A stretch of 64,000 bases of DNA from an uncultured Gammaproteobacteria bacterium (GTDB taxonomy: Bacteria; Pseudomonadota; Gammaproteobacteria; PS1; Pseudothioglobaceae), in assembly GCA_902509905.1 (NCBI GenBank), contig CABWZI010000001.1:1-64000 (forward strand), written 5' to 3'. Shown here one piece after another: positions 1-64,000 of this stretch. Numbering within the stretch: the first letter of the stretch is position 1; every line of letters starts with the position of its first letter. A program made the position numbers and the translations under genes. The notes under the pieces are model-generated. The model saw only the letters and a list, made by a program, of their open reading frames with translations. It searched no databases and was not told the origin of the DNA.

Positions 1-513
1 AACGTAATCTCCATTACTGATGGTCAAATCTTCCTTGAGACAGATCTATTTAATTCAGGAATCAGACCTGCGATTAATGCCGGTTTGTCTGTATCTCGAG
101 TTGGAGGTGCCGCACAAACCAAGGTTATTAAAAAACTTGGTGGAGGTATTCGTCTCGACTTAGCACAATATCGTGAGCTTGCAGCGTTCGCTCAGTTTGC
201 TTCTGATCTTGATGCTGAAACAAAAGCACAGATTGACAGAGGTCAGCGTGTAACGGAGCTTATGAAACAAGGACAATATTCACCATTAAACGTGGCTGAA
301 ACTGCTACTTCATTGTTTGCTGCAAATAGTGGTGCTCTAGATGACATCGAAGCAAATAAAGTAGTTGCATTTGAGGCAGCACTTTTGGCGTATATGAATA
401 CAAGCCAAACAGCTTTGATGGATGAAATTAACGAGTCTGGTGACTATAACGATGATATAGCTGCCAAGCTTCAGGCTGCAATTGATGACTTTAAAGCTAA
501 TAATACTTGGTAA
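1..513 (+). CDS. atpA: ATP synthase F1 subunit alpha, C-terminal part
   Basis: The reading frame is open from base 1 and ends with TAA at 511-513; the start lies outside the window. The first residues ([20 protein letters not shown]) and the following [18 protein letters not shown] are the conserved C-terminal half of the F1 alpha subunit. It forms the alternating alpha/beta hexamer of the membrane-bound ATP synthase on the cytoplasmic side. The six-base gap to atpG and the order alpha-gamma-beta-epsilon are those of the standard bacterial atp operon. Only about 170 residues are visible, but the family is unmistakable. Confidence 0.98.
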
Positions 514-519
514 ATAATT

Positions 520-1383
520 ATGGCAGTTGGTAAGGAAATTAGAACACAGATTGCGAGTATTCAAAATACTCAGAAGATTACTTCGGCCATGGAAATGGTG
601 GCAGCTTCTAAAATGAAAAAAGCACAAGATAGAATGCAGGCATCTCGACCATATTCAGAAAAGATTCTTAATGTGATTGGTCACCTTACGCATGCTAACT
701 CTGAGTTTAAGCACCCTTACATGACTGCTTCAAAGGAAGTTAAAAAAGTAGGCATTATCATCATTTCTAGTGACAGAGGCCTTTGTGGAGGTTTAAACAC
801 TAATTTATTTAGAAGTTTGTTGAAAGATATTGCAAATTGGCAATCTGATAAGGTAGATGTTGAGCTTTGCACAATCGGGAAAAAGGCAACATCCTTTTTC
901 AAAAATACAGGCCTTCAAATTAATTCAGTTTTAACTGACCTTGGCGATAATCCTAATTTTGATGAGTTGTTAGGCACAATTAAAGTCATGTTAGATAAAT
1001 ATGATTCGGGTGAGATTGATCAGATTATGATTGCCTACAATCGTTTTGCAAATACAATGACTCAAGTGCCAACAGTAAAACAAATTGTTCCAATGGAGCT
1101 TACTGAAGAAGAGAGCATGGATCATCATTGGGACTATATTTATGAGCCAGATGCTGAAAAGGCACTTGGGGCATTATTGGTTAGATATATTGAGGCGTTA
1201 GTTTATCAAGGCATAGTTGAAAATAACGCATGCGAGCAATCTTCAAGAATGATTGCAATGCATAGTGCGACAGATAATGCTGGAGACATGATTAAAGAGT
1301 TAGGATTGATTTATAACAAGGCTAGACAGGCCGCAATTACTCAGGAAATATCTGAGATAGTTGCTGGTGCTGCAGCTGTTTAA
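520..1383 (+). CDS. atpG: ATP synthase F1 subunit gamma
   Basis: A 287-residue protein, the usual length for bacterial gamma. The N-terminal helix reads [20 protein letters not shown] and the C-terminal helix ends [18 protein letters not shown]; these two helices form the rotating coiled-coil shaft inside the alpha3beta3 ring. It couples proton flow through F0 to ATP synthesis. It sits six bases after atpA and 23 bases before atpD, clearly in one operon. Nothing unusual is seen. Confidence 0.98.
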
Positions 1384-1397
1384 AGTTTACAAAATAG

Positions 1398-2786
<1,389 letters not shown>

Positions 2787-3203
2787 ATGTCAGTAATCCA
2801 CGTTGATGTAGTTAGTGCAACTGAGGAAATATACTCAGGAGAGGCAAAATGTGTTTTTGCACCCGCTACTATGGGTGAGATTGGTGTTTATCCAATGCAT
2901 GTTCCTTTGATTAGCACGCTTAAACCAGGTGAGGTTAGAGTTGAAACTGACAGTGGAATGGAGTCAATTTTTGTATCTGGCGGTATTATTGAGGTGCAAC
3001 CTGATGTTGTGACAATTTTCTCTGATACTGCAATTCGAGCCAATGATCTTGATGAGTCAAAGGCTCTAGAAGCTAAACAAAGAGCTGAAGAGGCAATGTC
3101 AAATGCTCAAGGAGATCAAGACCTTTCAACTACTCAGGCTGCATTAGCTGAGTCATTAGCACAGCTTCAAATGATTACAAAGATGAGGGGCAAAAAGCGT
3201 TAG
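2787..3203 (+). CDS. atpC: ATP synthase F1 subunit epsilon
   Basis: A 138-residue epsilon subunit: an N-terminal beta-sandwich (about residues 1-85, including GEIGVYPMHVPLISTLKPGE and VSGGIIEVQPDVVTIFSDTA) and a C-terminal helical hairpin rich in Ala, Glu and Gln. It links gamma to the c-ring and restrains ATP hydrolysis. Its ATG directly follows the atpD stop. Its TAG stop (3201-3203) abuts the stop codon of the convergent gene at 3204, so this operon has no non-coding trailer. The likely terminator lies inside the opposing gene at 3260-3287. Confidence 0.98.
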   Translation: MSVIHVDVVSATEEIYSGEAKCVFAPATMGEIGVYPMHVPLISTLKPGEVRVETDSGMESIFVSGGIIEVQPDVVTIFSDTAIRANDLDESKALEAKQRAEEAMSNAQGDQDLSTTQAALAESLAQLQMITKMRGKKR

Positions 3204-3506
3204 TTAGGCTTCAAAAAGAGTCGATTGAAAATCGACTATCTTATTATCTGATACCACTACGCCTTCTTTTTGAAGGCGTTTTATTTTGACCTTTATATCT
3301 GTTGCAAAGCCTCCTAAATCACCATTAGATTTTACTACTCGATGACACGGAACTTGAGGTGCATAAGGGTTTTTGTTCATTGCACTTCCAACTGCCCTGT
3401 GAGCTTTGGGCCTTCCTACCATTCTAGCTAGGCCAGCATAGGTAATAACTTTTCCTTTGGGAACTTTTTTGAGAGCCTCATAGCAATCAGATTGGAATTT
3501 AGTCAT
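3204..3506 (-). CDS. Short MGMT-type DNA alkyltransferase (Ogt C-terminal domain only)
   Basis: A 100-residue protein that matches the DNA-binding/active-site domain of O6-methylguanine-DNA methyltransferase. It contains GKVITYAGLARMVGRPKAHR followed by the active-site PCHRVV motif, with the methyl-accepting cysteine present, and GGFATDIKVKIKRLQKEGV. The usual N-terminal domain of full Ogt/Ada (about 160-180 residues) is absent. Because the cysteine is kept (alkyltransferase-like proteins have Trp), real repair activity is possible. It overlaps the end of kdsC by four bases and is the last gene of the minus-strand operon. Its coding end contains two terminator hairpins. Confidence 0.85.
   Translation of the reverse strand: MTKFQSDCYEALKKVPKGKVITYAGLARMVGRPKAHRAVGSAMNKNPYAPQVPCHRVVKSNGDLGGFATDIKVKIKRLQKEGVVVSDNKIVDFQSTLFEA
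3213..3237 (-). terminator. Intrinsic terminator of the rpmH-to-alkyltransferase operon, inside the coding end
   Basis: Read on the minus strand, AGTCGATT (3237-3230), loop TTC and AATCGACT (3226-3219) form a perfect eight-base-pair hairpin followed by CTTTTT (3218-3213). The hairpin and T-run fall within the last codons of the alkyltransferase gene, whose stop is at 3206-3204. The end of that protein is therefore encoded by the terminator itself. Confidence 0.65.
3260..3287 (+). terminator. Intrinsic terminator of the atp operon, inside the opposing gene
   Basis: CGCCTTC (3260-3266), loop TTTTT and GAAGGCG (3272-3278) form a perfect seven-base-pair hairpin, followed by TTTTATTTT (3279-3287). 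This is a classical intrinsic terminator in the plus direction, 57 bases after the atpC stop. It lies entirely within the coding sequence of the alkyltransferase gene on the minus strand. Confidence 0.8.
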
Positions 3507-4036
3507 TTTAAAAATGACTGCATTAGGTCATCATACTTGTCTTGAGATTTTAATAAAAAGTCACAAACTTCTCGAACTGCACCAGAGCCGCCAGCATTAT
3601 TTGTAATCATCAGAGCATTTTCTTTTACAAATGAATGCGCATTCGCTACAGCTATTGGTAGTGCAACTTTTGACATAGCAGGGAGATCAATGACGTCATC
3701 ACCTACAAAGGCTGATTCACTTAAATCGATAGAAAGTTTTTCAGAGAGCTCTTTGAGTGCAACACCTTTGTCCTTTATCCCATGGTAGTAATTTTTGATA
3801 CCGAGTGTTTCAAGCCTATGGGCAACTGAGCGAGTGCTTCTTGCAGTAATGATTGCAACTTCAACACCCGATAACTCTAGTAATTTAATCCCACAACCAT
3901 CCTGGGAATCAAATTTTTTATGCTCTGTGCCGTTATCGTCAAAATAAATACCACCATCTGTTAGAACTCCGTCCACATCCAAGATTAGAAGTTTGATATC
4001 TTTTGCTATTGATTCGGCTTTAGAGCTATTACCCAT
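3503..4036 (-). CDS. kdsC: 3-deoxy-D-manno-octulosonate 8-phosphate phosphatase
   Basis: A 177-residue HAD-family phosphatase. The nucleophile motif DVDGVLTDGGIYFDDNG is near residues 20-36, IITARSTRSVAHRLETLGI is motif II, and FVGDDVIDLPAM is motif IV. This combination is typical of KdsC, which removes phosphate from KDO-8-P in the cytoplasm during lipopolysaccharide inner-core synthesis. It implies a Gram-negative envelope. It starts ten bases after yidC ends and overlaps the next gene by four bases. A related YrbI/NeuA-type phosphatase role cannot be excluded, but the length and motifs fit KdsC best. Confidence 0.9.
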   Translation of the reverse strand: MGNSSKAESIAKDIKLLILDVDGVLTDGGIYFDDNGTEHKKFDSQDGCGIKLLELSGVEVAIITARSTRSVAHRLETLGIKNYYHGIKDKGVALKELSEKLSIDLSESAFVGDDVIDLPAMSKVALPIAVANAHSFVKENALMITNNAGGSGAVREVCDFLLKSQDKYDDLMQSFLK

Positions 4037-4046
4037 AATAAACTAG

Positions 4047-5690
4047 TTATCCATTAATTTTTTTATTGATGTACATTTGTTGGGCAATTGAAAGAATATT
4101 ATTAGTAACCCAATATAATACAAGTCCTGATGGGAACCAAAGGAAGAATACTGTAAATACAATTGGAAGCATTTGCATAATCCTTGCTTGGATTGGATCT
4201 GCAGGTGGCGGATTAAGTCTTTGCTGAAACCACATCGACGCACCCATTATTAGGGGCAGGATGAAATAAGGATCTTTTGCAGCCAAATCTGGCAGATATA
4301 AGAAAGGAGTTTGGCGCAATTCTACCATCTCTATAAGAACCCAGTAAATTGAAATAAACACAGGAATTTGAACTAGAATCGGCAGACAACCAGCGGCAGG
4401 ATTGATTTTTTCAGTTCTATAGAGCTCCATAGTTTTTTTACCAATTTTCTGTTTGTCGCCCTCATAAGTTTCTTTAATCTTTTGAAGTCTTGGCGCTAAT
4501 TTTTTCATCCCAGCCATTGAGCGAAAGGATTTTTCAGAAAGTTTATAAAAGGCAAGCTTTATTGCTAAAGTTACCAAGATTATTGATATAGCCCAGTTCT
4601 GAACAAAACTATAAATCCAGTGTAGGAATACAGATAAAGGCTTGGCTACAATAAACAGGAAACCATAGTCAACTGTTTTATCCAGTCCAGGTGCTAAATT
4701 TTCGAGGCGAACATGTTCTTTTGGTCCAATGAAGAGCTGATTTTTTCCAATATTCACAGAGGAGCCCGCAGTAATTCTTGAGCTAGGATTCACCGTGGTT
4801 AAAAGGAAATTGTCCCTACTAGATTTGGTTGAGTAGGTATGTTTATCTTTTTCGTTTGGAATCCATGCTGAAAAGAAATAATGTTGAATCATTGCTGCCC
4901 ATCCACCAATTGATGTTGTTTTTGGGCTAGAGTCAAAGTCTTCAAAATCAATCTTCTCAAAGATTTCCTCATCGTTGTAGATAGCGCCTCCATTAAAGTT
5001 TTGCATTCCCATCATAAAGCCGCCAGATTTTTGAGAGGCGCCATGAGCAAGCTGTGTGTAACTACTAACAACGCGGTCAGAGGAACTGTTATTGTCAATT
5101 TGATAGTCCACATCGATAACGTAACTATCGGGCTTAAAATGAAAGTTTTTAGTTACAGTGACGCCATTATTATCAGTCCATTTCAATGGAACAGTCAATT
5201 CACTCTCCCCTCCTAAGAAATATTCTTCTCTTTCTGAAGTGTATTGATCTTGATGGGTTGGCATTTGGTCTGCAGGAATTAATCCACTTTGTGCATGGAA
5301 AATTCTATCTGGTGAGTTGCTTAACAGCTCAAATCTTTCTTCAGAGTTCAAAGTTTCAGGGTATTTGTTGAGTAAAGCGCTGATTATTGTTCCACCCTTA
5401 TGTGAAATTTGAAGTGTTAGAAGATCTGTAACAACTGTAGTGTATCCACCAGAATTAATTGGCTCATTTATTGATGGGGTTGAATCTTCTGAGACTTGCA
5501 ATTCTGCTGATGGAACATCACTTGGAAGAGGAACGTCATTTGTTTCTGTTGAAGAGTCATTACTTACTAGTTGTGTTTGGGTTATAACATTTCCATTTTC
5601 ATCTACAGACTGAGTAAGCTCCCATTTATCCCAAAGAAGAAAAACAGTTAAAAAAATTGCAATAAAAAGAAAGAGTTTTTGAGTATTCAT
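4047..5690 (-). CDS. yidC: Membrane protein insertase YidC
   Basis: A 547-residue protein, matching the usual gammaproteobacterial YidC length (548 in E. coli). It has one N-terminal membrane segment (LFLFIAIFLTVFLLW), a large periplasmic domain (about residues 30-340), and a C-terminal bundle of membrane helices containing INPAAGCLPILVQIPVFISI and GLVLYWVTNNILSIAQQ. It inserts inner-membrane proteins alone or with SecYEG; the F0 c-subunit is a classical client. It follows yidD by six bases in the conserved rpmH-rnpA-yidD-yidC order. Confidence 0.98.
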   Translation of the reverse strand: MNTQKLFLFIAIFLTVFLLWDKWELTQSVDENGNVITQTQLVSNDSSTETNDVPLPSDVPSAELQVSEDSTPSINEPINSGGYTTVVTDLLTLQISHKGGTIISALLNKYPETLNSEERFELLSNSPDRIFHAQSGLIPADQMPTHQDQYTSEREEYFLGGESELTVPLKWTDNNGVTVTKNFHFKPDSYVIDVDYQIDNNSSSDRVVSSYTQLAHGASQKSGGFMMGMQNFNGGAIYNDEEIFEKIDFEDFDSSPKTTSIGGWAAMIQHYFFSAWIPNEKDKHTYSTKSSRDNFLLTTVNPSSRITAGSSVNIGKNQLFIGPKEHVRLENLAPGLDKTVDYGFLFIVAKPLSVFLHWIYSFVQNWAISIILVTLAIKLAFYKLSEKSFRSMAGMKKLAPRLQKIKETYEGDKQKIGKKTMELYRTEKINPAAGCLPILVQIPVFISIYWVLIEMVELRQTPFLYLPDLAAKDPYFILPLIMGASMWFQQRLNPPPADPIQARIMQMLPIVFTVFFLWFPSGLVLYWVTNNILSIAQQMYINKKING

Positions 5691-5696
5691 AAGTTT

Positions 5697-5924
5697 TTAA
5701 ATTGTTTTAATTTTTTTTGGGACAGGGTCATAGCTTGCTTCTGACCAAGGATGACATTTGCTTATTCTTTTTACGCCAAGAGCAGCCCCTTTAATGGCGC
5801 CATGATATTTAATTGCATCGTATGTATATTCAGAGCAAGTAGGAATATGACGACAATTACTACCTAAAACAGGGCTAATGACCCATTGGTAAAATTTGAT
5901 GAAAGGTAGAAGCAAAAATTTCAT
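5697..5924 (-). CDS. yidD: Membrane protein insertion efficiency factor YidD
   Basis: A 75-residue protein with the family signature: FYQWVISPVLGSNCRHIPTC near the N-terminus, then SEYTYDAIKYHGAIKGAALG and RISKCHPW. The N-terminal segment is amphipathic and the Cys residues are the conserved ones. YidD assists YidC-dependent insertion at the inner membrane. Its ATG overlaps the rnpA stop codon (TGATG), indicating translational coupling. Confidence 0.95.
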   Translation of the reverse strand: MKFLLLPFIKFYQWVISPVLGSNCRHIPTCSEYTYDAIKYHGAIKGAALGVKRISKCHPWSEASYDPVPKKIKTI

Positions 5925-6274
5925 CAGGAGGCCGCCCTATTTGTTGCTTTTGTCATAAGTGCAAGCAGATCATTTTTCATTTCAGTATTATTTATGCTCT
6001 GGGTCTTTTTGGCCATGACAACATAGTCTAATTTCCCTAAGTTATCTTGATTTATTCTGAAAGTCTCACGAACCAGTCTTTTTAAATGGTTTCTATTGAC
6101 AGCCTTTTTGTATTCTTTTTTGGATATCGCAAGCCCAAGTCTTGAGAATGAGTAGTCAGAATTACTGGCTACTATTTTCCAAAATTTACTTTGAGAATGG
6201 CGCCCCTTTTTGAAAACATGTGCGAATTCTTTGGCATTGGTGATACGCACACTTCGAGCAAGCGAGCTAGCCAT
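5924..6274 (-). CDS. rnpA: Ribonuclease P protein component
   Basis: A 116-residue basic protein. It carries the RNase P protein signature LGLAISKKEYKKAVNRNHLK followed by RLVRETFR, which lies in the conserved RNR motif region that contacts RNase P RNA. It supports 5' maturation of tRNA precursors. It lies directly after rpmH and overlaps yidD by one base, as in nearly all bacteria. Confidence 0.96.
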   Translation of the reverse strand: MASSLARSVRITNAKEFAHVFKKGRHSQSKFWKIVASNSDYSFSRLGLAISKKEYKKAVNRNHLKRLVRETFRINQDNLGKLDYVVMAKKTQSINNTEMKNDLLALMTKATNRAAS

Positions 6275-6278
6275 TGTA

Positions 6279-6413
6279 TTAGGCTGCTAAGCGCTTACGC
6301 CCTTTTTTTCTACGTGCACTTAGAATAGCACGTCCAGAACGAGTTTTCATTCTAGCTCTAAAGCCGTGGTTGCGCTTACGTTTTAGTACGCTTGGTTGGA
6401 AAGTTCTTTTCAT
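6279..6413 (-). CDS. rpmH: 50S ribosomal protein L34
   Basis: Translating the minus strand from the ATG at 6413-6411 gives a 44-residue protein beginning [20 protein letters not shown] and ending [10 protein letters not shown] before TAA (6281-6279). This is a perfect fit to bacterial L34 in length and sequence. It is the first gene of the minus-strand cluster leading into rnpA, yidD, yidC, kdsC and the alkyltransferase. The gap to rnpA is four bases. Confidence 0.97.
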
Positions 6414-6717
6414 AATCTGTATATGCCAACAAAAAATTTTGCAATTTTACCATACTTGGATTGAATCGGTATGCCTGATAAACAAGAGATTCTAAGCTAT
6501 TAAGGCTTTATTAGAGCCCAATTTAGATAAAGATGTGGATAATGAAGGTAACAAATAATGAGTTGCTTTAATATAGAAATCACTTTATAACTTAAGTGGA
6601 GGTTGAAAAAGTGATTGTTGCCCACACATAAAAGCAAACAAATAGGCTCTTTTTAATTCATTCTAAGAGTCTAGTTATTTATAAATTAGTAATATAGGTT
6701 AATTTTTAAGAGGCTCT
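6414..6717. other. AT-rich gap between divergent rpmH and smg; candidate replication-origin remnant
   Basis: This 304-base stretch carries no gene. It holds one perfect DnaA box on the minus strand (TGTGGATAA, 6534-6542, complement of TTATCCACA) in AT-rich sequence, and must contain the promoters for rpmH and smg. In many bacteria oriC lies next to rpmH, with dnaA on the other side; here dnaA is not in the window and only one perfect box is seen. A functional origin is therefore possible but not shown. No RNA gene is apparent. Confidence 0.4.
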
Positions 6718-7206
6718 ATGACTAACAACATTCTTGATGTACTCACCTTTATGTTTGACTTTCTTTTTGAATCTGCTGAGCAGGATTCTACCCAAGAGTT
6801 GGACGATGATTTGCTTAAGACTCATCTATCTGAGGCTGGATTTGATGCAGAGAGAATTGAAAAAGCTTTGATTTGGCTTGAGAATATTGCAGCACTTCAA
6901 GATGGAAAAATTGCAAGTTTTAATACAGTTCATAATTCCATGCGAATTTATAGTGAACTTGAAAAAACTAAGTTAGATTCTAGAGCAAGAGGCTTCATAA
7001 TGTTTATGGAAAATATGGGCCAACTAAACCCGAGTCAAAGAGAGATAGTTATTGATCAAGTAATGTCTCTAGAGGATTCAAAGCTCAGCATTGATGATTT
7101 GAAATGGGTTGTAATGATGGTTATTGGAAATAGTGCTGAATCGGCTGTTCCATCGCAATGGATTGAATCTATTGTGTTTCACGACGATAACCCTACTCTT
7201 CAGTAG
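6718..7206 (+). CDS. smg: Smg family protein (DUF494)
   Basis: A 162-residue acidic, mostly helical protein beginning MTNNILDVLTFMFDFLFESA, which is the conserved start of the Smg/DUF494 family. The function is not established. In gammaproteobacteria smg usually sits between dprA and a topA-like gene; here it is eight bases before topA, which supports the call. The ATG at 6718 follows an AAGAGG ribosome binding site. Confidence 0.88.
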   Translation: MTNNILDVLTFMFDFLFESAEQDSTQELDDDLLKTHLSEAGFDAERIEKALIWLENIAALQDGKIASFNTVHNSMRIYSELEKTKLDSRARGFIMFMENMGQLNPSQREIVIDQVMSLEDSKLSIDDLKWVVMMVIGNSAESAVPSQWIESIVFHDDNPTLQ

Positions 7207-7214
7207 GACTTTTT

Positions 7215-9557
7215 ATGTCAAAAAATCTTGTTATTGTCGAATCGCCGGCGAAAGCAAAAACCATTGAAAAGTTTTTGGGGCCAGACTACGTTGTTAAGTC
7301 TAGCATTGGTCATATCAGGGATATGCCTAAGAAAGATATGGGTGTCAATATTGAGAATGACTTTCTACCCACTTATGCAATAAGCTCGGACAAGAAAAAA
7401 GTTGTTGCCGACTTAAAAAAATCCGCCAAATCTGCTGAGAAAATCTTTTTAGCTACTGATGAGGACCGTGAAGGAGAGGCGATTGCATGGCATCTTCAGC
7501 AGGCGCTATCTTTAGATTCAAATACTCCTAGGATTGTATTTCATGAGATTACAAAGGGGGCGATAACAGAGGCAATAAAGAATCCAAGAACAATAAATAC
7601 TGATCTTGTAGATGCGCAACAAGCTCGAAGAATCATTGATAGGTTGGTTGGTTTTGAGATTTCACCAGTTCTATGGAGAAAAATTTCTGGAGCGCGTTCA
7701 GCAGGTAGAGTGCAATCTCCAGTTGTACGACTGGTGGTTGAAAGAGAGCGGGAAATTTCAGCTCACAACCCAATAAGTACATTTAAGGTTAAGGCAAACC
7801 TAACTAACAAGAACAATCAAAATCTTGAGGTAAAACTCAGTAAAGAGTTTAGCTCTAAAGAAGACGCTCTCTTTTTTGCTAAGGCTTTGCTAGAAGCAAA
7901 ATTAATAGTTGATCTAGTTGAGACAAAGCCATCTAAAAGATCACCAAAGGCGCCATTTATCACCTCTACTTTGCAGCAAGAGGCTTCACAAAAGCTTGGT
8001 TTTTCAGTTAAACAAACTATGTCAATTGCTCAGAACTTATATCGTGAGGGAGCAATTACGTATATGAGAACTGACTCATTAAACTTATCTGAAGTAGCAA
8101 TTTCTGCAGCTCAAGAAGAAATTATTTCAAAATATGGAAAGGAATTTCATCAAGCCAGAAGATATAAAACAAGCTCAAGTGGTGCTCAAGAAGCACATGA
8201 GGCTATCAGGCCAACCGATTTGACTAAGCCAACCATTCTTGGTCTAGATGAACAATCTTCAAAGCTTTATTCTTTAATCTATAAAAGAACGCTGGCCTCA
8301 CAGATGAGTGATGCACAGTTACAAAAAACAAAAGTCACTATTAGTATATCTGGACGAGACGAACACTTTATCGCGGATGGCGAGGTACTCTCTTTTGCCG
8401 GATTTCTAGAGGTATATGACTATATGTCTTCTGATGACAAGCTATTGCCAGAAATAAGTAAGAGCGATATATTGACATTGGTTGATATGAGTTCAAGAGA
8501 GTCTTTTTCAAGGGCGAAGCCAAGATATACAGAGGCATCTCTAGTCAAAGAGATTGAGCAAATGGGAATTGGAAGACCTTCAACTTTTGCAACAATGATC
8601 ACAACAGTTCAAGACAGAAATTATGTTGTGAAAGATACTAGAGAGGGAGTTCAGCGCGAGTATCAATGCATTGAGATTTCAAATGGTAATATCTCAGAGT
8701 TAACTCAAACTGAAACAACTGGTGCTGAAAAGAATAAGCTTTTTCCAACTAATGTTGCCTACCTATTGGTAGATTTTTTACTTAAAAACTTTAGAAATAT
8801 TATTGGTTATGAGTTTACAGCTAATCTAGAAAGTGATTTTGATCTTATTGCTGAAGAATCTAAATCATGGACTGGAGTTGTTCGTAATTTTTATGAGCCT
8901 TTTCATGAACAAATTGAATTAGCCAAAGATATTTCAAGAGATGAGACGCATGGCAAAAGAGAGCTAGGCGAAGACCCTGTTTCTGGTAAGCCAGTGAGCG
9001 TGCGTTTTGGCCGTTATGGTGCATTTGCTCAAATCGGAAGACAAGATGATGAGGAAAAACCAACTTTTGCGTCTTTAAGAACAGGACAGGATATCGAAAA
9101 TATTACTCTTTTAGAGGCTTTAGAACTTTTCAAAATGCCAAGGACTATTGGTGAGACTGAATCGGGTGAAACTATAAAAGCTAACTATGGAAGATTTGGA
9201 CCGTATATTCAATACGGGAAAAAATATGTTTCTCTTAAGGAAGAAACACCAGAGGAAGTGACTTTAGAAACTGCATTGGAGTTAATCGCTGCAAAAGAAA
9301 AATTTGATGCAGAGAGAATCATAAAGGTTTTTGATGATTCAGATATTCAAGTATTAAACGGCCGTTTTGGGCCCTATATTTGGAATGGAAAAAAGAGGGG
9401 AAAAGGCCAGAAAAATGTCACCGTGACAAAAGTTTTTGGAGACAAAGAGCCTGCTGATTTAACCTTAGAGGAATGTAAAAAGGCTATAGAAGGTAAAATC
9501 AAAGCAAAAGCCAAGCCAAAAAAAAGAAAAAAGAAGCCTACTCAAAAGAAAAAATAA
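7215..9557 (+). CDS. topA: DNA topoisomerase I
   Basis: A 780-residue type IA topoisomerase that relaxes negative supercoils. The N-terminal TOPRIM domain begins NLVIVESPAKAKTIEKFLGP and contains the acidic DEDREGEAIAWH motif. The catalytic tyrosine is Tyr283 in EGAITYMRTDS. The C-terminal third has repeats of the form GRFGPYI (for example NYGRFGPYIQYGKKY and NGRFGPYIWNGKK) and a very lysine-rich tail. Unlike E. coli TopA it has no four-cysteine zinc ribbons: only two cysteines are visible in the C-terminal half. It lies immediately after smg. Confidence 0.97.
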   Translation: MSKNLVIVESPAKAKTIEKFLGPDYVVKSSIGHIRDMPKKDMGVNIENDFLPTYAISSDKKKVVADLKKSAKSAEKIFLATDEDREGEAIAWHLQQALSLDSNTPRIVFHEITKGAITEAIKNPRTINTDLVDAQQARRIIDRLVGFEISPVLWRKISGARSAGRVQSPVVRLVVEREREISAHNPISTFKVKANLTNKNNQNLEVKLSKEFSSKEDALFFAKALLEAKLIVDLVETKPSKRSPKAPFITSTLQQEASQKLGFSVKQTMSIAQNLYREGAITYMRTDSLNLSEVAISAAQEEIISKYGKEFHQARRYKTSSSGAQEAHEAIRPTDLTKPTILGLDEQSSKLYSLIYKRTLASQMSDAQLQKTKVTISISGRDEHFIADGEVLSFAGFLEVYDYMSSDDKLLPEISKSDILTLVDMSSRESFSRAKPRYTEASLVKEIEQMGIGRPSTFATMITTVQDRNYVVKDTREGVQREYQCIEISNGNISELTQTETTGAEKNKLFPTNVAYLLVDFLLKNFRNIIGYEFTANLESDFDLIAEESKSWTGVVRNFYEPFHEQIELAKDISRDETHGKRELGEDPVSGKPVSVRFGRYGAFAQIGRQDDEEKPTFASLRTGQDIENITLLEALELFKMPRTIGETESGETIKANYGRFGPYIQYGKKYVSLKEETPEEVTLETALELIAAKEKFDAERIIKVFDDSDIQVLNGRFGPYIWNGKKRGKGQKNVTVTKVFGDKEPADLTLEECKKAIEGKIKAKAKPKKRKKKPTQKKK

Positions 9558-9646
9558 ATAAGCTTGATTAGAAGATGTTTATTTATTTCATCCAATACAA
9601 TGGATGCCTATGAGAAAATCTTAATATCAAATAAAAATAAACAATA

Positions 9647-10258
9647 ATGACAAAAGTTAAGATTTGTGGATTTACTGACCCTGTCAATGCGAGAGATGCT
9701 TCAATTGCTGGCGTAGATGCAATTGGCCTTGTGTTCTATGACAAGTCACCAAGAAATGTTGATGTTAATAGAGCAAAAGCGATCATTGATGCTTTGCCAC
9801 CCTTTGTGAATAGGGTTGGATTATTTGTGAATGCAAATCCTAGCTTTGTTGATGAGGTTCTTTGCGAAGTACCCCTAGACACGCTCCAATTCCATGGCGA
9901 TGAAAGTCTTCTTGACTGCTCTCAGTATCAAATGCCATTTATTAAATCATTGCGAGTGAAACCTGAGACTGATGTTAACCAAGTTGCTGAACACTTTTCA
10001 AGCGCAAGTGCAATTCTTCTTGATTCATACAACCCTTCTGTTTATGGCGGGACGGGTGAGGCGTTTGATTGGTCATTAGCTTGCGTTGATATATCTCTAC
10101 CCATCATACTTGCGGGAGGGTTAAATCAAGACAATGTGTCATCTGCAATTATTCAAGTTAGTCCATATGCTGTAGATGCTTCCAGTGGTGTTGAAAGTGC
10201 TCCAGGTGTTAAGGATATTGATAAAATAGTATCTTTTATCAGAAATACTAATTCATGA
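9647..10258 (+). CDS. trpF: Phosphoribosylanthranilate isomerase
   Basis: A 203-residue TIM-barrel enzyme beginning [20 protein letters not shown], with the catalytic Cys in KICG. Later motifs are [19 protein letters not shown] and the phosphate-binding [11 protein letters not shown]. It catalyses an Amadori rearrangement in tryptophan synthesis. Its end overlaps the trpB start by four bases (ATGA), so the two are translationally coupled. Confidence 0.96.
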
Positions 10259-11457
10259 GTTATAACCTTCCAGATGAGCACGGTCATTTTGATCAATATG
10301 GTGGCATTTTTGTTGCAGAAACTCTTATGTCGGCAGTAACTGAGTTAAATGAAGCCTATGAAAAATACAAAGATGATCCAGATTTTCTAAAGGAGTTTGA
10401 GTATGATCTTAAGCATTATGTAGGCAGAGAGACGCCACTTTACTATGCTGAAAACCTAACAAAGAAGATTGGTGGAGCAAAAATATATTTAAAACGTGAA
10501 GACCTGAATCATACTGGCGCGCACAAAGTCAATAACACAATTGGCCAAGCTTTGCTCGCTAAGAGAATGGGTAAAACTCGTATCATCGCAGAAACAGGCG
10601 CTGGCCAACATGGTGTTGCGTCGGCCACTATTGCTGCCAGATTAGGGCTTGAGTGCGTGGTCTATATGGGAGAGGTTGACGTAGTCAGACAGGTACAGAA
10701 TGTTTATCGAATGAAGCTTCTCGGCGCAACTGTAGTCCCAGTATCATCTGGCTCAAAAACACTTAAAGATGCTTTAAATGAGGCAATGCGAGACTGGGTG
10801 ACTAACATCGATGACACCTATTATATTATTGGCACTGTAGCAGGCCCTCATCCCTATCCAATGCTCGTAAGGGACTTCCAAAGCGTCATCGGTAAAGAGG
10901 CCAAAGAGCAATTTGATAAACAAGTCGGAGGTCTTCCTGATGCCATAATTGCTTGTGTTGGAGGAGGCTCAAATGCAATTGGGCTTTTCCACCCTTTCAT
11001 TGAGGATACTTCGGTCAGAATTATTGGTGTTGAAGCTGGAGGACGAGGTATCGATCTCGGGCCTGATGCACATGCTGCGCCGCTAACAGCTGGAAGTGTT
11101 GGTGTTCTGCATGGAAATAGAACTTACCTCATGGAAAATGAAAGTGGCCAAATAATTGAAGGCCATTCTATTTCAGCAGGTCTTGATTACCCTGGAGTTG
11201 GACCTGAGCATGCTTATCTAAAAGATATTGGCAGAGCGGAGTATGTTGCTATTACTGATAAGGAGGCTCTTGAGGCATTTCATCTTTTAACTGAGGTAGA
11301 GGGTATTATTCCAGCACTAGAGCCATCGCATGCTATTGCTTATGCAGTGAAATTAGCAAAAGAATGGTCTAGTGATAAATCAATTATCATTAATCTCTCT
11401 GGCAGAGGCGACAAGGATATGCAAACGATTGCTGAGGTTGAAGGGATTGAATTTTAG
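10255..11457 (+). CDS. trpB: Tryptophan synthase beta chain
   Basis: A 400-residue PLP enzyme joining indole and serine. The PLP lysine is about Lys91 in [17 protein letters not shown], and the phosphate-binding GGGSNAIG and [11 protein letters not shown] segments are present. The length matches TrpB1-type partners of TrpA. A trpA gene normally follows, but the next gene here, after a 74-base gap, is an unrelated transporter; trpA is not in the window. Confidence 0.97.
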
Positions 11458-11531
11458 CTAACTTTAATTTTATACCTGACTCCTAATAATTCTCTTATAC
11501 TGTCTAGTTAGAGACATTAGCCTGGAGAGTT

Positions 11532-12830
11532 ATGGAAGAAAGTCAACCAATTAGCAGAGAGCGTTCCTTAGTATTTTCAATCTACTTAGTTGCTGTATTT
11601 CTTAATGCATTTGTGGATTTAGGCCACAAAATCATCATTCAAAATACTATCTTTATGATTTATGGTGAGCAGCAGCAAATAATTTTGACAGCTGTTGTAA
11701 ATGCCATGATTCTGGTGCCCTTTATCCTACTTTTCACGATGTCTGGATACCTTTCTGACAGATTTGCAAAGACTAGTGTGATGCGTTTTAGTGCCTTTTC
11801 GGCAGTGCTAATTACCTTGGCAATTACCTACTGTTACTATAACGGTTTATATAAAACTGCGTTTGGATTCACGCTTCTGCTTGCAACCCAAAGTGCAATT
11901 TACTCACCTGCCAAAATGGGGTACATTAAAGAGTGCCTCAGCAAGGCTGGCTTAAGTAAAGGGAATGCGTATCACTCATCAGTAGTATTAATCGCAATTC
12001 TATTGGGTACAGTTTTCTTCTCTTTTTTATTTGAAGCCTATCTAGGAACAATGCAAGTTGTCACCCCCGAGGCGATTCTAATGAAAATAGCTCCTGTAGG
12101 CTGGGTTTTAGTTGGATTATCAACGATTGAATTCTTGGCAACTCTTGGAACTCGCTTCTATCCTGCCAAGTTGAGTGAAGTAAAACTTTCAATTGGAAAG
12201 TTAATCTCCTTTCATTATTTATCCACAAACTTTAGGGCCATGAGGGCGAATGCAATTGTCTGGTACTCTATTTTGGGCACAGCAATTTTTTGGGGTATGT
12301 CGCAAAACTTAGTGGCCGTGATACCTGCTCATGCGAAAGTTAATTTTGGAGTAGAGAGTCCACTCGTTGTCAATGCAATGCTTGCATCATCAGTTATCGG
12401 AATTATGATTGGAGCATTTTTGTCTGGCAGAAAAAGTTTCAATAATATTCGCATTAATAATATTTATAGTGGGTCAATTATGATTACAGTATGCGCGATA
12501 CTGGTGCCAGTAATCTCTAGCCTAAGTTTTATTCCAGACTCTACAGCACTCATTTTGGTTACCACTGTTATTTTGTTATTTGGGGTTGGCGCAGGCATGA
12601 TGATTGTCCCACTTAATGCCTTAATGCAAGCCAACTCACCAGAAGATGGGCTGGGAAGTATGCTTGCAGGAAAGAACTGGCTTCAAAATATTGCAATGAT
12701 AAGTCTTTTAATCTTTACAGTTTTTCTAGCAAACCTAAGTTTTGGAAGTGAGTTTATACTTTACTTCAATGCATTCATTGCGGTTGTTGGATTCAGTATT
12801 GTATTGAGAAAACTTAAAGCCATTCTTTAA
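11532..12830 (+). CDS. MFS transporter, LplT-like (lysophospholipid transporter type)
   Basis: A 432-residue hydrophobic protein with about 12 predicted membrane segments and an MFS loop motif (GYLSDRFAKTSVMR). It is followed after three bases by a PlsC-type acyltransferase. In many proteobacteria the pair LplT (lysophospholipid flippase) and an acyltransferase (Aas) occur together or fused, recycling lysophospholipids. The AMP-ligase part of Aas is not present here. The context and general look support this call, but substrate specificity is inferred. Confidence 0.7.
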   Translation: MEESQPISRERSLVFSIYLVAVFLNAFVDLGHKIIIQNTIFMIYGEQQQIILTAVVNAMILVPFILLFTMSGYLSDRFAKTSVMRFSAFSAVLITLAITYCYYNGLYKTAFGFTLLLATQSAIYSPAKMGYIKECLSKAGLSKGNAYHSSVVLIAILLGTVFFSFLFEAYLGTMQVVTPEAILMKIAPVGWVLVGLSTIEFLATLGTRFYPAKLSEVKLSIGKLISFHYLSTNFRAMRANAIVWYSILGTAIFWGMSQNLVAVIPAHAKVNFGVESPLVVNAMLASSVIGIMIGAFLSGRKSFNNIRINNIYSGSIMITVCAILVPVISSLSFIPDSTALILVTTVILLFGVGAGMMIVPLNALMQANSPEDGLGSMLAGKNWLQNIAMISLLIFTVFLANLSFGSEFILYFNAFIAVVGFSIVLRKLKAIL

Positions 12831-12833
12831 TAT

Positions 12834-13415
12834 ATGCGCCAACTTGCAGGTCTCCTTTTATTCGGATGGCGTTATCGACTAAAAGTTCATGGAATTGAAA
12901 ATATTCCAAAGAGCGGCCCTGTTTTACTTCTAGGAAATCATATTAGCTATATAGACTTTGCCTTTATTCAGTGGGCAACTCCAAGAACAATAAGATTTGT
13001 TGTCCACGATGATTATTACAGAAAGCCTATTTTCAATACGATTTTAAGAGCTGTTGGTGCAGTCTCTATAAGGCCTGAGAATAGTAGAAATGCGATGCAA
13101 AATATTGTTAACCTATTAGAAGATGATTGTGTTGTTGGCTTGTTTCCAGAAGGCCATGTCTCAACTTCAGGAGACTTGAGTGATTTAAAAAGAGGCTTTG
13201 AAAAAGTTTTATCCCAGTCCAAGGAGGGAGTCAAAGTTGTTCCTTTCGCGATTAACAATATGTGGGGTAGTTTTTTCTCCAAAGCACCAAGATCAGTCAA
13301 AAGAAGCATGAAGTTCAGTTTCCGTCGAGATGTCAATGTCAGGATTGGAAAGGCCTTAGATTCTAGTGCAACAAAAGAAGAAGTAAAAAGAGGTATTGGT
13401 AGCCTGCTTCTATAG
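12834..13415 (+). CDS. 1-acyl-sn-glycerol-3-phosphate acyltransferase family protein (PlsC-like)
   Basis: A 193-residue protein with the acyltransferase HX4D motif (GNHISYIDF, His36 and Asp41) and the FPEGHVSTSGDLSDLKRGFE block that binds the glycerol phosphate. It should acylate a lysophospholipid or lysophosphatidate at the inner membrane face. The three-base gap to the upstream MFS gene suggests they act together, as in the Aas/LplT system. Confidence 0.82.
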   Translation: MRQLAGLLLFGWRYRLKVHGIENIPKSGPVLLLGNHISYIDFAFIQWATPRTIRFVVHDDYYRKPIFNTILRAVGAVSIRPENSRNAMQNIVNLLEDDCVVGLFPEGHVSTSGDLSDLKRGFEKVLSQSKEGVKVVPFAINNMWGSFFSKAPRSVKRSMKFSFRRDVNVRIGKALDSSATKEEVKRGIGSLLL

Positions 13416-13453
13416 TGATATCATTAAAATAAGAAAGTTAATTAAGGAGTTTT

Positions 13454-14065
13454 ATGAAAAAAATTATTGTCGTTGGTGCAACAGGAAGACTTGGAAGAGT
13501 TGTAGTTGGTGGACTTAAAGACTATGAGGTTATTCGAGCTGGCCGCTCTGGACCTGATTTAAAAATTGATGCCTTAGACTTTGAGAGCGTATCAGCTGCA
13601 TTTGCAACAATTGGTCCTTTTGATGCTTTAATTTCATGTGCTGGTGTTCGAGCTCCTTTCAAACCATTTGAGGAGTTGACAATGGAGGACTTTGCTGTAG
13701 GAATATCTAATAAGTGCTTAAGCCAACTAAATTTAGCAAAAGCAGCAATTCCCTATCTCACCGAAAATGGTTCGATCACTTTGACAAGTGGAATCATTGG
13801 AGACGAGCCAATTTTGTCAGGTTCAGCCGCAGCAGCAGCAAACGGCGCATTAAACATGTGCGTTTCAACATTGGCTGCAGAGTACGCTGGTAGGCTTAGA
13901 ATAAATATAGTTTCACCCTCTATTATTGAGAACTCTGTTGAGCATTATGGAATGGTCTTCGATGGATTCGAGCCCACTTCAGAAAAACGAATTGTTGAGG
14001 CCTACAGAAGAACGATTTCTGCACCAATAAGCGGAAGAGTGCTTTGTCAAACCAGGTCTCTCTAA
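13454..14065 (+). CDS. Short atypical short-chain dehydrogenase (PRK07578-like)
   Basis: A 203-residue protein with an N-terminal dinucleotide-binding GATGRLGRV motif. The distal part (SITLTSGIIGDEPI, then AAAANGALNM, RINIVSPSIIENSVEHYG and FDGFEP) resembles the small SDR family NCBI lists as PRK07578. The usual YxxxK catalytic pair is missing: the segment reads SGSAAAAANGALN, so neither the Tyr nor the Lys is in place. The function is unknown. It overlaps the convergent cupin gene by four bases. Confidence 0.8.
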   Translation: MKKIIVVGATGRLGRVVVGGLKDYEVIRAGRSGPDLKIDALDFESVSAAFATIGPFDALISCAGVRAPFKPFEELTMEDFAVGISNKCLSQLNLAKAAIPYLTENGSITLTSGIIGDEPILSGSAAAAANGALNMCVSTLAAEYAGRLRINIVSPSIIENSVEHYGMVFDGFEPTSEKRIVEAYRRTISAPISGRVLCQTRSL

Positions 14066-14409
14066 GCTTCGTCTTGACCTCTTTGGCCTACAAAATAACC
14101 CAGACCAAAATCATCAGTTCGGAAGGTGATAACGCTCCCTTTAGGAAAATAAATTAAATCCCCTTTGCTTGCTGTAATCTTTTCACCTGAGCCATCACTG
14201 ATATGAAACTCTCCGTCAATGATTAACTTCATTTCTTCATAGGTATAGTCGTAAGTAATTGACTCACCCTTCTCTAGCCGAAACAGGCCAGCAGTAATCG
14301 GCGCAGCTTCATCATTTGAGGTGGCAAAATCTTTTAAGTAAGCATTGTCACCCTCAAAAAGAGGGAGTGTCTCAGATGTAATATTGCCTTTCAGCTCCAT
14401 TTTTTTCAT
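14062..14409 (-). CDS. Small cupin protein (EutQ-like cupin)
   Basis: A 115-residue single cupin: LKDFATSNDEAAPITAGLFR, YEEMKLIIDGEFHISDGSGE and GDLIYFPKGSVITFRTDD give the two cupin motifs. Histidine metal ligands are largely missing from motif 1, as in EutQ-type cupins. Substrate and role are unknown. It is divergent from the MttB homologue at 14586 and converges with the SDR at 13454, so it may belong to the start of the catabolic region. Confidence 0.75.
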   Translation of the reverse strand: MKKMELKGNITSETLPLFEGDNAYLKDFATSNDEAAPITAGLFRLEKGESITYDYTYEEMKLIIDGEFHISDGSGEKITASKGDLIYFPKGSVITFRTDDFGLGYFVGQRGQDEA

Positions 14410-14534
14410 TTATTGACCCCTTATTTTTTATATTGACATTTGATTATATTATTTATTTTTTAAACTTATATAAAAAAAATCAATAAAAACTATTAAATTT
14501 ATTAACTTGAGATAATTTTTTATATGAATTAACA

Positions 14535-14548
14535 TTGACTTAGATCAA
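14535..14548. promoter_or_regulatory. FNR/Anr-like site upstream of the first MttB homologue
   Basis: TTGACTTAGATCAA matches the FNR consensus TTGAT-N4-ATCAA with one mismatch. It lies 37 bases upstream of the likely ATG at 14586, in the divergent gap before the cupin gene. No FNR-family gene is in the window. A single 14-base match in AT-rich DNA can arise by chance. Confidence 0.3.
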
Positions 14549-14585
14549 ATCTAACATTTTTCGAATTATTTTTTTTGGAGTGCTT

Positions 14586-16121
14586 ATGTCAAATCGTCGA
14601 AGAGGAGAAGGAGGTCGTTCGGCAAAAATTGCAGAACGAAAAAAATCAGAGCAGATTGACCCACCAAGATATTTGACTCGAAATATCAAGTGCTATGATA
14701 TGCTTAGTGAAGAAGAGCTTTCAAAAATCGATGATCACGTTGATTGGATCCTGAAAGAGGTCGGTCTCGAATTTTGGGATGACGAAGAGTCTTTAAACTT
14801 ATTTAAGGAGGCTGGAGCAACTGTTAAAGGAACTCTTGTAAAGTTTGATAAGGGCCTTGTTCAAAATCTCTGTAAGACTGCTCCAAGTGAGTTTGAAATG
14901 CTTGGAAGGAATCCTAAAAGATCAACCATATTTGGAGGCAATAAGTTAGTGCTAGGTCCAGCATATGGATCTCCTTTTGTATATGATCTTAAGGGTGGAA
15001 GGCGGCAAGGCAACATGCAAGATTTTAATAATTTGATAAAGCTCTCCCATATGACTCCATGGCTTCATCATACAAGTGGCACCAACTGTGAGCCGGTTGA
15101 TATTCCTGTCAATAAACGCCATCTAGATATGGTTTATTCCCATATTAAGTATTCTGATAAGCCTTTTATGGGCTCAGTAACGGCACTTGATAGAGTTGAA
15201 GATTCAATCAATATGGCGCGCATTGTATTTGGTGAAGATGTATTGGATAAGAACTGTGTTATACAGGGTAATATCAATGTTAATTCCCCGTTGGTCTATG
15301 ACAAAACTATGACTGATGCCCTCAAAGGTTATGCAAGAGCGAATCAGGGCGTCGTTATAACGCCATTTATTTTGGGCGGCGCAATGTCCCCGGTCACGAT
15401 GCCAGCAGCTATTGCGCAAGCTCATGCAGAAACATTAGTCGGGGTTGCACTCACACAACTTATAAGGCCTGGCTCAAGTGCGGTATATGGAAACTTCCTG
15501 ACAACAATGGATTTGAAGTCAGGAGCACCTACTTTTGGAACTGCCGAGTCAAGCCTAGCAACTTATGCCGTTGGACAGATGGCCAGAAGAGTTAAGTTGC
15601 CTTTTAGGGCGGGCGGCCACTATACTGCTTCAAAGGTTGCCGATGCTCAGGCCATGCAAGAGTCTGTAGACTCCATGTATCCAGCAATTCTAGCTGGCGC
15701 CAACTTTATGCATCAGGCTGCGGGTTGGCTTGAAGGAGGGTTGGTTGTTGGTTACGAAAAGTTTATACTTGACTGTGATCGACTTGGAATGCTACATCGC
15801 ATGTTTGAGGGATTGACTATTGATGAGAATTCCTTAGCCAGCAGTGCATTTATGGAAAATTCTCCAGGCGAGAATTTCTTGGGAACTCAGCACACAGCTG
15901 AAAACTTTGAGACTGCGAACTATCGAGCAGAGCTTCCTGATAACAATTCTTATGAGCAGTGGGTGGAAGATGGCTCCAAAGATTCTGAGCAAAGAGCTTA
16001 TGAGCGTTGGAATCAGATGTTAGAAGAGTATATAGAGCCACCTCTAGATGAGTCTATAGACGAAGCCTTAATAGACTATATGGCGAAGAAAAAAGAAAGT
16101 ATGGCAGATGAGTGGTATTAG
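14586..16121 (+). CDS. MttB-family (trimethylamine methyltransferase-like) protein, paralogue 1, non-pyrrolysine
   Basis: A 511-residue protein of the MTTB family (COG5598). It has an Arg-rich start (MSNRRRGEGGRSAKI) and the conserved blocks INVNSPLVYDKTMTDALKGY, QGVVITPFILGGAMSPVTMP and GAPTFGTAESSLATYAVGQM. The frame is uninterrupted, with no in-frame TAG, so it lacks pyrrolysine and resembles MtgB-type betaine methyltransferases rather than true MttB. ATG 14586 is preferred over the upstream GTG at 14580 because GGAG (14577-14580) sits five bases before it. The gene converges on carnitine dehydrogenase with a four-base overlap. Glycine betaine or carnitine are plausible substrates; no corrinoid partner is seen. 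Confidence 0.88.
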   Translation: MSNRRRGEGGRSAKIAERKKSEQIDPPRYLTRNIKCYDMLSEEELSKIDDHVDWILKEVGLEFWDDEESLNLFKEAGATVKGTLVKFDKGLVQNLCKTAPSEFEMLGRNPKRSTIFGGNKLVLGPAYGSPFVYDLKGGRRQGNMQDFNNLIKLSHMTPWLHHTSGTNCEPVDIPVNKRHLDMVYSHIKYSDKPFMGSVTALDRVEDSINMARIVFGEDVLDKNCVIQGNINVNSPLVYDKTMTDALKGYARANQGVVITPFILGGAMSPVTMPAAIAQAHAETLVGVALTQLIRPGSSAVYGNFLTTMDLKSGAPTFGTAESSLATYAVGQMARRVKLPFRAGGHYTASKVADAQAMQESVDSMYPAILAGANFMHQAAGWLEGGLVVGYEKFILDCDRLGMLHRMFEGLTIDENSLASSAFMENSPGENFLGTQHTAENFETANYRAELPDNNSYEQWVEDGSKDSEQRAYERWNQMLEEYIEPPLDESIDEALIDYMAKKKESMADEWY

Positions 16122-17596
16122 ACCTTATCCCCTACTGCCCGGCTTATTCCTTCTGGATCAGGTAATTTTTTATGCGCGTTATAAATGCGCTCCATTCTAT
16201 CCATTACTAGATCGCTAGGCATACTAGCGCCGCGAGTTTTTAGGTCAACATGAATCAACATGTGTTCCGCTGTTGCAAGGAGCCTTCCATCATTATGATG
16301 GAGCCAATGAAAGAGGTGAAGTTTTTTGTTCTGACCATAAATCACTTGCGTTTTGGAGTAGATTCGTTCGCCTATTAATACTTCATCTAGGTGCCTGATG
16401 TGTGTTTCAACTGTAAAGTAGGAGCCAACTTTAGCAATATATTCTTCATCAGCGCCAATAATCGACATTAACTCCGTTGTTGCTTCTGAAAAGCAATCAA
16501 GGTATCTCGCTTCAGTCATGTGGCCGTTATAATCGGCCCACTCTTTGGGTATGTGAGTCGAATAAGTATCAATAGGTTTAGATAGATCAAGCTCTGAAAA
16601 TTCTAGTTTATTGGCTGCGTTTGATAGAGCCTCATCGTATTCTTTTAATAGATTTCCAGCACCCCATCGATTCTCTTTTAGAGCTTTCAAAAAATCAACC
16701 AAGTTGTCATCACGCTTCTGCATTAGTTCATCAATGCTGTATTGCCCAGATTGAGCATCAGATTGGCTGGAGACCTTCTCAACGAGTTCATCAGTGAACT
16801 CTGGGACATCCATTAGATGGGTCCAGGGCCATTCAAGACAAGGACCAAATTGAGAAATGAAATGTCGCATTCCAGCTTCACCACCAGCCAGTCTGTAAGT
16901 TTCAAAAAGACCCATTTGAGCCCATCTTAAGCCAAAACCATAGCGAATTGCATCATCAATTTCTTCTGTTGTAGCAACATTATCATTAACCAGCCATAAG
17001 GCTTCTCTCCAAACCGATTCAAGAAGCCTGTCAGCAATAAAGGCAGGTATCTCTTTTTTAATATGAAGAGGAAACATGCCAATATGAGTAAAAATAGTTG
17101 AGGCTTTGTCAATCACTTCGTGAGCTGTTTGCTTTCCACCCACTAGCTCTACTAGTGGCAATAGATAGACTGGATTAAATGGATGTGCAACTATCAGCCT
17201 CTCTGGATGTTTCATTTCTGACTGCAGATCTGAGGGCAGTATTCCTGAAGTGGACGAAGTTATAATTAAATCTTTAGAGCCATTAGACTCAATTTCATCA
17301 TAAACAGATTGTTTTGCAGAAAGTCTTTCTGGAACTGCTTCAATTATTAATTCTGAAGACTTAGAAACATCAGCAATAGTTTTTGCAAATGTAAGATTTC
17401 CTTTCTCAGGGAGCTTTGACTTGAGTAAGTTTTTGTATGCTCTTTCAGCATTTTGAATAACTTTGTCAACGTTTTTAGGGGCTTCTTTTGAAGGGTCAAA
17501 GACACAAACATTAACACCATTTAGAAGAAGACGAGCTATCCATCCGCTTCCAATAACGCCCGCTCCAATAACACCTGCAGACTTTATCTGAGCCAT
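16118..17596 (-). CDS. L-carnitine dehydrogenase fused to a hotdog thioesterase
   Basis: A 492-residue two-domain protein. Residues 1-320 are a 3-hydroxyacyl-CoA-dehydrogenase-type NAD domain (VIGAGVIGSGWIARLL, then SSTSGILPSDL and VAHPFNPVYLLPLVELVGG). Residues from about 350 form a 4HBT hotdog thioesterase (ADYNGHMTEARYLDCFSEAT). This fusion is known for carnitine dehydrogenases of rhizobia and marine bacteria, where the thioesterase releases glycine betaine from betainyl-CoA. With the adjacent BKACE gene (two-base gap) it gives carnitine to 3-dehydrocarnitine to betainyl-CoA to glycine betaine. Function is inferred from domain order and neighbours. Confidence 0.87.
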   Translation of the reverse strand: MAQIKSAGVIGAGVIGSGWIARLLLNGVNVCVFDPSKEAPKNVDKVIQNAERAYKNLLKSKLPEKGNLTFAKTIADVSKSSELIIEAVPERLSAKQSVYDEIESNGSKDLIITSSTSGILPSDLQSEMKHPERLIVAHPFNPVYLLPLVELVGGKQTAHEVIDKASTIFTHIGMFPLHIKKEIPAFIADRLLESVWREALWLVNDNVATTEEIDDAIRYGFGLRWAQMGLFETYRLAGGEAGMRHFISQFGPCLEWPWTHLMDVPEFTDELVEKVSSQSDAQSGQYSIDELMQKRDDNLVDFLKALKENRWGAGNLLKEYDEALSNAANKLEFSELDLSKPIDTYSTHIPKEWADYNGHMTEARYLDCFSEATTELMSIIGADEEYIAKVGSYFTVETHIRHLDEVLIGERIYSKTQVIYGQNKKLHLFHWLHHNDGRLLATAEHMLIHVDLKTRGASMPSDLVMDRMERIYNAHKKLPDPEGISRAVGDKV

Positions 17597-17598
17597 AC

Positions 17599-18510
17599 TT
17601 AACCCCAGCGCTTTTCTAATTTTAAGTTTTTACGAACTTGCTCAGGACCGAGTATAGTGCACCCCATTCCTTCAGCAGTTTGAACTGCCTTTTTAACAAG
17701 ATCACCGTTCGTAGCGAGAACTCCTTTCTTTAGATATATATTATCTTCCAAGCCAACACGTATATTGCCACCTGCAAGAACTGCCATTGCGACAAAAGGT
17801 AACTGGTTTCTACTAATTGAAAAGGCTGAAAAAGTCCAATCTTTGGGGATACTTGAAGTCATCGCTAAGAAGGTATGCATATCATCTGGAGCGCCCCAGG
17901 GGATTCCCATGCAGAGCTGAATCATGACTGGATCATCAATTAGTCCTTGGTTCTTAAGCCATATTGCCAGTTGTAAGTGACCCGTATCAAAACACTCAAT
18001 CTCTGGTCTGACACCAAGTTCTTGAACCTGACGAGCCATTTCTTGAAGAACAGACGAAGTGTTGGTCATTACATAATCACCATGACCAAAATTCATAGTG
18101 CCACAATCAATGGTGCATATTTCTGGAAGAAGATTCCGAACATGTTCCAGTCTTTCTGTTGCTCCAACCATGTCTGTGCCAGCTTCATTGAGCGGAAAAG
18201 GCTTTTCAGCTGATCCAAACACAATATCACCACCCATTCCAGCTGTAAAGTTGATGACCATGTCAACGTTTGATTTCTTGATTATTTCGATCACCTGACT
18301 ATAGAGATCAGGATCACGAGCTGGGACACCTGTTTTAGGGTCTCGAACATGAATGTGAACAATTGCTGCACCAGCTTCAGATGCTTCGATGCAAGAATCT
18401 GCTATTTGCTGCGGCGTAATAGGAACCTTATTAGATCTTCCAGTTGTGTCACCTGAGCCGGTAACAGCACAAGTAATAAAGACTTCTCTCGATGGTTGCA
18501 GGTTTGTCAT
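17599..18510 (-). CDS. BKACE family beta-keto acid cleavage enzyme, probably 3-dehydrocarnitine:acetyl-CoA cleavage
   Basis: A 303-residue TIM barrel of the Kce/BKACE family. The zinc ligands His52 and His54 are in AIVHIHVRDPKTG, and VGLEDNIYL carries the conserved Glu. BKACE enzymes combine a beta-keto acid with acetyl-CoA to release acetoacetate and a new acyl-CoA. Next to carnitine dehydrogenase the substrate is most likely 3-dehydrocarnitine, giving betainyl-CoA. The gene is first in a two-gene minus operon whose upstream region holds two LacI-type operators. Confidence 0.88.
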   Translation of the reverse strand: MTNLQPSREVFITCAVTGSGDTTGRSNKVPITPQQIADSCIEASEAGAAIVHIHVRDPKTGVPARDPDLYSQVIEIIKKSNVDMVINFTAGMGGDIVFGSAEKPFPLNEAGTDMVGATERLEHVRNLLPEICTIDCGTMNFGHGDYVMTNTSSVLQEMARQVQELGVRPEIECFDTGHLQLAIWLKNQGLIDDPVMIQLCMGIPWGAPDDMHTFLAMTSSIPKDWTFSAFSISRNQLPFVAMAVLAGGNIRVGLEDNIYLKKGVLATNGDLVKKAVQTAEGMGCTILGPEQVRKNLKLEKRWG

Positions 18511-18588
18511 ATTCTTCTCCCCTTAAATAGAAATTTGAATTTTATTTCAAAATTCAAATCAAAAATCAGTTAAATTAGTAAATTTTTT

Positions 18589-18602
18589 TGCATAGGATTG
18601 CA
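18589..18602. promoter_or_regulatory. Distal LacI-type operator of the first promoter
   Basis: TGCATAGGATTGCA is one base away from the reverse complement (TGCATACGATTGCA) of the proximal operators at 18643 and 29060. Its start is exactly 54 bases before the proximal operator. It lies between the divergent BKACE gene and the ABC ATPase gene, so it could affect both. Confidence 0.65.
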
Positions 18603-18632
18603 ACATTACCTTTAAAAGAAAAAACCTTGTGC

Positions 18633-18656
18633 TATAATATTTTGCAATCGTATGCA
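18633..18656 (+). promoter_or_regulatory. Promoter -10 box with proximal LacI-type operator for the ABC ATPase unit
   Basis: A perfect -10 box TATAAT (18633-18638) is followed after four bases by the palindromic operator TGCAATCGTATGCA (18643-18656), which has a central CG as typical of LacI-family operators. The operator covers the expected transcription start, an arrangement suited to repression. An identical -10/operator layout occurs at 29050-29073. No convincing -35 box is seen. Confidence 0.75.
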
Positions 18657-18705
18657 TTTTGCTTACATTCCTTAATTTATAAGAATTAGTTTACACAAGA
18701 ATATT

Positions 18706-19758
18706 ATGGCAGAAATTGAATTAAAAAATCTTACAAAACGATGGGGTAATTTTGTCGGTGTAGATAACTTTAACCTTACTATACCTGACGAAGAGTTTTT
18801 AGTTTTGTTAGGGCCTTCAGGTTGTGGCAAGACAACGACAATGAGAATGATTGCTGGCCTTGAGAATGTTACAAGTGGTGAGGTTTTAATTGATGGAAAA
18901 GTGGTTAACTCTCTTGAACCAAAAGACCGAGATGTTGCCATGGTATTTCAATCTTATGCGTTATACCCCAACATGACAGTCTATGAAAATATTCGTTTTC
19001 CTTTAAAGGTTAGAAAAATTGATAAATCTCTCCATGATGAGAGAGTGATGAGGGCCTCTGAAATGGTTGAACTGAATGATTTTCTTCACAGAAAACCAGC
19101 AGAACTCTCTGGAGGGCAAAGGCAAAGAGTTGCACTAGCAAGAGCAATTGTAAGAGAGCCAACAGTTTTTTTGATGGATGAGCCATTATCAAATCTCGAT
19201 GCTAAATTACGTGTTTCTACTCGTGCACAAATAAAAAATTTACAGCACAGTTTAAAAGTTACCACTATTTATGTGACACATGATCAGGTAGAGGCAATGA
19301 CTTTGGCAGACAGAGTTGTTGTAATGAATGCTGGAATCGTTCAGCAAGTTGGAACACCTCAAGAAATATACAACAAACCCGCCAATAGTTTCGTTGCAAG
19401 CTTTATTGGGTCGCCAGCTATGAATCTATTGAAAGGCTCAATTAAGGATGGTGTTTTCACGTGTGAAGGCGTAAAGATTGATGGTTTGAGTAAAAAACAC
19501 AAGGGCAATGTGACTCTTGGTTTTAGAGCAGAGGACGCAGTTATTGTTAAGTCAAAAGGCGCTATTTCTGCTCCAGCATTTTCAATGGAGCTTCTTGGAG
19601 ATATGACAATGGTATCCATCAAATCTGGAGGAGAATTGATTTCAATTAAGTCTGACAAAAACTATCACGTTGATATAGGTTCAAAGGTTATGGCTAATAT
19701 TTCTGCAAATTTATGCTTATTGTTTGATAGTGAAACTGGACAAATGCTAGACAGCTAG
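18706..19758 (+). CDS. ABC transporter ATPase, MalK/UgpC family
   Basis: A 350-residue ATPase: Walker A GPSGCGKT at residues 36-43, signature LSGGQRQRVALARA, Walker B VFLMDEPLSNLD, and a C-terminal TOBE domain from about residue 240. These are features of CUT1 carbohydrate importers (MalK, UgpC). Its partners, a binding protein and two permeases, lie about 10 kb downstream at 29143-32373 and are driven by a promoter with the same operator. It is the first gene of the LacI-controlled unit. Confidence 0.93.
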   Translation: MAEIELKNLTKRWGNFVGVDNFNLTIPDEEFLVLLGPSGCGKTTTMRMIAGLENVTSGEVLIDGKVVNSLEPKDRDVAMVFQSYALYPNMTVYENIRFPLKVRKIDKSLHDERVMRASEMVELNDFLHRKPAELSGGQRQRVALARAIVREPTVFLMDEPLSNLDAKLRVSTRAQIKNLQHSLKVTTIYVTHDQVEAMTLADRVVVMNAGIVQQVGTPQEIYNKPANSFVASFIGSPAMNLLKGSIKDGVFTCEGVKIDGLSKKHKGNVTLGFRAEDAVIVKSKGAISAPAFSMELLGDMTMVSIKSGGELISIKSDKNYHVDIGSKVMANISANLCLLFDSETGQMLDS

Positions 19759-19771
19759 TTAGAGAGATATT

Positions 19772-20257
19772 ATGAGTTATGATGAAAAATCCCAAAAAAC
19801 CCTTGCAGTAATCAAGGCAATGGAAGAGGCTTTAGGAGCTAATTCAAATAGTATGGATAAGCATTTTCATAAAGATTTTCGATGGATGGGCAATCAAGGG
19901 TGTGGAACAAAAAATAATCTTGAAGAGTTTCGAAACAACTGGCAGCTCCCTTTAAGAGCAGCTTTTACAGATAGAATCTATAAAACAGACAAGTTTCTTG
20001 TGGATGGTGAATGGGCTTCTTGTTTTGGGCACATCGATGCTGTTCATAGTGGAGAATTCATGGGCATTAAACCTACAAATAAGCGCGTGAAAATTCATTA
20101 CACAGATTTTTGGGAAGTTAGAGATGGCCTCATTGTTGATAATTGGGTCAATGTAGATTTCCCAAGTATTCTTGCCCAACTTGGAGTTGATGTTTTTAAT
20201 GGCCAGGGTTGGGAGGCTTTTGATCGGGGTGAGGCTGAACCACCCAAACCTAATTAA
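19772..20257 (+). CDS. SnoaL-like (NTF2-fold) protein, single domain
   Basis: A 161-residue alpha+beta protein of the SnoaL/ester cyclase type. Visible features are [13 protein letters not shown], the [17 protein letters not shown] stretch, then a closing block [20 protein letters not shown]. The family includes polyketide cyclases, but most members have no known reaction. It resembles one half of the longer proteins at 27957 and 33984, which end with the same 'NW-x-x-x-D' pattern. It lies 13 bases after the ATPase gene and 11 before the HisD-like gene. Confidence 0.75.
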
Positions 20258-20268
20258 TTGGAATTACT

Positions 20269-21579
20269 ATGGCAATATATTATTTAAAAAAAGGAAAAAC
20301 TGCTGAAGATAAAGCAATCGACGATGCTCAGGTAAGTGAGGTAGTCAAAAATACTTTACAAGTCATTGAAGAAAAAGGTGATGCTGCTGTTAGAGAGTTC
20401 TCAGAAAAGTTTGATAATTATTCACCAAAATCATACAAACTAAGCTCAGCTGAGATTGATAATCTTATTTCAAATGTGTCTGATAGAGACATGAAAGACA
20501 TTAAGTTTGCTCAAGAACAAGTGAGGAACTTTGCACAAGCTCAAAGAGACTCGATGCAAGATATTGAAGTTGAAACAATGCCAGGAGTTATTCTTGGACA
20601 CAAAAATATTCCTGTTCAGTCAGTAGGCTGTTATGTGCCAGCAGGTAAGTTCCCAATGGTCGCCTCTGCACACATGTCAGTTGTTACAGCTAGTGTTGCA
20701 AAGGTTCCTAGAATTGTAGCTTGCACTCCGCCCTATCAAGGTCAGCCTAATGCAGCGGTCATTGCTGCAATGCATCTTGGTGGAGCTCATGAGATTTATG
20801 TCATTGGTGGCATTCAAGCTGTTGGTGCTATGGCCTTAGGCACTGAAACGATTGCCCCAGTCGATATGCTGGTCGGTCCAGGTAATGCATATGTGGCTGA
20901 AGCTAAAAGACAACTCTTCGGACGAGTTGGAATTGATCTTTTTGCTGGTCCAACAGAGACTATGGTGATTGCAGATGAGGCAGTAGATGCTGAATTGTGC
21001 GCAACTGATCTTCTTGGTCAGGCTGAGCATGGCTATAACTCGCCAGCGGTCCTTGTAACCAATAGTCAAAATCTTGCAGATGAGACTCTTAATGAAATTG
21101 ATAGAATACTCACCATTCTTCCTACAGCCGATACTGCTGGCGTTAGTTGGGAGGAGTATGGTGAGGTTGTTGTTTGTGACACCTACGATGAAATGCTTGA
21201 GGTTGCCAATGAGATTGCCTCTGAGCATGTTCAAGTAATGACTGATCGAGATGACTGGTTCCTGGAAAATATGCACTCTTATGGTGCATTATTTTTAGGA
21301 CCAAGAACTAACGTATCAAATGGCGATAAGGTGATTGGAACTAACCATACGCTTCCTACAAAAAAAGCGGGGCGCTACACTGGCGGTCTATGGGTTGGTA
21401 AGTATCTTAAAACACATAGCTATCAAAAAATTACAACGGATGAAGCAGCTGTCAAGATTGGCAGATACTGCTCAAGACTCTGTATGCTTGAGTCTTTTGT
21501 GGGTCATGCAGAGCAGGCTAACATAAGAGTTAGGCGTTATGGTGGTGAAGATGTGCCCTATGGTAAAGCTGCTCAATAA
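20269..21579 (+). CDS. HisD-like dehydrogenase (HpsN / sulfopropanediol dehydrogenase type)
   Basis: A 436-residue histidinol dehydrogenase homologue: [60 protein letters not shown], then [17 protein letters not shown] with the Gln/His zinc ligands and the GTNHTLPT block. Placement in a catabolic operon, together with the divergent sequence, points to a paralogue rather than the histidine enzyme. HpsN, which oxidises the alcohol end of 2,3-dihydroxypropane-1-sulfonate to the acid, is the best-known such paralogue. No sulfonate-specific partner (SuyAB, ComC/SlcC) is nearby, so another polyol-like substrate is equally possible. Confidence 0.75.
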
Positions 21580-21633
21580 GTCTAGTTTGCACTCAACCAA
21601 TAAAGCCCTTGTAGTTAGCAAGGAGCGCAATAA

Positions 21634-22401
21634 ATGATTGATTTACCTAAGACGCCTTCATTAAGACTGGATGGACTTAGGGCTTTAGTAACTGGAGCTT
21701 CATCAGGAATTGGCTTAGGATGTGCAGTTGCTCTGGCTGAGGCAGGAGCTGATGTTGTCTTAGCCTCAAGAAATATTAAAGCTTTAAGTGAAGCAGCTGA
21801 GGCAATTATCATGAAAGGATTCAGCGCAGAGACTTTACAGCTTGATATCTCAGATTTAGTCTCAATCGATAATGTTTTAAAAGAACAAAAGCCTTTTGAT
21901 GTTTTGGTTAATAGTGCTGGCTTGGGTCGACATACTCCCTCGTTAGAAACATCCGCTGAAGATTTTGATGCGGTAATGGATGTAAATCTTAAGGGAGCAT
22001 ACTTCCTTACACAGTCTATTGCAAAAGCTTTGATTAAAGCAAAAAAACCTGGATCGTTGATTAATATATCTTCTCAAATGGGCCATGTTGGCGGGGTTGA
22101 TCGAGCAGTATATGCGGCCTCAAAACATGCTGTCGAGGGGTTTACAAAGGCAATGGCTATTGAGTGGGGGAGGCATCAAATTAGAGTGAACACCATTTGT
22201 CCAACATTTATTCGAACACCTTTAACACAGTCTACATTTGACAATCCGGATCGCAAAAAATGGATAGAAGACAAGATTAAATTAGGTCGAGTTGGAGAGG
22301 TTGAGGATGTGATGGGAGCAGTTGTCTTTCTTGCGTCAGATGCATCTAGCATGATCACTGGCTCTGCTTTGATGATAGACGGAGGATGGACTGCAGACTA
22401 A
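21634..22401 (+). CDS. Short-chain dehydrogenase/reductase
   Basis: A 255-residue classical SDR: ALVTGASSGIGLGCAVALAE cofactor motif, VLVNSAGLG, catalytic Ser in INISSQMGH, YAASK catalytic pair and a C-terminal DGGW. Substrate is unknown; it probably acts on a hydroxyl of the same compound as the HisD-like enzyme 54 bases upstream. The LacI regulator start overlaps its stop codon (TAATG). Confidence 0.88.
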   Translation: MIDLPKTPSLRLDGLRALVTGASSGIGLGCAVALAEAGADVVLASRNIKALSEAAEAIIMKGFSAETLQLDISDLVSIDNVLKEQKPFDVLVNSAGLGRHTPSLETSAEDFDAVMDVNLKGAYFLTQSIAKALIKAKKPGSLINISSQMGHVGGVDRAVYAASKHAVEGFTKAMAIEWGRHQIRVNTICPTFIRTPLTQSTFDNPDRKKWIEDKIKLGRVGEVEDVMGAVVFLASDASSMITGSALMIDGGWTAD

Positions 22402-23414
22402 TGGAAAATAAAAAAGTTACATCATTGGAGGTCGCTAAATTAGCCGGTGTTAGCCAGTCTGCTGTTTCTCGCGTGTTTACCCCTGGAGCGTCATCTTCTA
22501 AAAAAACAGACGAATTAGTTCGTAAGGCGGCAGCAAAGCTTGGCTATAGGCCAAATGTTCTTGCTCGTTCATTGATAACAGGAAAGTCAAGAATTATTGG
22601 GCTTGTTGTGGCCTATCTTGATAATTATTTTTATCCAGAGGCATTAGAGCTTCTATCCAGTGCTCTTCAAAAGAAAGGATATCACGTTCTTATATTTATG
22701 GCTGGAAATACTGAGGATGATATTGAGGATGCAGTTGATGAGATATTAGACTACCAAGTTGATGGAATTATTGCTGCATCTGTTTCTATGTCCTCTGACT
22801 TGGCAAAAAGATGTGGATCAGCTGGAGTCCCTGTTGTCCTATTTAATAGATCTCAAGATGATGAAAGGTTCTCTGCAGTCACATCTGATAATGAGCTTGG
22901 TGGTCAGAAAGTTGCACGATTTCTTATGGCTGGGGGTCATAAGAAAATTGGATATATTGCGGGTTGGGAAGGAGCTTCTACGCAACGAGATCGAGAAAAA
23001 GGATTCGTAAATGAGCTAGCCAGAAATGGACAAGAGCTCTATGCTCGCGAAGTTGGCAACTTTAATACAGATGAAGCTAGACAAGCTGCAAGAAAAATGT
23101 TTACCAAAAAAGATTATCCAGATGCAGTTTTCATTGCTAATGATGCAATGGCAATTGCAGTGATAGATGTAATTAGGTTTGAGCTTGGATTAAAAGTCCC
23201 CGAGCAGGTCTCTGTTGTTGGATATGATGATGTCCCCATTTCATCATGGCCAGCCTACGACCTAACAACTGTTCGTCAACCTGCAAATCGAATGGTAGCA
23301 GAAACCGTTTCAATATTAATTGAAAGTATTGAGAACAAGACTACAACCGCAAGAAGAATTGAAATTGATGGCCCACTCATGGTCAGAGGGTCTGCAAGAA
23401 TGTCTGAAAAATAG
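22401..23414 (+). CDS. LacI-family transcriptional regulator
   Basis: A 337-residue regulator. Residues 1-55 hold the LacI helix-turn-helix and hinge (VTSLEVAKLAGVSQSAVSRV, then GYRPNVLARSL); the rest is a periplasmic-binding-like sensor domain (GYIAGWEGASTQRDREKGF, FIANDAMAIAVI, VVGYDDVPISSW). ATG 22401, overlapping the SDR stop, is preferred over the upstream in-frame ATG 22386. It is the only regulator gene in the window and is the natural candidate to bind the paired operators at 18589/18643 and 29006/29060, which would also make it autoregulated. Confidence 0.92.
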   Translation: MENKKVTSLEVAKLAGVSQSAVSRVFTPGASSSKKTDELVRKAAAKLGYRPNVLARSLITGKSRIIGLVVAYLDNYFYPEALELLSSALQKKGYHVLIFMAGNTEDDIEDAVDEILDYQVDGIIAASVSMSSDLAKRCGSAGVPVVLFNRSQDDERFSAVTSDNELGGQKVARFLMAGGHKKIGYIAGWEGASTQRDREKGFVNELARNGQELYAREVGNFNTDEARQAARKMFTKKDYPDAVFIANDAMAIAVIDVIRFELGLKVPEQVSVVGYDDVPISSWPAYDLTTVRQPANRMVAETVSILIESIENKTTTARRIEIDGPLMVRGSARMSEK

Positions 23415-23424
23415 GAGATAATTA

Positions 23425-24393
23425 ATGGAAGGGTTCGATTCAAAGTATGCAAATTTTCCAGATTGGATTAATGGCATAACTCATGAAATTTGGGAAGAGA
23501 GAGGTATTGATAAACTTCTGTATCTATATTCAGATGATATTATTTTAAGAGCGCCACCCTCTCTGGTGATTGGCAATAAAACAGTTATCGATGCCACCAA
23601 GGCAACATTATTTGAGTTTCCTGATCGTAAGCTTTTAGGAGAAGATGTAATTTGGTCAGGCAGTCCAGAGAAAGGGATGTTGTCTTCTCATCGAATTATT
23701 TCAACAGCCTCCCATCTCGGAGATGGCTCATTTGGAAATGCAACTGGTAAAAAAGTTGTATTCAGGACCATTGCAGATTGTCATGCAATCAACAACCAGG
23801 TAAATGATGAGTGGCTAATAAGAGACCAAGGAGCTATTGTTAGACAGCTAGGCATTACTCCGCAGGATTTTGCTAGAAACCAGATAGATCAGGAGGGGGG
23901 TGTTCAGCAATGCCAGCATCCATTCAATGATTCGATGGATTTGGCTGGACCATACACTGGAAAAGGTAACCAAAATGAATGGGGAGAGAGATTTGTTGAC
24001 ATATTGGAGCGTATTATGAATTCAGATTCCTCAGTCTTTAGGTCTCAATATGACCGGGGCTGTCATCTTGAATATCCAGGAGGCGTCAGTGGTCATTCAT
24101 ATAATCATGCAGAAGAGTTTTGGATGGGTCTTCGCTCCTCAATGCCAAGTGCAAAATTTACAGTAGAGCATCAAATCGGGCGCGAAGATGAACAGCTTTC
24201 TCCAAGAGCCGCGGTTCGATGGAATCTCAAAGGTAAGCATGATGGATGGGGGGTTTTTGGTGAACCTACAGGGGCTGATTTATATGTTATGGGAGTTACC
24301 CATGCAGAGTTTGGACCGTGGGGATTAAGAAGGGAATACACTCTGTTCGATGAAACAGCTTTATGGAAGCAAATAATAATCAAAACAGGCTAA
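23425..24393 (+). CDS. Double SnoaL-like protein A
   Basis: A 322-residue protein that appears to be two SnoaL/NTF2-type halves (about 10-150 and 180-322). The second half has YDRGCHLEYPGGVSGHSYNH and REYTLFDETALWKQ. It is the most divergent of the three long SnoaL-like proteins in the region. No catalytic motif is recognised. It is ten bases after the LacI gene and three before the cupin, so it is part of the same transcript. Confidence 0.6.
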   Translation: MEGFDSKYANFPDWINGITHEIWEERGIDKLLYLYSDDIILRAPPSLVIGNKTVIDATKATLFEFPDRKLLGEDVIWSGSPEKGMLSSHRIISTASHLGDGSFGNATGKKVVFRTIADCHAINNQVNDEWLIRDQGAIVRQLGITPQDFARNQIDQEGGVQQCQHPFNDSMDLAGPYTGKGNQNEWGERFVDILERIMNSDSSVFRSQYDRGCHLEYPGGVSGHSYNHAEEFWMGLRSSMPSAKFTVEHQIGREDEQLSPRAAVRWNLKGKHDGWGVFGEPTGADLYVMGVTHAEFGPWGLRREYTLFDETALWKQIIIKTG

Positions 24394-24396
24394 TTT

Positions 24397-25362
24397 ATGA
24401 CCTCGAAAGAGATGGAAAAATTTATTGTGAGATATGCTGATTTAAAGCCATGTAAGACGGCATTTATTGATGCCCATACGCCTGGCTCAAATCAAAAAGA
24501 AAATTTTACAATTATTGGTTCTGGGGTTTCTGAAAGCCCTGATCAACATGTTCATATTAAGGAGACTCCTGGCTTTAATATTGGTGCAGCTGGTCAGCCA
24601 CCAGGCTGTACTAATTCATTACACTCTCACACTACAGCAGAAGTTTTTTATGTCCTTAAAGGAAGGTGGCGTTTCTTTTGGGGCCGTGATGGAAAAGATG
24701 GTGAAGTGATTGCGAATGAAGGAGACTTGGTTAATATACCTACTGGTATTTTTAGAGCATTTAAAAATATTGGTAATTCCTATGGAATGTTAATGGCAGT
24801 TCTCGGAGGTGATGATGCGGGAGGCGGAGTGACATGGGCTCCAGAAGTCATCAATAATGCCAAAGAATATGGTTTGATATTGGGTGAAAATGGGTTGCTT
24901 TATGACACTAAAAAAGGAGAGTCGCTACCAAGCCATGTTAATCCAATGCCTCTTTTAAGTGAAGACGAGCTAAAAGATTTTCCTATCGTTACAACCGAAG
25001 AATTTCAAGAAAATTTTTTTGTTAGTGCAGCAGATCTCTTTGAAAACTCAAAAAAAGGCTCAGTCAATGTCATAGGTAAAAACGGAATATTAAAAGATAG
25101 ACCTGGTTTTGAAGTTGACTTTATTACAAATAATTCGTTTATTGATGAGTTTGATTTTCCAGACCAGTATCAAGTTAATATGATTTCAAAGGGTAGCTGG
25201 TCTTTAGAGTATGAAGGTGGTAGTTCAGAATTGTCAGAGGGGGACACATGCCTCATAACGCCAAACCTAACTTATAGAATGGTTCCATTAAACTCAAATG
25301 ATGCCAGTCTTTTTCGGGTGACTAAGACTAATGATATAGCAGGGCCAACATGGAGATTGTAG
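24397..25362 (+). CDS. Bicupin protein
   Basis: A 321-residue protein with two cupin halves. The first has metal-binding features (LHSHTTAEVFYVLKGRWRFF then GDLVNIPTGIFRAFKNIGN): an HxH pair and a Glu. The second (GSWSLEYEGGSSELSEGDTC then LITPNLTYRMVPLN) has no histidines at the metal positions, so only one site is likely active. Similar two-domain cupins include dioxygenases and isomerases; the reaction here is unknown. It sits between a SnoaL-like and a MetE-like gene. Confidence 0.75.
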   Translation: MTSKEMEKFIVRYADLKPCKTAFIDAHTPGSNQKENFTIIGSGVSESPDQHVHIKETPGFNIGAAGQPPGCTNSLHSHTTAEVFYVLKGRWRFFWGRDGKDGEVIANEGDLVNIPTGIFRAFKNIGNSYGMLMAVLGGDDAGGGVTWAPEVINNAKEYGLILGENGLLYDTKKGESLPSHVNPMPLLSEDELKDFPIVTTEEFQENFFVSAADLFENSKKGSVNVIGKNGILKDRPGFEVDFITNNSFIDEFDFPDQYQVNMISKGSWSLEYEGGSSELSEGDTCLITPNLTYRMVPLNSNDASLFRVTKTNDIAGPTWRL

Positions 25363-25384
25363 TATTTATTTTAAGGAGATTGAT

Positions 25385-26512
25385 TTGAATAAAATTTTAA
25401 CCAGTCATGTCGGCTCATTGCCAAGAAGTCAGGAGGTGGTCGACTTTATTTTCGCTAGAGAAAATAATAAAAAATATGATCAAAATAGCTTTGATGAATG
25501 TATGCAAAGAAACGTTTTGAGTACAGTTGAAAAACAAAAAAACTCTGGAATTGACATTGTTAGTGATGGCGAAACCTCTAAAATTTCATATGCTACTTAT
25601 GTCAAAGATAGATATACCGGTTTTTCGGGAGATAGCCCAAGAAATGCACCAGAAGATTTAAAGCTTTTTCCAGGATTTCTTCAAAGACTTGCAGATGAGG
25701 GAGGTACGCCACAATATGCTAGGCCAATGTGCACTGGAGAAGTAAAATCCAAGGGTCAGGGAGAGCTTCAAAAAGATATCGCCAATTTAAAAAATGCAAT
25801 GAAAGCTCATGGAGTTGAGAGGGGTTTTATGAATGCAGCCTCACCGGGTGTCATTTCTTTATTTCTGCAGAATGATTTTTATGCAACTAGAGATGCCTAC
25901 CTTGCAGCACTTGCAGATGCTATGAGAGAAGAATATGAAACGATTGTCGCTTCAGGATTAGACTTGCAACTTGATTGTCCGGACCTAGCTCTTTCGAGAC
26001 ATATGCTATTTAGTGATCTATCGGATTCAGAGTTCATAAAGATCGCAGAGTCGCATATGGAGGCTTTAAATCATGCTCTAAAAAATGTCCCATCTGAAAA
26101 AGTAAGAATTCATATTTGCTGGGGAAACTATGAGGGCCCACATGTCTGTGATATTGACATGAATAAGGTGTTTGGAACTTTAATGAAAGCGGATGCTCAA
26201 TATACATTATTCGAGACCTCAAATCCAAGACATGCTCATGAATGGACAGTCTTTCGTGATCGAAAGAAAGAGATACCAGATGACAAAATACTGGTTCCTG
26301 GAGTTGTTGATACGACAACTAACTTTATTGAACACCCAGAGCTAGTCGCTGAGAGGATCAATAAATTTGTCAACATTGTCGGCAAGGAAAGAGTTATAGC
26401 GGGCTCTGACTGTGGCTTTGGAACCTTTGCAGGATTTGGAGCTGTAGATCCTGATATTGCATTTGCTAAGCTGAAGTCACTATCTGAGGGCGCTTTACTT
26501 GCAAGTAATTAG
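25385..26512 (+). CDS. MetE C-terminal-domain-like methyl/alkyl transferase
   Basis: A 375-residue TIM-barrel protein of the cobalamin-independent methionine synthase (MetE C-terminal, COG0620) family. The start TSHVGSLPRS is diagnostic. Zinc ligands are visible: RIHICWGNYEGPH (His and Cys) and IAGSDCGFGTF (Cys). It uses a TTG start at 25385 behind an AAGGAG ribosome binding site. Without the N-terminal half of true MetE it is unlikely to make methionine in the usual way; relatives transfer alkyl groups to or from thiols. A role in removing a methyl or thioether group from the imported substrate is a guess. Confidence 0.78.
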   Translation: MNKILTSHVGSLPRSQEVVDFIFARENNKKYDQNSFDECMQRNVLSTVEKQKNSGIDIVSDGETSKISYATYVKDRYTGFSGDSPRNAPEDLKLFPGFLQRLADEGGTPQYARPMCTGEVKSKGQGELQKDIANLKNAMKAHGVERGFMNAASPGVISLFLQNDFYATRDAYLAALADAMREEYETIVASGLDLQLDCPDLALSRHMLFSDLSDSEFIKIAESHMEALNHALKNVPSEKVRIHICWGNYEGPHVCDIDMNKVFGTLMKADAQYTLFETSNPRHAHEWTVFRDRKKEIPDDKILVPGVVDTTTNFIEHPELVAERINKFVNIVGKERVIAGSDCGFGTFAGFGAVDPDIAFAKLKSLSEGALLASN

Positions 26513-26514
26513 TT

Positions 26515-27207
26515 GTGAAAAGTCTAGTTATGGTTCCGGGTATGATGTGTGATGAAAGAATCTTTTCCCCACAAATAGAAGTACTGAGTCAGAACCTTGA
26601 AGTAACTATTGCAGATATTTCGAATTTTTCATCAGTCAGGGAGTTGGCCTCAGATGTGTTAAAAAAGGCTCCAAAAAATTTTTCACTCTTAGGGCATTCA
26701 ATGGGCGGCATTGTTGCTATGGAAATATATTCTCAAGCACCTGATCGGATTGAGAAACTCATACTTATGGATACAAATCCTAAGGCTGAACTAGACGAAG
26801 TTAAATTAAAGCGAGAACCCCAGATAAGAGAGGTTAATAAGGGCAAGCTTCTCGAAGTGATGCGAGATGAAATGAAACCAAATTATCTTACCGAAAGTGA
26901 AAACAAAAGGAGCGTTCTAAATGTTTGTATGGATATGGCGTTGACCCTAGGACCACATGTTTTTATTAATCAATCAAGAGCCCTTCAATCAAGGTTAGAT
27001 CAACAGAATACTATTCAATCAATTAAAATCCCTGTATTGATTCTGTGTGGCTCGGAGGATAAATTATGTCCTGTGGAAAGGCATGAGATGATGCATAATA
27101 TGATTACTGATTCAGATTTAAAAATAATAAATAATGCGGGCCATATGCCTACATTAGAGCAACCCAGAGAAACAACGGAGGTAATAAAAGAATGGCTGAT
27201 GAGATAG
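26515..27207 (+). CDS. Alpha/beta hydrolase
   Basis: A 230-residue alpha/beta hydrolase with nucleophile motif GHSMGG, an acid region CGSEDKLCP and the catalytic His in NAGHMPTLEQP. The start is GTG, two bases after the MetE-like stop; its end overlaps the RraA-like start by 16 bases. Possible roles are hydrolysis of an ester or lactone intermediate. The substrate cannot be told from sequence. Confidence 0.85.
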   Translation: MKSLVMVPGMMCDERIFSPQIEVLSQNLEVTIADISNFSSVRELASDVLKKAPKNFSLLGHSMGGIVAMEIYSQAPDRIEKLILMDTNPKAELDEVKLKREPQIREVNKGKLLEVMRDEMKPNYLTESENKRSVLNVCMDMALTLGPHVFINQSRALQSRLDQQNTIQSIKIPVLILCGSEDKLCPVERHEMMHNMITDSDLKIINNAGHMPTLEQPRETTEVIKEWLMR

Positions 27208-27899
27208 ATTCAGACTTACTAAAACTGCTTCAGTCGGTCGATACACCAACTGTCTGTAATGCGATTGAGGTTGCTCAAGGCAAACGGGGCTTTTCTCAAT
27301 TTACTAGAGGAACGATGCTTTGTTCTGATCCAGATGGTGGAGCTATGGTTGGTTTTGCTAAAACTGCAAAGATTGCAGCAATAGAGCCACCGAAAGAAAA
27401 CCCAGAAATTATTAAAGAGCGAAGAATGAATTACTATCGCTATATGTCTGAAATAAATGGACCAACAGTTGTAGTTATTGAGGATCTTGATTTTCCAGAC
27501 TGTATCGGAGCTTATTGGGGAGAAATTAATACTAAAGTACACAAGGGGTTTGGACTTTCAGGGGCTCTAACCAATGGAGTAATGAGAGATTTAGGTGATC
27601 TTGCAGAAGGCTTTACGGTAGTCGCTGGTTCAATAGGCCCTAGCCATGGTTTTGTGCATGTCCGTGAGATAGATACCCCTGTAAATGTCTTTGGAATGAC
27701 GGTGAATCCAGGCAACTTAATCCATGCAGATCGTCATGGAGCAGTTGAAGTTCCGAATGAAGTAATACCTATTTTGAAAGATTCAATTCATAAGCTGTTT
27801 GCTTCTGAAAGGCTCATATTAGACCCTGCAGAAAAAACAGAATTTAGTTTTGATGATTTTAAAAGAGCATGGGAAGATTTTGAAAAATCCCGTACCTAG
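27192..27899 (+). CDS. RraA-like / HMG-aldolase family protein
   Basis: A 235-residue protein of the RraA fold (4-hydroxy-4-methyl-2-oxoglutarate aldolase type). It contains SVDTPTVCNAIEVAQGKRGF, GFGLSGALTNGVMRDLGDL (substrate/metal loop with Arg-Asp) and LIHADRHGAVEVP. In catabolic operons such proteins act as aldolases or decarboxylases of keto-acids rather than as RNase E regulators. This suggests that the pathway ends in cleavage of a hydroxy-keto acid; the identity is unknown. Confidence 0.78.
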   Translation: MADEIDSDLLKLLQSVDTPTVCNAIEVAQGKRGFSQFTRGTMLCSDPDGGAMVGFAKTAKIAAIEPPKENPEIIKERRMNYYRYMSEINGPTVVVIEDLDFPDCIGAYWGEINTKVHKGFGLSGALTNGVMRDLGDLAEGFTVVAGSIGPSHGFVHVREIDTPVNVFGMTVNPGNLIHADRHGAVEVPNEVIPILKDSIHKLFASERLILDPAEKTEFSFDDFKRAWEDFEKSRT

Positions 27900-27956
27900 T
27901 TTTATTCTATTGATCATTGAGTTACCATAAAGTTTATTTATTTTAATAGGAAAATT

Positions 27957-28937
27957 ATGTCGATATATGACCGTTCATTCTATTTGAAATATGCAGCGGC
28001 ATTGAGCCATCCGGGAGACTTCTCTTCCAACATTGCGATTTTTTTTGGTGAGGATGCTGACATTAATGTTGTCCATCCGTTTAATCAGCTCAAAGGTGCA
28101 GAAATATACCTTAATGAATTTCTCCTTCCGCTCCAACATTCATTCGAAGGACTCTATAGGCGTGATGATATCTTCATGGCAGGAGAATTTGAGGGACAAA
28201 ATTGGATCAGCTCAACCGGGTATTATGTTGGTCAATTCGAAAATGATTGGATCGGCATTAAAGCGACAAAAAGTCTGAGTTATCTGCGCTATGGTGAATT
28301 CCACCGTATCGAGAATGAACAAGCTGTAGAAAGCTATATTTATCTAGATATTCCAGAACTGATGATTGCCTGCAATCAATGGCCTTTGGATATGGGTCCA
28401 GGGTATTCCCGAGGATACACCGGTCTGATTCAGGGCCCCGCGTCACGAGATGGCGTCCTAATAAATTCTCTAGACCCTGCTGAGGGGCAGCAAAGCTATC
28501 AAATTGTTACCGATATGCTCAATAAATTAGCGACTAAGGATGAGGCCTGGCGTCCTTATTGGCATAAGAATATGATGTGGTATGGACCAGGTGCATTCGG
28601 TTCTTTTATTGGCGTTGAGGAGTTTGCTTCATTTCAAGTGCCGTTTGAATCCCAGTTTGAAGGGTGGTCAGGTGGAACAAAAAATAATGGCTTTACAAAA
28701 CACTTCACAAGATTTGGCGAGGGCAATTACACCTGCTCAGGAGGCTGGCCATCATTGACCGGTGTTAACGTTAAACCATTCCTAGGTCAAGGCCCAACCA
28801 ACGAGCGAGTTTTTATGCGTGTTTGTGATTGGTGGCGTCGTGAAAATGAGCTCTTAGTTGAAAATTGGGTATTTGTCGATGTTCCACATGTATTATTGCA
28901 GCTCGGCTATGACCCGTTGCCAAAATGGCAAAAGTAG
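27957..28937 (+). CDS. Double SnoaL-like protein B
   Basis: A 326-residue protein with two related SnoaL-type halves. Half 1: HPFNQLKGAEIYLNEFLLPL, YRRDDIFMAGEFEGQ, DIPELMIACNQWPLD. Half 2: WYGPGAFGSFIGVEEFASFQ, then VCDWWRRENELLVENWVFVD and a final VPHVLLQLGYDPLP. Both halves end in the same pattern, ending in 'D-I/V-P'. It is the closest relative in the window to the protein at 33984. It is the last gene before the second operator-carrying promoter. Confidence 0.7.
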   Translation: MSIYDRSFYLKYAAALSHPGDFSSNIAIFFGEDADINVVHPFNQLKGAEIYLNEFLLPLQHSFEGLYRRDDIFMAGEFEGQNWISSTGYYVGQFENDWIGIKATKSLSYLRYGEFHRIENEQAVESYIYLDIPELMIACNQWPLDMGPGYSRGYTGLIQGPASRDGVLINSLDPAEGQQSYQIVTDMLNKLATKDEAWRPYWHKNMMWYGPGAFGSFIGVEEFASFQVPFESQFEGWSGGTKNNGFTKHFTRFGEGNYTCSGGWPSLTGVNVKPFLGQGPTNERVFMRVCDWWRRENELLVENWVFVDVPHVLLQLGYDPLPKWQK

Positions 28938-29005
28938 TGCAATTCTGAAAAATAGTGTTCAATAGTGAGGCTAATTAGTATTAAAAAAAATCTAAAGGAA
29001 TATTC

Positions 29006-29019
29006 TGAATACGAATGCA
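29006..29019. promoter_or_regulatory. Distal LacI-type operator of the second promoter
   Basis: TGAATACGAATGCA matches the distal-orientation consensus TGCATACGATTGCA at 12 of 14 positions. It starts exactly 54 bases before the proximal operator at 29060, the same distance as in the first promoter region (18589 to 18643). The conserved spacing supports it despite two mismatches. Confidence 0.6.
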
Positions 29020-29049
29020 AAATTATTTATATATTAATATAGACTGTGT

Positions 29050-29073
29050 TATAATTCATTGCAATCGTATGCA
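29050..29073 (+). promoter_or_regulatory. Promoter -10 box with proximal LacI-type operator for the binding-protein unit
   Basis: TATAAT (29050-29055) is followed after four bases by TGCAATCGTATGCA (29060-29073), identical to the operator at 18643-18656 and placed identically relative to the -10. It lies 69 bases upstream of the ATG of the binding-protein gene, leaving a leader of roughly 80 bases. Confidence 0.78.
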
Positions 29074-29142
29074 AAATGAAGATTTAAGGTCATTCGATGT
29101 GATACTAAGAGTATTTAATTGAGTATAAATAGGAGAGTAAAT

Positions 29143-30372
29143 ATGTTTTTAAGAAAAATTGCTACAGTTGTAGCGTTAACAACATTAGCTTCTAGTGCCT
29201 GGGCAGGATGTGGAGCATCCGATGGCCGTGTAAGCATTGTTGGAAATGAGTTCCCAGCGATCCAAACTGTTGGTGCAGGCGCTATGGAATGTGCTGGTGG
29301 AGGTGTTACAGTTGAGAAAAACTTAACAGCTGATCACCAAAAAATTAATGTGCCAGGTATGCAAGGTAATCCAGCTGAATTTACAACAGCGATTGTTGCA
29401 AACTCATCGATTGTTGCACTAATGAATAATGATGTGATTAGACCGCTTGATGATCTAGTTGCTAAGCATGGTCAAGGCCTAAAGAAGAGCCAGCTAATCA
29501 CTGTTGATGGAAAGATTATGGGTATTGCCTTCATGGCAAACGCTCAGCATTTAGTTTTCAGAGCAGATGTCTTAGATCAGTTAGGTATTGCGCCGCCAAC
29601 AACTTATGAAGAGATGTTAGTTGCTGCTGCGAATATACGTGCCAGTGGAATGATGGAGCATCCAGTCGGAGGTGCTTATGCTGCTGGTTGGAACTTAGCT
29701 GAAGAATTTGTTAATATGTACATTGGTCAGGGCGGTGAGTTCTTTAAGCCTGGTTCTGCTGAGATTGCAGTTAACAATCAACATGGTGAAGATGCACTTC
29801 ACATGATGAGAGCGTTATCAGATTACATGAACCCAGACTTCTTGACTCACGACTCAAATGCAACGAGTGCTGAATGGAAAGCAGGTAATGTTGCGCTTAT
29901 GAATATGTGGGGTTCTCGCGTTGGACCACTTAAGAGTGATGAAGTAGACCCAACAGTTGCAAATAATACTGATATTGCAGGTCCAATGACAGTAGGCGGT
30001 GGCTCAACTCCTGCTTCAACACTATGGTGGGATGGATTCACTGTTTCTAAGAACATTTCGGATGCAGATGCAGAGGCTACCTTTATGGCTATGATGCACG
30101 CAATTCGTCCTGAAATGCTAAATGATGAAACTTCACCGTTAGCGGTTTGGCTAATTGATGGTTATCAGCCAACGGATGCTGCCAAGGGTGTATTTGCTGC
30201 AGCTGCAATGGGAACAACTCCATATCCAATGTTGCCATATGCTGGTCTAATGCATTCAGCAGCAGGTAAAGAGCTTGTTGATTTCATGCAAGGAAAAGAA
30301 ACAGCTAGTCAAGCACTGGCTGACTTAGAAGCAGCTTACACAACTGCTGCTAAAGAAAAAGGTTATCTCTAA
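29143..30372 (+). CDS. ABC sugar-type substrate-binding protein (MalE/UgpB family)
   Basis: A 409-residue exported protein. The N-terminus FLRKIATVVALTTLASSAWA is a signal peptide with likely cleavage after AWA. The mature part has family-1 extracellular solute-binding features (GKIMGIAFMANAQHLVFRAD, then LDQLGIAPPTTYEEMLVAA and NVALMNMWGSR). ATG 29143 behind AGGAG (29131-29135) is preferred to an upstream TTG at 29119. Downstream permeases and the ATPase at 18706 complete a CUT1-type importer. A hairpin after the stop probably lowers expression of the permeases relative to this gene. Confidence 0.92.
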   Translation: MFLRKIATVVALTTLASSAWAGCGASDGRVSIVGNEFPAIQTVGAGAMECAGGGVTVEKNLTADHQKINVPGMQGNPAEFTTAIVANSSIVALMNNDVIRPLDDLVAKHGQGLKKSQLITVDGKIMGIAFMANAQHLVFRADVLDQLGIAPPTTYEEMLVAAANIRASGMMEHPVGGAYAAGWNLAEEFVNMYIGQGGEFFKPGSAEIAVNNQHGEDALHMMRALSDYMNPDFLTHDSNATSAEWKAGNVALMNMWGSRVGPLKSDEVDPTVANNTDIAGPMTVGGGSTPASTLWWDGFTVSKNISDADAEATFMAMMHAIRPEMLNDETSPLAVWLIDGYQPTDAAKGVFAAAAMGTTPYPMLPYAGLMHSAAGKELVDFMQGKETASQALADLEAAYTTAAKEKGYL

Positions 30373-30397
30373 ACTTTAATGTTTTGATCTCCTAAGT

Positions 30398-30430
30398 AGG
30401 GGCATGTTTATAGCGTGCCCCTTCTTTTTA
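30398..30430 (+). terminator. Attenuating terminator between binding protein and permease genes
   Basis: AGGGGCATG (30398-30406) and CGTGCCCCT (30414-30422) pair over nine positions with one G-T pair and a seven-base loop, followed by TCTTTTTA. It lies 25 bases after the binding-protein stop and 34 bases before the permease start. Such partial terminators commonly let binding proteins be made in excess of permeases. Confidence 0.8.
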
Positions 30431-30464
30431 TGAAATATAGAGTGTTAAACCATAATTAACTTGT

Positions 30465-31490
30465 ATGAAGCATAAGACTTTTTTTTGGTTCTTTTTACCT
30501 ACAGCGCTTGCGATGATTTTATTCATAGCGTTGCCCCTAACTTCTGTTGTGAGCCAGTCATTTCATGCCCCACATGACGAGGTATTGCTTGTTTCTGAAA
30601 TCTGCGATCCATTCGGCTGTGAGACAGAATCGACTATTGACCATCAGGCAACCGAACAACTGAAGAAAGATCAGCCCTTAGGAAAGTGGGTTGGATTTGA
30701 AATCTATACTGATCGAAACCATCTAGCCTTTAAAGAGGTTGCCGAGTTTTGGGAAAATAGGACAAGCTTCACTGGTTTTATTTCCAGTCTTAATAATCTT
30801 CAATTTTATAGGGCAATGGGATTCACTTTGACTTATGTCATTGTGGTAACCCCTTTGGTTATATTGTTTGGATTAATAATTGCACTGGCAGTGAACTCTC
30901 TGCATCGACACCTTAAAGGGCTTATGGTGTTCTTTTCATTGCTTCCAATGATTGTAACCCCCCTTGTTGGTTCTTTAATTTTATTTTGGATGATTGATGC
31001 GAGAGGAATAGTTGGCTCAGGACTCCAAGAGATATTTTCAGATCCAAATCTATCATTAAAGGCATCAACTGGGCTAACTTGGGTAACGCTGATTGTTTAT
31101 GGCGTGTGGCATTCCGCACCTTTCGCGTTTATTGTTTTTTATGCTGGTCTTCAAACGGTTCCTAAAGAAACTTTGGAGTCGGCAATGATTGATGGCGCTA
31201 CTCGTTTTCAACAAGTTATTCATGTTGTAGTTCCTCATCTGTCGCCACTAGTTGCTTTCGTGGCATTAATTCAACTGATGGATAACTTTCGAGTATTTGA
31301 GCCAATAGTTGGTTTTAGTGCATCAGCACATGCAACCTCACTCTCATGGATTATATGGAATGATATTGGTCAAGAAATCAGACTTTTTTCGTCTGCAGCA
31401 ACGACATCAGTTCTGACAATCATCGGAGTTGTTATTCTTCTAATGCCAGTTTTGATAAGAACGTGGCGTGAATTTAATCCGGACAAATGA
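30465..31490 (+). CDS. ABC sugar-type permease (MalF family)
   Basis: A 341-residue inner-membrane permease. The first membrane segment is FFWFFLPTALAMILFIALPL, a periplasmic loop follows to about residue 110, then further helices. The EAA loop near the C-terminal half reads PKETLESAMIDGATRFQQVI, the contact point with the ATPase. Its stop is one base before the ATG of the MalG-type partner. Confidence 0.92.
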   Translation: MKHKTFFWFFLPTALAMILFIALPLTSVVSQSFHAPHDEVLLVSEICDPFGCETESTIDHQATEQLKKDQPLGKWVGFEIYTDRNHLAFKEVAEFWENRTSFTGFISSLNNLQFYRAMGFTLTYVIVVTPLVILFGLIIALAVNSLHRHLKGLMVFFSLLPMIVTPLVGSLILFWMIDARGIVGSGLQEIFSDPNLSLKASTGLTWVTLIVYGVWHSAPFAFIVFYAGLQTVPKETLESAMIDGATRFQQVIHVVVPHLSPLVAFVALIQLMDNFRVFEPIVGFSASAHATSLSWIIWNDIGQEIRLFSSAATTSVLTIIGVVILLMPVLIRTWREFNPDK

Positions 31491-31491
31491 T

Positions 31492-32373
31492 ATGACTTCT
31501 AATCAAATTAAGAGACCATTGGGACTTCAGTTATTGATTTATGGCTTTGTGTTGCTTTGGTTAATTGTGGCCGCCTTTCCATTCTTTTGGACAATGTGGG
31601 GATCCTTTAAGGTAGAGTTAGATTTTTTCTCAAAGGGAGACTGGAAACATGCCATATCAGGGATTAGAACGCAGGCGGTATATGGAGAATCTTTTACAGG
31701 CGCAGGCTATGAGGGTGCATGGATTCAGGAAGAGTTTTGGCGCGCTTTTCTTAATACAGCAATAGTCTGTTTTTTTACTGTACTTACCTCACTAACTATT
31801 GCTACTTTGGGAGGGTACGCGCTTTCTAGGTCAGGCTTCCGTTATTCATTTTGGCTTCTAATAATAGCTCTTGTTTTTCGCGCTTTACCGCCAATAACTT
31901 TGGTTTCAGGATATCTTCCTCCATTTTATGCTTGGAATGTTTGGGGTTTATTGCCCACTACCATCATTGTGTTAGTGGCAATAAATCAGCCATTTACTCT
32001 GTGGATGCTTCACTCATTTTTTCAAACGATTCCGAAAGAGCTTGATGAAAGTGCTAAAGTAGATGGTTGCACACAGTTTCAAGCATTCAAAAATGTGATT
32101 ATTCCTGTCATGTGGCCTGGAGTAATTACGGCGGGCCTTTTCTCATTTCTTTTGGCTTATAATGATTTTGCTGTCACAGCTGTTCTTTTAAACCAAGACA
32201 ATCAAACAATGGTTCCAAAAATTGCTAGTTTTATGGGTACAACTCAAACAGAGGGTAATGTGATGTTTGCTGTAGCAGCAGTTGTTTCATCTATAATCCC
32301 ATTATTTCTTCTAGTATTATTCTTTCAGAGGCAGCTAGTAAGCGGACTTACTGCTGGAGCTGTCAAGGGATAA
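31492..32373 (+). CDS. ABC sugar-type permease (MalG family)
   Basis: A 293-residue permease with about six membrane helices and the EAA loop PKELDESAKVDGCTQFQAFK. ATG 31492, one base after the MalF stop, is preferred to a GTG at 31468 inside malF. The C-terminal part has LLAYNDFAVTAVLLNQDNQT, as in other MalG homologues. With the genes at 18706, 29143 and 30465 it forms a complete importer. Confidence 0.92.
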   Translation: MTSNQIKRPLGLQLLIYGFVLLWLIVAAFPFFWTMWGSFKVELDFFSKGDWKHAISGIRTQAVYGESFTGAGYEGAWIQEEFWRAFLNTAIVCFFTVLTSLTIATLGGYALSRSGFRYSFWLLIIALVFRALPPITLVSGYLPPFYAWNVWGLLPTTIIVLVAINQPFTLWMLHSFFQTIPKELDESAKVDGCTQFQAFKNVIIPVMWPGVITAGLFSFLLAYNDFAVTAVLLNQDNQTMVPKIASFMGTTQTEGNVMFAVAAVVSSIIPLFLLVLFFQRQLVSGLTAGAVKG

Positions 32374-32376
32374 ACC

Positions 32377-33987
32377 ATGGAAAAGTTCGATTATATTGTT
32401 ATTGGTGCAGGATCTGCAGGATGCGTATTAGCCAATCGTCTTAGTGAGAATCCTGCAAATACTGTTTGTCTTATCGAGGGCGGTGGAAGTGATAAAAGTC
32501 CTTGGGTCAAAATTCCTGCCGGCCTCTCTGTTGCTTACGATCATAAAAAACTTGATTATGCCTACAAGGGGGTTCCCCAAAAGCACTTAGATGACCGAGT
32601 CATTACAGTTAACCGAGGCAGATGTCTTGGGGGTTCAAGCTCTATTAATGGCATGATCTATATCCGAGGCAATAAGAATGATTATGATAATTGGGAAAAA
32701 CTTGGATGCAAAGGTTGGTCTTATAATGATGTTTTACCAATCTTTAAAAAACTCGAAAATGACAAGACTGGTGGGGATCCCCAATACCATTCGACAAATG
32801 GAGAGTGGCCAGTTGTTATGCCACAAGATATTAATAAGACTGCTAAACGCTTTGTAAAGTCTGCGGCTCATGTAGGTCTCTCGCATAATGCTGACTTCAA
32901 TGATGCCTCTCAATTAGGCCTCGGTATTTATAAGGTAAATCAAGATAAAGGTACTCGGGTAAATTCTTACAGGGCCTTTATTGAGCCCATTGTTTCTAGA
33001 CCCAACCTAACTATATTAACTCATGCAAGAGTTGAGACAATTAAAATTGAGGGTGATACTGCTAAATCCATAAAAATTCAAGTTAAAGGCATTGATAAAG
33101 AACTGTTCTGTAATAAAGAATTAGTGCTATCTGCTGGCGCTATTGAGTCACCAAGGATACTTTTGTCTTCTGGAATTGGCAATAAGAAGGAGCTTGAAAA
33201 AGAGGGAATTACATGCCACCTCAATGTTCCTGGAGTTGGCGAAAACCTTCAGGACCATTTGGATACCATGGTAACGGTTCGCTCAAACAAGGCAGAATCT
33301 ATTGGAGTTTCGTGGAGATCATTTTTGCCTCAAGTAATTACCTCACCTTTAAACTTTCTTTTGAGAAGAATGGGTTGGTGGACGAGTAATTTTGTTGAGG
33401 CTGGCGGTTTTGCAGCTACAAAACTAGGAACACCTGATTATCCAGATGTCCAGTTTCACTTTACGCCTATATATCGTAGCCACCGAGGAAGAAAATTTGA
33501 GTTCGGTCATGGCTACTCATTGTTTACTTGTTTATTGAGGCCTCATAGCAAGGGTTCAGTTAAGTTAAAGAGTGATGGTAACAAATATCAAGTCCTGATT
33601 GATCACAACTTTTTATCTGACTCTAGAGATGAGGCAAATATTGTTGAGGCCATCAAAAAAGCGAGAGAAGTTTTGTCATCTAAAGAGTTTGATGAGGTGC
33701 GAGGAGAGGAGATGGCTCCAGGACAATCTATTCAGTCAGATGAGGAACTATTGGCTTATATTCGTCGCACATCCCTTACAGTTTATCATCCAGTTGGGAC
33801 CTGTAAGATGGGCGCCGATGATTTAGCAGTCGTCTCACCAAGTGATTTAAAAGTAAAAGGTATGAATAACCTTAGAGTGATTGATGCCTCGGTCATGCCA
33901 AGCATTGTGAGTGGCAATACCTCTGCCCCAACCATGATGATTGCTGAGCGAGGAGCTAGAATGATATTAAATGGGATGGGAATATGA
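32377..33987 (+). CDS. GMC-family FAD oxidoreductase (choline/alcohol dehydrogenase type)
   Basis: A 536-residue flavoprotein: FAD motif FDYIVIGAGSAGCVLANRLS at the start, GGSSSINGMIYIRGN, GAIESPRILLSSGIG, and catalytic His and Asn in YHPVGTCKMG and SGNTSAPTMMIAERG. The family oxidises primary or secondary alcohols, including choline (BetA) and polyols. No betaine aldehyde dehydrogenase is adjacent and the gene sits in the sugar-type operon, so choline is not favoured. It is three bases after malG and overlaps the next gene by four bases. Confidence 0.9.
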   Translation: MEKFDYIVIGAGSAGCVLANRLSENPANTVCLIEGGGSDKSPWVKIPAGLSVAYDHKKLDYAYKGVPQKHLDDRVITVNRGRCLGGSSSINGMIYIRGNKNDYDNWEKLGCKGWSYNDVLPIFKKLENDKTGGDPQYHSTNGEWPVVMPQDINKTAKRFVKSAAHVGLSHNADFNDASQLGLGIYKVNQDKGTRVNSYRAFIEPIVSRPNLTILTHARVETIKIEGDTAKSIKIQVKGIDKELFCNKELVLSAGAIESPRILLSSGIGNKKELEKEGITCHLNVPGVGENLQDHLDTMVTVRSNKAESIGVSWRSFLPQVITSPLNFLLRRMGWWTSNFVEAGGFAATKLGTPDYPDVQFHFTPIYRSHRGRKFEFGHGYSLFTCLLRPHSKGSVKLKSDGNKYQVLIDHNFLSDSRDEANIVEAIKKAREVLSSKEFDEVRGEEMAPGQSIQSDEELLAYIRRTSLTVYHPVGTCKMGADDLAVVSPSDLKVKGMNNLRVIDASVMPSIVSGNTSAPTMMIAERGARMILNGMGI

Positions 33988-34997
33988 ATCAGAATTTTCA
34001 AAAAGAAAAAAACTTAGTTTTAGATTATTACAAAGCCTTGGATAAAGCTGAGGGTGATGAAATTTCAAAAGTCTTAAGCAGCCATATTGGTAAAGATTAT
34101 ATTTGGAGAGGGTTTCACCCTTTTAATGAACAATCTGATGCAGAAGAATTATCCAAAGTCTTCTGGCAGCCATTTCGCCATGCCTTTAAAAATATGCAAA
34201 GAAGGATGGATATTTTTATAGCTGGTAAAAACCAGATAGATGGATTTGAATCCGTTTGGGTCGTCTCCATGGGTCACTTGATGGGCTTGTTTGATAATGA
34301 GTGGCTTGGCATTCAGCCATCAAGAAAAATGGCTTTTCTGCGTTACTGTGAATTTAATAAAGTTCAAGATGGCAAGATTACTGAAACAGCCATGTTTTTT
34401 GATATCCCTCATGTGATGATTCAAGTTGGTTTAACTCCTTTCCCGCCTCAAACAGGAGCACATCTTGTTCAGCCAGGACCAATGACTCACGAAGGTTTGC
34501 TTTTTGATCAGCAGGATGCCGCCGAGGGTGAAAAAACTCTTGCCTCAATAAATTTCATGGTTGAGGATATGAGAGATTGGAAGCATACTAATGAATTACC
34601 TCTAGTTGACGAGCTTAGAAGAAGCTGGAAAGAAGATATGATCTGGTGGGGGCCTGCTGGAATTGGAGCAACCTATACCATTGAAAGATATGCCGAGCAG
34701 CATTCAGGGCCATTTAGAGCTTCTTTTAAAGATCGGATATCCAATGGACATCTTTGCAAATTAGCTGAAGGCCATTTTGGTGGTTTTTTTGGATGGCCTA
34801 ATCTTACACTCACTCCAACAGGGGGCTTTATGGGTATGCCTGCAACTGGAAAGCCAGGCGATATGAGAGTCATAGATATGTACAGGAGGGAAGGAGACAT
34901 GCTTGCTGAAAATTGGATCTTTATTGATCTGTTGCATTTTTGGAAACAACAGGGCGTTGATATTTTAGAAAGGATGGCTCAAAATCCAAGAAATTAA
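33984..34997 (+). CDS. Double SnoaL-like protein C
   Basis: A 337-residue protein with two SnoaL-type halves. Half 1: WRGFHPFNEQSDAEELSKVF, MQRRMDIFIAGKNQ, MAFLRYCEFNKVQDGKI and FFDIPHVMIQVGLTPFPP. Half 2: MIWWGPAGIGATYTIERYAE, GPFRASFKDR, VIDMYRREGDMLAENWIFID. The halves share the pattern of a Trp-rich start and a closing 'D-x-x-H' segment. It overlaps the GMC gene by four bases (ATGA), suggesting they act together. No reaction is known. It closes the LacI-regulated stretch. Confidence 0.7.
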   Translation: MNQNFQKEKNLVLDYYKALDKAEGDEISKVLSSHIGKDYIWRGFHPFNEQSDAEELSKVFWQPFRHAFKNMQRRMDIFIAGKNQIDGFESVWVVSMGHLMGLFDNEWLGIQPSRKMAFLRYCEFNKVQDGKITETAMFFDIPHVMIQVGLTPFPPQTGAHLVQPGPMTHEGLLFDQQDAAEGEKTLASINFMVEDMRDWKHTNELPLVDELRRSWKEDMIWWGPAGIGATYTIERYAEQHSGPFRASFKDRISNGHLCKLAEGHFGGFFGWPNLTLTPTGGFMGMPATGKPGDMRVIDMYRREGDMLAENWIFIDLLHFWKQQGVDILERMAQNPRN

Positions 34998-35065
34998 TTT
35001 TTTCTTGTGTTGACATGTAAATTCATTTAACATCCAAATTCTATACATCATTAGGTTGAGTGCTG

Positions 35066-36586
35066 GTGAGAAGAGGTAGAAGTAAAAACGTTAGAGAAGT
35101 TACAAACTTTCAGCAGGCTCCTTACGGCCAAAAAAAGAATCCCTTTCAACCTATGTCAATCTATTCAGAAGATGAGATTGAGTCAATTCATCAGGCGTCA
35201 TTGAAAGTGTTGTGCGACACAGGGATGGACATCCAGTCACCGCGTGCTGTCGAAATTCTCAAAAGAGAAGGCGCAATGATTGGGAGTGATGGAAGACGTG
35301 TTAGGTTTGATCCAGACTTCGTGATGGAAAAAATTTCCACTACGCCAAGTGAATTTACTCTTCATGGCAGATATAAAGAGAGGCATGTTCATGTTGGAGG
35401 TCAATCCTTTATCAACACTATGGTCTCGAGCGCTCCAAATGTTTCTGATCTTGACAGAGGGCGAATCTTAGGTAACTTTGAAGACTATTCAAACCTGATC
35501 AAGCTTGGTGAAATCTTGAATACTGTGCATGCTCTTGGCGGTTACCCAGTTGAGCCATGTGATATAGATGTTCGGGAGCGTCATTTACATGCGGTATCTG
35601 CTGCCGCTCGATTATCGACAAAGCCACTATTTGGTTATGCTATTGGCAGTGAGAGAATGTTAGATGCCATTGAAATAGTTCGAATTTCAAGAGGCATTGA
35701 TAAAGAAACGCTTTTAAAAGAGCCTTCAATTACGACTGTCGTCAATGCGAACTCACCTCTAGTTTATGATAAAGCCCTTATGGAGGGAGCTATAGAAATG
35801 GCTGAGCATAATCAGCCAGTAATCTATACCCCATTCACTTTGGCCGGTGCTATGGCGCCTATTACTGTTGCAGGAGCTCTTGTTCAGCAGAATGCAGAGT
35901 CTCTTGCTGGACTTACTTTTCATCAATGCGTTAATCCAGGAGCACCGGCAATTTATGGAAGCTTCACATCTAATGTTGACATGAAATCAGGCTCCCCTGC
36001 CTTTGGGACCCCAGAATATACACAGGCCACAATTGCGAGTGGACAGCTTGCAAGAAAATATAAAATCCCTCTTCGCGCCTCAAATGCAAATGCCTCTAAT
36101 GCTGCAGATGAGCAATCCGTTTATGAATCTCAGATGTCTTTGTGGGCCTGTCTTTTAGGTCAAGTTAATTTTATCCTACACGGACATGGTTGGATTGAAG
36201 GCGGGCTCTGTGCATCTTATGAGAAGGTCATTTTGGATGCAGAGATGAGTCAAATGATGGAGGCTTTTTTAACTCCTTCTCCGGTCAATAAAGATACGCT
36301 TGGTGTCGATGCAATTGCGGAGGTTGGTCCAGCCGCTCATTTTTTTGCAGCTCAGCAAACATTGGATCGATATGAAACAGAACACTACAACCCTCTATTA
36401 TCTGATTGGAGAAATTTTGAGTCATGGAGGGATGCAGGCTCTGAGACTGCCTCTCAGCGCGCCAATAAAATATGGAAGCAGCTCTTGGCTGATTACAAAG
36501 AACCTAAACTTGCACCTGAGGTTGAAGAGGAGCTCTCAAGTTTTGTGGATAAAAGAGTTTCAGAAGGTGGTGCACCACCTTTATAA
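35066..36586 (+). CDS. MttB-family protein, paralogue 2, non-pyrrolysine
   Basis: A 506-residue MTTB-family protein. Its start is basic (RRGRSKNVREV) and the conserved blocks TVVNANSPLVYDKALMEGAI, QPVIYTPFTLAGAMAPITVA and GSPAFGTPEYTQATIASGQL align with paralogues 1 and 3. No in-frame TAG interrupts it. GTG 35066 is preferred over GTG 35060 because the sequence just before it (GAGTGCTG) mirrors the GAGTGCTT before the ATG of paralogue 1. It is followed by a dimethylglycine-dehydrogenase-like gene, so a glycine-betaine or DMSP methyltransferase role is attractive but unproven. Confidence 0.85.
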   Translation: MRRGRSKNVREVTNFQQAPYGQKKNPFQPMSIYSEDEIESIHQASLKVLCDTGMDIQSPRAVEILKREGAMIGSDGRRVRFDPDFVMEKISTTPSEFTLHGRYKERHVHVGGQSFINTMVSSAPNVSDLDRGRILGNFEDYSNLIKLGEILNTVHALGGYPVEPCDIDVRERHLHAVSAAARLSTKPLFGYAIGSERMLDAIEIVRISRGIDKETLLKEPSITTVVNANSPLVYDKALMEGAIEMAEHNQPVIYTPFTLAGAMAPITVAGALVQQNAESLAGLTFHQCVNPGAPAIYGSFTSNVDMKSGSPAFGTPEYTQATIASGQLARKYKIPLRASNANASNAADEQSVYESQMSLWACLLGQVNFILHGHGWIEGGLCASYEKVILDAEMSQMMEAFLTPSPVNKDTLGVDAIAEVGPAAHFFAAQQTLDRYETEHYNPLLSDWRNFESWRDAGSETASQRANKIWKQLLADYKEPKLAPEVEEELSSFVDKRVSEGGAPPL

Positions 36587-36681
36587 AGAGCTAAATTTTT
36601 TCAATTTTTAAAGTCAAATTTTTTAACTTGAGTTTCGCTGTTTTTTAAATTAACATTTAATTTTAATTAGATAGATTTATT

Positions 36682-39096
36682 ATGAAGGATCAGGCAAGAG
36701 TTGTAGTTATTGGTGGCGGTGTTGTTGGCTGCTCAATACTATTTCATCTTGCAAAAATGGGATGGAAGGATGTTGTTTTATTAGAACGAGATGAGTTAAC
36801 CTCGGGTTCAAGCTGGCACGCAGCAGGACAAATTCATACGATTAGTTCTGATCCAAATATTTCGAGACTTCAAGATTACACAATTAACCTTTACAAAGAG
36901 ATAGAGGAAACTTCAGGGCATTCTGTAGGAATGCATAGCACTGGAGGATATTATTTGGCCTCTAACCAGAGCTGGTATGACTACCTTAAAAGAGAAAGAT
37001 CCAAAGCGAGGTCAATGGGTCTTGAGCAAGAGTTTGTTTCCTTAGATGAGGTTGTTGAAAAGCACCCTCTCATCAATCCTGAAAATTATGTTGCAGCTTT
37101 ATGGGATCCTCTTGACGGCGATATAGATCCATCAGGTGTGACTTATGCTTATGCGAAATCAGCCCGTGTTCATGGGGCTGAGTTTTATACGCATACCCCG
37201 GTAATAGAAACCAACCAAAGGGTAGATGGTTCATGGGATGTTGTGACTGAAAAAGGAAATATTCATGCTGAACATATTGTCAATGCCGGAGGGCTATGGG
37301 CTCGTGAGCTTGGTCGTATGTCTGGTATTCATTTGCCAGTGGTGCCAATGGAGCACCACTACCTAATTACCGAAGAGATAGATAAGATTACTTCACTTCC
37401 AGAGGGCCAGAGATTGCCTGCATGTATTGATTATGAAGCCAATATCTATTTCAGACAAGAACGTTCAGGCCTGCTACTTGGAACCTATGAGCCTCAGTCA
37501 ACGCCCTGGTCTTTAGACGGAACCCCACAAACGTTTGGACATGATTTACTTGAACCAGATTTAGACCGAATCGCCGATAGACTGGCTTTGGCTTTTGAGC
37601 GAATCCCATCGCTTCAGAATGCTGGCATCAAGGACACAATAAACGGCCCATTCGTTTTTTCTCCAGATGGCAATCCCATGATTGGTCCAGTACCAGGAAT
37701 GAAGAATTACTGGACAGCAGTTGGCGTCATGGCTGGATTTTGTCAGGCCGGCGGGGTTGGAAAGACCCTAGCAGAATGGATGATTGAAGGAGAGCCATCG
37801 ATTGATGTTTGGGCGATGGATATTGCACGTTTTGGAGATTTTGCGACGCCAGAATGGGGGGTTATTAAGTCATCTGAAAATTATGAACGACGTTTTGTGA
37901 TGACCTTCCCTAACGAAACGCTGCCTAAAGGAAGGCGTCAGAAAACAACATCAATTTATGACCGTCTTACCCAGAAAGGCGCAGTATGGCAAGATTCTTT
38001 TGGCCTTGAAAACGCACTCTGGTTTGCCGCATCTCCCGAGGATGCCTATGAAGAACCAACATTTCACAGATCAAGATCTCATGGGTATGTAGCTAAGGAA
38101 GTCGAAGCTGTGAGGGCGTCTGTTGGAGCAAGTGAGGTAGCTAATTTCGCCAATCACAAGTTTACTGGTAAGGGAGCTAAAGCCTTTTTGAATAAGGTAT
38201 TGGCAGGTAGGATTCCAGGCCCTGGAAGAGTGAATCTGACACCTATGCTTTTGGAGAGCGGTAAGCTCAACGGTGACCTCACAGTCGCCTGTATTGACGA
38301 AGAAACATTCTACTTATTCGGTTCAAGCGTTGCACAAAATATGCATCTTCGATGGTTTGAGATGCATCTTGAGGGCGTTCAAGATGTTCTCTATCAGAAC
38401 ATGACAGATGATTTTCATGGTATTGCGATATCGGGTCCAAACTCTCGAGAATTGTTATCAAGGCTTACTCGGGAAGATGTGAGTTCAGAGGCATTTAAAT
38501 TCAGAGATATAAAAGATACCTTTATAGGTGGTGTGCCTGCCCTTTGCGTTAGGATTTCGTTTACTGGAGAGCTTGGTTATGAGATTTATGTGGCTCCTCA
38601 GTACCAACTGAAACTCTTTGAGGCTATAGAAGAGGCAGGGGCAGATCTTAACCTTAAGTGGTTTGGAGGTAGAGCTTTGATGTCTATGAGGCTTGAGAAA
38701 AGTTGGGGCGCATGGACCATGGATTTCAGGCCAGACTTTACAATAATGGAGTCAGGTCTTGATTTCTTCGTGGACTGGGGCAAGGACTTTATAGGAAAAA
38801 AAGCAGCATTAATTGAGAAAAAGAATGGACCAAGCAAAAAGCTTTCAGTAATACATATCGATACTGAAACTGATGTCAGTGGTGACGAGGCAGTGATGCA
38901 TAATGGGGAGTGTGTTTCCTATATTACTTCAGGGGGCTATGGACATTCGGTTAAAAAATCACTTGCGATGACCTATCTTCCAGTTGAATTAATTGACTCC
39001 AATGCAAAACTTGAAGTAGAGATATTGGGAGAGTTCAAAGAGGCATCCATTGTCATGGAGCCCCTTTATGATCCGTCTGGATCTAAAATGAGGTGA
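36682..39096 (+). CDS. FAD oxidase/GcvT two-domain protein (dimethylglycine/sarcosine dehydrogenase-like)
   Basis: An 804-residue protein. Residues 1-400 are a DAO-type flavin domain with VVVIGGGVVGCSILFHLA and SGSSWHAAGQ, where His46 is the residue that carries covalent FAD in this family. Residues from about 430 are a GcvT/folate-binding domain (FANHKFTGKGAKAFLNKVLA, ISFTGELGYEIYV, GGRALMSMRLEKSWGAW). This layout is that of dimethylglycine and sarcosine dehydrogenases, which oxidise an N-methyl group and pass the carbon to tetrahydrofolate. It follows the second MttB homologue and precedes a DddP-like enzyme. Exact N-methyl substrate is inferred. Confidence 0.88.
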   Translation: MKDQARVVVIGGGVVGCSILFHLAKMGWKDVVLLERDELTSGSSWHAAGQIHTISSDPNISRLQDYTINLYKEIEETSGHSVGMHSTGGYYLASNQSWYDYLKRERSKARSMGLEQEFVSLDEVVEKHPLINPENYVAALWDPLDGDIDPSGVTYAYAKSARVHGAEFYTHTPVIETNQRVDGSWDVVTEKGNIHAEHIVNAGGLWARELGRMSGIHLPVVPMEHHYLITEEIDKITSLPEGQRLPACIDYEANIYFRQERSGLLLGTYEPQSTPWSLDGTPQTFGHDLLEPDLDRIADRLALAFERIPSLQNAGIKDTINGPFVFSPDGNPMIGPVPGMKNYWTAVGVMAGFCQAGGVGKTLAEWMIEGEPSIDVWAMDIARFGDFATPEWGVIKSSENYERRFVMTFPNETLPKGRRQKTTSIYDRLTQKGAVWQDSFGLENALWFAASPEDAYEEPTFHRSRSHGYVAKEVEAVRASVGASEVANFANHKFTGKGAKAFLNKVLAGRIPGPGRVNLTPMLLESGKLNGDLTVACIDEETFYLFGSSVAQNMHLRWFEMHLEGVQDVLYQNMTDDFHGIAISGPNSRELLSRLTREDVSSEAFKFRDIKDTFIGGVPALCVRISFTGELGYEIYVAPQYQLKLFEAIEEAGADLNLKWFGGRALMSMRLEKSWGAWTMDFRPDFTIMESGLDFFVDWGKDFIGKKAALIEKKNGPSKKLSVIHIDTETDVSGDEAVMHNGECVSYITSGGYGHSVKKSLAMTYLPVELIDSNAKLEVEILGEFKEASIVMEPLYDPSGSKMR

Positions 39097-39113
39097 CCAT
39101 CGAGGATTATTAA

Positions 39114-40430
39114 ATGAGTTTTATAGCATCTAAAAGACATCATGCAAAAATAGGTTCTCACCTAAAAGGTGAAGAGGATATTTACACTCTAAATAAACAT
39201 GCGCTCGGCCCAGGAGAGCTTGCTGAATCTGAGTGGCTTAAGGCGGGTTTAGCCAATCCAAATATGACCAAAATTAGGGAGTATCGACTCAAAAGAGTAC
39301 GTGAAAAACTTATCGAATTTGACTGTGCCGGTATTCTTCTCTATGACCCATTAAATATTCGCTATGCAACGGACAGCACCAATATGTCTTTGTGGACATC
39401 CCATAATGCTGCTCGTTACGCGCTTGTTATGACTGAAGGCCCTGTCATTATTTTTGAGTTTGATGCACATGAGTTTCTTTCTAATCACAACCCCTTAATT
39501 ACTGAAGTCAGACATGCCATCACGTATCTATATTTTACTGCTGGAGATAAGAGTAAAGAGAAGGCCAAGATATGGGCATCTGAAATTGTTGATATAGTCA
39601 AGGAGCATGGCAAAGGCAATAAAAGATTGGCTCTCGATCACTGCGCACCTGAAGGAATTCACGAGCTCCAGTCAAATGGCCTAGAACTTGCAAATGGTGA
39701 AGAGGTGATGGAGCTTGCTAGACTCATTAAGTCAGACGACGAGATGATGGCTATGCGGCGCTCAATCTTTTCGTGTGAAAAGTCTATGGAGCTGATGCGT
39801 CATCATTTTAAGCCAGGCATAACTGAGCAAGAGCTTTGGAGTCGCTTTCAAATGGAGGCAGTTTCAAGGGGGGCAGAGTGGATTGAGACGAGGTTGCTCG
39901 CCTCCGGCCCCAGAGCAAATCCTTGGTATCAGGAGTGTTCATCTCGACCTATATTAAGCGGCGAATTAATGGGTTTTGATACAGACCTAGTTGGCTCTTA
40001 CGGCTACTGTACTGATATGTCTCGGACATGGCTATGTGGTGATGAAAAGCCTAATGATGAGCAAAGAGAAATCTATACCATGGGCTATGAGCAAATTCAA
40101 AACAATATCGAGTTGTTAAAACCAGGCACCACATTTAAAGAGTTAACACTGAACTCTAAAGAGTACTCAAAGGATGAGTTTCGCCATTACTCGGTCCTTT
40201 TTCATGGTGTGGGTTTGTGTGATGAGTTTCCTGCGATACCATTTAGTTGGGAGTTAAATGAGAACAGTTTTGACGGGGTTCTTCAGCCTGGGATGGTGAT
40301 GTGTGTTGAGACTTATGTTGGAAGATATAGCGGAGGTCCAGGTGTGAAACTTGAAGAGCAGGTGTTAATCACTGAAAGTGGATATGAACTATTAACAAGT
40401 TATCCATTTGAAAAAGATTTGTTAAGCTAA
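39114..40430 (+). CDS. dddP: DddP-type M24 metalloenzyme, candidate DMSP lyase
   Basis: A 438-residue M24 (creatinase-fold) protein. From memory of Roseobacter DddP sequences it shares IREYRLKRVREKLIEFDCAG, then DPLNIRYATDSTNMSLW, EWIETRLLASGPRANPWYQE and LFHGVGLCDEFPAIPF. Putative metal and catalytic residues are Asp289, Asp291, Asp301, His364, Asp370, Glu399 and Glu414. Their spacing nearly matches the DddP set (Asp295, Asp297, Asp307, His371, Asp377, Glu406, Glu421), and a Tyr lies five residues before the His as in DddP. DddP splits DMSP into DMS and acrylate. Other M24 enzymes (creatinase, Xaa-Pro peptidase) are less likely. It is 17 bases after the FAD/GcvT gene. Confidence 0.8.
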   Translation: MSFIASKRHHAKIGSHLKGEEDIYTLNKHALGPGELAESEWLKAGLANPNMTKIREYRLKRVREKLIEFDCAGILLYDPLNIRYATDSTNMSLWTSHNAARYALVMTEGPVIIFEFDAHEFLSNHNPLITEVRHAITYLYFTAGDKSKEKAKIWASEIVDIVKEHGKGNKRLALDHCAPEGIHELQSNGLELANGEEVMELARLIKSDDEMMAMRRSIFSCEKSMELMRHHFKPGITEQELWSRFQMEAVSRGAEWIETRLLASGPRANPWYQECSSRPILSGELMGFDTDLVGSYGYCTDMSRTWLCGDEKPNDEQREIYTMGYEQIQNNIELLKPGTTFKELTLNSKEYSKDEFRHYSVLFHGVGLCDEFPAIPFSWELNENSFDGVLQPGMVMCVETYVGRYSGGPGVKLEEQVLITESGYELLTSYPFEKDLLS

Positions 40431-40462
40431 ACTTTAAGAGATTAATTTCTACTCAAGAACAC

Positions 40463-41512
40463 ATGAAAATAAGCAAAGAATTAATTTCTAGTATAGATAA
40501 TCAGAATATTTATCTTGTTAATATTAAAAATGACAATAATTTCAGTGTTTCATTTTCAAATTTCGGTGGCTATATCCATCAAGTTTTAATTCCTTATGAC
40601 AATAATCCAGAATTAACTGAGGATGTAATTCTTGGCTATGAAGATCCTTTAGGTTGTATAACGGATAGAAGCTTTTTCAATGTAATTACTGGAAGAGTCT
40701 GCAATCGAATGAAGGATGCTGAATTTACACTTAACTATAAAAAATATAAATTAAATAATAACAATGGAAATAATCATCTTCATGGAGGAAGCACAGGCTT
40801 TAATAAGAGGCTTTGGACGATAGACTCAATTGATGAGAATAAAGACGAAGTCATCGTATCAATGTCCTATCTATCTTCACATCTAGAAGAAAAATATCCT
40901 GGTAATTTATCCTGTACTACTCAATATAAGTTCAATAGCAAGAACGAATTTTCAATTTGTTATTCAGCTACGACAGATCAAGACACTATTGTCAACATTA
41001 CTAATCATAACTATTGGAACTTTCATGGTCACAATGATTATTATGGAAAGATTCTTAATCATAGTGCTCAGATTTATGGGAATCAGGTTTGTGAGGTAGA
41101 GTCAGACCTAATACCCAATGGCAATCTCTTAAATGTTGCTAATACCAAATATGACTTCCTAGAAAGTAACCCTATTTCGAAAGAGCTTATAGATCAAGGC
41201 GGTATTGATATTAACTATGTTGTTAATAACGAAAAAGAAATGAAGAAAGTGGCAAGGGTATGGAGTGATCTAACAGGTATGGGGGTTCAGTACTCTAGTG
41301 ATCAACCTGGACTTCAGTTTTATACGGGTGGCAACATGCATCCTGAGTACCAAGGCAAGAATCAGAGAACTTATGGAAAAAATTATGGTCTTTGTATGGA
41401 AACTCAATTTTTTCCTGATGCAATCAATCAGGATAACTTTGAGAGCCCAATTTTAAAAGTGGGCGAAACCTACACTTCAAATACTATAATTAAACTTTCA
41501 AATAATTATTAG
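40463..41512 (+). CDS. Aldose 1-epimerase
   Basis: A 349-residue GalM-family protein with NHLHGGSTGFNKRLW, the catalytic His in NITNHNYWNFHG and the catalytic Glu in LCMETQFFPDAINQ. It interconverts alpha and beta anomers of aldoses. The gene is visibly more AT-rich, with more Asn and Lys codons, than its neighbours, which may mean a separate origin. Its place between a DddP-like gene and an MDR gene has no obvious metabolic link. Confidence 0.88.
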   Translation: MKISKELISSIDNQNIYLVNIKNDNNFSVSFSNFGGYIHQVLIPYDNNPELTEDVILGYEDPLGCITDRSFFNVITGRVCNRMKDAEFTLNYKKYKLNNNNGNNHLHGGSTGFNKRLWTIDSIDENKDEVIVSMSYLSSHLEEKYPGNLSCTTQYKFNSKNEFSICYSATTDQDTIVNITNHNYWNFHGHNDYYGKILNHSAQIYGNQVCEVESDLIPNGNLLNVANTKYDFLESNPISKELIDQGGIDINYVVNNEKEMKKVARVWSDLTGMGVQYSSDQPGLQFYTGGNMHPEYQGKNQRTYGKNYGLCMETQFFPDAINQDNFESPILKVGETYTSNTIIKLSNNY

Positions 41513-41516
41513 AAGC

Positions 41517-42593
41517 ATGAGCATAATCCCAAAAACAATGAGCGCAGTTTTGACAACTGGCCATGGTGGTTATGAGGTGCTTGAGTACCGAAATGACATT
41601 GAAGTTCCCACCCCTAATTCAGATCAAGTTTTGATTAAGGTTTTAGGGGCGGGCATCAACAATACCGATATTAACACCAGAACTGCTTGGTATTCAAAGT
41701 CAGTCAAAGGAGAAACCAATGCTAGTAATTCTCAAGGGGAAGATGACGATGGAAGTTGGTCTGGTGAGCCTTTAGAATTTCCAATCATTCAGGGCGCAGA
41801 CTGCTATGGAGAAATCGTTGCTGTTGGAGACGGAGTCGATGCTGGTCGAATTGGTGAACGAGTATTGGTTAGAACGATGCAGCAGTATGCTGTGGCATAC
41901 AGGCCCTATGAGTGCTGGACGATGGGATCAGAATGCAATGGTGCTTTTTCAGAATATATGATCGCTTTTAGTGATGAAAGTTTTAAGATTGAAAGTAATT
42001 GGTCGAATGCGGAACTGGCATCCATACCCTGTGCATATTCCACGGCAGAAAACCTATTGGAGCGTTCAGATGTCAAAGAGGGTGAAGTTGTTCTTATCAC
42101 AGGAGCGTCAGGTGGTGTTGGGTCAGCTGCTATTCAGCTAGCTAAGAGAAGAGGCGCTAGTGTTGTTGCTATATCAAGCAAAGCAAAGTCAGATTTAGTT
42201 AAAGAAATCGGTGCAAATACAGTTGTTAATAGAGAAGCTAAATTAACAGACTCTATAGAAATTGAGAGTATTGATGTCGTTATTGATCTGGTTGCAGGGG
42301 AGCGCTGGGGAGACTTGCTAGATGTATTAAAAAAAGGTGGGAGGTATGCAGCAGCTGGGGCTATCGCAGGGCCAATTGTTGAACTTGATGTTAGAACACT
42401 GTACTTAAAAGACTTAGTTTTAATAGGGTGTACTTTTCAAGATCGAAAAGTTTTTGAAAATTTAATTGGATATATCGAAAGAAACGAAATAACCCCCCTC
42501 GTTTCTAAGACTTATCCTTTAAAAGATATTATTGCTGCTCAAAAAGACTTTGTATCAAAGAAGTATGTGGGTAAGTTGGTTCTTTTGCCATAA
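41517..42593 (+). CDS. MDR-family alcohol dehydrogenase/quinone oxidoreductase
   Basis: A 358-residue medium-chain dehydrogenase. The N-terminal domain has KVLGAGINNTDINTRTAWYS and IIQGADCYGEIVAVGDGVD; the cofactor motif is VLITGASGGVGSAAIQLAKR. The catalytic zinc GHE signature is replaced, so it looks like a zinc-independent oxidoreductase. Its stop overlaps the ATG of the next gene (TAATG), so it is cotranslated with the HpbD-like epimerase. It does not look like AcuI. Confidence 0.82.
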   Translation: MSIIPKTMSAVLTTGHGGYEVLEYRNDIEVPTPNSDQVLIKVLGAGINNTDINTRTAWYSKSVKGETNASNSQGEDDDGSWSGEPLEFPIIQGADCYGEIVAVGDGVDAGRIGERVLVRTMQQYAVAYRPYECWTMGSECNGAFSEYMIAFSDESFKIESNWSNAELASIPCAYSTAENLLERSDVKEGEVVLITGASGGVGSAAIQLAKRRGASVVAISSKAKSDLVKEIGANTVVNREAKLTDSIEIESIDVVIDLVAGERWGDLLDVLKKGGRYAAAGAIAGPIVELDVRTLYLKDLVLIGCTFQDRKVFENLIGYIERNEITPLVSKTYPLKDIIAAQKDFVSKKYVGKLVLLP

Positions 42594-43699
42594 TGAAAAT
42601 TAAGCAAATAGATGTTTTTCAATTGGATCTTCCTTATTCTGGGGGAATCTACCTCTTATCAGGTGGGAGGGAATACTCATTTTTTGATGCTACTATTGTT
42701 CGAGTTTTAACTGACTCAGGTATTGAAGGATGGGGTGAAAGCACCCCTTTCGGTTCTAATTATATAGCGGCCCACGCTAAGGGAGTGCGCGCTGGTATTG
42801 AAGAGATGGCTCCGAGCTTGTTGGGAAAAGATCCTAGGCACTTAGACCGAATCAATGAAGTAATGGATAATGCTTTAGTTGGACATAATCATGCAAAAAC
42901 ACCACTCGATGTTGCCTGCTGGGATATTTTTGGAAAGTCTGTAGAGATGCCTGTTTGCGACCTATTGGGTGGTAATACCAATGAACCGTTGCCCTTAATT
43001 TCTTCAATCCATGCTGGTGAACCCGACGATATGAGAGAGCGAGTGAAAAGACACCGTGATTTTGGGTATAGAGGGCACTCAATTAAGCTTGGTGATGATC
43101 CTCATGATAATGCAAATAGAATTGAAGCCTGTTTAGCAGATCGAAAGAGTGGAGAGTATTTTATTGTAGATGCAAATGGAGGACTGACTGTCGAATCTGC
43201 ACTTAGGTTGTTGAATATTCTTCCGAGTGGATTGGATTTTGCATTAGAGGCTCCATGTGCAACCTGGCGAGAAAACCTCTCTCTAAGAAGACGCACCTCT
43301 GTGCCAATAATTTGGGATGAACTTGCTCTAAATGAAGCAGATATTCTTCAGATTGGATCTGACGATGGAGCTGAAGGTATTGGTTTAAAAATCTCAAAAA
43401 ATGGGGGTTTGACGAAGTGCCGCAGACAAAGAGATATTTGTCTTGCAGCTGGCTATACAATGAGTATCCAAGACACAACGGGTTCTGATATAGCATTTGC
43501 TGCTATTGTCCATTTAGGTCAGACACTTCCAAAAAAATATCTTCGATGTATTCTTGACTGCAGAGATATGGTCTCAGTCAAAACTGCTGATGGAGAATTT
43601 AAAGCTACTAACGGTTTCGTATCTGCACCAAAATCATTTGGATTAGGCATTACTCCTCGATTAGATGTTTTGGGCGATCCCGTTATTAGCTATAAATAA
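42593..43699 (+). CDS. Enolase-superfamily enzyme, HpbD-like (hydroxyproline betaine epimerase or cis-3-hydroxyproline dehydratase)
   Basis: A 368-residue mandelate-racemase/muconate-lactonizing type enzyme. Catalytic Lys165 (HSIKLGDD) and Lys266 (GLKISKNGGL) and metal ligands Asp193, Glu219 and Asp242 are visible. Blocks such as GIEEMAPSLLGKDP, MDNALVGHNHAKTPLDVACW and the ending FGLGITP resemble 4-hydroxyproline betaine 2-epimerase (HpbD) and cis-3-hydroxyproline dehydratases more than sugar-acid dehydratases. It overlaps the MDR gene by one base and converges with the FAD oxidoreductase. Epimerase versus dehydratase cannot be settled from sequence. Confidence 0.8.
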   Translation: MKIKQIDVFQLDLPYSGGIYLLSGGREYSFFDATIVRVLTDSGIEGWGESTPFGSNYIAAHAKGVRAGIEEMAPSLLGKDPRHLDRINEVMDNALVGHNHAKTPLDVACWDIFGKSVEMPVCDLLGGNTNEPLPLISSIHAGEPDDMRERVKRHRDFGYRGHSIKLGDDPHDNANRIEACLADRKSGEYFIVDANGGLTVESALRLLNILPSGLDFALEAPCATWRENLSLRRRTSVPIIWDELALNEADILQIGSDDGAEGIGLKISKNGGLTKCRRQRDICLAAGYTMSIQDTTGSDIAFAAIVHLGQTLPKKYLRCILDCRDMVSVKTADGEFKATNGFVSAPKSFGLGITPRLDVLGDPVISYK

Positions 43700-43705
43700 T
43701 AAAAG

Positions 43706-45058
43706 TCATTTTTCTTTTCCTGCCATCAGTTCTTTCCAGCGCATATAGCTATTAACACCAAACCACATGAATGGTTTTGGCATTAATTTTTTTGGTGCCT
43801 CTTCGTCAACAAAGTCAGGAATAAGACTATTGACGGTTCCAGTTATTTTTTCGGCCGTAATGACACCAATCGCAGTACCTTTTGCAGTCCCAAGACCATT
43901 TTGACAACAAGCTGAGTAGATGCCTTCATCAACCTCTCCCTGAGCAAAAACATTATTAAGGCTCAGACAAAGTCGCCCTCCCCATGAGTAATCCATAGAC
44001 ACTTTATCAAGCATTGGAAAGCGTGCTTTAAATGATTCATTATGGCTATTGGCAGCTCCACTCATAAATGAATCTGAGGCTTCCAAGCTTGGGTTATAAG
44101 ACCATCTATTTCGAACTAGGATTCTATTGCCGCCGATTCCAGAAATGCGCCTTACTGAAGAGCCCATAGCGTCAGCTGAAGTCAATCCCCACTCTTGGCT
44201 GCCTCCCAGCATATTGGACTCATCTAAAGTTAACTCTCTTGATAAAGATGAGTAGGTAAAAATAGTCATTAACCTATTCTGAAAGTATCCAAATTTTTCA
44301 ACTAAGCCGTTGACAGCTAATATAACTTTTGGGCTTGATATTGATCCAAGATTAGTTTTAGCCTTCCATACTTTTTGTCCATCATGCATGCCTTCCTCTT
44401 CAAGAGAAATGACCGGAGAGTTTTCATAAATCGTTGTATTGGGACTCTTAGAGACGCCATCTGCGAGTGACTGGATGTAAAGCGCAGGTTGTAGCATCGC
44501 TGTACCTGGTGTCCATAGACCATTTAGGTAGTAATCTATTCCTGTCAGGTCTTTCATTTCTTGAGAGTCGAGCATCTTATAGCTTTCACTCGTCTTGTCC
44601 AGGTGCTTTGCATACTCTGTATTGAAATTCACCCCTTTTGGGGTTGCTGCTGCGTTCGTTTTTCCAACCAGCTGAATTGCCTCAGGCGGCATCTCATATT
44701 CTTCTGAAGCATTCTTGGCAAATTCAATTGCAGAGCGATTAATCAGGGTTTGTTCGCGATCTTTATCGAGGCTTCCTACGTAATCATCTGAAGCTAAGTT
44801 GTGGGGTAAGTCAATCATAAAGCCCGAGTTTCTCCCAGCGGGTCCTTCTGAAATTTCACAGGCTTCGAGCAGAGCAATTTTTGCTTTATTATCGATTTGA
44901 ATTAAACGCCTAGCCACAGAGAGGCCGGCAAAGCCTCCGCCAATAATCAAGTAGTCTGCGTTGAGATGATCTGAAAGTTTTGGGTTAACCTTTCTTTTGG
45001 GGAGGATTTCCTTCCAGCCCGTATCACCGGGATTTTTGGGTAACTTGATCTGATTCAT
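43706..45058 (-). CDS. DAO-family FAD-dependent oxidoreductase (PuuB / amino-acid oxidase type)
   Basis: A 450-residue flavoprotein with ADYLIIGGGFAGLSVARRLI near residue 34 and the AGRNSGFMIDLPHNL segment typical of gamma-glutamylputrescine oxidase-like enzymes. The C-terminal half has SWGGRLCLSLNNV and CCQNGLGTAKGTAIG. It oxidises a primary or secondary amine. In this six-gene operon it could be an N-methyl- or D-hydroxyproline oxidase. It is the last gene of the operon and converges on the HpbD-like gene with a six-base gap. Confidence 0.85.
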   Translation of the reverse strand: MNQIKLPKNPGDTGWKEILPKRKVNPKLSDHLNADYLIIGGGFAGLSVARRLIQIDNKAKIALLEACEISEGPAGRNSGFMIDLPHNLASDDYVGSLDKDREQTLINRSAIEFAKNASEEYEMPPEAIQLVGKTNAAATPKGVNFNTEYAKHLDKTSESYKMLDSQEMKDLTGIDYYLNGLWTPGTAMLQPALYIQSLADGVSKSPNTTIYENSPVISLEEEGMHDGQKVWKAKTNLGSISSPKVILAVNGLVEKFGYFQNRLMTIFTYSSLSRELTLDESNMLGGSQEWGLTSADAMGSSVRRISGIGGNRILVRNRWSYNPSLEASDSFMSGAANSHNESFKARFPMLDKVSMDYSWGGRLCLSLNNVFAQGEVDEGIYSACCQNGLGTAKGTAIGVITAEKITGTVNSLIPDFVDEEAPKKLMPKPFMWFGVNSYMRWKELMAGKEK

Positions 45059-45063
45059 TTATT

Positions 45064-46566
45064 TTAATCTACTGACTCTTCTGGAGCACGATCTGAGAGA
45101 TCAATCCATATTGTTTTGAGTTCAGTGTATTGATCATGAGCATGAATGGAATTATCTCTCCCACCAAAACCTGACTGTTTATAGCCTCCAAATGGCGTAC
45201 TCATGTCACCCTCGCCGTAACAGTTAACTGTCACTGTGCCAGCTTTAATGGCTCGTGCAGCTCTGATTGCTTTTTTACCGTTCGAGGTGAAAACACTGGC
45301 AGCTAATCCATACTCAGTATTGTTTGCAACTGCAATAGCCTCGTCGAAAGATTTGACAGTAATAACTGAGAGGACAGGTCCAAAAATTTCTTCTTGTGCA
45401 ATTTTAGAATCTGGGTCTACCTGATCGATAATGGTAGGAAGGACATAGTTAGGTTTTTCAGTCGTGCCGCCAACTAAAATGTTGTCCTGTTTGAGATAGC
45501 TGCATACTTTTTTATAATGTTCCTCATCTACTAAAGAGCCAAGGTAATTGGATGGGTCGAGAGGATCACCTGTCTTCCAATCTCTAAGATGTGCAAGTAC
45601 TTTTTCAAGTAAAGTCTCTTTAATGTTTTCTTGAACAATGAGTCTTGAGTTTGCTGAGCAGTTTTCTCCCATATTCCAAAATGAAGCATTCACAATATGC
45701 TCTGCAACTAAATCTAAATCTTCAGCATCATCCAGAACAATTGCCGGGTTTTTTCCACCGCACTCGAGCACAACCTTCTTTAGATTCGAGTCTGCTGAGT
45801 ATCGAAGAAAGCGTCTTCCAGTCTCAGTAGAGCCAGTAAAAGAGACCATGTCAATATCAGAATGAAGTCCAATGGGTTCACCTACATCCGGCCCCATACC
45901 CGGTATAACATTTAGGACGCCTCTCGGGATTCCAGCATCAATAGCGAGCTCAGCAAGTCTTAGAGCGGTTAGGCTTGTTTGCTCTGCTGGCTTTACAATC
46001 ACAGAGTTGCCAGTGGCAAGTGCGGGCGCTATTTTCCAAGCCATCATGAGAAGAGGAAAGTTCCATGGCAAAACGCAGCCAACAACTCCAATGGGTTCAC
46101 GAACAATGACCGATAAGGCATCCTCTCCTGCTGGCGCAGTTTGATCGTAGACCTTATCAATTGCTTCAGCATGCCAGAGCAGACAATCAATCGTTTCTGG
46201 CAAATCAATCATAGCACAATCACGAACTGGCTTACCTGAATCGACGCTCTCCATAACAGCCAGCTCGTTTAGATTTCTTTTAATGAGCTTTGATAATTTT
46301 ATGAGGGCTTTTTTTCTTTCACTTGGATGAAGTTTGGACCAGTGCCCTTGGTCGAACGCCTCCCTTGCTTTGATAACAGCGTGGTCCACATCATCTGCAT
46401 TGCAGGCTGCAACTTGTGCGATAACTTTGCCTGTTGCAGGGTTTTTAGTTTCAAATGTTTTTCCTGATTTTGAAGATTGAAATTGTCCATTGATGAACGC
46501 GTTAGTTGGGAAGTTAAGTGAATTTGCAATTGCACTGTATTCCTCATGGGTTAGAAGATCTGACAT
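45064..46566 (-). CDS. Aldehyde dehydrogenase (PuuC / betaine-aldehyde dehydrogenase type)
   Basis: A 500-residue NAD-dependent aldehyde dehydrogenase. Landmarks are GVVGCVLPWNFPLLMMAWKI, the catalytic Glu in VVLECGGKNPAIVL, the catalytic Cys in WNMGENCSANSRL and the EEIFGPVLSV block. It is closest in look to PuuC/betaine aldehyde dehydrogenases. It lies five bases before the oxidase gene on the same transcript, forming an oxidase-aldehyde dehydrogenase pair. The exact aldehyde is unknown. Confidence 0.9.
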   Translation of the reverse strand: MSDLLTHEEYSAIANSLNFPTNAFINGQFQSSKSGKTFETKNPATGKVIAQVAACNADDVDHAVIKAREAFDQGHWSKLHPSERKKALIKLSKLIKRNLNELAVMESVDSGKPVRDCAMIDLPETIDCLLWHAEAIDKVYDQTAPAGEDALSVIVREPIGVVGCVLPWNFPLLMMAWKIAPALATGNSVIVKPAEQTSLTALRLAELAIDAGIPRGVLNVIPGMGPDVGEPIGLHSDIDMVSFTGSTETGRRFLRYSADSNLKKVVLECGGKNPAIVLDDAEDLDLVAEHIVNASFWNMGENCSANSRLIVQENIKETLLEKVLAHLRDWKTGDPLDPSNYLGSLVDEEHYKKVCSYLKQDNILVGGTTEKPNYVLPTIIDQVDPDSKIAQEEIFGPVLSVITVKSFDEAIAVANNTEYGLAASVFTSNGKKAIRAARAIKAGTVTVNCYGEGDMSTPFGGYKQSGFGGRDNSIHAHDQYTELKTIWIDLSDRAPEESVD

Positions 46567-47475
46567 TTAACTACCCTCCTGTTTGATTTGATTGACAGTT
46601 TGATTCATGACTCGAATGACTTGTTCTAGTTGACGCTTGTCGTCTTTATTCAGTTTTTGCAGTGGCTTTCGTGGAGGTCCTACGGGAAGTCCTCTCATGA
46701 TTGATCCGTGTTTGATGCATTGGATAAATTTTCCGCCTTGCTCAAGAACTCTCATCAAAGGCATCATTGCTGACATGATTCGCCTCCCTTTATTGAAGTC
46801 CCCTTCAACTCTACAAGCCTCATAGAGAGCAACATGAGCTTCTGGTGCGAAGTTAGAGCCTGCACACACCCATCCACTCGCCCCCCATGCAAAGAACTCT
46901 AGCGCCTGATCGTCCATTCCACAGCAAAGCTGAATGTGTGGATAATCTCTCGCCAAAAGATGAAGGCGGTTTATATCACCACTGCTCTCCTTTATTGCGC
47001 AAAAGTTAGATGACCTGCCCACCCTATCAAGATACTCCTCACCCATCATTGAACCCATTCTTCCGGGATAGTTATAAAGCATAATAGGAAGATTAGCGGC
47101 CCTATCAATTGCGAGTGCATGAAGAGCATTTTCTCTTTCCGTTGGGAGCGCGTATGGGGGAGTCGCTATTAAAATTCCGTCCGCACCTATTTTGGCAGCC
47201 TCTTCAGCAAAGAATACCGAGTCCTCAGTGCGAATGGCACCTGTACCTACAATACATGGCACTCTATTATTAATAATATCTTTTGAAATCTTCATGACCT
47301 GAAGGCGCTCTTTAGTGTCCTGGGCATAGTACTCACCCGTTGTTCCTGCAACGACTATGCCATGAACACCACTGCTAATGAGATCCTCAATAATAGGCTC
47401 AATAGCATCAAAATTGATTGCATGATTATCATCATACGGAGTCAATACCGGGGTGTAGATTCCTTCAAACTTCAT
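46567..47475 (-). CDS. DapA-family lyase/deaminase (possibly pyrroline-4-hydroxy-2-carboxylate deaminase)
   Basis: A 302-residue TIM barrel of the dihydrodipicolinate synthase family. Schiff-base Lys162 is in FCAIKESSGD, Tyr134 in MLYNYPGRMG and the Thr-Thr pair in AGTTGEYY (residues 43-50). The C-terminus (GLPVGPPRKPLQKL) resembles deaminases and dehydratases of sugar and proline catabolism more than DapA itself. With an HpbD-like enzyme and a ketoglutarate-semialdehyde-dehydrogenase-like enzyme nearby, a hydroxyproline pathway role is plausible. No base lies between its stop and the ATG of the aldehyde dehydrogenase. Confidence 0.82.
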   Translation of the reverse strand: MKFEGIYTPVLTPYDDNHAINFDAIEPIIEDLISSGVHGIVVAGTTGEYYAQDTKERLQVMKISKDIINNRVPCIVGTGAIRTEDSVFFAEEAAKIGADGILIATPPYALPTERENALHALAIDRAANLPIMLYNYPGRMGSMMGEEYLDRVGRSSNFCAIKESSGDINRLHLLARDYPHIQLCCGMDDQALEFFAWGASGWVCAGSNFAPEAHVALYEACRVEGDFNKGRRIMSAMMPLMRVLEQGGKFIQCIKHGSIMRGLPVGPPRKPLQKLNKDDKRQLEQVIRVMNQTVNQIKQEGS

Positions 47476-47483
47476 AAATTCTC

Positions 47484-48230
47484 CTAGGGAGTTGGCAAAC
47501 TTATTTTTGCCATCCTGCCTCCATCAATAGTATATACCTGCCCTGTCACAAAACTTGATTCTGTTGATGCAAGCCAAGCAACTAAAGAGGCAACTTCTTC
47601 TGTTTTACCTGTTCTATTGACTGGGTGGATACTTCCAATACTATTTCTAAATTGCTCTGAATCTGGCATCGAATTAATAAAGTCTTCGTTCAGCTCAGTA
47701 TCTATCCATCCCGGCGCAACTGCGTTGCATCTCACATTATCCTTACCATGGTCAACCGCTATGGCGCGCGTAAGTCCATGAAGCCCAGCCTTACTTGCAC
47801 AGTAGGATGCGTGATTCGGATTAGCGCCAATACCTTCAATTGAACCAATATTCACAATAGAGCCTTTAGACTTGATCAGAAAAGGCATGCAAAACTTCGT
47901 AAGCAAAAAAGGAGCAGTAAGATTAACCGCCAAAGTTTTATTCCATTCTTCAAGAGAAGTATCAAGAATTGATGACTCTTTCATCATTCCAGCATTGTTA
48001 ATTAAAGCGTCTATATGACCATGCTTTTTAATAATGGCATCAATACTCATAGAGCAGTCTTGCTCTTTACTTAAATCAAACTCAAAAGAATCAAAGAAGG
48101 TTGAGTGACCTCTCTGAATAGCACAAACGATTGCACCTTCCTTTTTGAGTCGCTCTGCGCAGGCTAAACCAATCCCTTTTGTGGCTCCTGTAACAACGAC
48201 AACTTTATTAGTAAACCGCTTTTCCACCAT
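47484..48230 (-). CDS. Short-chain dehydrogenase/reductase
   Basis: A 248-residue classical SDR: VVVVTGATKGIGLACAERL, INNAGMM, YCASK catalytic pair, and a closing YTIDGGRM. It overlaps the preceding SDR gene by 23 bases, so the two are translationally linked. Substrate unknown; the pair may act on stereoisomeric hydroxyl intermediates. Confidence 0.88.
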   Translation of the reverse strand: MVEKRFTNKVVVVTGATKGIGLACAERLKKEGAIVCAIQRGHSTFFDSFEFDLSKEQDCSMSIDAIIKKHGHIDALINNAGMMKESSILDTSLEEWNKTLAVNLTAPFLLTKFCMPFLIKSKGSIVNIGSIEGIGANPNHASYCASKAGLHGLTRAIAVDHGKDNVRCNAVAPGWIDTELNEDFINSMPDSEQFRNSIGSIHPVNRTGKTEEVASLVAWLASTESSFVTGQVYTIDGGRMAKISLPTP

Positions 48231-48975
48231 TGATCTCCACTAAGGATCCACAAATATATCGAGCTTCATATGAACTTAGAAATGCCACAACATCGGCAAT
48301 CTCTTCTGGCTCAGCAATATGACCAATCGGAACTGATTGATTTAATTCTTCAATAGCATCATCAGGATTCAATCCTCTAATCTCAAAGCCCGTTCTAAGC
48401 ATTGGCGTATTGACTTCATTCGGACATACTGCATTAATTCGAATGTTTTGATGTGCGTGATCTCTGCCCAAACATTTTGTCATTGCTGCCAAGGCTGCTT
48501 TTGTCGTACAGTAAATTAGATGATTTGGTCCTGGGTTAATTCCCCAGCATGATGAAATATTCACGATAGAACCTCCACCAGACTCAGCCATAAGGGGAAT
48601 CGATGCTCGAATTAATCTAAATGGGGCCTCAACGTTAATCTTCATAGAAAGCTCATAATCCTCATCACTGGTTTGAGTAATATCACCACGCCTCATTAAG
48701 CCAGCATTATTAATGAGTATGTCAATGCTACCCAGTTTTTCTTTGACCTCATTAGCAAGGCTATCAGAATAATTTTGATCCAGTAGGTCTCCAGGGAATG
48801 CCATTGCCTTTCCATTGCCGCGATTGATTTCATGCACAACTTTGTTAGCCTGTTCTTCGTCCTTATCAGCAATTGCTAGAGTCAAACCTTGCCGTGAATA
48901 TTTATTTACTATAGCTTTTCCAATACCGCCATTGGCTCCGGTCACAAGAACAACATTTGATTTATCTTTGCCCAT
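48208..48975 (-). CDS. Short-chain dehydrogenase/reductase
   Basis: A 255-residue classical SDR: VVLVTGANGGIGKAIVNKYS, INNAGLMRRG, catalytic Ser in VNISSCWG, YCTTK catalytic pair, and CPNEVNTPMLRTGF. It is three bases after the third MttB homologue ends, in the same minus-strand operon. Distinct from its neighbour in sequence, it is a paralogue rather than a recent duplication. Confidence 0.88.
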   Translation of the reverse strand: MGKDKSNVVLVTGANGGIGKAIVNKYSRQGLTLAIADKDEEQANKVVHEINRGNGKAMAFPGDLLDQNYSDSLANEVKEKLGSIDILINNAGLMRRGDITQTSDEDYELSMKINVEAPFRLIRASIPLMAESGGGSIVNISSCWGINPGPNHLIYCTTKAALAAMTKCLGRDHAHQNIRINAVCPNEVNTPMLRTGFEIRGLNPDDAIEELNQSVPIGHIAEPEEIADVVAFLSSYEARYICGSLVEINGGKAVY

Positions 48976-48978
48976 AGT

Positions 48979-50520
48979 TTAATGCTCCTGATTCAGCGCC
49001 TCCATTTTAGGAATTGTTGTTTCCCTTTTAGCGATGTAATCCAAGAGCTCTTCATCTTTTGCTTCATCCAGCTTTGGCTCTTGATAATCTTCAAGTAGTT
49101 TTTTTGCTCCTTCAAGCCCTCTTTGAATTGTATCTTTGCTTCCATCAGCCTGCCATTGCTCAACAGAATTATTGTCAAATAGTTTAGGCATAAAAAAGGC
49201 CCTTTGAAAGTTCTCCATTGTGTGCTGATGACCCAGGTAATGACCACCAGGACCTACATCTCTAATCGCAGCTAGACCCTCCTCGAAGTCATCCCATCGA
49301 ACTCCTTCAGCCATTCTATATCCCATTTCACACTGCTCTGCATCCACCACAAATTTTGCCATTGAGCAGTGCATTCCTGCCTCATTCCATCCTGCAGAAT
49401 GCCAAATATAGTTTGCACCAGATAAAAGAACAGCCATCATTGTTGATGCACTCTCATATCCTGATTGAGCATCGAATACTTTTGAGCCACCCAAAGTATT
49501 TGAGCTTCTCCAGGGAACTTTATAATGTCTTGCCATTTGACCAATCATAAAGTTCATTAGAGAGATTTCGGGCGTCCCTGCCATTGGAGCACCAGACTGC
49601 ATTGATACTGTAGCTAAATAATGACCATAGATCGCAGGCGCTCCTTTTCGGATAACCTGAGTGTATGCGAGTGCTGATAAAGCCTCCGCATTGACTTGTG
49701 CCACAGTTGGAGCAACACTGGCTGGAGTGTTAGCGCCACCAAGAACAAAAGGAGAGCAGAGTACTGGCTGATTGTGGGCAGAAAAAACTCTCAGTGCAGA
49801 GAGCATAGTTTGATCCCATACCAGTGGAGAGTTTCCATTAATATTTCCAGTAACAACGGCATGACTATCTATGAACTTTTCACCAAAGAGAATCTTGCAC
49901 ATCTCAATTACATCTTCAGCATTCTTGCCACTACTAGTCATCCCCATAAAGGTTTTATCAGAGTGTTTCATGGATGAATAAGTGATTCTTAGATGCCTAT
50001 GAGAAATTGCATGATCCATGGGTTCTACGATGTGATGGGCGCTTGAATGAATAGCAGGGAGCATGTGAGAAAGCTTATGAAAATTAGCAAGATCATCCAG
50101 CGTAGGCATGCGCCTATTATTTTCAAGGTCGGTGAGGAAAGGCGCCCCTGTCATTGGGACAAATATAGAGTTATTACCACCAATTTCTAGTGACTTCTCT
50201 GGATCTCGCGCATGCATTGTGATGCTTTCTGGAATAGACGTTATTAGTTCACGAATGAGGCCTCTATCGAAGCGCACCCTCTCACCCTTAACGTTAGCTC
50301 CGGCTTTCTTCCATTGTTCCAGTGCAATTGGATCATGAAATTCTACGCCAACCTCTTCCAGAATAGATAATGAAGCATCATCCATTTTCTCAATCTGCTC
50401 TTCATTCATCGGTTCTGTAAGAGGGATATTTCTCTTCAGCGTAGGGAGCATTTCAATTTTTACTTTCAGACGGTCAGATCTTCTTGCTGCTCGACCGAGT
50501 CTTTCTGCAGTGGTTGACAT
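48979..50520 (-). CDS. MttB-family protein, paralogue 3, non-pyrrolysine
   Basis: A 513-residue MTTB-family protein that leads a six-gene minus operon. It starts MSTTAERLGRAARRSDRLKV and has the conserved GNINGNSPLVWDQTMLSALR, QPVLCSPFVLGGANTPASVA and GAPMAGTPEISLMNFMIGQM blocks. No in-frame TAG is present. Because the operon continues with two SDRs, a DapA-family enzyme, an aldehyde dehydrogenase and an amine oxidase, and an HpbD-like gene lies opposite, (hydroxy)proline betaine is a reasonable substrate guess. Compare Eubacterium MtpB, a non-pyrrolysine MttB acting on proline betaine. Confidence 0.86.
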   Translation of the reverse strand: MSTTAERLGRAARRSDRLKVKIEMLPTLKRNIPLTEPMNEEQIEKMDDASLSILEEVGVEFHDPIALEQWKKAGANVKGERVRFDRGLIRELITSIPESITMHARDPEKSLEIGGNNSIFVPMTGAPFLTDLENNRRMPTLDDLANFHKLSHMLPAIHSSAHHIVEPMDHAISHRHLRITYSSMKHSDKTFMGMTSSGKNAEDVIEMCKILFGEKFIDSHAVVTGNINGNSPLVWDQTMLSALRVFSAHNQPVLCSPFVLGGANTPASVAPTVAQVNAEALSALAYTQVIRKGAPAIYGHYLATVSMQSGAPMAGTPEISLMNFMIGQMARHYKVPWRSSNTLGGSKVFDAQSGYESASTMMAVLLSGANYIWHSAGWNEAGMHCSMAKFVVDAEQCEMGYRMAEGVRWDDFEEGLAAIRDVGPGGHYLGHQHTMENFQRAFFMPKLFDNNSVEQWQADGSKDTIQRGLEGAKKLLEDYQEPKLDEAKDEELLDYIAKRETTIPKMEALNQEH

Positions 50521-50564
50521 ATCGTTATTAGACTATATTTAATATAGGTATCGTAGATTAATTA

Positions 50565-50646
50565 TTTAGTTGATGCAACAGTTTTTTTTCATAGAAAGGT
50601 GAAAAATACTATATCAACTAAAATGCTTATATTCTTGATATATCAA
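50565..50646. promoter_or_regulatory. Inverted repeats in the divergent promoter between MttB-3 and the semialdehyde dehydrogenase
   Basis: TTTAGTTGAT (50565-50574) and its exact inverse ATCAACTAAA (50613-50622) are 38 bases apart. Close downstream is a perfect 12-base palindrome TTGATATATCAA (50635-50646). All share the half-site TTGAT/ATCAA. The 170-base gap separates two divergent operons, so a shared regulator binding here is likely. Its gene is not identifiable in the window. Confidence 0.5.
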
Positions 50647-50690
50647 TAATTAAGAGTAAAATTTGCCATTTTGAAAAATGAATTAAAATA

Positions 50691-52139
50691 ATGTCTAATC
50701 TTTCTAATAACTACATAGCGGGCGACTGGGTAAAAGGCGCAAGTTCAATCTCGAATATTAATCCATCCAATACAAATGATATTATTGGAGAATTTGCTCA
50801 AGCTAGCAGTGCTCAATTAGAGGATGCTCTCAATTCGGCGCAGGTTGCACAAAGACAATGGGCTGCAACAGGCCTGGAGCAGCGTCAAGCAGTATTAATG
50901 AAGATTGGTGAAGAGATGATGGCTCGCAGTGCTGAGCTCGGTGAGCTCCTTTCTAGAGAGGAAGGCAAGCCTGTAGCAGAGGGCAAAGGAGAGGTTTACA
51001 GGGCAGGCCAATTTTTTACTTACTACGCAGCTGAAGTTTTAAGACAGGGCGGTGATACAGCTGATTCAGTCAGACCGAATATTGAAATTGATGTTCGTCG
51101 TGAGCCTATGGGGACTGTTGCAATTATCTCACCATGGAACTTTCCAACTGCAACAGCGAGCTGGAAAATTGCGCCAGCACTAGCCTTTGGCAATGCTGTT
51201 ATATGGAAGCCTGCGAACCTAACACCTGCAAGTGCGGTAGCATTAACTGAAATTATCTCAAAGCAAGACATTCCAAAAGGTTTATTCAGCTTGGTCATGG
51301 GGTCTGGATCATCAATCGGTCAATCATTAGCTGAGAGCCCTAAGGTGCACGCAATCAGCTTTACTGGTTCGTACGACGTAGGTCTTCAGATTGCGAGTGC
51401 GGCGTCAAAAAATTTAACAAAGTTTCAGTTAGAGTTGGGCTCTAAGAACCCTCTCGTTGTAATGGATGATGCAGATATGGATGTTGCAGTTGCAGCAGCA
51501 ACAGCGGGTGCTTTTGGATCTACTGGACAAAAATGTACTGCGTCATCAAGGTTGGTCGTTCATGCCTCCATTTATGATGAGTTTGTGGATCGTATGAAAG
51601 AATCAACTTCTGCTCTCAAGGTGGGGGACGCTCTTCAAGAGGGAACTCAAATCGGTCCAGCAGCAAGTCAGCAACAACTTGACTCGAATCTTAAATATAT
51701 GGCACTAGCTAAAGAAGAAGGATGCGAAGTCGTCTGTGGTGGAGAAAAACTCGAACTTGATAATCCAGGTTTCTATATGCAGCCAGCCTTATTAGTTGGT
51801 GGAAATAACTCAATGAGGGTTAATCGTGAAGAACTTTTTGCGCCTATGGCATGTGTCATTAAGGTTGCGGACTATGATGAAGCACTATCAGTTGCAAACG
51901 ATACTGACTTTGGACTGGTTTCAGGGATTATCACCCAGTCATTGTCTACAGCAAGCCACTTCAGAAGAAATGCAGAGAGTGGATGCGTTATGGTTAATCT
52001 TCCAACTGCTGGCACAGACTATCATGTCCCGTTTGGCGGTAGAAAAAATTCAAGTTTTGGTCCTAGAGAGCAAGGTTCATATGCTAAAGAGCTTTATACA
52101 CAGGTCAAAACCTCTTATATTTTTAGCGGTAATCCATAA
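50691..52139 (+). CDS. Aldehyde dehydrogenase, probably 2-oxoglutarate semialdehyde dehydrogenase
   Basis: A 482-residue aldehyde dehydrogenase. It begins NNYIAGDWVKGASSISNINP and has the ISPWNFPTATASWKIAPALA block, catalytic Glu248 (FQLELGSKNP) and catalytic Cys282 (GSTGQKCTASSRL). The overall pattern is that of ketoglutarate-semialdehyde (2,5-dioxovalerate) dehydrogenases, which finish hydroxyproline and pentose/hexarate breakdown by making 2-oxoglutarate. It is divergent from the MttB-3 operon and its stop overlaps the next ATG (TAATG). Confidence 0.82.
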   Translation: MSNLSNNYIAGDWVKGASSISNINPSNTNDIIGEFAQASSAQLEDALNSAQVAQRQWAATGLEQRQAVLMKIGEEMMARSAELGELLSREEGKPVAEGKGEVYRAGQFFTYYAAEVLRQGGDTADSVRPNIEIDVRREPMGTVAIISPWNFPTATASWKIAPALAFGNAVIWKPANLTPASAVALTEIISKQDIPKGLFSLVMGSGSSIGQSLAESPKVHAISFTGSYDVGLQIASAASKNLTKFQLELGSKNPLVVMDDADMDVAVAAATAGAFGSTGQKCTASSRLVVHASIYDEFVDRMKESTSALKVGDALQEGTQIGPAASQQQLDSNLKYMALAKEEGCEVVCGGEKLELDNPGFYMQPALLVGGNNSMRVNREELFAPMACVIKVADYDEALSVANDTDFGLVSGIITQSLSTASHFRRNAESGCVMVNLPTAGTDYHVPFGGRKNSSFGPREQGSYAKELYTQVKTSYIFSGNP

Positions 52140-53125
52140 TGTCTCATCCTTCATTATTTATTGATGCGCTTCAATACAATAATTGGAGTGAGGAAATATT
52201 TAAGCAAATTAACCAAGGTTGTCTAAGCGCTGTTCACGTTACAATTTGTTACCACGAAGACTTTCAAGAGATGGTGCAAAATGTGATTGATTGGAATCGT
52301 CGTTTTGAAGACTTCTCGAATTTGATTTTCCTGGGTCGAACAGCGGCCGATGTAGTCAAGGCCCAGAAAGAAGGAAGAACAGCTATATTTTTTGGTTTTC
52401 AGAACTGCTCACCGATTGAGGACGATATTGGTCTTGTCGAAGTGTGCCACCAGCTTGGTGCAAGATTCATGCAGCTAACCTATAACAATCAAAGCCTTCT
52501 GGGAACCGGTTGCTACGAAGAAAATGATCCTGGAATTACTAGAATGGGGAAACAGGTCATCAAAGAAATGAATCGAGTTGGTTTGGTGGTTGATATGAGT
52601 CACTCTGCCGAAAGGTCAACTCTCGAGGCAATAGACATCTCAGAACGCCCGATTGCAATCACTCACGCCAACCCAACTTTTTGGCACCCTGCGTTAAGAA
52701 ATAAGTCAAATGAAGTTCTTAAAGCGCTTGGAGAGAGTGGAAGTATGCTTGGATTTTCTGTCTATCCACATCATCTCAAGGATGGATCTGATTGCACATT
52801 AGAAAGCTTTTGTAATATGATTGCTGATACAGCTGATATTATGGGCATTAAAAATATTGGAATTGGTACCGACCTTTGTCAAAATCAGCCTGACAGCGTA
52901 GTTGAGTGGATGAGAAATGGCACGTGGACTAATGATCGTGATTACGGTGAAGGGTCAGCAAGTTTTGCAGGCTTTCCAGACCAGCCTGAGTGGTTCAGAG
53001 ACAATCGTGATTTTGTTAATATTGCAACAGGACTCCGTTCTGTTGGTTTTTCAAATGATGATGTTGATTTAGTGATGGGCAAAAACTGGTTAAATTTTTT
53101 CGAATCTTCTTTTGAACCTTTATAA
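52139..53125 (+). CDS. M19 dipeptidase-family protein of the betaine-catabolism type, lacking the first metal motif
   Basis: A 328-residue protein of the renal dipeptidase fold, with RFMQLTYNNQSLLGTGCYEE, VDMSHSAERSTLEAIDIS and PIAITHANPTFWHPALRNKS. The canonical N-terminal HxD metal motif is absent: the start reads FIDALQYNNWSEEIF. The usual bridging Glu region reads FFGFQNCSP. It resembles the M19 protein encoded beside the dimethylglycine dehydrogenase genes in Pseudomonas (PA5396 by memory). Real peptidase activity is doubtful. It is coupled to the upstream dehydrogenase by a one-base overlap. Confidence 0.82.
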   Translation: MSHPSLFIDALQYNNWSEEIFKQINQGCLSAVHVTICYHEDFQEMVQNVIDWNRRFEDFSNLIFLGRTAADVVKAQKEGRTAIFFGFQNCSPIEDDIGLVEVCHQLGARFMQLTYNNQSLLGTGCYEENDPGITRMGKQVIKEMNRVGLVVDMSHSAERSTLEAIDISERPIAITHANPTFWHPALRNKSNEVLKALGESGSMLGFSVYPHHLKDGSDCTLESFCNMIADTADIMGIKNIGIGTDLCQNQPDSVVEWMRNGTWTNDRDYGEGSASFAGFPDQPEWFRDNRDFVNIATGLRSVGFSNDDVDLVMGKNWLNFFESSFEPL

Positions 53126-53132
53126 TAAATTT

Positions 53133-54875
53133 ATGTCTAGTGAATCTGTATTAATTGATATCGAATCTGATTTTATGAGATCCCCCGAAAAGGTTATGCG
53201 CCTTGATAGAATGGGTTCTTCATTTCCTACTCGGCTGAGCTTCATGAGAACTCTCATTAGGCGGATGTCGAAGGAGAATTGGCAGTTTAAGAGGACGCTT
53301 CGAAAGGTTGATAAAGATGGATATGGCGTCAGTGTTTATTCTGCCATTACGCCAAAAAGAACTTATTCATTAATCGCATTCACTCAAGAGATACCTGCTG
53401 ACATGAGAACAGACAGGGTTATTGCTGAGGTATGGGATGCGACATTCAGTCTCTTTGACGGTGTGCCGACGCAAGAGGATATTGATTATTTAGCTGAAAA
53501 TACCCCCCTTCAAGAAGGCGGAAGATACAGGCCGAGTGAGCTTGTTTTGGCAAGAGCAAATAAAAGTCTAAGAGTCTTTGAAAATATAATTAGTGCTCTG
53601 GCTTCAGGTAATCAACCTGATATTGAGTTGATATCTTCGGTTGGCTACCTAATGAGAACGACTGCGGTCTATGGCAGCGGCAAATTTGGTTGTGCCGATA
53701 GAGCAAAGATTGCGGATCGACCTGAGTGCAGAGCACCATTTCAAATTGAATTATTGGCAGTCTATTTGATTCGATGGTTTACTATTGATTTGGTTGAAGA
53801 GCTTGCTAAGGAAAGAGGCGGAAAGCAGGCAGTTCGTTTGGATCAAAACATTAGTAGGTTCATTGGTGTTGGAAACTCAACTGGACTCGGGATGGCACCT
53901 TTTTTACTGAAGCATCCAACCCTCATTCACAACTGGGTTGTTGCGAAAGAAACAGCATTAGCAAGAGTCAGGTCTATTGAAACTGCATTACCAGGAACCC
54001 TCGAGGTTTTCCTAAAGTCTCTGCTTCAGGCGAGTCAACATATTGATGAATGGAGTGTTGCCGATGACGTTCAAACAGCAAGAATTACTTGCCTAACTGA
54101 TGAAATACAATCGCTCAGAATGTGGTGTGAAGATGAGTCAAATATTTTTAGACCTTACCCATGGAATGGAATTTATCAGTTCGTTGAGGACAACTTTTCT
54201 CTGGAGTGCCAAGAGATGATTGTTTCATTAATAATTGAGCCTCATGGCTCAATTGTGGATGACCTTGCAGACACAATGTCGACAACTACAATACCCAAAT
54301 TTAAGGCAGCTATGAGCTTGGCTCAACTTAAGGAAGTTGTTGCTGATGCATACAAATGGGCAACAACTATTGATTTTAGTTTAGAAGAATCCCAGCACCA
54401 CTTTTGGTATTACTCAGAGGATAAATTAGAGCCAAGATTTGGATCGAAGGGTGTTGATGATGGCGTTGATCAAGAAATGCCGCTTGCAATTGGTCGAGAT
54501 GTTCATGACTTAAATGAGGTATTGGCAACCACCGATGAAGATATGCCGATAGGTGAATTTGCAATGAATTATCCTCATTTCAGACATATTATTCGCCGAA
54601 TTCAGAATACTTTTGAAAGACCTTATTCTGAAGTTCAAGATAATTTACTCAGTGAGTCTATGAGGCCGTTAGACTTATTGCGATTCAAATTGGCATTCTT
54701 TGGTGCCTCAAAGTTTGATCCAAAGTCTGATCTCTGGACTCGCATTTCGATGTATCAGGGCGCTCCACTACCAGAGCAAATTCAAGATCCAAACCATGAC
54801 TGCTGGTCTTTTCCAATTGCTGGGCGTTCTCAGTCTTACCCATGCATTAGTTGTTCATGCCAAAAAGCGATTTAA
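53133..54875 (+). CDS. Conserved-looking protein of unknown function
   Basis: I do not recognise this 580-residue protein. It has no signal peptide or clear membrane helix. Visible features are an Arg-rich N-terminal region (RTLIRRMSKENWQFKRTLRK), GSGKFGCADR, RECRAPF-like GCADRAKIADRPECRAPFQI, MAPFLLKHPTLIHNWVVAKE and a C-terminal cysteine cluster SYPCISCSCQKAI. ATG 53133 is preferred to 53112, because the latter would start inside the M19 gene. Its end overlaps the DUF3726-like gene by 19 bases. The pairing suggests a joint role with that protein in the same catabolic pathway. Confidence 0.75.
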   Translation: MSSESVLIDIESDFMRSPEKVMRLDRMGSSFPTRLSFMRTLIRRMSKENWQFKRTLRKVDKDGYGVSVYSAITPKRTYSLIAFTQEIPADMRTDRVIAEVWDATFSLFDGVPTQEDIDYLAENTPLQEGGRYRPSELVLARANKSLRVFENIISALASGNQPDIELISSVGYLMRTTAVYGSGKFGCADRAKIADRPECRAPFQIELLAVYLIRWFTIDLVEELAKERGGKQAVRLDQNISRFIGVGNSTGLGMAPFLLKHPTLIHNWVVAKETALARVRSIETALPGTLEVFLKSLLQASQHIDEWSVADDVQTARITCLTDEIQSLRMWCEDESNIFRPYPWNGIYQFVEDNFSLECQEMIVSLIIEPHGSIVDDLADTMSTTTIPKFKAAMSLAQLKEVVADAYKWATTIDFSLEESQHHFWYYSEDKLEPRFGSKGVDDGVDQEMPLAIGRDVHDLNEVLATTDEDMPIGEFAMNYPHFRHIIRRIQNTFERPYSEVQDNLLSESMRPLDLLRFKLAFFGASKFDPKSDLWTRISMYQGAPLPEQIQDPNHDCWSFPIAGRSQSYPCISCSCQKAI

Positions 54876-55588
54876 CGATTTCGTTAAACGAAGTTCTGTT
54901 TTATTTCACTCGTGCCGGGTTTGGTGTTAAAGCACCTATTGGTGTTTCAGAAGATTTTGCAAGAAGTAATATTTGGGCTGCACAAAATGGCTTTGATCCA
55001 TCCGAGTGCAGTATTCTAGCGCTGGATAATCTTGATCTAAAAAAAAGTAGTCTCTCAATCAAATTTGAAAAAAATAGTAAGAGTAGTCATCTTTTTTGCA
55101 CAGAAGAAAAGGTATTGTCATCTTTAGAGGCTTCAGTAAGCTGTGTTGACTGGATTGAATTCAATGGCCTTGATGGTGAGTTAAAAATTTCCAATGTCGA
55201 CTGCCCTTTTCTCATTATTGCCTCTCTTGGAGCGAGCCAGTGTTCAGGGGTCAAGGCGTCTTGGACAGATCAAGACAACAACAGTTTTGAAGTAAATTTC
55301 ATTGATGATAGTAAATGGGAAATGATCTCTTCATCAGAGACTTCAATAGAGTTGAGCCATTATGCTGATGTTTATATTTCCTCTTTGGATGCTGTTAAAT
55401 CTAAGATTCAAAATGGAAAAAACAAAACATTTAATCTTGAAAATGAAAAGCTAAAAGTCCTGAACAATGGAGTCAAAGTTGGAGAAAAATGGCCAGAAAT
55501 CTATGAGTATTTTTCTCGATGTCTCGTTAAATCAAGCGCTGAATCAAGAGCTTCTGGTGCAGGCGCAGGTCTAGTCGATACTGACTAA
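54857..55588 (+). CDS. DUF3726-like protein
   Basis: A 243-residue protein. The start LTISLNEVLFYFTRAGFGVK followed by GVSEDFARSNIWAAQNGF matches what I recall of DUF3726, a family of unknown function in marine proteobacteria. The rest is mostly beta with no known motif; the end is SSAESRASGAGAGLVDTD. ATG 54857 is preferred over TTG 54851. It overlaps the upstream unknown gene by 19 bases and ends one base before the convergent sdaA stop. Confidence 0.65.
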   Translation: MPKSDLTISLNEVLFYFTRAGFGVKAPIGVSEDFARSNIWAAQNGFDPSECSILALDNLDLKKSSLSIKFEKNSKSSHLFCTEEKVLSSLEASVSCVDWIEFNGLDGELKISNVDCPFLIIASLGASQCSGVKASWTDQDNNSFEVNFIDDSKWEMISSSETSIELSHYADVYISSLDAVKSKIQNGKNKTFNLENEKLKVLNNGVKVGEKWPEIYEYFSRCLVKSSAESRASGAGAGLVDTD

Positions 55589-55589
55589 A

Positions 55590-56969
55590 TTAGCACTCAA
55601 TAAAGCTTACTGCTAAACCGCCGAGAGAGGTCTCTTTATACTTGTTAGACATATCAAGGCCTGTCCTCTTCATGGCTGCAATGCATTGATCCAGGGATAT
55701 TAAGTGCTCACCGCTCTCTCTTAAGGAGAGTGAGCTTGCTGTATAGGCTTTAACCGCTCCAAAGCCATTTCTTTCAATACATGGAACCTGAACAAGTCCC
55801 TTTACTGGATCACAAGTCATACCGATATGATGTTCAAGAGCCATCTCAGCAGCATTTTCAATTTGTTCACTTGTGCCACCTCTTGCAGCGCACAACCCTG
55901 CGGCTGCCATAGATGATGCAGAGCCAACCTCACCCTGACACCCAACTTCCGCTCCAGAAATTGAACTATTATGTTTGATTAGGCCACCAATAGCAGAGGC
56001 TGATAAAAGGAATTGCCTGATTTGCTCTGGCGTAGCTGCCTTGTGCTTGTAGTAATAGTATAAAGTCGCCGGTACAACCCCAGCAGCACCATTAGTAGGA
56101 GCTGTAACAACCATATGTCCAGCAGCATTTTCTTCATTAACAGCCATGGCATATGCGCACAGCCAATCGCTAGAGCCAGCATTTTCTTTATCATTTTGAA
56201 GGCTCTCATGTAATTGCTTTGCTCGCCTTTTGGTATTCAGTCCTCCAGGCAAAATCCCCTCAGTTGTTAGGCCTCTCTCAACACAGGTTTTCATTGCATT
56301 CCAAATTTTGTCTAGCTCTTGATTTAGTATCTTTTCCGGAATATTTTCTAGCTCATTGGCTTGCTTCATTTCCCAAATTGTTTTGTTATGTTCTTTTGAC
56401 ATTTCAAGCATTTGATCTGAATTGTCAAATGGGAATGGATAAGCTGAACTTGGCTCTGCAGCAATTGGTGCTTCAACATTATCAATTTCTTCTAACGTAG
56501 ATATAAAGCCACCTCCTATTGAAAAATAGGTGTTTGAAATTAGCAGGTTATCAGATTTATCGAGTAGTTCAAAAACAATACCATTTGGGTGTTGTTTTAA
56601 TGAGTTGCGAGTATCGAAAATAATATCTTCTTCAGCAAAGAAGTTTGCTTGCATATCATCATTAATTTCTATAGTCTTTGAATTCCATGTTCGGTCAATG
56701 ACCTCATCCATATTCTCATCAATTATGGTATTTGGGAGGTAGCCATGAAGGCCTAATACGACTGCCCTATCGGTAGCATGACCGACACCAGTATAGGCTA
56801 ATGAATCTTTTAAAGTGCATCTAACATGATAGCCATTGTTGCTAGGATTTGTATCAATAAAATGACGCACATCACTTAGAAATGCATTAGCCGCAACCAT
56901 AGGACCCATAGTATGAGAACTGGAGGGACCAATGCCAACTTTAAATAGGTCTAAAACACTGATAAACAT
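55590..56969 (-). CDS. sdaA: L-serine dehydratase
   Basis: A 459-residue single-chain L-serine ammonia-lyase (serine to pyruvate plus ammonia). The start FISVLDLFKVGIGPSSSHTM is characteristic and supports ATG 56969 rather than the ATG 30 bases upstream. Iron-sulfur cluster cysteines are seen in VGCQGEVGSASSMAAAGLCA and MTCDPVKGLVQVPCIERNG. It would use serine made from glycine by SHMT together with the glycine cleavage genes downstream. It converges on the DUF3726-like gene. Confidence 0.96.
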   Translation of the reverse strand: MFISVLDLFKVGIGPSSSHTMGPMVAANAFLSDVRHFIDTNPSNNGYHVRCTLKDSLAYTGVGHATDRAVVLGLHGYLPNTIIDENMDEVIDRTWNSKTIEINDDMQANFFAEEDIIFDTRNSLKQHPNGIVFELLDKSDNLLISNTYFSIGGGFISTLEEIDNVEAPIAAEPSSAYPFPFDNSDQMLEMSKEHNKTIWEMKQANELENIPEKILNQELDKIWNAMKTCVERGLTTEGILPGGLNTKRRAKQLHESLQNDKENAGSSDWLCAYAMAVNEENAAGHMVVTAPTNGAAGVVPATLYYYYKHKAATPEQIRQFLLSASAIGGLIKHNSSISGAEVGCQGEVGSASSMAAAGLCAARGGTSEQIENAAEMALEHHIGMTCDPVKGLVQVPCIERNGFGAVKAYTASSLSLRESGEHLISLDQCIAAMKRTGLDMSNKYKETSLGGLAVSFIEC

Positions 56970-57133
56970 GGTAAATTTAATGACACAAAAAATTGCCATT
57001 CTACATTATGAAATAAACTCTAGCCATTAAAAAATTCACTAAATGTTGAATTGTTTTAGAGCACTTTTATCATCAAGTAATTAACTATAATACAAACACT
57101 AACTCCATATTTTATTGACAAATAAGCTACAAA

Positions 57134-58138
57134 ATGAATGACCATTTAAATCGACTTCATAGCCTTCTTGATAGATTTCATGCTGGAAATGAAAAAGCTA
57201 GTCATTCTGAGGCTCAGCCTAGTGAGTCAGATCAGTTAGCAGCTTATATCGTTTGGCATGATATTGAGCCAATGATACCCGAGCGAACTTATAGTATTGA
57301 TTTTCAGACTGAGAGTACAACTGTCCAAGTAACTGATCTTAGCTTTAAAATTGATGTCAATTCACTAAGTCAGCTTGCAGCCAAAAAGTTGGAGCAAGAT
57401 GAGATTGGTTATTGTAAGCTGTCCCTGGGTCAGAGAGTTTCTTTTGATACATACTCTAGCAATCAAAAAACAGGCTTTTTTACAGTTTTGGATACATTTA
57501 ACAATTCGATTATTGGCGTAGGATTAATTGATTTTTCTTTAAGGCGCGCTCAAAATATCAGCTGGCATAAAACAAATATTACACAAGAGACTCGTTCTAA
57601 AAATAAACAGCAAAAGCCATGCGTTTTATGGTTTACAGGGCTTTCAGGTTCAGGAAAATCAACTATTGCCGACGAACTTGAGAAAAAACTCCATGAGCTT
57701 GGGAAGCATACAATGCTTCTCGATGGTGATAATGTTCGTCATGGCTTGAATAAAGATTTAGGATTTACAGACCAAGATAGAGTTGAGAATATTCGCAGAA
57801 TTGCAGAAGTTTCAAAACTCATGGTTTCTTCTGGATTAATTACTATAGTTTCATTTATATCACCATTTCGTTCTGAGCGTTTAATGGCGAGGAAATTATT
57901 TAACGATGGTGAGTTTATTGAAATTTTTATTGATACTCCAATTGAAGTTTGTGAAGCTAGAGACTCTAAAGGACTCTATAAAAAAGCAAGAGCTGGACAA
58001 TTAAAAAATTTCACAGGTATTGACTCCGATTATGAGGAACCTGAAATGTCAGAAATTGTTCTTCAAAATAGTGACGCAAATATTGATGATCTTGTGAATA
58101 ACATTCTTGATTATCTTAGAACAAACTCAAATATATAA
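57134..58138 (+). CDS. Adenylylsulfate (APS) kinase with N-terminal CysN domain III, no GTPase domain
   Basis: A 334-residue protein. Residues about 163-334 are an APS kinase with P-loop GLSGSGKS (169-176), the LLDGDNVRHGLNKDLGFTDQ motif and VSFISPFRSERLMAR. Residues about 35-150 look like the C-terminal beta-barrel of CysN (AYIVWHDIEPMIPERTYSID, FKIDVNSLSQLAAKKLEQ, GVGLIDFSLRRAQNISW). A full CysNC protein would have a GTPase domain of about 300 residues before this. Here it is absent and nothing like it lies upstream. It forms PAPS from APS. Confidence 0.88.
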   Translation: MNDHLNRLHSLLDRFHAGNEKASHSEAQPSESDQLAAYIVWHDIEPMIPERTYSIDFQTESTTVQVTDLSFKIDVNSLSQLAAKKLEQDEIGYCKLSLGQRVSFDTYSSNQKTGFFTVLDTFNNSIIGVGLIDFSLRRAQNISWHKTNITQETRSKNKQQKPCVLWFTGLSGSGKSTIADELEKKLHELGKHTMLLDGDNVRHGLNKDLGFTDQDRVENIRRIAEVSKLMVSSGLITIVSFISPFRSERLMARKLFNDGEFIEIFIDTPIEVCEARDSKGLYKKARAGQLKNFTGIDSDYEEPEMSEIVLQNSDANIDDLVNNILDYLRTNSNI

Positions 58139-58169
58139 TAATTAATTAACTATTTAATTAGCACCTACA

Positions 58170-59108
58170 ATGGCAATATTATTAGCATCCACTGATTTCT
58201 GGGAAGATATGGAGGTTTGGTCTAGTGGCCTTCAAGAGGCTATGCCAGAGATGGATGTTAGAGTCTATCCGGATGAGGGGGACGTTAATGATATCGAGTA
58301 TGCAGTCGTCTGGAAACATCCAAGAGGAATTCTTACAAGATACCCGAATTTAAAAGCAATCCTATCATTAGGTGCAGGAGTGGACCACGTCATTAGTGAT
58401 CCTGAATTGCCCGACGGGCTTCCTATAGTTCGCCTGGTCGATAAAAAATTAACCCATGAAATGATCCTTCATTCTCTGCACTGGGTTTTGCATTTTCATA
58501 GTGACCAGTATCTTTATAGAATTCAGCAACAAAGTCGTGAATGGATTCAGCAAAGCTCAGTGCAATCAGAAGATCGTACTATTGGAATCATGGGTCTAGG
58601 AAACATTGGCAAGGCAATTGGCGACTCACTTATTAATTTAGACTTTAAGGTGATTGGTTGGGGCGCAAGTCCAAAAAGTTCACTTGGGGAAATTGAATAT
58701 TATTATGGCCAGGAGCAGCTATCTGGGTTTCTTAGTCAAACTGATATACTCATTAATGTCCTGCCATTAACTGAAAATACTAAAAATATATTGACCAAAT
58801 CTGAGCTTAGTTATCTTCCTAAAGGCTCGTTCATCATTAACATCGGAAGGGGCGGTATTATTAATGAGAATGACCTATTATTTATATTAGATACAGGGCA
58901 CATAGCTGCTGCAGCTTTGGACGTATTCGCAGAGGAGCCACTCCCTGAAAATAATTCACTTTGGGAACATCCTTCTGTCTATGTGACTCCTCACATAGCG
59001 GGTCAAAGCAACCCTAGCTCTGCGGCAAAAACAATTGCTGAAAATATTAGACTTGTAGAAAAGGGTCAAGACCCCTATCCCATCTATAGCTTGAATAGTG
59101 GGTATTAG
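58170..59108 (+). CDS. D-isomer 2-hydroxyacid dehydrogenase (GhrA-type glyoxylate/hydroxypyruvate reductase)
   Basis: A 312-residue protein with the cofactor motif IGIMGLGNIGKAIGDSLINL and active-site region INIGRGGIINENDLLF, then DVFAEEPLP and YVTPHIAGQSNP with the catalytic His. GhrA reduces glyoxylate and hydroxypyruvate with NADPH. The position just before the glycine cleavage genes fits glyoxylate/serine metabolism, but 31 bases downstream of the APS kinase it may simply be its operon mate. Confidence 0.85.
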   Translation: MAILLASTDFWEDMEVWSSGLQEAMPEMDVRVYPDEGDVNDIEYAVVWKHPRGILTRYPNLKAILSLGAGVDHVISDPELPDGLPIVRLVDKKLTHEMILHSLHWVLHFHSDQYLYRIQQQSREWIQQSSVQSEDRTIGIMGLGNIGKAIGDSLINLDFKVIGWGASPKSSLGEIEYYYGQEQLSGFLSQTDILINVLPLTENTKNILTKSELSYLPKGSFIINIGRGGIINENDLLFILDTGHIAAAALDVFAEEPLPENNSLWEHPSVYVTPHIAGQSNPSSAAKTIAENIRLVEKGQDPYPIYSLNSGY

Positions 59109-59197
59109 TCAAATCTGTGTCTAGCTAAATTACTTTACAAAATTTGATTCTAAATTAGAAGATTTACTTTTAGTTTCTAGTAATCAATTTATTTATA

Positions 59198-59246
59198 TGA
59201 ATTCATGGGCAATTGAATTCAACTAAAAAGACTAATCTTATATAAT
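59198..59246 (+). promoter_or_regulatory. Promoter region of the gcv operon with two TGAATTCA palindromes
   Basis: The palindrome TGAATTCA occurs at 59198-59205 and again at 59214-59221, 16 bases apart. A -10 box TATAAT (59241-59246) lies 19 bases downstream of the second copy and 24 bases before the likely gcvT ATG. The second palindrome overlaps the expected -35 position. Two equally spaced copies suggest a dimeric regulator. No glycine riboswitch is seen here. Confidence 0.4.
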
Positions 59247-59270
59247 ATTGTTTTTTTGAGACAAAATCTA

Positions 59271-60395
59271 ATGTCTATTGGAAGTGAAATAAGAATAACT
59301 CCATTCCATCAAATGCATGTTGATGCAGGCGCAAAAATGGTTCCTTTTGCGGGCTATGAAATGCCTGTGAGTTACCCCCTTGGAATAAAAAAAGAGCACA
59401 ATCACACAAGGGAAAGGGCTGGGCTGTTTGACGTATCTCACATGGGACAAATTAGATTATCTGGTGAGCATGCAATGAGTGCCTTGGAGTCATTAGTTCC
59501 AGTTGACATTATTGATTTGCCCTTAATGAAGACGCGCTACGCCCTTTTCACAAGTGAAAATGGTGGCGTATTGGATGATCTCATGGTTACAAATCTTGGA
59601 GATAACACTTTATTTCTAGTTGTCAATGCCGCATGTAAATATGATGACTATGAGCATTTAAAGCGCCACCTGGGTTCAAGCTGTGAATTAGATTTACATG
59701 ATGATTTAGCTTTGTTGGCCTTGCAAGGTCCAAAAGCTAATAAGGTTTTAAGTGAACTTGCTCCTTCGGTCAAAGAGATGACATTTATGACTGCTAAGCA
59801 GGTGATGATTAATGAAATCGATTGTTTCATTACGCGCTCTGGATATACAGGAGAGGATGGTTTTGAAATCTCAGTGTCAAATCAAGATGCTGAAAGCCTT
59901 GCAGATATTTTATTGTCAAGTGAAGAGGTTGAATGGATAGGATTGGGTGCAAGAGATTCATTACGTCTTGAAGCAGGCTTATCTCTCTATGGGCATGAAC
60001 TTGATACTAACCACAGTCCAGTTGAGTCCTCCTTAAACTGGGCGCTTTCAAAAGTAAGAAGGCTAGGTGAAGAGCGCGAGGGTAATTATTTAGGCGATAA
60101 TATTATTTTAAAGCAACTTGAAAATGGTTCTGATACGAAAGTAGTCGGCTTACTTCCAGAAGGAAGGATGCCGGTTAGAGATGGAGCAATAATTCAAGAT
60201 GAAAATGGAACTCAAGTTGGATATGTCACAAGTGGGGGTTTTGGCCCAACTTTAAATAAGCCAATATCTATAGCAAGACTAGAGACAAAAGTATCAAATA
60301 GCCAGTCCAAACTTTTTGCGCTGGTCAGAGAGAAGAAAATAGCAGTCGAGATTATAAAACTGCCATTTGTTAAACACAACTATTACAGAGGTTAA
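59271..60395 (+). CDS. gcvT: Aminomethyltransferase (glycine cleavage T protein)
   Basis: A 374-residue T protein using ATG 59271. It begins MSIGSEIRITPFHQMHVDAG and has FDVSHMGQIRLSG, LALLALQGPKANKVL, RSGYTGEDGFEISV and a C-terminal VGYVTSGGFGPTLNKPI. It transfers the methylene group to tetrahydrofolate. An upstream in-frame TTG (59256) is less likely. It is 19 bases before gcvH and starts the gcvTHP operon. Confidence 0.97.
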   Translation: MSIGSEIRITPFHQMHVDAGAKMVPFAGYEMPVSYPLGIKKEHNHTRERAGLFDVSHMGQIRLSGEHAMSALESLVPVDIIDLPLMKTRYALFTSENGGVLDDLMVTNLGDNTLFLVVNAACKYDDYEHLKRHLGSSCELDLHDDLALLALQGPKANKVLSELAPSVKEMTFMTAKQVMINEIDCFITRSGYTGEDGFEISVSNQDAESLADILLSSEEVEWIGLGARDSLRLEAGLSLYGHELDTNHSPVESSLNWALSKVRRLGEEREGNYLGDNIILKQLENGSDTKVVGLLPEGRMPVRDGAIIQDENGTQVGYVTSGGFGPTLNKPISIARLETKVSNSQSKLFALVREKKIAVEIIKLPFVKHNYYRG

Positions 60396-60414
60396 ACATT
60401 AATAAGGAGAAGTA

Positions 60415-60786
60415 ATGAGTATTAAGTATTCTGAAGATCATGAATGGGTTGATGCTAAAGAAGATGATTTAGTAGTAATTGGAATCACGGATTTTGCTCA
60501 AGAGCAATTAGGTGATTTGGTTTATGTTGAGCTGCCTGAGGTTGGTGATGAGTGCACAAAGGGTGAAAATATATCTGTCATTGAATCAGTGAAAGCTGCT
60601 TCTGATCTGGTTGCACCTGTTTCTGGCTCAATTATTGAGGTGAACAGCAGATTAGAGGATGAGCCAGAGATTGTGACTGAGGATTCAATGGGCGAAGGTT
60701 GGTTTATTAAGGTTAAGTTATCAGACCCAGCAGAGCTTGATGAGTTGATGGATGAAGAGGCATACAACGCATTTATTGAAGAATAG
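60415..60786 (+). CDS. gcvH: Glycine cleavage system H protein
   Basis: A 123-residue lipoyl carrier. The lipoylated lysine is Lys60 in [11 protein letters not shown]. The start [13 protein letters not shown] and the [20 protein letters not shown] segment are typical. A good AAGGAG ribosome binding site precedes ATG 60415. It carries the aminomethyl group between GcvP, GcvT and the L protein. Confidence 0.98.
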
Positions 60787-60808
60787 AAGAACTGAAAGAG
60801 AGAAGTTA

Positions 60809-63661
60809 ATGAAGGATAAGATTGAAGATTTATTGAATAATGACGCTTTTACCAATAGGCATATTGGATCATCAAGCGCACAAAAAAATCAAATGCTCGA
60901 TTATCTTGGTTTTGATAACTTAGATAAATTAATTGATGAAATAGTGCCAGATGTTATTCGTCGAAAAGAGCCAATGAATATTGCTGATGGGATGTCAGAG
61001 CTTGCTGCACTTAAACAGCTAAGAAATCTAGCAAGAATGAATATTCGATACAAGTCTTTCATCGGTCAGGGCTATTACAATTCAATCACCCCTCCAGTCA
61101 TTCAGCGAAATGTTGAAGAAAATCCAGCTTGGTACACTTCTTATACGCCCTATCAGCCTGAGATTTCTCAAGGCCGTCTTGAGGCATTAATGAACTATCA
61201 AACCATGGTTTCAGATTTAACTGGTATGGATTTAGCCAACGCCTCCATGCTTGATGAGGCGACTGCTTGCGCTGAAGCAATGACATTGAGTCATCGCGTT
61301 AGCAAGTCAAAAAGTAATGTTTTTTTTGTTGCAAATGATTGTTACGCCCAGAACCTTGAGGTTATTAAGACAAGAGCAGAGCCATTGAACATTGAAATAG
61401 TTTTTGGTGATCCTCTAGTTGATTTAAAAGGTCTTGATTGTTTTGGTGTTCTGCTTCAGTATCCAAATACCTATGGGGCTTTTAGTGACTATTCAAAATT
61501 GATAGACTCTATTCATGAAAAAAAGGCACTTGTTACTGTGAGTGCGGATCTGCTTGCATTAACTCTGCTTAAACCACCTGGTGAAATGGGCGCAGATATT
61601 GTGGTTGGGAATACTCAGAGGTTTGGAGTTCCAATTGGGTATGGCGGCCCTCATGCTGCTTATATGTCGACTAGAGACAAATTCAAACGTTCTATGCCAG
61701 GCAGAATTATTGGTGCGTCAGTTGATACAAAGGGAAGGCTTGCTTATCGATTGGCACTGCAAACTAGAGAGCAACATATACGCCGAGAGAAAGCGACAAG
61801 TAACATTTGTACTGCTCAAGCACTATTAGCTATTATGGCTAGTATGTATGCAGTCTATCATGGTCCAGAGGGACTTAGAAACATAGCGCGTCGTATTTAT
61901 AAATATGCCAGTGTTTTTGCTGATGGCATGAAAGATATGGGATTTAATGTCATTAATGACTCTTATTTCGACACCCTCTCTATTGAAGTTAAAAATTCAG
62001 ATGCAGTAGTGATGCAAGCTGAAAAAAATGGCTACAACATTAATGTATTCAGTAAAACCCTTGTCTCAGTTTCATTTGATGAGCTCAGTACTCCTGAAGA
62101 CATAGAGTTCTTATGGAGAATTTTCAATACTGAGTCTGAATTGAGCGCACAGTTATTATTTGAAAAAAATAAATCAAAAATCAAAAAGAATTTAAAGAGG
62201 GAATCTGATTTTCTGACGCATGATGTTTTTAATACTTATCGCTCGGAAACCAACATGATGAGATATATTCGTTATCTGGGAGATAAAGATATCGCACTCG
62301 ATCGTTCTATGATTCCGTTGGGCTCTTGCACAATGAAACTGAACGCAGCAGCAGAATTGATTCCAGTGAGTTGGCCAGAATTTTCTCAAATTCATCCCGC
62401 TGTTCCTATGAACCAGGTGATTGGTTACCAGCAAATGATTAGTGAGCTTGAGGAGATGTTGTGTGAGGCGACTGGTTATTCAGCAATTTCACTTCAGCCC
62501 AACTCTGGTGCGCAAGGAGAGTATGCTGGATTAATTGCAATAAGAGGATATCATCGAAGCAGGGGTGATGAAAATCGAAATATCTGTTTGATTCCATCAT
62601 CAGCTCATGGCACAAATCCTGCTTCTGCTCAGATGGCTGGAATGAAAGTTATAGTGATTGATAGTACAGATGATGGCAATATTGATCTTGATGATTTAAG
62701 AGCAAAAACGAAAGAGCATGAAGAAAATCTAGCTGCAATAATGATTACATATCCTTCTACTCATGGTGTTTTTGAAAAAGATGTGAGAGAGGTATGTGAT
62801 ATTGTTCATGATGCAGGCGGCCAAGTATATATTGACGGCGCGAATATGAATGCTATGGTTGGGCTCTCTGCTCCAGGCGAGTTTGGCGGGGATGTTTCTC
62901 ACCTGAATCTTCACAAAACGTTTGCTATACCTCACGGTGGAGGGGGTCCGGGTGTCGGCCCAATTGGAGTGAAAGAACATCTTATAGATTTTTTACCAAG
63001 AACGCCACTCAATAATACTGATGTTGGTAGTATTTCAGGTGCCCCTTGGGGATCAGGCAGTATCCTCCCTATAAGTTGGATGTACATCGCAATGCTCGGA
63101 AAAGATGGCCTTTATGAGTCAACATGCAACGCTATCCTAAATGCAAACTATATCGCTAAGCGACTCGGGGAGCACTATCCGATTCTTTATAGTGATGAGA
63201 ATGGACGGATCGCACACGAGTGTATTATTGATATTAGACCGATTAAAGACTCAGTAGGAATAAGCGTTGATGATGTCGCTAAGCGTCTAATAGATTTTGG
63301 TTTTCATGCCCCTACAATGTCTTTTCCAGTTGCTGGAACGTTGATGATTGAGCCAACAGAGTCTGAGTCTTTGGATGAGCTTGATCGGTTCTGTGAGGCA
63401 ATGATTCAAATAAGAAAAGAAATCAAGAAGGTTGAGTCGGGTGAATATTCTACAGAAGATAATCCATTAATTAATTCGCCACACACTTTAGAAATGGTAA
63501 CATCAACCCAATGGGAGTTTTCGTATTCCAGGGAAGAGGCAGCATATCCTGTCGAGAGTTTAAGGCGAGTGAAGTACTGGCCGCCAGTTTCTAGAGTGGA
63601 TAATGTCTATGGTGATAAGAATTTAGTTTGTTCTTGTCCAAGTATTGAAGATTATAAGTAG
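60809..63661 (+). CDS. gcvP: Glycine dehydrogenase (decarboxylating), single-chain P protein
   Basis: A 950-residue single-chain P protein that decarboxylates glycine. PLP-binding Lys703 is in [20 protein letters not shown]. Both halves are present, including [19 protein letters not shown] at the start and [22 protein letters not shown] 60809 is preferred over an earlier in-frame ATG (60752) inside gcvH, because it gives the conserved start length. It lies 22 bases after gcvH. Confidence 0.97.
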
Positions 63662-63667
63662 ACTTTT

Positions 63668-64000
63668 ATGAAATCATTTTTGATTAGCGTTTTGGGAGAC
63701 GATAAGCCTGGGCTTGTTGACGGCCTGTCAAAGATTATTGTTTCAAACAATGGTGACTGGATTGAGAGCAATATGTCTAGTTTTGAAGGCAAATTCGCTG
63801 GAATTCTTAAAGTCAACGTGCCATCAAGTGACGCTTCTAAACTAAAAAAAGATTTAACTTCCGCATCTTTAGGTCTTCAAATTGCTTGCGAGGAAACTCT
63901 GCCAATTGATGAGCTGAGTAATGTTAAAAGTTATAGCATCGAGCTTATTGGGCAAAATCATGTTGGAATTATTAATAAACTCTCCCACGTGTTGGCGGTC
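63668..64000 (+). CDS. ACT-domain regulatory protein, GcvR-like (start only)
   Basis: The reading frame starts ATG at 63668, seven bases after the gcvP stop, and runs off the window. The visible part (MKSFLISVLGDDKPGLVDGL, then NNGDWIESNMSSFEGKFAGI and, later, SIELIGQNHVGIINKLSHVL) shows two ACT-type halves, as in GcvR proteins. GcvR controls the glycine cleavage genes in E. coli by blocking GcvA. The close linkage to gcvP supports a glycine-related role; the end is not seen. Confidence 0.8.
   Translation, partial: MKSFLISVLGDDKPGLVDGLSKIIVSNNGDWIESNMSSFEGKFAGILKVNVPSSDASKLKKDLTSASLGLQIACEETLPIDELSNVKSYSIELIGQNHVGIINKLSHVLAV

Follow-up and report, generated by a model that had tools for sequence, protein, structure and literature searches.

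The gene analysed here lies in a window of 64,000 nucleotides (the whole stretch of DNA that was analysed) from an uncultured member of the Pseudothioglobaceae, and the host that carries this DddP-like gene is a sulfur-oxidising marine bacterium with a genome of 1.52 Mb in 46 contigs. Its closest named relatives are uncultured Gammaproteobacteria, Candidatus Thioglobus and Candidatus Pseudothioglobus, which puts the window in the SUP05 group. The gene is an uninterrupted 438-aa ORF with an ATG start, and it is surrounded by the following features:

29119-32373, forward strand: candidate ABC importer, assigned from translations and not from a family search
29119-30372, forward strand: candidate substrate-binding protein of this importer, from its translation
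30465-31490 and 31468-32373, forward strand: two ABC permeases, from their translations
32377-33987, forward strand: GMC oxidoreductase, choline-dehydrogenase-like (BetA 478 bits vs a cut-off of 732)
33984-34997, forward strand: SnoaL-like two-domain protein, found upstream in most sibling operons
35060-36586, forward strand: MttB-superfamily methyltransferase MttB1, 508 aa (PF06253, 604 bits), with no in-frame stop and hence no pyrrolysine codon
36682-39096, forward strand: dimethylglycine-dehydrogenase (DMGDH) homologue with FAD/DAO and GcvT parts, 804 aa (human DMGDH 5l46, 586 bits)
39114-40430, forward strand: DddP-like M24-fold protein, 438 aa, with predicted metal ligands D289, D291, D301, H364, E399 and E414, together with Y359 and the candidate base D370
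40463-41512, forward strand: aldose-1-epimerase-like gene, variably present among sibling loci
41517-42593, forward strand: medium-chain dehydrogenase/reductase (MDR), near M24 in nearly all sufficiently long loci of the genus
42593-43699, forward strand: enolase-superfamily protein, nearest to cis-3-hydroxy-L-proline dehydratase (363 bits, cut-off 500)
43706-47475, reverse strand: convergent set of three genes, with similar proteins near M24 in loci L089, L102 and L161
43706-45058, reverse strand: DAO-type oxidase of the convergent set
45064-46566, reverse strand: aldehyde dehydrogenase of the convergent set
46567-47475, reverse strand: DHDPS-family lyase of the convergent set, a generic match
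48979-50520, reverse strand: second MttB-superfamily methyltransferase, from family profile matches

MttB1, the DMGDH homologue and the M24 gene follow one another in the same orientation, the first two separated by 95 bp and the last two by 17 bp. The linkage that the first-pass annotation had drawn to MttB and to a dimethylglycine-dehydrogenase-like gene is therefore real, both genes lying directly upstream. Most of the genus keeps this order, with the MDR gene downstream of M24 in nearly all loci that extend far enough; the aldose-1-epimerase-like gene is probably not part of the core because only part of the sibling loci carry it. MttB1 is similar (320 bits) to three solved members of its superfamily, including the glycine betaine methyltransferase 9yce, and is a divergent paralogue, scoring 604 bits on PF06253 vs about 700-740 for most others. 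The host genome encodes five MttB proteins, three of them in the window, inside a span of 36 kb (14580-16121 and 35060-36586 on the forward strand, 48979-50520 on the reverse strand), and only one corrinoid protein was detected in it, on another contig (C6:62231), with an MttB gene about 5 kb away. Divergent to the second MttB gene lies a further aldehyde dehydrogenase gene (50691-52139, forward strand), whose best models are alpha-ketoglutaric-semialdehyde and dioxovalerate dehydrogenase (482 bits, below cut-off).

The M24 protein of the window matches Peptidase_M24 (PF00557, 113 bits) and Creatinase_N (PF01321, 26.4 bits), both above the Pfam gathering score. Its nearest solved structures are the DddPs of Ruegeria lacuscaerulensis (RlDddP, 4rzy; phmmer 404 bits, E 6.7e-120; 44.6% identity over 408 positions) and Roseobacter denitrificans (RdDddP, 4b28; 381 bits), every other M24 enzyme scoring below 70 bits, and it shows only 24-28% identity to the remaining M24 proteins of its own genome. 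With both DddPs it shares the fold family and the blocks NIRYATDSTNM (aa 81), EWIETRLLASGPR (aa 255) and HGVGLCDE, the last contained in FHGVGLCDE at aa 363. Residues D289, D291, D301, H364, D370, E399 and E414 correspond, in this order, to D295, D297, D307, H371, D377, E406 and E421 of RdDddP, and Y359 corresponds to Y366; in RdDddP, Asp295, Asp297, Asp307, His371, Glu406 and Glu421 are the metal ligands, and Tyr366 and Asp377 stand above the metals (PMC4108388). All the blocks and the eight residues listed in the first-pass annotation, including the tyrosine five residues before the histidine, were thus found where it had placed them, and the DddP numbering that it had used was right, since the residues map one to one onto the published RdDddP positions.

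The six metal ligands, Tyr366 and Asp377 are all present in the window protein, but this pattern does not discriminate. Among 96 aligned relatives, the most distant at about 35% identity, all had the same residue at seven of the eight positions, and 92 had it at Asp377 (RdDddP numbering). The proteins that share these residues include an M24 protein of Rhizobium phaseoli whose gene adjoins betaine-monooxygenase-like (GbcA/GbcB-like Rieske) genes. The pattern is missing from three aligned M24 paralogues of the host's own genome, which have neither Tyr366 nor Asp377. Because nearly the whole family carries it, the eight-residue pattern marks the wider family and not DMSP lysis, and we rejected it as proof of that activity. 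Of the 89 positions invariant within the DddP clade, 78 are retained in the window protein and 11 are changed, for example T35G, A103Y, G282S and Y384F.

On the NCBIfam DddP equivalog model (NF043017) the window protein scores 477.7 bits and does not reach the cut-off of 600. We built a first tree of 73 rows and a wider one of 96 rows, from which the verified fungal and Oceanimonas DddPs were left out. The Pseudothioglobus M24 sequences formed one clade in both (SH-aLRT 100), which sits with f70-group proteins from alphaproteobacteria and a small number of other sequences. RlDddP lies in a separate clade of 44 rows (support 100), and the two clades together are supported at 99. A topology constrained to unite the window clade and the rows around RlDddP was rejected by the AU test (p = 0.00013); these rows are those under one supported fork and were named after the tree was seen. 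The window protein therefore falls outside the clade of the verified bacterial RlDddP, which by the first-pass annotation's own standard counts against the DddP assignment, and its sequence places it in a sister clade. Both types occur together in one sibling genome (G020): one of its M24 genes is of the window type (72% identity), and the product of the second reaches 639 bits on the DddP model and is unchanged at each of the 89 DddP-invariant positions. The search of viral contigs for relatives of the window protein found none. In two cases (L026:10001-11312 and C4:94542-95853 of genome G009) the M24 gene is broken into a pair of overlapping matches, the G009 copy also containing one in-frame TGA, which would reflect a frameshift, a pseudogene or an assembly error. 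Separately, a contig binned as Chloroflexi carries, through possible transfer or mis-binning, a fragment (L027:3-716) with 62% identity to the window protein, adjoined by an aldehyde dehydrogenase gene.

These results bear on the idea that the window gene encodes a genuine lyase of DMSP (or DMSOP), being a divergent DddP that releases DMS and acrylate in vivo; its place beside betaine genes would then reflect that the two substrates are osmolytes imported together. DddPs are its closest characterised homologues, and the DddP clade holds a verified DMSP lyase whose metal ligands, Tyr and Asp are all kept in the window protein, as are most of the invariant positions. Moreover, characterised DddPs span a wide identity range: the verified fungal enzymes are 32-50% identical to RdDddP, and FgDddP, at 32%, conferred DMS production on E. 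coli carrying its gene (PMC4108388). Pseudothioglobus is also listed as a predicted DMSP degrader (PMC13310141), a prediction that DmdA can explain in the closed siblings, DmdA being found just above its cut-off in three of four Pseudothioglobus genomes. In the host genome of the window a DmdA-like protein reaches 365 bits, under the cut-off of 410.

Against this idea stand the score under the curated cut-off, the position outside the RlDddP clade and the separate above-cut-off DddP of the sibling genome. The relatives of the window protein also include plant- and soil-associated Rhizobium and Paraburkholderia proteins, and DMSP is not expected as a main substrate for these bacteria. Finally, unlike in DddP systems, YhdH/AcuI (TIGR02823, cut-off 297) was not found above cut-off in any of the four Pseudothioglobus genomes, of which two are single-contig assemblies with 99% completeness, the best match per genome scoring 78-87 bits. 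No AcuI gene was seen beside the M24 relatives among ten neighbours scanned, and the MDR gene of the window was rejected as a candidate AcuI (57 bits vs 440). This absence is moderate evidence, because in roseobacters AcuI is likewise unlinked to dddP and bacteria without AcuI exist (PMC3338564). We consider a dedicated DMSP lyase rather unlikely here, DMSP lysis by the window protein being possible but unproven. What stands of the initial label, candidate DMSP lyase, is that DddP is the closest characterised homologue; the diagnostic value of the pattern, the NCBI cut-off, the RlDddP clade and AcuI do not bear it out.

The neighbourhood, by comparison, recurs, and the betaine link is broader than the first-pass annotation had noticed. 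An M24 gene encoded with MttB and DMGDH homologues is conserved across lineages: both are found near M24 in f70 alphaproteobacteria (L082, L084 and L085; 52-54% and 45-46% identity, respectively), in L133 and L139, and beside the second copies of G020 (L078) and G280 (L096). MttB alone lies near M24 in L152, L153, L159 and L115, and DMGDH alone in L110, L114, L141 and L158. Overall, MttB, DMGDH or a GbcA-like Rieske protein occurred within 9 kb of M24-family members in 28 of the 86 sampled rows, the other 58 having no such neighbour within that distance, and the tree implies a minimum of 12 switches between the two states. Five of the linked M24 genes (L078, L096, L110, L114 and L115) score above the NCBI DddP cut-off, so the linkage to betaine genes extends to genes that annotation would call dddP. 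A literature search, with most subscription journals outside its reach, found no report of a link between DddP and MttB or betaine genes.

The association also holds at the genome level. Among 385 alphaproteobacterial genomes, 11 had an MttB gene no more than 10 kb from M24, at 12 places in total vs 0.83 expected; 68 genomes had M24, 59 had MttB and 50 had both (OR 95, p 4e-38). This odds ratio is an upper guide because the counts treat genomes as independent though kin share genes, and because both sets are defined by score thresholds, the M24 set comprising DddPs and their relatives and the MttB set being broader than the MttB1 subfamily. The association persisted in genomes without DmdA (OR 115), and that between M24 and DmdA was gone among genomes with MttB (p 0.70).

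Other neighbours vary among lineages. The Rhizobium phaseoli gene lies beside the Rieske genes together with a 4-hydroxyproline epimerase and a betaine importer, and GbdR-like regulators are encoded near several M24-family members. Two distant loci (L096:5380-15622 and L133:5349-13158) combine M24, MttB and DMGDH with threonine 3-dehydrogenase and glycine C-acetyltransferase, these two scoring above their cut-offs; these neighbours hint at glycine or C1 metabolism, by which the substrate is not fixed, and a betaine of homoserine or threonine type could possibly be converted to glycine. The L096 cluster additionally carries threonine synthase. The idea of homoserine betaine, a betaine-lipid headgroup, as the substrate was not adopted, as the Tdh, Kbl and ThrC neighbours that suggest it occur in only two or three loci. 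Elsewhere, a GbcA-like Rieske oxygenase (392 bits vs 670) is encoded close to a gene annotated as DddP on a Loktanella plasmid (L100:7920-11960), and a PehA-like phosphoric/sulfuric ester hydrolase gene (L110:12039-13565; 554 bits vs 900) and its 64% identical counterpart (L114:2008-3543) each lie near DMGDH and an above-cut-off DddP.

Since the M24 gene adjoins N-demethylation genes and travels with them across bacteria, methylated nitrogen osmolytes are its likelier substrates, and the protein probably acts on these rather than making DMS. In PMC12478193, marine genomes with MtgC are described as often having up to seven MttB paralogues with open substrates, and several MttB paralogues of Eubacterium as operating through one corrinoid protein. 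The five MttBs and single corrinoid protein of the host fit this picture, and we therefore read the operon as one for quaternary-amine betaine demethylation with an added M24 step. With a confidence only just above even, we take this step to be a DddP-like cleavage of a small, zwitterionic onium carboxylate at its C-N (or C-S) bond, within a cobalamin-dependent catabolic operon for N-betaines. In this scheme, the importer would take up a quaternary-amine betaine, MttB1 would pass one methyl group on to the corrinoid protein of the other contig (C6:62231), and the DMGDH homologue would oxidise further N-methyl groups to tetrahydrofolate-bound C1 units. The M24 protein, acting either before or after demethylation, would bind the substrate carboxylate through a dinuclear metal pair, with the onium group packed onto Y359 and a conserved Trp. 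D370 could then serve as the base for a DddP-like elimination, a chemistry carried over from DddP by homology, or a water molecule could be activated as in ordinary M24 hydrolases. The enolase, DAO, DHDPS and ALDH genes of the window and the 4-hydroxyproline epimerase of Rhizobium hint at hydroxyproline betaine. We did not adopt this pathway as the definite route, the enolase being nearer to cis-3-hydroxyproline dehydratase than to the hydroxyproline-betaine epimerase 4h2h/2pmq, and the DHDPS match being generic.

The hydrolytic option could also apply to the whole protein, which would then be an ordinary M24/creatinase-type enzyme (peptidase-, creatinase- or ectoine-hydrolase-like) feeding sarcosine, dimethylglycine or a similar amine to the DMGDH homologue. 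The two Pfam domains agree with such a role, and the threonine dehydrogenase and glycine C-acetyltransferase genes of L133 and L096 point to glycine or C1 metabolism. However, RlDddP had no measurable activity on Val-Pro (PMC5395565). In addition, the low identity to the M24 proteins of its own genome, and the conservation of Tyr366 and Asp377 in nearly all relatives and their absence from the three aligned own-genome paralogues, argue against an ordinary hydrolase, which we regard as improbable. Less probable still is a promiscuous onium-carboxylate lyase that would perform one reaction with different leaving groups on DMSP and on an N-analogue, such as beta-alanine betaine to give acrylate and trimethylamine: the DddP-like active-site set and the betaine linkage would suit it, but trimethylamine leaves less readily than dimethyl sulfide and no gene for handling trimethylamine was recognised in the operon. 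In its favour, known DddPs use both DMSP and DMSOP, and their DMSP Km, in the 14-17 mM range (PMC10686828, PMC5395565), shows that DMSP is not bound tightly.

The window differs from each of the known systems that it most resembles. Unlike RlDddP and RdDddP, the window protein belongs to a separate clade, scores 478 bits vs 600, departs from 11 of the 89 invariant positions and is encoded in a betaine operon. The window shares with the cobalamin-dependent glycine betaine demethylation of the MtgBCD type in marine bacteria, as far as described in the accessible part of PMC12478193, an MttB-superfamily protein, a DMGDH homologue and a single corrinoid protein encoded elsewhere with its own MttB, but differs from it in having a divergent paralogue as MttB1 and an M24 gene within the operon. 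The rhizobial clusters likewise place a same-family M24 gene (45% identical) beside a quaternary-amine demethylase, but they have a Rieske oxygenase instead of MttB and DMGDH, and their M24 lies on a different branch of the tree. We tentatively raise the idea, which we regard as doubtful, that the whole DddP-type M24 family was originally betaine-catabolic, cleaving N-onium carboxylates alongside MttB/DMGDH or Rieske demethylases, with marine DMSP lysis a derived or side activity. If true, this would help explain the millimolar Km, and dddP gene counts would overstate DMS production. Annotation based on residues or loose homology would in any case miscount a sister clade that shares the catalytic residues but has a betaine operon, and the tight link to MttB and DMGDH offers a testable hint at the substrate range of a family whose known enzymes bind DMSP weakly.
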